Origin: a virus
Virus record (IMG/VR): IMGVR_UViG_3300006919_000446
Location: 1-23,869 of that record
Length of the DNA: 23,869 nucleotides
Direction: 5' to 3' (one strand)
Part shown: positions 1-23,869 of the stretch, piece after piece
Layout of the letters: each line of letters starts with the position of its first letter
Numbering within the stretch: position 1 is the first letter of the stretch
Position numbers and translations under genes: made by a program
Notes under the pieces: generated by a model
The model's input: the letters and a program-made list of their open reading frames with translations, nothing else
What the model was told of the DNA's origin: nothing
The model's database searches: none

Positions 1-202
1 CATGAGTTTGCCGGATGCGGCTTTATACGAAGGCATGTACTTGACTTTCAAAAAGGTTAACACGAACGCATTGTCTTTTGATATTGTACCGGATGCAAGT
101 TTGGGCCAAACGATTGACGGTTATACATCATATAAAATAAGTAAACACAATTCAATGGTTTCTGTTTATTCAAACGGGACCGATTGGAAAATAGCACTAT
201 AA
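1..202 (+). CDS. C-terminal end of a tail-fibre/structural protein (5'-truncated by window edge)
   Basis: The frame is open from the window edge to the TAA at 200-202, so the ATG at position 2 is probably internal and not a true start. The 66 visible residues (SLPDAALYEGMYLTFKKVN...QTIDGYTSYKI...VYSNGTDWKI) resemble the short beta-rich C-terminal segments that end many phage fibre and virion proteins: a leucine-proline-aspartate turn, a GQTIDG turn, and a closing GT-W motif. The next gene begins 10 bases later and is also structural. The function of the missing N-terminal part cannot be seen. It could be a fibre, a tail-tip protein or a decoration protein. Confidence 0.6.
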   Translation, partial: MSLPDAALYEGMYLTFKKVNTNALSFDIVPDASLGQTIDGYTSYKISKHNSMVSVYSNGTDWKIAL

Positions 203-212
203 AAAAATAATT

Positions 213-1430
213 ATGTCACACTTTGAAGATATTGACGCAACAATTACCGGGTTTGGCGACCTTTTACAATTCGACGCATTCGGGCGGTTTAGGGTTTCGC
301 AAGTCACAACGTTATACGACCAAAAGCAACTACATGACAGTTTACCGCTTTTCGTTGATATTCAAACGAACGGCACGGGTTCGGATTCGCATAGTACAAC
401 AAACGCCGCAACAACGGTTACGACTTCGGCGTCGGGCGACTGGGTGAAAGCACAAACAAAACAAAGGTTTAATTATCAAAGTGGAAAAAGTCAACTTCTT
501 TTTTGGACATTCAACGGGTTCGATAATGAAACCAATATTACAAAACGGGTTGGCTATTTTTCAAGTTCTTCCGTGTCACCTTACACCGCAAGTTTAGACG
601 GTTTTTTCATTCAATCGGACGGCACAAATATTTCATTGAATGTTTATCGTTCCGGAACATTGGTTGCAAGTGCCAACCGTTCAGCATGGGACGACCCCGC
701 GGATGGTTCGGGTACTTGTCCAACACATGATTTTGACAACAACACAATTTTGGGCGCTCAATTTCAATGGTTAGGCGTTGGAAGAATTTTATTTTTTATT
801 GAAAAAGGCGGTTTGCCTTATAAAATACACGAATTTGATTTCACGGATTCGGTGGACGTTTACATGTCTTCGCCAAATCAACCTATGCGATGGGAAATAA
901 TACAAAGCGGCGCGGGGTCCGGGTCGTTTGACTACGTTTGTAGTTCAGCAAATTCGGAAGGGTCTTTAAATCAAATCGGAAAGGATGGCGGAATAGGTGA
1001 CGACGGTACGCATTTAGATGCCAATTCAACTTCTTCGTGGTACGTTGCCATAGGTTTGCGCCTTAAATCAACACATTTGGATTCAATCGTTGACGTTTTA
1101 AACGCGGTTTTAAAATCCGATACCAATGACGGTTTCGCATACCGGGTTTGTATCAACCCAACTTATGCCGGGACGTTAACATGGACCAACGTTACAAATT
1201 ACGGCGTACAATATGCACTTGGTGCAACGGCCAACACGGTTTCCGCTTTTGGTTCAACATTAAAAGCCGGTTTAGGTACGCAACAAAGTGTTACCGAATT
1301 AGATTTATCGAGTGCAATTCGTATCGGTTCGAACTTAGACGGAACGCCGGACGAAATTATTTTAATGGTGAAACCGCATTCCTCGAATTTAGACGTTCAC
1401 CGGGTTATTAATTGGCGTGAATTAGCATAA
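213..1430 (+). CDS. Phage virion structural protein (FGR-VS / LHDSLPLF family)
   Basis: A 405-residue protein. The N-terminal part reads FDAFGRFRVSQVTTLYDQKQ, then LHDSLPLFVDIQTNGTGS and QRFNYQSGKSQLLFWTF. I recognise this pattern from a widespread virion structural family found in many large and marine tailed phages, where a conserved head (FGRLRVS...L.D.KQ.HD..PL.WD) is followed by a beta-rich body with an FQWLGVGRI motif and an SSANSEGS segment. All of these are present here (FQWLGVGRILFFIEKGG near residues 188-203). The location between a fibre end and the tape measure gene fits a tail or receptor-recognition part. The precise position in the virion is not established from sequence. Start at 213 follows an A-rich leader. 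Confidence 0.75.
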   Translation: MSHFEDIDATITGFGDLLQFDAFGRFRVSQVTTLYDQKQLHDSLPLFVDIQTNGTGSDSHSTTNAATTVTTSASGDWVKAQTKQRFNYQSGKSQLLFWTFNGFDNETNITKRVGYFSSSSVSPYTASLDGFFIQSDGTNISLNVYRSGTLVASANRSAWDDPADGSGTCPTHDFDNNTILGAQFQWLGVGRILFFIEKGGLPYKIHEFDFTDSVDVYMSSPNQPMRWEIIQSGAGSGSFDYVCSSANSEGSLNQIGKDGGIGDDGTHLDANSTSSWYVAIGLRLKSTHLDSIVDVLNAVLKSDTNDGFAYRVCINPTYAGTLTWTNVTNYGVQYALGATANTVSAFGSTLKAGLGTQQSVTELDLSSAIRIGSNLDGTPDEIILMVKPHSSNLDVHRVINWRELA

Positions 1431-1442
1431 AACAAAAAAGCA

Positions 1443-3689
1443 ATGGCAGAAAATAAAGAAATAATATATGGAATAAAGATAAAAACGGGCGATTCCGAAA
1501 GCCAGATCCTAAGTGTAAAAGAAGCGTTGGAAGGGGTTGAAGATGCAATCCGGAACGTTTCGAAAGCGTCCGCAAGCGATGCGGCGGCGGAACAATTCGA
1601 AAAGCTAAATAAAATTGTTGACGAATCCGTGTTGTCCATTCAAGAATTGGGAACGGCGGCCGATAATTACAAAAATATTGCATTGGCGGCCGGGAAAGAA
1701 TCGCCAATCGGTCAAGCGGCAATACAAAAAGCGGCGGAACTTGAAAAGCAAATGGACGAAACGCAACAAAGCGTCGCCAACCTTGCACAAAAGGGCCAAT
1801 CATTAAACGCGGCTTTGCAATTATCTTCGTCCGTCATTGCCGGTTACACCGCTTTCCAATCCATCCAACAATTAATTGGTGACGAAAACGAAGACCTGTT
1901 GAAGGACATTGCCAAACTTCAGGCGGCCACATCATTGTTGGCGGCGGTTGAACAAATTCGATTGTCACTTCAAAAAGAAACGATATTAGCGCAAAAACTT
2001 AGTGCCGTTGGTACAAGGTTGCTTGCAATTCAACAAGCATTTTTGGCCAAAACTACTTTGGCGGCCGCTTCAGCAACAACCGCACTTCGGGCCGCAATAA
2101 TAGCAACCGGAATCGGTGCCGTAATTGTTGCCGTTGCTTCGTTGGTTGCTTATTGGGACGAAATAACCGCGGCACTTGGTGGCGCAACAAAAGCCCAAAA
2201 ATTATACAACGACGCCGTGGACGAATCGGCCGCAAGTATTGCCGAAGAAACGGTCAAATTAGACAGGTTATTGGATGTTGCAAAAGACGAATCAAAAAGC
2301 CGGGAAGAAAGGCAAAACGCTTTGAATGAAATACAAGACACTTACCCGGGTTATTTAGACAACATTGATTTGGAAACAATCAATTCCGAAAAAGCAACGA
2401 AAGCGGTTGAAAAGTTAACGGCCGCAATTGAAAGCAAAGCACGAATCCAAGCATTAAACAATGTTTTGACGGAAGAATTTGAAAAACAAATCAAATTGGA
2501 AACAAAAGGTTTGGAAGAAACAACGGAATGGTGGCACAAAGTAATTGGCGCCGGAACAAATGCGATTGTCCAAAAACAATTTTCCATTGAAATGTTTAAG
2601 CGTGAAAAAGGCGCAATCGAAGAAAACATCGAAACGATTAAAAATTTAATAAAAGCCGAAGAAGATTTGACCGACGCTTCGAAGGTGGAAAGCGCGGAAA
2701 GGATGTTGGCGCGAATAGTGGAAGCCGAAGAAGTTGCCGCAACCGGAAGGAAAGAAAGCGCGAAAAAAAGAGAGGAACGAAGAAAACAAGCCGAAGCGGA
2801 CCGCAAAGCATTAGCGCAAGAATGGGCGTTGTATGAAAAATTTTTGGAAGACAATAAAAAGGCGGCTGAAAAAGCACGTTTGGACCGAATTAAAAAAGCC
2901 GTTGACGATGCAAATTTACTTGATGACTTTTTACGAATGAAAGAAGACGCAAAAATCGAATTGACGGCGGACCGTTTCGAACGTGAAAGAATGTTGGTTG
3001 AACAAGAATTTGAAGACAAGTTGGCGAAGTTGGAAGAAGAAGGATTGTTGACCACCGAAATGGAAATGGCAATTTTAGCGGACCGAAACGAAAAATTAAA
3101 AGCGATTGACCAAGATTATATTGATTGGCAAAAAGACCAAGACGAAAAAGAAACGGATGGGAAAATCGAAAATTGGGACCGCTTCGCAAAATTCGCCACG
3201 GCTTCTATTGATACCGTTAGTGGTTTAACGGCGGCGGCTTATAACATGGAAATAAAAGCGGCGGCCGGAAATGAAGTTTTATTGGAGCGAATAAGAAAAA
3301 AACAATTTCAAGCGGAAAAGGTGTTGAACATTGCGCAAGGTGTTGTAAACGGAATCGGTGCCGTAATTCGTGCATATCGTGAAGGCGGACCGATTGCGGC
3401 GATTGCAACCGGTCTTGCCGTTGCGGCCCAACTTGCGAAAATGGCTTCAACACAATATAAATCCGCCGGAACAAGTGGCGTTGCGGCCGTTGACACCAAC
3501 ACGCAAACATCAAGCGGGGTTCAACCAAATGCGTTTGCAGCTGGTGGAAGTTTCAATCAAGGTTCGACCCTAAACCCCAACAATGACGGCGGAAACAATT
3601 CGCCTTTCCAAAAAGTTATTGTCGTTGGTTCGGAAATCGAAGCACAATTGAACCAAGACAAAAAAGCGGAATTGGCCGCAACAATATAA
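1443..3689 (+). CDS. Tail tape measure protein
   Basis: At 748 residues this is the longest protein in the window. It is mostly helical and coiled-coil, very rich in Ala, Glu and Lys. A hydrophobic segment at about residues 216-237 (ATGIGAVIVAVASLVAYW) sits in the middle of the chain. A charged coiled coil follows (about 430-620), then a second small-residue hydrophobic stretch near 650-690 (VLNIAQGVVNGIGAVIRAYR...AAIATGLAVAAQLA). The YPGYLDNIDLE segment and the C-terminal Gly/Asn/Ser-rich end recall tape measure proteins of Bacteroidetes phages. At the usual ~0.15 nm per residue it would set a tail near 110 nm. A tape measure implies a long tail, so podoviral morphology is unlikely. It is placed before the capsid genes, which is not the textbook order. 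Confidence 0.82.
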   Translation: MAENKEIIYGIKIKTGDSESQILSVKEALEGVEDAIRNVSKASASDAAAEQFEKLNKIVDESVLSIQELGTAADNYKNIALAAGKESPIGQAAIQKAAELEKQMDETQQSVANLAQKGQSLNAALQLSSSVIAGYTAFQSIQQLIGDENEDLLKDIAKLQAATSLLAAVEQIRLSLQKETILAQKLSAVGTRLLAIQQAFLAKTTLAAASATTALRAAIIATGIGAVIVAVASLVAYWDEITAALGGATKAQKLYNDAVDESAASIAEETVKLDRLLDVAKDESKSREERQNALNEIQDTYPGYLDNIDLETINSEKATKAVEKLTAAIESKARIQALNNVLTEEFEKQIKLETKGLEETTEWWHKVIGAGTNAIVQKQFSIEMFKREKGAIEENIETIKNLIKAEEDLTDASKVESAERMLARIVEAEEVAATGRKESAKKREERRKQAEADRKALAQEWALYEKFLEDNKKAAEKARLDRIKKAVDDANLLDDFLRMKEDAKIELTADRFERERMLVEQEFEDKLAKLEEEGLLTTEMEMAILADRNEKLKAIDQDYIDWQKDQDEKETDGKIENWDRFAKFATASIDTVSGLTAAAYNMEIKAAAGNEVLLERIRKKQFQAEKVLNIAQGVVNGIGAVIRAYREGGPIAAIATGLAVAAQLAKMASTQYKSAGTSGVAAVDTNTQTSSGVQPNAFAAGGSFNQGSTLNPNNDGGNNSPFQKVIVVGSEIEAQLNQDKKAELAATI

Positions 3690-3732
3690 ATCAAAAAACA
3701 TGGCTTTTAATAGTCACTAAAAAAAAGAACAC

Positions 3733-4920
3733 ATGGAAATACCTTTTTTTAAATTAAAACTGAACGACGACGAAGGCACGGGCGTTGACATGGTGGGCGT
3801 GGTACAACAACCCGCAAACCTAAAACCATTTTATACAATGGCTGAAGATGAAAAAACAATCGTTCGTCAAGTATTCAACGAAGAACAAATGATTGTTACC
3901 GGTGTAATGATTAGCGAAGGCACGCCAATTTATCGTTTTGACCGTGAAATCGGCGAACATTACGTTTTATTCGATGCGGAAACAATAAAAGAATGTGTGT
4001 TGAGGTTTCACAAAAACCAATTTTCGAAGAATGTAAATTTTGACCACGAAGAAGACAAGCAATTCGACGGCATGTTCATGTTTGAAAGTTACATTGTGGA
4101 TCCGGAAAACGGCGTGAACGCCCCGGCATTTTTAAAACAAAATGTTCGGAAGGGTTCGTGGGTTGTATCTTATAAAGTAGAAGACCGCACAATTTGGGAA
4201 GAAGTGAAAAAACGCGGTGGCTTTTCAATTGAAGGTTTTTTCGACCGTGTCCCGGTCCGTGTGAATCATTCAAAATCAAAAAATAATACTTCCGGCCGTC
4301 TAATAAATAAAATTGACGAAATGAAAGACCAATTGTTAAAATTCGCGAAACTTATAAAAGACAGTTTCGAAGGTGAAGAACCGACAAACGAAGAAATGGC
4401 AACCGTTGCAACGGACGCCGGTTTAGAATTAAATTACGAAGGTGAATTGGCCGTGGGGACAACTTTGACGGTTGTTGTTGATGGTGAAAATGTACCGGCA
4501 CCGGAAGGGGCGCACAGTTTAACGGGTGAACTTGAAGGCGTAAACGTTGTTGTTGATGCTGACGGTGTTGTTGTTGAAATTATCGACGAAAGGGAAGCGC
4601 CCGAAGAAAACAACGAAGAACCAAAGCCGGAAGAAGAAAACCACGAAGAAGTTGAAAGCGCATTGGCTGAAGTTGCTGAAGCAATGACGGCACAATTAAA
4701 AGCGGTAAAAGATGAAAACGAAACATTAAAAGTTGCGTTGCAATCCGCTGAAGATCTGGCACAAAGCCAAAAAGAAGAAATGGAAACCAAGTTGGCGGAA
4801 ATGTTCGAAAGAATTGAAAAACTTGAAAAACAACCAACGGTTGAACCAACAAAGAAAAAATTTAAAATTACGGAGCCGAAAAGTTCAGTTCCACAAAATC
4901 CAATTGCAAGCAATTTATAA
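3733..4920 (+). CDS. Prohead protease fused to scaffold (XkdF-like serine protease)
   Basis: The N-terminal ~175 residues look like the XkdF-type prohead serine protease family. There is a conserved early segment (VDMVGVVQQPANL), a candidate catalytic His at about 105 in NFDHEED, the FESYIVD strand at 117-123, and a candidate nucleophile Ser165 in GGFSIEGFF. The rest (about 210-395) is very acidic and then coiled coil (long Glu/Ala/Lys stretch around 290-370), ending in a basic, Pro-rich tail. That layout fits a scaffold that is fused to its protease and digested during maturation. The capsid gene follows after 40 bases, the usual neighbour. Catalytic residues are assigned by motif only. Confidence 0.8.
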   Translation: MEIPFFKLKLNDDEGTGVDMVGVVQQPANLKPFYTMAEDEKTIVRQVFNEEQMIVTGVMISEGTPIYRFDREIGEHYVLFDAETIKECVLRFHKNQFSKNVNFDHEEDKQFDGMFMFESYIVDPENGVNAPAFLKQNVRKGSWVVSYKVEDRTIWEEVKKRGGFSIEGFFDRVPVRVNHSKSKNNTSGRLINKIDEMKDQLLKFAKLIKDSFEGEEPTNEEMATVATDAGLELNYEGELAVGTTLTVVVDGENVPAPEGAHSLTGELEGVNVVVDADGVVVEIIDEREAPEENNEEPKPEEENHEEVESALAEVAEAMTAQLKAVKDENETLKVALQSAEDLAQSQKEEMETKLAEMFERIEKLEKQPTVEPTKKKFKITEPKSSVPQNPIASNL

Positions 4921-4960
4921 TTGGAAATAATATAAACCCAAATTCAAAAAAAAAGAAAAA

Positions 4961-5935
4961 ATGAATTTAGTTAAAAAAATCAAAATGGGTGTGGAACGTT
5001 TCAACATGGACTTCGACACATCCAATTTAACGGCTTATGCCGACGAAAACTCGAATAAATTATGGCATCGTGCCGTAACTACCGGGCGCACAGTTTCATT
5101 GGTAAACATCCAAGAGGATGTCAAAGGAACGGCAAAAATTAAATTGGTAAACGATTCAATTACATATCAAGCGGCGGACGATTGCTCGATGTCAAGCGAT
5201 TCTAACAGTACAATTTTCACGGACAAAAATATCGTAACGGTAAAACAAGGTTTTTACAAAACGTTTTGTCAAGACGATTTAAGCGGATTTTGGACGCGTT
5301 TGGCGCTTAAAGGTGGAGCGGCTGAAGAAAACGAAACGTTAATTTTTGAAGAAGAATTGACAAACTACATTATGGAACTTCACATGTATAAATTCGAACA
5401 ATTAATTTGGACGGGCGATTCAAGTGGTTCGGATTTGATTAGTGGATGGGCGACGCAAATGGACGCTGACGCGGCAATGAGTAACGCAAATTCAGCGGGT
5501 CTGACATCCATGACTTCTTCAAATTCTTATAGTGCATTTTTAGCACTAGCAAGGGCGATACCATCGACAATTTACGACAAAGACGACGTTGTTATCTTTT
5601 GCGGGCGTGAATACTTCAACTTTTTAAAAGACGATTTATTCAATCAAAACCTTTACCATGTGCCAGTTGCTAACCAAGAAGACAACGAAATGATTTTACC
5701 GGCAACGGGGATCAAAGTTGTGCAAGTTAGCGGATTGAACGGACACACGGGAATGTATGCCGGAAGAAGAAGCGATTTTATTTTAGGAACTTCACTTCAA
5801 AAAGACATTGACGGGTCTTTCGAAATGTGGTACGATGTCGATTCCGATTTAATTAAAATTAGATGTAAATTTTACGCGGGGGTTTCTTACCCATTTTCAA
5901 ATCAAATTGTAAAATGGACGCCGGCGGCTTCGTAA
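4961..5935 (+). CDS. Major capsid protein (HK97-fold type)
   Basis: A 324-residue protein directly after the protease/scaffold gene and before a stem-loop. It starts with a short basic helix, has a central helix-rich section (EENETLIFEEELTNYIMELHMYKFEQLIWTGD, about residues 121-152) that matches the spine helix and following strand of HK97-like capsids, and ends in a beta-rich A-domain-like part (VVIFCGREYFNFLKDD; TGIKVVQVSGLNG; GTSLQKDIDGSFEMWYDVDSDLIKIRCKFYAGV). The end motif, with a measured region on the capsid and then FYAGVSYPF, is common in Bacteroidetes phage capsids. The length is normal for the fold. It is not a fusion and there is no sign of frameshift. The next gene is separated by 72 bases with a GC hairpin, which may tune downstream expression. 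Confidence 0.85.
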   Translation: MNLVKKIKMGVERFNMDFDTSNLTAYADENSNKLWHRAVTTGRTVSLVNIQEDVKGTAKIKLVNDSITYQAADDCSMSSDSNSTIFTDKNIVTVKQGFYKTFCQDDLSGFWTRLALKGGAAEENETLIFEEELTNYIMELHMYKFEQLIWTGDSSGSDLISGWATQMDADAAMSNANSAGLTSMTSSNSYSAFLALARAIPSTIYDKDDVVIFCGREYFNFLKDDLFNQNLYHVPVANQEDNEMILPATGIKVVQVSGLNGHTGMYAGRRSDFILGTSLQKDIDGSFEMWYDVDSDLIKIRCKFYAGVSYPFSNQIVKWTPAAS

Positions 5936-5957
5936 GGTAGAAATTAAACACAACAAC

Positions 5958-5979
5958 GGGGGTCATTGATTTGGCCCCC
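5958..5979 (+). terminator. Stem-loop after capsid gene (weak terminator or processing hairpin)
   Basis: GGGGGTCA pairs with TGGCCCCC (8 bp with one T-G wobble) around a 6-base loop. Only a weak AATTTTAAAAA tract follows, so full termination is doubtful. It may act as an mRNA-stabilising 3' end that raises capsid yield, with read-through to the next gene. A TTG-started reading frame that would begin inside the loop was rejected for the next gene. Confidence 0.6.
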
Positions 5980-6007
5980 AATTTTAAAAACCTTTAAAAG
6001 CAAAAAA

Positions 6008-6586
6008 ATGAAAAAGATATTATTTAACCCGGACGCATACATGCATTTCAAAAATGCGTGTGACATTTCCGGCGGATTTTCTAAGTCATGCGCTTCAGGA
6101 AAAGGGGGAATCATCGCAGTTACTTTTATACAAAAAGAACATTTGACGGCGTCTTCACCTTATACATTAGACGCTGACAATATTGTGACGGCAATAAACC
6201 TTGCGAGTGGTTACCGTGGTTATAAATACGCGTTAGAAATGAATATTTCAACGTTTACCGATACATTAACACGTTCGCGTGACAACGGAACATTGTTTGC
6301 ACAACAAGCGTTGTCAATGATTTTAAATGACAATAGAGCGGCAACAAGAAACCAAGTTATGTTGTTAGCGCAAAACGATTTAATTTCAATTGTTCATTTA
6401 GCGGACGGGACTTTCGAAATGTTAGGAGCGGACAACGGTTTGACTTTAGACACGGACGAAAGAAATGCCGGTGTAACTAAGGCCGACCGAAATGGCCACA
6501 CAATCAATTTAGTGGGACAAGAAAACGAATTGGCTTACACCGTTGATTCAACTATCATTGCGGGTCTATTGATTCCGGCTTCGTAA
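6008..6586 (+). CDS. Candidate major tail tube protein / virion structural protein
   Basis: The ATG at 6008 gives 192 residues. An upstream TTG at 5966 would put the start in the hairpin loop and is rejected. The protein begins MKKILFNPDAYMHF, has a strand-rich middle (YKYALEMNISTFTDTL) and a segment GTFEMLGADNGLTLD near residues 134-148, and ends NGHTINLVGQENELAYTV. The 'y-E-v-x-G-x-dNGL' pattern followed by a beta-strand ending in an acidic or hydrophobic patch recalls tail tube or tail structural proteins of Bacteroidetes siphophages. Placement between capsid and neck genes and bracketing by two hairpins suggests high expression, as for a tube or a decoration protein. A capsid-accessory role remains possible. 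Confidence 0.5.
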   Translation: MKKILFNPDAYMHFKNACDISGGFSKSCASGKGGIIAVTFIQKEHLTASSPYTLDADNIVTAINLASGYRGYKYALEMNISTFTDTLTRSRDNGTLFAQQALSMILNDNRAATRNQVMLLAQNDLISIVHLADGTFEMLGADNGLTLDTDERNAGVTKADRNGHTINLVGQENELAYTVDSTIIAGLLIPAS

Positions 6587-6612
6587 GAATAGAAATTTGT
6601 AAAATATAAAGG

Positions 6613-6645
6613 AAAGGGCGCGCGGTTATCGTTCGCCCTTTTTTT
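6613..6645 (+). terminator. Rho-independent terminator
   Basis: AAAGGGCG (6613-6620) pairs with CGCCCTTT (6634-6641) and the T-run continues to 6645, giving an 8-bp stem and a 7-T tail. It lies 27 bases after the candidate tube gene and 17 bases before the next start. No clear promoter is seen just downstream, so partial read-through is likely. It would separate the highly expressed capsid/tube pair from the neck and portal genes. Confidence 0.75.
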
Positions 6646-6661
6646 GTTAAAAATTAAAATT

Positions 6662-6886
6662 ATGGCGTTAATAATTGACCCGGCCTTCATTGGCCACAAA
6701 GTGAAAACACAATACAATGGTTTGATTGAAGTTTGCGAAGAAAACAAAGAATTATTGTTAAATTTGGGCCACACGAATTTTTTTAAACAATCAAAAGCGA
6801 AAAAAAAGGATGCAAGTAATAACGAAGGGAATACAAAACCCGTTGTGCGTAAGCGCAAACGAAAAAGCAACGTTGGCCAATCCTAA
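6662..6886 (+). CDS. Small protein with basic tail, virion region, unknown function
   Basis: ATG at 6662 gives 74 residues; a TTG 18 bases upstream is less likely because the ATG is preceded by the usual AAAATT leader. The first 45 residues (ALIIDPAFIGHKVKTQYNGLIEVCEENKELLLNLGHTNFF) look folded. The remainder is a very Lys/Arg-rich tail (KAKKKDASNNE...VRKRKRKSNVG). I do not recognise the family. The position between tube and portal genes suggests a minor head or neck component. The last 77 bases overlap the next gene in another frame, so the basic tail may be a by-product of that overlap. Confidence 0.6.
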   Translation: MALIIDPAFIGHKVKTQYNGLIEVCEENKELLLNLGHTNFFKQSKAKKKDASNNEGNTKPVVRKRKRKSNVGQS

Positions 6887-7181
6887 CTTTTTATTGGTTT
6901 TTCGTCATAAGGTCCAAAACGACAACGTGGGCGTGGTTTTAACTAATACCAGCTCATACAACCGTTACGACCTTTTTTCTTTTACTGAAGGCACGGACGC
7001 GGTATTGAAATACACCGGTGAATATGTGTTGACAATATACGAACAAGAAAGCGCGGTGAATACTGACCCGGACAATGCAACCGGGGTTGTTCACATCGAA
7101 CAATGTATTGTTTTAAAAGAACCGTTTTTAACAAAATCAAACAATCCAACAATAACACGATACATTCATGAGTTCAGTTAA
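6810..7181 (+). CDS. Conserved neck/tail-region protein, unknown function
   Basis: A protein of 123 residues. The core (NPNFLLVFRHKVQNDNVGVVLTNT...YNRYDLFSFTEG...YTGEYVLTIYEQESAVNTDPDNATGVVHIEQC) matches a small beta-sandwich-like family I associate with Bacteroidetes phage structural regions, with the typical order N-P-x-aromatic, S-x-Y-x-R-Y, G-x-Y and YEQ-S. The ATG at 6810 lies inside the preceding gene (77-base overlap), so a few N-terminal residues could be spurious and the true start could lie further in. It overlaps the portal start by 14 bases, a sign of translational coupling. Function is unknown. Confidence 0.65.
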   Translation: MQVITKGIQNPLCVSANEKATLANPNFLLVFRHKVQNDNVGVVLTNTSSYNRYDLFSFTEGTDAVLKYTGEYVLTIYEQESAVNTDPDNATGVVHIEQCIVLKEPFLTKSNNPTITRYIHEFS

Positions 7182-9042
7182 TCAAAATCAAAATGGTGGC
7201 GTTTCTTTTACATTTTCTAAGGAAAAGAATTTGCCGCAACCAAGTGAAACGAAATACAAAAACAATGATTGGATTTCTTGGGGAAAAGACAATTTATTCG
7301 GGCAATATTTGAACACGATTTTTTACGAATCGCCTTACCAAAGTGGAATAATTCAGTCCAAAACTTTTTTTATTGCCGGCGGCGGTTATGAAATGACATT
7401 CAAGACACCGGAAGACGAAGCAAAATTCAATGAATTTTTGGCCGGAATGCCAAAGGACCACACATTGGAAGATTTAATCGACTTCAACACATTAGACGGT
7501 GAAATTTACAACGGGTTTGCAATTCGTGGCGTATGGAATAAAGGGGGCGATTTATCATTCTTGGAAGCAATCGACTTCGAAAAAATACGAACGAACGAAA
7601 AAGAAACGGAATATTACTATTCTGACGATTGGGGAACAAACAACCAAGACCCGGAAAAGACCGGTTTTAAAATTTACAAGCCATACAACCCGTTGAAGAA
7701 AGAAGGCGAGTTTTTAATTTGGTACAAATACCCGTCAAAGGAATATAGACCCGGAAAACAACGTCAAGACTTTGGATTGTACCCGAAACCAACTTATTCG
7801 GGAGGGCTTAAAGACATTGCAACGGATATTGAAATGAGTTCGTACCATTTCCATGAAATAAGCAATAATCTAAAGGCCGGGACAATTATTTATCTTGGAA
7901 GCGGAAAACCAAACCCCAAGGATCAACAAAGGTTAGAAGAACAGATAAAAAACGGTGCCACGGGTATGGAATCGGCCGGGGGTATTATAGTCATGTATGG
8001 AAAAGGCGACGACCAAAAACCGGAAATCGTAAACATGAACGGAAACGACCTTGACAAAAGGTATTTAATGACCGAAGTTGCGGTGCAGAAAAAAATAATG
8101 TTGGCCCATTCGGTTGTTTCGCCTTTAATTTTTGGCATTGCTTCCGGAACGGGTAGTCTTGGAAATACAACCGAACTTGAAAACGGTTATAATATTTTTG
8201 TAAAAACGTATGTTCGTTCGCGTCAAAAATCAATCGAAAAAATTTACAATTGGATATTTAAACATATTTTACATATTAATGCTGAAATCGAATTGATTGA
8301 AGGCGAATTGTTAGATCAAAAAGAAGAAGAAATCGAAGACGTTGTGGACAACACAATGGCGAAACATCAAAGCCATATCCGTGAAGAAGAAATAGCGGAA
8401 ATCTTCATGAAATACGGGCAAAGTGCTGAAGGTTTCAAGGTAGTGACATCGAAAGAATTGACAATCGAAGACACCTTCGAAAGTGTAACTGGGACCGAAG
8501 CGCAAATGATGAAAGACGCAATGAAACAAACATTTTATTTTGCGGAATTGTTAACCGACGCACAAATCAATTTATTGAAGTTGATTAATGAAGGCCACGA
8601 CCAAAAAAGTGCGGCCGATGCTTTGAGTTTACCAATTGAAAAAGTGGCGGAACAATACGAAATTTTGCAAGGTAAAGAGTTAATTAATAAAGACGGTTCA
8701 TTATCAAACACCGGATTGCAAGCATTGAACGCACAACCGGCAAACATTGACAAGTTCGAAATCCGTTACAAATACGATTTGCGAAGCGATGCGCCACCGT
8801 TAAAAAGCAAAGCCAAAGGCGGTAAGGGTTCAAGACCATTTTGTAAAACCCTAGAGCAATCGAATAAACTTTACACGCGTGACGAAATTAACCAAATTAC
8901 CGCGGAATTGTTAGCGTTCGGAATTGACCGCGACGTGTTCCGTTTGCGTGGTGGATGGCTACATGATAGCCGGGACGGTAGGAATTACCCATTTTGTCGT
9001 CATACGTGGCGCCAAATCGTGACATACAACCCGAATAAATAA
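7168..9042 (+). CDS. Portal protein with C-terminal Cys/His domain
   Basis: A 624-residue protein. The first ~400 residues fit a phage portal: an N-terminal section (NDWISWGKDNLFGQYLNTIFYESPYQSGIIQSK), a clip/wing part with a conserved LDGEIYNGFAIRGVW strand set, and a helix-rich stem region (LMTEVAVQKKIMLAHSVVSPLIFGI...GNTTELENGYNIFVKTYVRSRQKSIEKIYNWIF) typical of portals that load at the prohead vertex. The last ~75 residues form a separate domain: SRPFCKTL (Cys559), YTRDEIN, LRGGWLHD, and PFCRHTW (Cys610, His612), a Cys/His pattern often seen at the end of Bacteroidetes phage portals or minor head proteins. Codons 81-102 carry a 65-bp segment repeated exactly at 16938. Confidence 0.82.
   Translation: MSSVNQNQNGGVSFTFSKEKNLPQPSETKYKNNDWISWGKDNLFGQYLNTIFYESPYQSGIIQSKTFFIAGGGYEMTFKTPEDEAKFNEFLAGMPKDHTLEDLIDFNTLDGEIYNGFAIRGVWNKGGDLSFLEAIDFEKIRTNEKETEYYYSDDWGTNNQDPEKTGFKIYKPYNPLKKEGEFLIWYKYPSKEYRPGKQRQDFGLYPKPTYSGGLKDIATDIEMSSYHFHEISNNLKAGTIIYLGSGKPNPKDQQRLEEQIKNGATGMESAGGIIVMYGKGDDQKPEIVNMNGNDLDKRYLMTEVAVQKKIMLAHSVVSPLIFGIASGTGSLGNTTELENGYNIFVKTYVRSRQKSIEKIYNWIFKHILHINAEIELIEGELLDQKEEEIEDVVDNTMAKHQSHIREEEIAEIFMKYGQSAEGFKVVTSKELTIEDTFESVTGTEAQMMKDAMKQTFYFAELLTDAQINLLKLINEGHDQKSAADALSLPIEKVAEQYEILQGKELINKDGSLSNTGLQALNAQPANIDKFEIRYKYDLRSDAPPLKSKAKGGKGSRPFCKTLEQSNKLYTRDEINQITAELLAFGIDRDVFRLRGGWLHDSRDGRNYPFCRHTWRQIVTYNPNK
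7408..7472 (+). repeat. 65-bp perfect direct repeat, copy A (inside portal gene)
   Basis: Identical base for base to 16938-17002 by direct comparison. It begins at codon 81 of the portal and encodes PEDEAKFNEF then LAGMPKDHTLE. The surrounding portal sequence continues smoothly on both sides, so this looks like the original copy. Confidence 0.95.
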
Positions 9043-9076
9043 ACCCGGTTTTTGTCGTCAATTTAAAAAAGAACAA

Positions 9077-9598
9077 ATGGCCATACAATATGAATTATTA
9101 ATCGGTGTTGATGCTTTGAAGGAACTTTCATTCATTGACACGAACGTGGACGCGCATTTGGTAGCAATTGCAATACTTCGAACGCAAGACAATGAAATTG
9201 AACCGGTTTTAGGTACACCCCTTTTTAAAAAGTTATTGGCTGACGTGGCCGCGCAGAATGTTTCGGGCTATTATGAAACACTATTAAATGACTACGTTGT
9301 CAAATATTTGGTGCCATTGGTTGAAATTGCTTTGGCCCCACACTTAAATTGGGAAATTAGAAACAAAGCCGTTGGAACGTCAAGTGACGCAACAATAACG
9401 GCCGGGGACCAACGAAGTGTTTATGGTATTACGGAAACAATCAACAAAGAAGCGCAACCGTACAAAAGAAGGTTGGTTGGTTGGCTTTGCGATAATGCCG
9501 ACAATTTACCGGAATACACGGAAGGAACAACGGACAAAGAAGAAATTGCACCGGACCACGACACGGGAAGTTCACTTGATTGGGGTTTTATTGGGTAA
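9077..9598 (+). CDS. Head-tail connector-like protein (DUF6712-like)
   Basis: A 173-residue mostly helical protein directly after the portal. The segment IAILRTQDNEIEPVLGTPLFKKLLADVAA (about residues 32-60) matches the pattern of head-tail connector/adaptor families: a helix with a polar face, an E/D-P-x-LG-x-x-L turn, then a short amphipathic helix. A longer helical part follows (YYETLLNDYVVKYLVPLVEIALAPHLNWEIRNKA), with an acidic C-terminal tail. In Bacteroidetes phages I associate this kind of protein with the DUF6712 group placed after the portal. Function is inferred from position and overall shape. Start ATG 9077 follows an A-rich leader. Confidence 0.6.
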   Translation: MAIQYELLIGVDALKELSFIDTNVDAHLVAIAILRTQDNEIEPVLGTPLFKKLLADVAAQNVSGYYETLLNDYVVKYLVPLVEIALAPHLNWEIRNKAVGTSSDATITAGDQRSVYGITETINKEAQPYKRRLVGWLCDNADNLPEYTEGTTDKEEIAPDHDTGSSLDWGFIG

Positions 9599-9599
9599 A

Positions 9600-9707
9600 A
9601 TGAAAGAAGTAAGTAAAACCACATTGAAAAAGTGGAAAGAATTTAAAAACAAGGATGTTAAAAAGTCTAAATCAAATAAAAAGCGAGTTTCAAACGATCG
9701 CAAATGA
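9600..9707 (+). CDS. Possible very small basic protein (35 aa)
   Basis: An ATG begins 2 bases after the connector stop (TAAAATG) and runs for 35 residues: MKEVSKTTLKKWKEFKNKD then a lysine/arginine-rich end. It overlaps the next gene start (9655) by 53 bases in another frame. The very high Lys content is partly just AT-rich sequence. It might be a real small peptide or simply a translational bridge that couples the connector to the next gene. Nothing else supports it. Confidence 0.3.
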   Translation: MKEVSKTTLKKWKEFKNKDVKKSKSNKKRVSNDRK

Positions 9708-10863
9708 CCACCGCCAAATCAATAATTTTTGGTTCGGAAGTATTCTTGACGCGTTGAAGCGTAAGGATGCAGCTGGTAGAAGACTTTACAAATATTTAAT
9801 TGTAACTCCAACAAATACAACACAAAGCCGAAATTATACCGGCACAACTTTTTTGATTACGGTTTGCGATAGGGTTTTAAAAGGCGCTGAAGACAAAGAC
9901 GACATTTTAAGCGATTGTGTGCAAATTCTGAACGATATTTACGCAACGTTTTTTGCGGAAAGGTGGCAACAATTCGTTGATGTAGAAAGCGACGGAAATA
10001 CAACGTTATTTGTTGACGATACCATGGACGGTTTAGCCGGGGCAACAATGCAAATTCAATTGAAAATATTTTCGGAAGACAACACATGCGCGATTCCTTA
10101 TATTAACAATTCACCAATTAACCCGGACGCCCCAACAGTATGCGAAGTTGCAACAATTACGGATTCGGATGGTGTAACTACTTTTGAAGTTGCAAGCGGT
10201 GGAACGGGAGCTTGTACGGTTGCAGTTACTCAAAGCGGTATTGAATATTATAAACCAACACCTCCAAAAGGTGCTACGAGTTATGCGGTTGGCGATGGTG
10301 CTTGGAATGTTCAAAATGGAGTGTACGACTATACACCTCCAGCATATCCGCTATATCGTGCAAAACTAGATTATACACACGCGACACCCTTTCTTTGGTT
10401 AGAAAATAACAACGCTTTCGGTAATAAGGCACGTTATACTTTAAACGATGGAACTCCGTTAACAACCGTAGGCGATAACACCGTTAGACCTTATGTAATA
10501 GACCATTATACGGGTTATGGAATAACAAGTGTAATCGACGGAACGGTGGCAGATTGGGCAACACAATTAACCAACGCAACGGCTTTAAGTATTACGGTTG
10601 ATTCTGATACTTATAACGATTTTTTTCTTGGCGGTATGGATGACCATTGGACGATACTATACAACTATGATAGAAGGCGAGTTTATCAAACGCTTCCATG
10701 GGAATTATTTACTACTTTGAATACTAATGTAAGTATTTTTTCAAGTGAAACTTCTTACTCATCGTCATCTGCTCAATACATTGCAGATGGAACACCAAGA
10801 AACGCAATAGTAGCGAAAACGGCTTCGGTAGTTCAAGTTTATTATAGACAACATTACACATAA
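9655..10863 (+). CDS. Tail-terminator-like N-terminal domain fused to DUF1566-like adhesin domain
   Basis: The first ~155 residues (SLNQIKSEFQTIANDHRQINNFWFGSILDAL...FLITVCDRVLKGAEDKDDILSDCVQILNDIYATF) resemble small neck/tail-completion proteins of Bacteroidetes phages, which end in a strand such as GATMQIQLKIF followed by CAIPY, both present. The rest is foreign to that family: a linker with a carbohydrate-binding-like short motif (YYKPTPPKGATSYAVGDGAWNV near 200-222) and then about 150 residues (residues 250-402) with the look of DUF1566/Lcl-type domains (ITVDSDTYNDFFLGGMDDHW...LPWELFTTLNT...SSETSYSSSSAQYIADG). So neck and receptor-recognition parts may be joined in one chain. Base use turns more AT-rich after about 10200. 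The fusion could be real or a recombination product. Confidence 0.5.
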   Translation: MLKSLNQIKSEFQTIANDHRQINNFWFGSILDALKRKDAAGRRLYKYLIVTPTNTTQSRNYTGTTFLITVCDRVLKGAEDKDDILSDCVQILNDIYATFFAERWQQFVDVESDGNTTLFVDDTMDGLAGATMQIQLKIFSEDNTCAIPYINNSPINPDAPTVCEVATITDSDGVTTFEVASGGTGACTVAVTQSGIEYYKPTPPKGATSYAVGDGAWNVQNGVYDYTPPAYPLYRAKLDYTHATPFLWLENNNAFGNKARYTLNDGTPLTTVGDNTVRPYVIDHYTGYGITSVIDGTVADWATQLTNATALSITVDSDTYNDFFLGGMDDHWTILYNYDRRRVYQTLPWELFTTLNTNVSIFSSETSYSSSSAQYIADGTPRNAIVAKTASVVQVYYRQHYT

Positions 10864-10867
10864 AATT

Positions 10868-11110
10868 ATGAAAGCAATCGGAACAATAACAATCGAAGAG
10901 GGGTTAACACTTTTAGACCCAACTATGGAAATAGTTCGCACGTCTTATGATTGGTTTACTGATACCGTAGAGGTTGAGTGTTATTTTTCAGAAGGAAATT
11001 ATAAGCATTCGCGTACATTCGAGTTTGATAATTCAGCAAAAAAAGAGTTGACAAGCAACGACATAATTAAACTAATAACAGAACATCCAAAACTAAATAA
11101 ATTCAAATAA
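10868..11110 (+). CDS. Small tail-region protein, unknown function
   Basis: 80 residues, starting 5 bases after the preceding stop. The sequence (KAIGTITIEEGLTLLDPTMEIVRTSYDWFTDTVEVECYFSEG...SRTFEFD) alternates strands and acidic turns and ends in a short basic helix (IIKLITEHPKLNKFK). I do not recognise the family. The gene is tightly packed (1-base gap) with the next small gene, and both sit between two host-recognition genes, so an accessory role in fibre assembly is plausible but not shown. Confidence 0.6.
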   Translation: MKAIGTITIEEGLTLLDPTMEIVRTSYDWFTDTVEVECYFSEGNYKHSRTFEFDNSAKKELTSNDIIKLITEHPKLNKFK

Positions 11111-11111
11111 T

Positions 11112-11384
11112 ATGACATACGGAAAAGAACAAAGCGCGGGAAAAGGAACGTTTACAATGAACACGACGGGAGTTAAAAACATTAATTTCACGGCGGTTGA
11201 CGTACCCGCAGATGTAACAATAACGGCGTTAAAAGACAAAGACGGCAACGCCGTTTCGTTGTCCGATTATCTTTTAGCACCCGCAAGCGCTACGGGCGTA
11301 ACTTACATTCGTGCAAATGATATTCACGAATATTTCACACATATTACAACAACCGCGGGGGCGTGTACTTTAGTGTTAAAATAA
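11112..11384 (+). CDS. Small beta-rich virion-region protein, unknown function
   Basis: 90 residues with no charged helices and many Thr/Ala/Val, typical of small structural proteins: KGTFTMNTTGVKNINFTAVDVPADVTITALKD...DYLLAPASATGVTYIRANDIHEYFTHITTTAGACTLVLK. The strand-turn-strand pattern and the ending GACTLVLK suggest a small beta-sandwich, as found in baseplate or fibre-associated proteins. It directly follows the 80-residue gene and precedes the lectin-like fibre. I do not recognise a named family. Confidence 0.6.
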   Translation: MTYGKEQSAGKGTFTMNTTGVKNINFTAVDVPADVTITALKDKDGNAVSLSDYLLAPASATGVTYIRANDIHEYFTHITTTAGACTLVLK

Positions 11385-11388
11385 GACT

Positions 11389-12756
11389 ATGAAAAAGGCT
11401 TTTAAATATGGTTTCCCGCGTGTTTTACGTGGTGGCGGCTTCAATCCTTTAAACATAGACGGTTTACAATTGTATTTGAATAAAAATACTAATGTGAATA
11501 GTAAACTTGCTTTAAGTCTTAATGGCTCAACGGATGCTGTCAACATTGATAGTGTTTTAACACCTTTAGCGAGTACAACAACGGGATTTTGGGAAGTTGT
11601 TTATACACCTACAAATCTTGCGGGTGTGGTTCAATACATACTAACTTTTAGTGACACTCTTGGAACGGACGTTTTGTTTATTTATCAAGAATCAACAGGT
11701 AGAATTAAAGTAAGAAGTTTAAAAGCAAATGTTCCGCAATGGCGATTAGAAACTGATAATTCAGTTTTAACGAATAATGTCCCCGTAAAAATTGGAGTAA
11801 AAAAGACTGCAACAAATGTAGTAGTTTATATTGATGATGTTGAAGTTCCCCAAAGTTATACAGATACAACCGATTTAACTTTTTGGTTTGATTCTTCAAC
11901 TGTGGACAATGGGCGAATTTCCGCCCTTAATTATAATTCTTTAGGGGATGTTGGTTTCTTAGCTGGAACTATCCAAAACGTTAAAATTTGGAGCGATGAC
12001 ACACAAACCACTTTGGTAGCAAGTTATCTATTTAATGATGCGAATAGCCCTTACAAGGATTATGCGAATAGTTATGATGGTTCATCTATTGGAACGCCAA
12101 CGAGTGTAATCGGAACACAAACAGAAACAACCGAACCACTTGACGAGGTTTTTTCATGGATAGACCAAAGTCCAAACTCTTTTGTATTTTCACAAAATAC
12201 ACTTACACGACAACCGCAACTTGCAAGCGATGGCAATAGCATTGATTTTGATGGAACAGACGATTCTTTAGAAAATGGAACGGCAAATGTATTTAGTGGG
12301 GACTCTAGCGGAATAGTGTTTTTTAGTGGGTATAATACAGGTAACACACAAAGAATACTAAGTTCTTCAGATAATGCTGGAGCGAATGATTGGATAGGTT
12401 TTTCAGTAGTGTCCAATAAAATAGGGGTGTCTAGTGTTATTGGTGGGGTTGCGAACTTTGTGCAAGCTGATACAATTTTAGGTGTAGGTTCTTTCTTTTA
12501 TGCTTCAATACAATCTAATGGTAGCTCTTGGTCTTTTACCGTTAATGGTGTAGCAGATACTTTTACGGTTGGTGCTGGAAGTAATACAGGGGACTGGTTT
12601 GGGAGCGTTGCAAATAGGGATTCTTTAGAATTAGGCTTTGTAAAAAGAAGCACGCCTCTTTATGGTGATGCCGAAATTAACAAATTAATCTATTCCAACG
12701 ACCATACAATTGATACATCTCCAATATTAACATTCTTATCTAATCCTGACAATTAA
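11389..12756 (+). CDS. Tail fibre / receptor-binding protein with LamG/ConA-like domains
   Basis: A 455-residue protein. After a short basic N-terminus (MKKAFKYGFPRVLRGGGFNPLNIDGLQLYL) come two likely concanavalin A-like jelly-roll domains. The first covers about 40-235 and contains ISALNYNSLGDVGFLAGTIQNVKIW followed by LVASYLFNDANS and YANSYDG, a classic LamG-fold end. The second covers about 275-445, begins IDFDGTDDSLENG, and ends in ELGFVKRSTPLYGDAEINKLIYS. Such domains bind surface glycans. The start-of-chain region may attach to the tail. Base composition is more AT-rich than in the head genes, a common sign of exchange of host-range genes. Its TAA overlaps the next start (TAATG). Confidence 0.72.
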   Translation: MKKAFKYGFPRVLRGGGFNPLNIDGLQLYLNKNTNVNSKLALSLNGSTDAVNIDSVLTPLASTTTGFWEVVYTPTNLAGVVQYILTFSDTLGTDVLFIYQESTGRIKVRSLKANVPQWRLETDNSVLTNNVPVKIGVKKTATNVVVYIDDVEVPQSYTDTTDLTFWFDSSTVDNGRISALNYNSLGDVGFLAGTIQNVKIWSDDTQTTLVASYLFNDANSPYKDYANSYDGSSIGTPTSVIGTQTETTEPLDEVFSWIDQSPNSFVFSQNTLTRQPQLASDGNSIDFDGTDDSLENGTANVFSGDSSGIVFFSGYNTGNTQRILSSSDNAGANDWIGFSVVSNKIGVSSVIGGVANFVQADTILGVGSFFYASIQSNGSSWSFTVNGVADTFTVGAGSNTGDWFGSVANRDSLELGFVKRSTPLYGDAEINKLIYSNDHTIDTSPILTFLSNPDN

Positions 12757-13016
12757 TGGAAACAAAACAAATAATTCATAGCAGTTTAGGAAGTGCCGAA
12801 GCTGAGATAATAAGTTTAGAGGCTAAATGTAAACACTTGCACAAAGGAATTACAACGGTTTACACCTATGTGATTAAACATCCTACGCAAAATAAATGGG
12901 CAGTAAGATATAATACAGAGGGTAGATATTGGCAAATAATAGAAGAACATTTAAACCCTAACCAAATAGCGAATTTGGTAGATATTACGGAGGATTGGAA
13001 AAACGACGAAATATAA
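12756..13016 (+). CDS. Small protein after the fibre gene, unknown function
   Basis: 86 residues, with the start sharing a base with the fibre stop codon (TAATG), which points to coupled translation. The chain reads METKQIIHSSLGSAEAEIISLEAKCKHLHKGITTVYTYVIKHPTQNKWAVRYN and ends in an acidic WKNDEI. It is compact and has no membrane segment. Coupling to the fibre suggests a possible fibre-assembly role, but no family is recognised. Confidence 0.6.
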   Translation: METKQIIHSSLGSAEAEIISLEAKCKHLHKGITTVYTYVIKHPTQNKWAVRYNTEGRYWQIIEEHLNPNQIANLVDITEDWKNDEI

Positions 13017-13403
13017 ATGTTTACACTTTTACAGATACACGAACACACGGCGCAAGCAATGGACTTGAGTTTTAATACTAAAGACGTTGTTTACATTTTA
13101 ACACTTGTCGGCGGCGGTTTGGGTGCATGGTTTAAATTAAAAATCGAACTTTCGAAAATGGCGGCGGGTTTTGAGGTTTTGAAAGAAAACCAACTAAACG
13201 CAAGCAACGGACGAAAGGGAATGAAAAAAGAGTTAATGCAAGAATTGAAAGACCGCGAACAAATTTTACACAATCGTGTTGACCGATTACGCGACGAAAA
13301 CATAAAGTCTTACGAAAAACTCGAAAAACGTTTGGAGCAAATCGAAAACAAAAACGAACAAAGCACGCAAATGATTTTGCAAGCGATAAATAATACAAAG
13401 TAA
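13017..13403 (+). CDS. Single-TM coiled-coil protein, lysis-cassette candidate
   Basis: The start follows the preceding TAA with no gap. Of 128 residues, one hydrophobic segment (about 24-40, VVYILTLVGGGLGAWFKL) is preceded by a short polar stretch, then a long charged coiled coil follows (RKGMKKELMQELKDREQILHNRVDRLRDENIKSYEKLEKRLEQIENK). One TM plus a long coiled coil is seen in phage lysis and membrane-remodelling proteins. It precedes the endolysin by 2 bases. It could be a holin-like, spanin-like or tail-associated membrane protein; it does not show lipobox features. Confidence 0.6.
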   Translation: MFTLLQIHEHTAQAMDLSFNTKDVVYILTLVGGGLGAWFKLKIELSKMAAGFEVLKENQLNASNGRKGMKKELMQELKDREQILHNRVDRLRDENIKSYEKLEKRLEQIENKNEQSTQMILQAINNTK

Positions 13404-13405
13404 TT

Positions 13406-13855
13406 ATGTACAAATTCGGAAATCGAAGCGAAGAAAAATTGAACACGGCACACCCGGATTTAATTAAAATTATGAATTTAGCAATTACGCGAAGTCGTGT
13501 TGACTTTGGAATTTCTGAAGGCCAAAGGCCAATCGAAAGGCAAAAAGAACTTTTCGACCAAGGCAAAAGCAAAATTGACGGAATCAATAAAAAAGGAAAA
13601 CACAATTACAACCCGTCGTTGGCCGTTGATATTTACGCTTTTCATAAGGATCTAGCAACACGAAAGCGCATTGCATACGATCGCGAAACGCTTTGTTATA
13701 TTGCCGGAATCATTGTTTCATGCTCTTATGAATTGTATTTCAAAGGCGAAACAAAAAATTTGGTTCGTTGGGGTGGAAATTGGGACAAAGACGGCGTTAT
13801 TTTGAAGGATCAATCCTTCGACGATTTGCCACATTTTGAAATTTATAAACCATAA
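13406..13855 (+). CDS. Endolysin: M15-family L-Ala-D-Glu / D-Ala peptidase
   Basis: A 149-residue M15-type zinc peptidase that would cut peptidoglycan cross-peptides at the end of infection. Motifs in order: QRPIERQKELFDQGKSKIDG (about 40-59), a region that usually precedes the first metal ligand; GKHNYNPSLAVDIY with His66 and Asp75 as zinc ligands; and LPHFEI with His143 as the last ligand. The chain is the usual length for small phage M15 endolysins such as the T5 type. No signal peptide is present, so it would need a holin; the next gene encodes a candidate. Three of the window's few GATC sites lie in this gene. Confidence 0.88.
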   Translation: MYKFGNRSEEKLNTAHPDLIKIMNLAITRSRVDFGISEGQRPIERQKELFDQGKSKIDGINKKGKHNYNPSLAVDIYAFHKDLATRKRIAYDRETLCYIAGIIVSCSYELYFKGETKNLVRWGGNWDKDGVILKDQSFDDLPHFEIYKP

Positions 13856-13866
13856 AAACAAAAATT

Positions 13867-14067
13867 ATGTTTGATAGAATAATAAAAAACTACATTACAA
13901 CAATCCTTGGATTGATTTTTCTTTGTGTTGCCGTTTGGTTGTACATAAGTAAGGACCACAACGAAATCGAAGCGGGCGCGGTTGCAACAATTGGCGCAAT
14001 GTTACTTCGCACAAAAGATTCGTTAATAGGTTTACCACCGAAGGGCGGCGATGTTATCGAAAAATAA
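13867..14067 (+). CDS. Candidate holin (small membrane protein)
   Basis: 66 residues: a short basic N-terminus (MFDRIIKNY), a TM helix at about 11-28 (TTILGLIFLCVAVWLYIS), a short polar loop (KDHNEIEAG) and a weaker hydrophobic segment (AVATIGAMLLRTKD). The end LIGLPPKGGDVIEK is the kind of tail I associate with small membrane proteins next to Bacteroidetes phage endolysins. Size and position directly after the endolysin support a holin. The next gene begins 17 bases before its stop, so they are likely translated together. Confidence 0.65.
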   Translation: MFDRIIKNYITTILGLIFLCVAVWLYISKDHNEIEAGAVATIGAMLLRTKDSLIGLPPKGGDVIEK

Positions 14068-14314
14068 CATAATTATTGTTTTACTTTCCGTCGTTGTTTT
14101 GTTTCAAATTATTGGAATGTACCGACAACCGGAAACGGGCGCAAGTGCTGAAGAAGTGCGCTATTTATTAGAAAAACAAACGTTGCAATTTCACCAGCTG
14201 ACGGAAGAAATAAAACAAAATGAAGCAATTGAAACAATCCGGAAAAATGATTCTATTATGGGCGTCCATGCTTTGCGCGATTCCTTGCGTTTCGCAGTCT
14301 TTGGACACTTGTAA
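14051..14314 (+). CDS. Candidate inner-membrane spanin (Rz-like)
   Basis: 87 residues with an N-terminal TM anchor (about 6-23, NIIIVLLSVVVLFQIIGM) and a charged, helix-prone periplasmic part (ASAEEVRYLLEKQTLQFHQLTEEIKQNEAIETIRKND) that could form a coiled coil. This layout, N-in with a short coiled coil, is that of an i-spanin, which bridges the inner and outer membranes during lysis. The next gene begins inside it in another frame, as often seen for spanin pairs. The overlap with the holin candidate is 17 bases. Spanins diverge fast, so the call rests on topology and context. Confidence 0.6.
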   Translation: MLSKNNIIIVLLSVVVLFQIIGMYRQPETGASAEEVRYLLEKQTLQFHQLTEEIKQNEAIETIRKNDSIMGVHALRDSLRFAVFGHL

Positions 14315-14588
14315 AGGCGTTTGTTATACCGTGAAAATGGATTCGGCCGCAATTCATTGTATGCTAAATCAAGCGGCAAAAGATACAATTATCAAAAGCC
14401 GGGGCCGCCAAATCGAAAGCATGAAAAAGGAAAGGGCTTTGGATTCTGCATTCTTAGCCATGCAAAAAATTGAATTGACACAATATAAAGGAAAGTTGAT
14501 AAAATGCCGTAAATCGCACAAATTGACGTTTGCGGGCGGAATTGGTGTTGGTTCCGTTGTCATGTATTTCATTTCAAAACTACTTTAA
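14220..14588 (+). CDS. Candidate partner spanin: signal peptide, Cys-rich, C-terminal TM
   Basis: A 122-residue chain from ATG 14220, overlapping the i-spanin candidate by 95 bases in the +1 frame. The N-terminus (MILLWASMLCAIPCVSQS from residue 10) looks like a secretion signal; a later in-frame ATG at 14247 would start exactly there. Five Cys follow in the first half (DTCKGVCYTV...IHCM). A helical section (IESMKKERALDSAFLAMQKIE) is followed by a second hydrophobic segment at the C-terminus (about 106-121, GGIGVGSVVMYFISKLL). The signal-plus-C-terminal-TM topology resembles unimolecular spanins, but no canonical lipobox (L-[AST]-[GA]-C) is visible. It may be an o-spanin without lipid, or another lysis protein. 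Confidence 0.55.
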   Translation: MKQLKQSGKMILLWASMLCAIPCVSQSLDTCKGVCYTVKMDSAAIHCMLNQAAKDTIIKSRGRQIESMKKERALDSAFLAMQKIELTQYKGKLIKCRKSHKLTFAGGIGVGSVVMYFISKLL

Positions 14589-14614
14589 ACAATTAAATGT
14601 TGAAAAGTTCAAAT

Positions 14615-14633
14615 GGCCTTCGGGCCTTTTTTT
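14615..14633 (+). terminator. Rho-independent terminator with UUCG tetraloop
   Basis: GGCC-TTCG-GGCC with the C(UUCG)G closing pair, followed by a 7-T run. It lies 27 bases after the last lysis gene and just before a promoter, so it marks the end of the late unit. Confidence 0.85.
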
Positions 14634-14643
14634 GTGCCTTTTA

Positions 14644-14674
14644 TTTGTTGAAACGAAAATAAAAATTAACTTTG
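14644..14674 (+). promoter_or_regulatory. Bacteroidetes-type promoter (TTTG-19-TAACTTTG)
   Basis: TTTG at 14644-14647, a 19-base spacer, then TAACTTTG at 14667-14674, an exact match to the TAnnTTTG consensus for Bacteroidetes vegetative promoters. Transcription would begin near 14680 and read into the gene at 14698. The surrounding 14-mer AATTAACTTTGTGG (14664-14677) recurs at 22025-22038. Confidence 0.78.
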
Positions 14675-14697
14675 TGGAAACTTTAAAGAACAAAATT

Positions 14698-14922
14698 ATG
14701 GAACGAAAAGAACTTGCGGCCCTTTTGTGGGCTTATCGAAAAGACGAAAATTTAAAAAAAATTGAAGTGCAAAAAGCCGGGCGACTGGCGCGAATGCTGA
14801 CGGTTGAAGGTTTGGAAAATTTCATGTTGCCAAATGAAGCGCAACACGTCGGCGTCCACGGTGTCGGGGTTGGTTTTTGTATTACTTTCATTATTGAAAT
14901 ACCGGTGAAAAATGGACTTTAA
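14698..14922 (+). CDS. First gene of the replication unit, unknown function
   Basis: The ATG at 14698, 20-odd bases behind the promoter and preceded by AAAATT, gives 74 residues; a longer frame upstream would cross the terminator and is rejected. The sequence (MERKELAALLWAYRKDENLKKIEVQKAGRLARMLTVEGLENFMLPNEAQHVGVHGVGVGF) begins with a charged helix and ends in a short hydrophobic strand (FCITFIIEIPV). First position behind a strong-looking promoter suggests an early gene. No family is recognised. Confidence 0.6.
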   Translation: MERKELAALLWAYRKDENLKKIEVQKAGRLARMLTVEGLENFMLPNEAQHVGVHGVGVGFCITFIIEIPVKNGL

Positions 14923-15325
14923 TAAAATAAGGGGCTTCGTTTTGAATGGTTTTTCTTTAGACTTTGTTGTAAGGAATGTAAACGGAAGCCCGGCCAAAAT
15001 AAAACAAATTTATAACAGCATTAGAAAGGCAAATTACAACGACGGGCATAAGCGATTTAATGAACAGACAAAGCCGGATTTCGAAAACGAAATGGACTAC
15101 GCCGAACCATTGAAGCAATGGCGCCCGGAAGACCTTGACGGCGAAGAAAGAATGATTTATTTAAAAATAGTTGACAATGAAAAAGACGAAAGCTACCAAT
15201 TTAGACAAAGGGGCGTCGCGATTCGACACACGAAGCCGGGGCCAACAAACACGCGAACTTTTAGAAAAGAAAGGCATCGAAAGCCCGGACACATCAAACA
15301 TGATTCAAATTTCACCCGGTTTTAA
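14912..15325 (+). CDS. Early-region protein, unknown function (3' part overlaps another frame)
   Basis: 137 residues from ATG 14912, overlapping the previous gene by 11 bases. The N-terminal ~85 residues look like a real folded domain (FNKIRGFVLNGFSLDFVVRNVNGSPAKIKQIYNSIRKANYNDGHKRF...LKQWRPEDLDGEERMIYLKI). The last ~45 are strongly basic and of low complexity (IRHTKPGPTNTRTFRKERHRKPG), which suggests they are read out of frame from the gene at 15177. A helix-turn-helix-like region near 'SLDFVVRNVNGSPAKIKQIY' may point to DNA binding but is not certain. Either the two frames overlap by 149 bases, or a shift joins them. Confidence 0.5.
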   Translation: MDFNKIRGFVLNGFSLDFVVRNVNGSPAKIKQIYNSIRKANYNDGHKRFNEQTKPDFENEMDYAEPLKQWRPEDLDGEERMIYLKIVDNEKDESYQFRQRGVAIRHTKPGPTNTRTFRKERHRKPGHIKHDSNFTRF

Positions 15326-15404
15326 AATAGCCGGGCCAATCTTCGAAGATGAAGAACAAAAGCGAATTTGGATCGAAGAAAAAAGAAAAAAATTTAACCT
15401 TTAA
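15177..15404 (+). CDS. Small early-region protein, unknown function
   Basis: 75 residues from ATG 15177. The chain (KKTKATNLDKGASRFDTRSRGQQTRELLEKKGIESPDTSNMIQISPGFKIAGPIFEDEEQKRIWIEEKRKKFNL) has a natural balance of residues, a short helix (QQTRELLEKKGI) and an acidic-basic C-terminal helix. That makes it the likelier reading of 15177-15325, where it overlaps the preceding gene by 149 bases. If the overlap is not real, this could be the C-terminal part of the upstream protein after a +1 shift. No family is recognised. Confidence 0.5.
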   Translation: MKKTKATNLDKGASRFDTRSRGQQTRELLEKKGIESPDTSNMIQISPGFKIAGPIFEDEEQKRIWIEEKRKKFNL

Positions 15405-15415
15405 AAATTAGAACA

Positions 15416-15631
15416 ATGAATAATTTAAAACAAACAGTTAAAACGGTAACGGCGGCGGCGGGAAAATCAACAACGCAATTAGCTGAAGATTTAGGGAAAG
15501 ACCCGGCCAACCTTCGCGCAATTTTAAGAAATGGAAATCCACGCATGGAATTTTTGAAACAAGTTGCCGAAGCGTGCGAATGTGAATTGCAGTTGGTCAA
15601 CAAAATTACAAACAATAGCTACACACTTTAA
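15416..15631 (+). CDS. Small HTH DNA-binding protein (Cro/CI-like)
   Basis: 71 residues whose centre (AAGKSTTQLAEDLGKDPANLRAILRNGNPRMEFLKQVAEACECELQLV, about residues 14-60) matches the helix-turn-helix fold of Cro/CI-type regulators: a first helix ending in TQLAEDLGK, a recognition helix DPANLRAILRNG, and a following helix LKQVAEACE. It could repress or activate phage genes, and sits 9 bases before the recombination genes. No larger repressor or integrase is in view, so this alone does not show a temperate life cycle. Confidence 0.72.
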   Translation: MNNLKQTVKTVTAAAGKSTTQLAEDLGKDPANLRAILRNGNPRMEFLKQVAEACECELQLVNKITNNSYTL

Positions 15632-15640
15632 AACTAAAAA

Positions 15641-16279
15641 ATGGAACAATTAGCGAAATCAATTATTGCCGTAATGAAAGAAGTTGACGGCATCGACAAA
15701 AACACAACCGTTGGCACGGGCAAAAGTTCATACCAAGGATTGAAAGACGCGGACGTCAAAAAGGTGTTCAAAGAAGCAATGGCCAAACATGGTTTATGTA
15801 TTTTACCGCTTGACATTGACGAAACCGTCCAAACGGAAACATGGAAAGAACAAACCCAATATGGTGAAAAGTTGAAAAGGTCCGTTTTCACAAAAGTAAC
15901 ATGCCGGTATTTGTTATTGCACGAAAGCGGTGAAAGTCAGGTGTTGACTGGTTACGGCCACGGAATTGACACGGCTGACAAAGGAGCGGGAAAGGCGACG
16001 ACGTACGCATTAAAAAACCTTTTGATGTACACATTTTTGACACCATCCGGGAACATCGACGACACGGACACGGACCATTCAAACGACCATCAACCGCCGC
16101 CGGCAAATTCAACGAAGCAAACAACAACCGCAAACAAACCATGGTTGAATGAAACGAATGTGGAGCAATGGACCAATGCGTGTTCAATAATGCAACAAGG
16201 CGGAACAATCGCAGACGTGCGCAAAATATATTCAGTAAATAAGCGTGACGCGGAAAAATTAATAAATCAAAACAAATAA
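15641..16279 (+). CDS. erf: ERF-family single-strand annealing protein
   Basis: A 212-residue protein. The core matches the ERF superfamily of phage annealing proteins: KSSYQGLKDADVKKVFKEAMAKHGLCILPLDID (about 28-60), KVTCRYLLLHESGESQVLTGYGHGIDTADKGAGKATTYALKNLLMYTFLTPS (about 86-137). The segment G-x-G-x-D-x-x-DKGAGKATTYALKNLL is the family's signature. These proteins pair complementary single strands during phage recombination and repair. The C-terminal ~75 residues form a linker (NSTKQTTTANK) and a small helical domain. The SSB gene follows after 15 bases, the usual partner. Confidence 0.85.
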   Translation: MEQLAKSIIAVMKEVDGIDKNTTVGTGKSSYQGLKDADVKKVFKEAMAKHGLCILPLDIDETVQTETWKEQTQYGEKLKRSVFTKVTCRYLLLHESGESQVLTGYGHGIDTADKGAGKATTYALKNLLMYTFLTPSGNIDDTDTDHSNDHQPPPANSTKQTTTANKPWLNETNVEQWTNACSIMQQGGTIADVRKIYSVNKRDAEKLINQNK

Positions 16280-16294
16280 ATAAAAATCAAAATT

Positions 16295-16621
16295 ATGAAC
16301 AAAGTTATTTTAATTGGAAACGTAGGAAAGGACCCGGAAAGAAAGGATTTTCAAAACGGAAGTATCGCCAACTTTACATTGGCAACAAATGAAGTTTGGA
16401 AGGACCAAAACGGTGAAAAGAAGACCGCCACGGAATGGCACAACATTGTTGTAAATGGAAAGACCGTTGACGTTGTAATGTCTTACGTAAAGAAGGGTGA
16501 CAAACTCGCAATTGAAGGGAAAGTGAAGACAAGATCTTACGAAAACGAAAACGGTGAAACCCGTACTATTACTGAAATAAAGGCAACGCAAGTTGAAATG
16601 TTAACACCTAAACAAACGTAA
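16295..16621 (+). CDS. ssb: Single-stranded DNA-binding protein
   Basis: 108 residues with the full OB-fold pattern: MNKVILIGNVGKDPERKDFQNGSIANFTLATNEVWKD, then EWHNIVVNGKTVDVVMSYVKKGDKLAIEGKVKTRSYENENGETRTITEIKATQVEML. It coats single-stranded DNA during replication and recombination. The usual long linker and acidic C-terminal tip (D-D-x-P-F) that binds partner proteins in bacterial SSBs are missing; the chain ends EMLTPKQT. So it may not dock host repair enzymes, or it may depend on the phage's own partners. Next gene begins one base after its stop. Confidence 0.92.
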   Translation: MNKVILIGNVGKDPERKDFQNGSIANFTLATNEVWKDQNGEKKTATEWHNIVVNGKTVDVVMSYVKKGDKLAIEGKVKTRSYENENGETRTITEIKATQVEMLTPKQT

Positions 16622-16622
16622 A

Positions 16623-17024
16623 ATGAAAAATTTAAAAGTAGAATACCAACCCGGATTTGAAACGATAACAAAATCAATAGGAATTAAAGACGAACGCTTC
16701 GAAGAATTAAGCGACATGGCCCAAAAAGAATTTGAAAGCGGGTTCATTGATAAAGAAGGTTCATTAAGTAAGGCAATGTGCCAATTATCGGAAAAAGCCG
16801 AAACACCGGCGGAATTAATGTTTTTAATTTATGCCATCGCAATGGCATTTCAACGCGCTGAAGATGACCCCATTTTCGCATTGGGGGCGATGTTGTCCGC
16901 TCAAAAATCAAAAGGAAAAGAAGACACCGCGGAAAGCCCGGAAGACGAAGCAAAATTCAATGAATTTTTGGCCGGAATGCCAAAGGACCACACATTGGAA
17001 GAAATATTAAAATATAAAAACTAA
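16623..17024 (+). CDS. Replication-module protein with a C-terminal tail copied from the portal gene
   Basis: 133 residues. The first ~100 (VEYQPGFETITKSIGIKDERFEELSDMAQKEFESG...LSKAMCQLSEKAETPAELMFLIYAIAMAFQRAEDDPIFALGAML) are helical and look like a compact unknown protein. From residue 106 to 126 the chain is identical to portal residues 81-101, through a 65-bp exact DNA repeat, then ends after seven more residues (EILKYKN). The tail lies in the same reading phase as in the portal. The upstream section contains a short lysine-rich link (AQKSKGKEDTAES). The core family is not recognised. The position between SSB and another replication-linked protein suggests a role in replication or recombination. 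Confidence 0.7.
   Translation: MKNLKVEYQPGFETITKSIGIKDERFEELSDMAQKEFESGFIDKEGSLSKAMCQLSEKAETPAELMFLIYAIAMAFQRAEDDPIFALGAMLSAQKSKGKEDTAESPEDEAKFNEFLAGMPKDHTLEEILKYKN
16938..17002 (+). repeat. 65-bp perfect direct repeat, copy B (end of small replication-module gene)
   Basis: Identical to 7408-7472 and in the same codon phase. A nearby AAGACACCG (16921-16929) also matches the nine bases ending at 7410 of the portal. This hints that the copied segment may once have been longer, with an 11-base insert. Confidence 0.95.
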
Positions 17025-17028
17025 AATT

Positions 17029-17439
17029 ATGAACTTAGAACAATTCACCCAATTAGTGCAAGACGTACACGACGGAAACGAAAGCGCCTTGAAAGCGTAC
17101 GCAATCATTAACGATTCAATAAAACTTTTGACCAGTTGCAAGAAGGAAATCGAAGAAGCGGCAAAGAAAGAAGGGTCCACGTATGGCGCAAAAACCTTCA
17201 ACGAATACGGCTATGTTTTCGAAATGCGAAACGGTGGCCGTGTGTGGGACTTTAAACACCTTGACGAATGGCAACAAGCCAACGTCAAAAAGAAAGCAAT
17301 CGAAGAAAAATACAAAACCGCTTTCAATGCAAAGGCAAACGGCTTCAGCGGATTGAACGAAGAAACCGGCGAAATAATAGAATTACCGAAAGTTTCTTAT
17401 AAATCGGATTCATTGATTGTGAAATTTAAAAATACTTAG
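17029..17439 (+). CDS. Conserved replication-associated phage protein, unknown function
   Basis: 136 residues. Layout: N-terminal helices (FTQLVQDVHDGNESALKAYAIINDSIKLLTSCKKEIEEAAKKEG), then YGAKTFNEYGYVFEMRNGGRVWDFKHLDEWQQANVKKKAIEEKYK, and a final EETGEIIELPKVSYKSDSLIVKF. I have seen this arrangement, with NGGRxWDFK and ELPKV-YK-DSLIVK, in phage proteins next to annealing proteins and SSBs, often in Bacteroidetes phages. The early coiled coil and the position suggest an accessory of the recombination system, perhaps akin to Gam-like nuclease inhibitors in place but not clearly in sequence. Confidence 0.65.
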   Translation: MNLEQFTQLVQDVHDGNESALKAYAIINDSIKLLTSCKKEIEEAAKKEGSTYGAKTFNEYGYVFEMRNGGRVWDFKHLDEWQQANVKKKAIEEKYKTAFNAKANGFSGLNEETGEIIELPKVSYKSDSLIVKFKNT

Positions 17440-17456
17440 TACATTCGCGCTTTGCC

Positions 17457-17543
17457 GCTGCACTTTAGGCAATAACAAACGAATTTTAATTGAACCTCTT
17501 TACACGGACGGAGTGCAGCCCCGAAGTGTAAAGGGGTTTTTTT
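17457..17543 (+). terminator. Structured terminator with possible pseudoknot
   Basis: The 123-base gap after 17439 holds a strong hairpin: CCTCTTTACAC (17495-17505) pairs with GTGTAAAGGGG (17526-17536), 11 bp with one G-T wobble, followed by seven Ts. Its 20-base loop contains AGTGCAGC (17512-17519), which is the exact complement of GCTGCACT upstream at 17457-17464. Both helices together would make a pseudoknot; alternatively the upstream arm could open the terminator. It separates the ERF/SSB unit from the initiator/primase unit. Confidence 0.8.
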
Positions 17544-17562
17544 ATACCTAAAAAACAACATT

Positions 17563-17814
17563 ATGAAATTAATACAAAGCCATTTGACCTGTCATGATTT
17601 TCAATTCAAGTTTGATGAAATGGAAATACAAGGCATTGCATACGCTCCAAACGCTTGCAGTCTTAATATTGAAATAGACCCGGAAGGATACGTCATTTTA
17701 TCATTTGAAGAATTAGGGCAATTGATAGAGGGGTTGTCCGATTCTTACGAAAGAATGAAAAACGAACGAAGTAAATTTTCAATATTTAAAAAAGAAGGGG
17801 GGCAAAATGTATAA
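17563..17814 (+). CDS. Small protein before the replication initiator, unknown function
   Basis: 83 residues, ATG 17563, 20 bases after the terminator T-run. The sequence (KLIQSHLTCHDFQFKFDEMEIQGIAYAPNACSLNIEIDPEGYVILSFEELGQLIEGLSDSYERMKNERSKF) starts with strands and ends in a charged helix. It overlaps the next start by 8 bases, so the two are probably coupled. No family is recognised. Confidence 0.6.
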   Translation: MKLIQSHLTCHDFQFKFDEMEIQGIAYAPNACSLNIEIDPEGYVILSFEELGQLIEGLSDSYERMKNERSKFSIFKKEGGQNV

Positions 17815-18451
17815 GCCAACAAAACGTAAAGCATTTAACTTTTTACGGTCCTATTTTGATGTATTCAACGAAATAAAAGAAGACGCCGACAAACTCGAAT
17901 TCATAACTTCAATTTTAAACAAACAATTTTTAAACGAAGACCCGGCCGACTTAAATTTTATGGTTAACTTATGTTATCAAAGTCAAAAACACGCGGTCGA
18001 AACAAGCGTAAAGGGTTGGTTAAGAGCGAATAAGGACACCCCAATAACCAACCCCCCAACCAACCCCCCAACCCCCCTTGGGACCAACCCCCCGACCAAC
18101 CCCAAGGAAGAGGAAGAGGAAGAGGAAGAGGAAGAGGAAGTAGAATATAATAATACCAAACAAGTTTGGCCGTTGTGGTTCGAAGTTTTCAAAAAGTACA
18201 AACCGAAGTCAAGAAAGTGTCCGGATAACGTAAAAACCAAAATCAAAAAGTTGTCAAACGATTACACCGTAAACGATTTTGAAAAGGTTTGTTCAACCGC
18301 ATTTGAAGATGACTTCCATAAATCAAATGGATTCAGATATTTAACAATGGAGTTTTTGACACGTCAAGACAAGTTTATCATGTTTCATGAATTAGAACAA
18401 CCGAAACAAAAAAGTAGTGGTCAAACGTTGCCGCCGTTGTCATCATTTTAA
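17807..18451 (+). CDS. Replication initiation protein-like, with repeat linker (possible origin inside)
   Basis: 214 residues in two helical parts joined by a low-complexity linker. The N-terminal part (RKAFNFLRSYFDVFNEIKEDADKLEFITSILNKQFLNEDPADL...YQSQKHAVETSVKGWLRAN, about 7-75) resembles the DUF6291-like N-terminus of replication proteins in Bacteroidetes phages. The linker has NPPT repeats and eleven Glu in a row (about 80-111). The C-terminal part (VWPLWFEVFKKYKPKSRKCPDNVKTKIKKL...FRYLTMEFLTRQDKF) is helical, as in DnaT-like or lambda-O-like proteins. It sits immediately before the primase-helicase, the natural partner. The DNA encoding the linker is itself unusual; see the separate repeat entry. 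Confidence 0.68.
   Translation: MYKPTKRKAFNFLRSYFDVFNEIKEDADKLEFITSILNKQFLNEDPADLNFMVNLCYQSQKHAVETSVKGWLRANKDTPITNPPTNPPTPLGTNPPTNPKEEEEEEEEEEEVEYNNTKQVWPLWFEVFKKYKPKSRKCPDNVKTKIKKLSNDYTVNDFEKVCSTAFEDDFHKSNGFRYLTMEFLTRQDKFIMFHELEQPKQKSSGQTLPPLSSF
18046..18160 (+). repeat. C6 iteron-like array, homopurine tract and AT-rich segment (candidate origin)
   Basis: Two exact 12-mers AACCAACCCCCC (18046-18057, 18058-18069), a shorter AACCCCCC (18070-18077), then ACCAACCCCCC (18083-18093) and ACCAACCCC (18095-18103). A 37-base purine-only tract with repeated GAGGAA units follows (18104-18140), then AT-rich TAGAATATAATAATACC. The minus strand carries five G4-6 runs with short spacers, enough for a G-quadruplex. 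Repeats inside the initiator gene followed by AT-rich DNA are the layout of the lambda origin inside gene O. Confidence 0.75.
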
Positions 18452-18472
18452 AAATTTTAAATTTACAAGCAA

Positions 18473-20284
18473 ATGAAAACAATTATTGAATGGGAACAAA
18501 TCAACACCGGAAACAAAACAACGGGCCGAATCTATACAACATGCCCGAATTGTTCAGCGGACCGGAAGAAGAAAACCGCTAAATGTTTATCGGTGAACTT
18601 AGAAAGCGGCAAAGCCAATTGCAAACATTGTCAAGCCGTATCATTCCGTGAAGGGACACCAAAGCCAAAGCAACGCAAAGAATGGGTTAAACCAATTCAA
18701 ACGTGGCGAAACTTCACAACGATGCCGGACAAGGTTGTAAAATGGTTTGCGGCCCGTGGCATAAGTCAACGAACAATTGTTGATTGTGGCATAACTTGCG
18801 AAGACTACTTCCAACCAATGGCCGGAAAGAAAACCAAAAACGTTGTGTTCAATTACTTTGAATTTGACGAAGTAGTCAACAAAAAATACCGCCGCATTTC
18901 TGAAAAGCAATTCACCCAGTCGAAAGACGCAAAGAAAATATTTTACGGAATCAACGACATAATGGGCCACGATGAAATTTATATCGTTGAAGGTGAAATG
19001 GACAAATTAGCAATGTACGAAGTCGGAATCAAAAATTGTATTTCCGTGCCAAATGGCGCTAATGATTGCAATGATATTTTTGACACTTGCGAAGAATACA
19101 TCAAAGACATCAAAAAAGTTTTTATTGCCGTTGACATGGACGAACCCGGATTGAAACTTGAAAAAGAATTAATCAAACGTTTTGGCAAATGGAAATGCGA
19201 ACGAATCAACTTCAAAGGCAAAGACGCCAACGAAGAATTGATAAAAGGCAAATTGGAATTGTTGGAAGCAATCGAAAACCCGAAACCATACCCGTGTGAA
19301 AGTACGCGAAATATTAGTGACGTATGGGGGGAAATTTTGGAAAGTTATGACCATGAACGCGAATACATTAAGCCCAAGTGTGAAAGGTTCGAAAACTTCA
19401 ATACAATATTTTCATTGGCCCCGGGACAATTAACAACCGTCACCGGGACACCTTCACACGGAAAAAGTAATTTTGTTGAAGATTGGGTGTTGTCACTTTG
19501 CGCAACCGCGAACATGCGAGCATCGTTTTTTACACCGGAACACCCCGTCCGTGAAGTTTACGAACGAATTTTAGAAAAAACGATAGGAAAGTCTTTTCCT
19601 AAAAAAAGAAAGTTTGTTGAGCGTATGACAAAAACAGAAATGGCCGGCGCAAAAGATTATTTAGAAAAAAAAATATACATGACCGACCCGGAACCGGGAA
19701 CCCGACCAACATGGGAATGGTTGTTGGCAAAGTTCAAAGAGCAAATTTTTCGTTTTGGTGTTGATATTTTCATCATTGACGCATGGAACAAAGTTAAAAT
19801 GCAAAATCCGGATTCGTTGGGCGAAATCAACGGCATCCTTTCGGACTTAACTTTGTTTGCAAGGCAATACAATGTGCAAGTTGTTTTAATAGCGCACCCA
19901 AAAAAACCCGGTAAAAGTTTGGACGGAAAAGAAAAAATTCCAACGCTTTACGATGTGAAGGGTTCGTCCGATTTTAGGGACCAAACACACAACGGGTTTG
20001 TTGTTTCCCGTGACTTTGAAACCAATATTGTGACGGTTGTTAATTTAAAAACTAAATTTCAAGACCAAGGGAAAATCGGCGCGTCGTGTGAATTTATTTA
20101 CGACTTGCAATGTTCGAGGTACAACCCAATTGGAAAGAAATTTGACCGCAAACCATTATTTGAAACAAACACGCAAACGTCAATAAAACCGGAAGCCCCG
20201 GGCCAGATCCTACCAAACAAAAATTTTGAACAATCAATGGAAATGTTCCCGGACGCAACAGAACAAACGGACGTTCCATTCTAA
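18473..20284 (+). CDS. Primase-helicase (TOPRIM + DnaB/RecA-like, T7 gp4 type)
   Basis: 603 residues. The parts in order: a zinc-binding region with CPNC (Cys24, Cys27) and CKHC (Cys50, Cys53); a TOPRIM domain with VEGEMDKLA (Glu173) and the acidic pair VDMDEPG (Asp221, Asp223); and a RecA/DnaB-like helicase with Walker A GTPSHGKS (Lys331), Walker B IFIIDAWN (Asp436), and the sensor-like LIAHPKKPG (His475). It would make primers and unwind the phage DNA fork, as in T7 gp4. The helicase part (about 305-580) is complete. The primase part has a shortened N-terminal zone compared with cellular DnaG. The upstream initiator-like protein probably loads it. Confidence 0.9.
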   Translation: MKTIIEWEQINTGNKTTGRIYTTCPNCSADRKKKTAKCLSVNLESGKANCKHCQAVSFREGTPKPKQRKEWVKPIQTWRNFTTMPDKVVKWFAARGISQRTIVDCGITCEDYFQPMAGKKTKNVVFNYFEFDEVVNKKYRRISEKQFTQSKDAKKIFYGINDIMGHDEIYIVEGEMDKLAMYEVGIKNCISVPNGANDCNDIFDTCEEYIKDIKKVFIAVDMDEPGLKLEKELIKRFGKWKCERINFKGKDANEELIKGKLELLEAIENPKPYPCESTRNISDVWGEILESYDHEREYIKPKCERFENFNTIFSLAPGQLTTVTGTPSHGKSNFVEDWVLSLCATANMRASFFTPEHPVREVYERILEKTIGKSFPKKRKFVERMTKTEMAGAKDYLEKKIYMTDPEPGTRPTWEWLLAKFKEQIFRFGVDIFIIDAWNKVKMQNPDSLGEINGILSDLTLFARQYNVQVVLIAHPKKPGKSLDGKEKIPTLYDVKGSSDFRDQTHNGFVVSRDFETNIVTVVNLKTKFQDQGKIGASCEFIYDLQCSRYNPIGKKFDRKPLFETNTQTSIKPEAPGQILPNKNFEQSMEMFPDATEQTDVPF

Positions 20285-20295
20285 AAATTAAAACT

Positions 20296-20508
20296 ATGAA
20301 ACTAACATCAATCAACGAACTTAAAGAACTTCAACAAATGTGCATTCGAACTTTTGGGGGTGTCCCGGAAAACTTAATCATTGAAAGCCCGGACATTGTA
20401 AACGAAGCGCACAACTTAAACCAAAGATTCAAGCCCGTGCCACATGGTAGCCATTCACTAAAAGTTCACAACGTGAACGTTGTTAAACAAATCGCAGAAG
20501 TATTTTAA
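20296..20508 (+). CDS. Small protein between primase-helicase and NinB, unknown function
   Basis: 70 residues from ATG 20296 (AAAACTATG leader). The chain (KLTSINELKELQQMCIRTFGGVPENLIIESPDIVNEAHNLNQRFKPVPHGSHSLKVHNVNVVKQIAEVF) looks folded, with a first helix and then a mixed section ending in a short helix. It is within the replication-recombination run and 3 bases before the NinB-like start. No family is recognised. Confidence 0.6.
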   Translation: MKLTSINELKELQQMCIRTFGGVPENLIIESPDIVNEAHNLNQRFKPVPHGSHSLKVHNVNVVKQIAEVF

Positions 20509-20511
20509 GTT

Positions 20512-20952
20512 ATGTTGTTAGACCTATCAAACCCAATGGACCGCGAAAAGGCCCGCACCTACCTTTCGAAATTAGAAGACGAAGGCGCCAAAATCGAATT
20601 GACAAAAAAGAATCAAAAAAGAACCGTGCGCCAAAACGCATATTTGCACGCCATTTTTTCTTTGTTCGGAATCGAATTTGGATATTCAAAACATGAAGTA
20701 AAACAATTAATTTTCAAACGTGAAGTGAACCGGGACATGTTCGAAATTGACTTCATCAACAAAGAAACCGGCGAAGTTACAACCGATTATCAAAGCACCG
20801 CCGACATGGACACGGCCACCATGACCCAATCAATTGAACGGTTTCGCAACTATTCAGCTGGTCACGGTTTGTACATTCCGACGTCGGAAGAATACATCGA
20901 AAATAAATTCTACATTGACCAACAAATTGAACAAAATAAAAAATACTTGTAA
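20512..20952 (+). CDS. ninB: NinB-like recombination protein
   Basis: 146 residues. The middle reads KKNQKRTVRQNAYLHAIFSLFGIEFGYSKHEVKQLIFKREVN (about 32-73), matching the NinB/YbcN family, in which a 'K-R-T-x-x-QN-x-x-LH' helix and a following helix carry the fold. The end of the chain, ADMDTATMTQSIERFRNYSAGHGLYIPTSEEY, is also typical. In lambda NinB assists RecF-like recombination and binds single-stranded DNA. It precedes a nuclease and NinG, so the three form a recombination block. The gene symbol is given by family likeness, not by search. Confidence 0.72.
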   Translation: MLLDLSNPMDREKARTYLSKLEDEGAKIELTKKNQKRTVRQNAYLHAIFSLFGIEFGYSKHEVKQLIFKREVNRDMFEIDFINKETGEVTTDYQSTADMDTATMTQSIERFRNYSAGHGLYIPTSEEYIENKFYIDQQIEQNKKYL

Positions 20953-20953
20953 C

Positions 20954-21463
20954 ATGAAAGCAACCTTCACAACACCAATTCCGCAATGGATGAACGACAC
21001 CGCCGAAGTAATTGGCAAAGCCCGAATGGAATCAAACACGTTCGCAAGAAATAACAACAAAGCATTTGACGCCCCGGACAATTACCGAATTGATGTTCGG
21101 GGTGCGTTGGCTGAATTAGTTGTGTTTCATATTTTCGATTCAAACGGTTGGGAATATTGGAGCGCGCCAATGGTTGAAACAAAACCACAACCGGGTCCGG
21201 ACTTAATCTTCAGAACTTCAAAAATTGACATCAAAGGCATAATGCCAAAAAGTCAAAATTTTTACGTCACCAAATCAAAGGCCGACAAGAACAAAGAATT
21301 GACCCATTATTTTTTTGTATCAATTCAAGACGACCACGCCTTCGTTTATTCCTTCACCGCAAAAGAGGTTTTGACGTGGGACGTGTACACATTCAAAAAT
21401 GGAAATGAAGCATATTACCGGCCAATTGTAAAAATCAACACCGATGAAGAAAAAGAAATGTAA
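20954..21463 (+). CDS. PD-(D/E)XK-type nuclease candidate
   Basis: ATG at 20954 (one base after the preceding stop) gives 169 residues; a longer upstream frame overlaps NinB and is rejected. A helix with GALAELVVFHIF (Glu54), then PQPGPDLIF (Asp83) and KIDIKGI (Asp92, Lys94) form the classic E...PD...DxK core of PD-(D/E)XK nucleases. The C-terminal part (FVSIQDDHAFVYSFTAKEVLTW) looks like the flanking strands. It may act as a resolvase, a DNA-trimming enzyme or a self-defence nuclease. Between NinB and NinG and overlapping the latter by 20 bases, it probably belongs to phage recombination. Confidence 0.68.
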   Translation: MKATFTTPIPQWMNDTAEVIGKARMESNTFARNNNKAFDAPDNYRIDVRGALAELVVFHIFDSNGWEYWSAPMVETKPQPGPDLIFRTSKIDIKGIMPKSQNFYVTKSKADKNKELTHYFFVSIQDDHAFVYSFTAKEVLTWDVYTFKNGNEAYYRPIVKINTDEEKEM

Positions 21464-21998
21464 ACAATGCAAACAACCTTTCACACCTTTGTACAGTTCT
21501 TTGCAAGCCGTTTGCGGGGTTAATTGTAGCATCGTAATGTCTAAGGTCAAAGAAGAAAAGAAACGCGCTAAAATCGCTTTAAAACAACGCAAGGAATTGA
21601 AAGAACAAAAAGAAGCATTAAAAACCGTTCAACAATTAGCCAACGAAGCACAACACGCATTCAATGCATTCATAAGACAACGCGACGCCGGAAAGCCTTG
21701 TATAAGTTGCGACAAACCCGACAACGGAAGCCGGAACGCTTCGCACTATTACAACGCAAACAATCATTGGGGTTTAAGATTTGATGAAAACAATGTGCAT
21801 GCAAGTTGTATCGAATGCAATAAATCGAAACACGGAAATTTAATTGAGTACAGGAAACGACTGGTTCAAAAGTTTGGTGAAGATTACGTCAAAGACCTTG
21901 ACAACCGGGCGCATGAAACGGCAAAGTACACCCGTGAAGAACTTTACAAAATCAAATTTTTATACAAAGAAAAATTAAAAATGTTAAAAAAAAGATAA
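21444..21998 (+). CDS. ninG: NinG/Rap-like recombination endonuclease
   Basis: 184 residues. The N-terminal zinc-ribbon-like part has Cys6, Cys9, Cys24 and Cys28 (KKCKQCKQPFTPLYSSLQAVCGVNC). A lysine-rich helix follows (about 35-75). Then comes the Cys/His region KPCISCDKP (Cys86, Cys89), ASHYYN (His101), LRFDENNVHASCIECNKSKHGN (His119, Cys122, Cys125), which is the signature of lambda NinG (Rap), a structure-specific nuclease that cuts branched recombination intermediates. The last part is helical. The start at 21444 lies 20 bases inside the nuclease gene. This family completes the NinB-nuclease-NinG block. Confidence 0.85.
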   Translation: MKKKKCKQCKQPFTPLYSSLQAVCGVNCSIVMSKVKEEKKRAKIALKQRKELKEQKEALKTVQQLANEAQHAFNAFIRQRDAGKPCISCDKPDNGSRNASHYYNANNHWGLRFDENNVHASCIECNKSKHGNLIEYRKRLVQKFGEDYVKDLDNRAHETAKYTREELYKIKFLYKEKLKMLKKR

Positions 21999-22006
21999 AT
22001 AAAACA

Positions 22007-22035
22007 TTGCGGAATGAAACTTCTAATTAACTTTG
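22007..22035 (+). promoter_or_regulatory. Second Bacteroidetes-type promoter (TTG-18-TAACTTTG)
   Basis: TTG at 22007-22009, 18 bases, then TAACTTTG at 22028-22035. The 14-mer AATTAACTTTGTGG around it is identical to that at 14664-14677. It would drive the gene at 22067 and possibly genes beyond it, with a start site near 22041. Confidence 0.75.
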
Positions 22036-22066
22036 TGGTATAAATAACAAATCAAAATTATAAATT

Positions 22067-22288
22067 ATGGAACAATTAAAACCTTTAAACACTATTACAA
22101 AAGACTATTTTATTGATGAGTTAAGCCGCTACCTTATACGCCGCAACACTTACAACAACGACGCTGTTTATTCGTGCGACAAATGGCTTTTAAAGACTTA
22201 CAATGCTTTAATAAAATATGACCTTTCCGAATGTTTACGTTTACGCGAATTAGTCGATGTTATACAAAAAACTTTAAACATTAAATAA
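22067..22288 (+). CDS. Small protein behind a promoter, unknown function
   Basis: 73 residues: EQLKPLNTITKDYFIDELSRYLIRRNTYNNDAVYSCDKWLLKTYNALIKYDLSECLRLRELVDVIQKTLNIK. It is nearly all helical and has a typical mix of hydrophobic and charged residues. It starts 32 bases after the promoter element, with the usual AAATT leader. A leading gene of a fresh unit in a phage is often a host-takeover gene, but nothing in the sequence shows that here. No family is recognised. Confidence 0.6.
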   Translation: MEQLKPLNTITKDYFIDELSRYLIRRNTYNNDAVYSCDKWLLKTYNALIKYDLSECLRLRELVDVIQKTLNIK

Positions 22289-22377
22289 CTGAAACTATGA
22301 CGCCGGCTTAAATATATTTAATCAAGCCCGTGGAATATATGAAAAGCAAAATACTAACCAATTAAAAATGTTTTAAA

Positions 22378-22614
22378 ATGCAAACACTTAAAAAAGAAAT
22401 ATCATTCGAACAAAACGCATACGCAAACGATAAAAGAATCATTGAAGACAACATCCATTCAATTAACGATCCGCGACAATTAGAAGCCATTAAAAATATG
22501 ATAAGTCTATTCAATCGCAAGTATGGACGAAGCGCACACACGGACGCTTTGCAACTTCGGGGCTATGCGGCCGGGTGGGTTTGTTGCATGATTGAACACA
22601 ATGTGAAGAATTAA
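22378..22614 (+). CDS. Small protein, unknown function
   Basis: 78 residues from ATG 22378: QTLKKEISFEQNAYANDKRIIEDNIHSINDPRQLEAIKNMISLFNRKYGRSAHTDALQLRGYAAGWVCCMIEHNVKN. The first two thirds are helical; a Gly-rich hydrophobic stretch with Cys-Cys follows (YAAGWVCCMIEH). The gap between this gene and the previous one (89 bases) shows no convincing gene or hairpin. No family is recognised. Confidence 0.6.
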   Translation: MQTLKKEISFEQNAYANDKRIIEDNIHSINDPRQLEAIKNMISLFNRKYGRSAHTDALQLRGYAAGWVCCMIEHNVKN

Positions 22615-22625
22615 AAAAATAATTA

Positions 22626-22633
22626 TACCTTTG
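22626..22633 (+). promoter_or_regulatory. Possible promoter element TACCTTTG (upstream copy)
   Basis: Exact match to TAnnTTTG, but no TTG lies at the usual 17-23 base distance; GTG at 22603-22605 is the best substitute. A transcript from here would end at the terminator 22664-22699. The 10-mer TACCTTTGGC recurs at 22702. Confidence 0.5.
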
Positions 22634-22638
22634 GCGCT

Positions 22639-22699
22639 GAATTGTTCCAAGGTTCAAAAGTTGAAAAAGGGGTGTGCATTTTTGTACATCCTTTTTTTT
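22639..22699 (+). ncRNA. Possible ~60-nt leader or small RNA between tandem promoters
   Basis: Lies between a TACCTTTG element and a strong terminator, with no convincing reading frame (a TTG-started frame would run through the hairpin). It might be a short RNA, or an attenuated leader of the sigma-like gene that follows. The call depends on the weak upstream promoter. Confidence 0.4.
22664..22699 (+). terminator. Rho-independent terminator upstream of sigma-like gene
   Basis: AAAAAGGGGTGTGCA (22664-22678) pairs with TGTACATCC and the T-run (22683-22699) around a TTTT loop: about 10 core base pairs including wobbles, then eight Ts (22692-22699). Strong by eye. Confidence 0.8.
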
Positions 22700-22709
22700 A
22701 TTACCTTTG
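22681..22709 (+). promoter_or_regulatory. Promoter for sigma-like gene (TTTG-17-TACCTTTG)
   Basis: TTTG at 22681-22684, inside the terminator hairpin, 17 bases, then TACCTTTG at 22702-22709. Start of transcription would fall at about 22714-22716, right on the GTG start codon of the next gene, so the mRNA may be nearly leaderless. Confidence 0.62.
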
Positions 22710-22714
22710 GCCCG

Positions 22715-23251
22715 GTGTCGGTCATTGAAGAAATATACAAAGACGAAAAATATTTCCGTGCATGTCAAAAAATCGCGGGACAAGAAGCCGACGACCTTTT
22801 CCAACACATCAATTTAAAAATTTTAGAATTAGAAAGGGCCGGCAAATTCAATTGCAAAAAGAATCTATTTTCGTACTTCTACACAATGGCAAAACGTGAG
22901 TTCTTTGGAAAGCGTGACAAGTACAGACGAACACACCACGAACGACACGAAACAACTTCATTTGAAGTTTACCACGACACACCCGACGACACCACACAAA
23001 GCCCCAACGACCAACACTTCCAAGACCTTGACGACTTCGCACGTTCACCAGCTGCAACCGAAAGCGAACAAATGATCAAAGGCGTTTACCTTGAAATTAC
23101 AAAACCGGATTTTGCCGGAATCAAAGATTTATCCAAACGAACTAAAATAAACAAATTCACACTTTATGGCGCATTATACCGATTTCGCGAATTATACAAC
23201 GATTCTATTGATTCCGATAATTGCAACGGCAATGACAATGATTTGGTTTAA
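22715..23251 (+). CDS. Phage sigma-70-like factor
   Basis: GTG at 22715 gives 178 residues; the frame extends upstream to a TTG at 22631 but that part would code through the terminator and is rejected. An N-terminal section (KDEKYFRACQKIAGQEADDLFQHINLKILELERAG, about 8-42) matches region 2 of small sigma factors, with the 'A-x-D-L-x-Q' helix. A basic stretch follows (FYTMAKREFFGKRDKYRRTHHER). An acidic Thr/Asp linker comes next, then LEITKPDFAGIKDLSKRTKINKFTLYGALYRFRELYND, which has a region-4-like helix-turn-helix. I associate such reduced sigma-like proteins with Bacteroidetes phages, where they probably switch on late genes. Confidence 0.65.
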   Translation: MSVIEEIYKDEKYFRACQKIAGQEADDLFQHINLKILELERAGKFNCKKNLFSYFYTMAKREFFGKRDKYRRTHHERHETTSFEVYHDTPDDTTQSPNDQHFQDLDDFARSPAATESEQMIKGVYLEITKPDFAGIKDLSKRTKINKFTLYGALYRFRELYNDSIDSDNCNGNDNDLV

Positions 23252-23444
23252 CATGTTAGACATGCCAACACGTCTTCCGTTTAAACCATTTAATTGTTTT
23301 ACATGCTTCACATTTTGGATAACCGTAATCATTACAATTTTGTTTCATACAAAAATCATTACTTTTGACGTCATATTAATATTAACAACAATCGCAACCG
23401 GTTTCATTATCGGTTACGAAATAGACAAAAGGCAATACAAATGA
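23232..23444 (+). CDS. Small two-TM membrane protein with CxxC motif
   Basis: ATG at 23232 gives 70 residues; a further upstream ATG (23166) would overlap the sigma-like gene by 86 bases and is less likely. It has a short N-terminus (MTMIWFNMLDMPTRLPFKPF), then NCFTCFTFW with Cys22 and Cys25 just before the first membrane helix (about 26-38), a short loop (HTKIITFD), a second helix (about 47-61, VILILTTIATGFIIG) and a basic C-terminus (YEIDKRQYK). The C-x-x-C-x-x-x-W pattern next to a TM helix occurs in small phage membrane proteins of unknown role. It may be lysis- or envelope-related. Confidence 0.6.
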   Translation: MTMIWFNMLDMPTRLPFKPFNCFTCFTFWITVIITILFHTKIITFDVILILTTIATGFIIGYEIDKRQYK

Positions 23445-23869
23445 ACGAACAAAGATTCAAAGAACTATTCAAAGACGTGAAAGACGTAAACATGTTATTC
23501 ACGATTGTATCGAACTATCAAAAAACTAAAATGTTTTCATTGCGTCACCCGCAAAAACTATTGGTCCAAGAAGCACACGTCTTCATTGGATTAGGCAAAT
23601 TAAATTTGTCGTGCGGGTCATGTATCGCAAGGGGTTTGAATAAGATAATTCAATATTCTTCAACATATATTCCGAATGTTGACTACACAATCAAACCGCA
23701 AGTAACAAAAAAGAAAGTGGCAAAGAAAGCCGAAGCGAAAACAGAAGAACAACCGGACTTCAAAAAAATGCACTTTAGCACATTGAAAGCAATTGCCGAA
23801 AAGACATTGAAAAAGAAATATAAAAAAGGCACAAGCAAAAAAGATATTTTAAAAGACTTAGGCGTTGAG
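23441..23869 (+). CDS. CxxC protein with basic C-terminal part, cut by window end
   Basis: ATG at 23441 overlaps the preceding TGA (ATGA) and the frame is open to the window edge, 143 codons so far. It reads MNEQRFKELFKDVKDVNMLF, then YQKTKMFSLRHPQKLLVQEAHVFIGLGKLNLSCGSCIARGLNKI, with Cys58 and Cys61 as a possible metal or redox pair. After a Lys/Ala/Glu-rich linker (KKKVAKKAEAKTEEQ) comes FKKMHFSTLKAIAEKTLKKKYKKGTSKKDILKDLGVE, which resembles small helix-extended-loop-helix (HeH/LEM/SAP-like) DNA-binding ends. Tight coupling suggests the same operon as the membrane protein. Function is unknown. Confidence 0.6.
   Translation, partial: MNEQRFKELFKDVKDVNMLFTIVSNYQKTKMFSLRHPQKLLVQEAHVFIGLGKLNLSCGSCIARGLNKIIQYSSTYIPNVDYTIKPQVTKKKVAKKAEAKTEEQPDFKKMHFSTLKAIAEKTLKKKYKKGTSKKDILKDLGVE

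Follow-up and report, generated by a model that had tools for sequence, protein, structure and literature searches.

Illegitimate recombination makes phage genomes mosaic, usually through the swapping of whole genes or domains between phages. In bacteria a short single strand can be joined at two microhomologies, a process called short-patch double illegitimate recombination (SPDIR) and described for transformed or cellular chromosomes. Templated mutations are known in phage T4, where they are attributed to a polymerase copying an imperfect repeat elsewhere and then returning (Schultz, Carver and Drake 2006, reviewed in PMC3016281). The phage-type annealing proteins RecET and Red usually take part in phage or plasmid exchange; for RecET, recombination over 5-13 bp of homology is cited (PMC2327257).

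The window analysed here is the 23,869-bp IMG/VR virus record IMGVR_UViG_3300006919_000446 (positions 1-23,869). No DNA-level similarity to it was found among cultured phages. In this genome a 57-bp piece of the portal gene has, in our judgement probably, entered a small gene recently by microhomology-guided templated insertion (Table 1). The event resembles the T4 templated mutations in being a short ectopic copy within the same genome, with a donor left unchanged and, putatively, short shared words at the switch points, and the identical donor elsewhere in the genome that such a mutation calls for is present (65 of 65 bases). In T4, however, imperfect repeats are corrected mutually and mutants served to test the enzymes, whereas here a putative 57-bp net insertion is read from one sequence. 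As with RecET and Red, a phage-type annealing protein is at hand, an ERF relative encoded by this phage, which may have helped in the event. The same protein could serve a SPDIR-like route; the likeness to SPDIR lies in a short single strand and two microhomologies, the difference in a phage with an annealing protein of its own. Phage mosaicism likewise joins unrelated coding sequences into a composite gene, but here only 19 codons are concerned, and within one genome.

Table 1. Positions of the repeat copies, the putative insertion and the genes discussed in the text (window coordinates).
Feature	Position	Strand	Basis
Portal gene, 624 aa, likely donor of the copied segment	7168..9042	+	phrog_11226, E 6.9e-27; relatives; AF2 model
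Possible extra pairing (weak), AAGACACCG	16921..16929; also 7402-7410	+	about 1% by chance
First 65-bp copy of the repeat, encoding portal residues 81-101 plus part of 102	7408..7472	+	sequence identity
GGAAGA word, 5' end of donor segment (CCGGAAGA from 7408)	7410..7415	+	sequence
Putative 57-bp donor tract, 19 codons	7416..7472	+	end words
GGAAGA word, 3' end of donor segment	7467..7472	+	sequence
ERF-like single-strand annealing protein, possible helper	15641..16279	+	phrog_155, E 3.8e-22
Single-strand DNA-binding protein (SSB)	16295..16621	+	phrog_44, E 9.4e-42
Small gene, 133 aa, putative recipient, without detectable relatives	16623..17024	+	coding signal in frame
Second 65-bp copy of the repeat, encoding small-protein residues 106-126 plus part of 127	16938..17002	+	sequence identity
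GGAAGA word, putative original insertion site (CCGGAAGA from 16938)	16940..16945	+	sequence
Putative in-frame insertion of 57 bp, up to and including the second GGAAGA	16946..17002	+	removal leaves a 114-aa frame, stop unchanged
NinB/Orf recombination mediator	20512..20952	+	phrog_72, E 9.5e-17
NinG/Rap recombination endonuclease	21444..21998	+	PF05766, E 1.4e-44

The same phage is represented by one further IMG/VR record, L003, which is 100% identical to the window across 5754 bp. Its positions 1-7624 correspond to window 18116-23869 plus about 1.9 kb past the window end, and it covers neither repeat copy because it begins at window position 18116. By eye, the extra 1.9 kb seems to encode small and large terminase subunits. 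Close to the window end lies a possible sigma-factor-like gene (22631-23251; Sigma70_r2, E 0.03), and the annotations of P12024L and P12024S also place a sigma-70 region 2 gene shortly upstream of terminase.

The two repeat copies are identical at all 65 bases, third codon positions included, and lie in direct orientation, as the initial annotation had reported. When the window was simulated 60 times with an order-5 Markov model, the longest exact repeat averaged 16 bp and never exceeded 21 bp, and the second-longest real repeat within the window measures 19 bp; a chance origin of the 65-bp repeat is thereby excluded. The two copies share one codon phase (PEDEAKFNEFLAGMPKDHTLE), again in agreement with the initial annotation, but two of the three reading frames of the 65-mer are open, so that the shared phase alone amounts to a coincidence of about one in two. 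With 0 differences in 65 positions, the rule of three sets a 95% upper bound of about 4.6% on the divergence between the copies. The copying event is thus recent, unless the copies are held identical, and the earlier proposal of a recent copy at the DNA level is borne out by identity that includes third positions and lies beyond chance. The exact 65-mer had no match in the other viral contigs of the collection searched. A diversity-generating retroelement was considered and rejected, as its template and variable repeats should differ at adenines and the 65 bp contain no mismatch; no reverse transcriptase was found among the ORFs scanned.

The extent of the copied piece is indicated by the ends of the repeat. 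Its layout is CC-GGAAGA-...-ATT-GGAAGA, the first 8 bp being CCGGAAGA. The word GGAAGA, overlooked at first, thus occupies repeat positions 3-8 and 60-65, and the two occurrences are spaced 57 bp, or 19 codons, apart. Because the repeat begins with CCGGAAGA and ends with GGAAGA, the copy in the small gene is best read as a 57-bp in-frame insertion at one GGAAGA. Recurrence of the last 6 bases within the first 10 was seen in 0.33% of 16171 background 65-mers from the genes of this phage, and in frame in 0.12%; this statistic is supportive, not conclusive, because the words were noticed after the fact. When the 57 bp are removed, the small gene retains an open frame of 114 aa with its stop codon unchanged and a C-terminal end ESPEEILKYKN (KEDTAESPEEILKYKN). 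The putative ancestral context, GAAAGCCCGGA, has two further occurrences in the window, and it is natural for this phage since GAAAGCCCGG is found again at 15279 and 20383. The searches yielded neither a pre-insertion allele nor any small-gene relative, and the ancestral insertion site is therefore putative.

Two earlier statements need amending. The repeat had been described as forming the final 28 residues of the small protein; it does supply 21 of these, but the seven at the very end (EILKYKN) follow it. The copied piece had also been thought perhaps longer, on account of the nearby shared word AAGACACCG. In the portal gene this word overlaps the repeat, while in the small gene its register is off by 11 bp and its frame is different, and a match of at least 9 bases between two random 40-bp stretches of the window arises with a chance of about 1%. 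For these reasons it is no proof of a longer tract, and the evidence favours the shorter, 57-bp insertion.

The small gene lies between the SSB gene and a gene at 17029 and shows a clear coding signal in its frame. No relatives of it were detected by 8-mer peptide scans, by tblastn in phages and plasmids, in profile libraries and the PDB, or among 47 related records and the ORFs of the loci used for comparison, and an AF2 model from the lone sequence was uninformative (pLDDT 54). Three other phages (L098/L111, L112 and L113) carry ERF and, after it, a homologue of the 17029 gene, with no small-gene relative in between. By these comparisons the small gene is an accessory gene without detectable kin. 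The start regions of the neighbouring SSB and 17029 genes (16275-16300 and 17009-17034) are 85% identical over 26 bp, comprising an AT-rich leader and ATGAAC, and probably share a translation-start motif. Further downstream, window 17807-18451 encodes a weakly replication-O-like protein (phrog_345, E 7.7e-5) with an unbroken run of 11 glutamates.

As the record is a metagenome contig in which neither copy is covered by a second record, one repeat copy could be absent from the phage itself and result from assembly or library construction. The putative junction words, however, are 6-8 bp long, far under any assembler overlap, so that the insert cannot have come from a k-mer join. The portal gene is also continuous across its own copy when compared with relatives, and even if two genomes had been misjoined at the repeat, the repeat would have to stand beside the small gene. 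Misassembly is therefore unlikely.

By profile and by fold, the product of the gene at 7168-9042 is an HK97-fold phage portal, its AF2 model matching the solved portals of phage 812, HK97 and lambda in Foldseek. From viral contigs 80 relatives were kept, with 20-32% identity over the alignment; no match was obtained when bacterial genomes were scanned with the portal as query. In the model the repeat-encoded part starts as a helix (residues 81-93), runs through a loop and stops after one turn of the next helix (100-114), with pLDDT 89-96; the copied segment is thus a confidently predicted helix and loop in the N-terminal domain of the portal. Elsewhere in the protein, residues 468-522 (window 8569-8733) form a winged-helix-like stretch matching PF24409 (E 1.9e-5, just below the curated cut-off), a domain unusual for a portal, and the C-terminal region (window 8750-9042; FCKTL...GGW...CRHTW) is common to the P12024L portal and lies outside the portal fold.

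The direction of copying was judged from the portal side. In 82 relatives, partly redundant and aligned without the window sequence, 26-46 residues, mostly 30, separate a conserved glycine from a conserved aspartate. The portal of the window has 36 residues between these anchors and would have 17, below every relative, without the copied 19. Its frame is continuous on both sides of the repeat in portal homologues, and deletion of the full 65 bp from the portal gene would lead to truncation after 89 residues. In length and continuity the segment agrees with the 82 relatives, as expected of a donor unchanged in place. Similarity of the repeat peptide to its counterparts in the relatives was weak in an unbiased test (rank 656 of 6369 with close relatives), and the direction consequently rests on length, continuity and structure. 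A profile-column test, in which the repeat peptide came first against portal columns, was dropped because the alignment had been built with the window included. Since length, continuity with relatives and structure all fit, the portal is likely the native home of the segment and its gene the likely donor, as had been proposed at the outset. The reverse, a segment native to the small gene that replaced or was inserted into a variable helix of the portal, would accord with the variability of this stretch among relatives and with the weak peptide match. It is nevertheless quite unlikely, in view of the 17-residue remainder, the truncation at 89 residues and a small gene that is accessory and missing between ERF and the 17029 gene in the three other phages.

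If the portal gene is the donor, the tail acquired by the small protein may have been selected, for example to mimic or contact partners of the portal, and the identity kept by selection or by repeated conversion. The insertion is in frame and encodes what is modelled as a folded helix-loop in the portal. An in-frame result, however, is expected one time in three by chance, and neither a family nor a fold nor a relative speaks for a function. Moreover, selection is unnecessary to explain the repeat, because selection at the protein level ignores synonymous positions, which would not stay identical under it. We regard selection of the tail as very unlikely, and the same low probability attaches to the idea that a portal-derived docking or decoy tail marks the one-step origin of a regulator or assembly factor acting on the portal or its partners. 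The new tail is presumably neutral or merely tolerated. Just as unlikely is a donor outside this genome, in which the portal gene of a near-identical phage present through co-infection would take the place of the phage's own copy: co-infection is common and the outcome would look alike, but the segment occurs in no other record of the collection searched, and the additional participant is unnecessary. That the repeat is a cis-acting DNA or RNA element present twice has negligible probability: the 65-mer does contain a short dyad (TTTGGC-N6-GCCAAA), but it folds no better than its shuffles (z -0.86), it is present in two copies only, both within genes, and the true cis-repeat of equal length described below is intergenic and strongly palindromic.

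A templated insertion from the portal gene could have proceeded as follows while the phage was replicating or recombining. In the small gene, a strand that ended in (CC)GGAAGA would pair with the 8 bp of CCGGAAGA in the portal gene, and 57 bp of the latter would be copied up to the next GGAAGA. The strand would then return by pairing with the single GGAAGA (6 bp) of the small gene, where synthesis would resume. The product would be an in-frame insertion seven codons before the unchanged stop. Annealing of a short single strand at its two ends is an alternative route that would yield the same product, and the ERF, SSB, NinB and NinG proteins of this phage could assist either. Template switching or ERF-type annealing, both named as possible causes in the initial annotation, are plausible given the end words and these four genes; we infer the ancestral recipient sequence, the copying route and the enzymes involved.

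A comparison set of 110 further loci (about 1.2 Mb with some redundancy, lambda and P12024S included) contained no exact repeat of at least 44 bp joining two unrelated genes. The sole exact repeat of that length among them, in locus L110, is a palindromic 65-bp direct repeat (919-983 and 1717-1781) located between genes; it probably serves another phage as a regulatory or terminator element. Gene-to-gene copying of this sort is thus rare in this 110-locus set, and the kind of mutation is already known. The locus is an unusually clear case of a known mutation class, not a new system, and an unusually clean natural snapshot of intragenomic templated insertion, in which donor, recipient, putative junction words and frame are all legible. 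A pre-insertion allele in the same population, if found, would make the rate, the mechanism and any role of the annealing protein directly testable. The case illustrates a way in which a phage could equip an unrelated protein, at one stroke, with a structured peptide that already exists.
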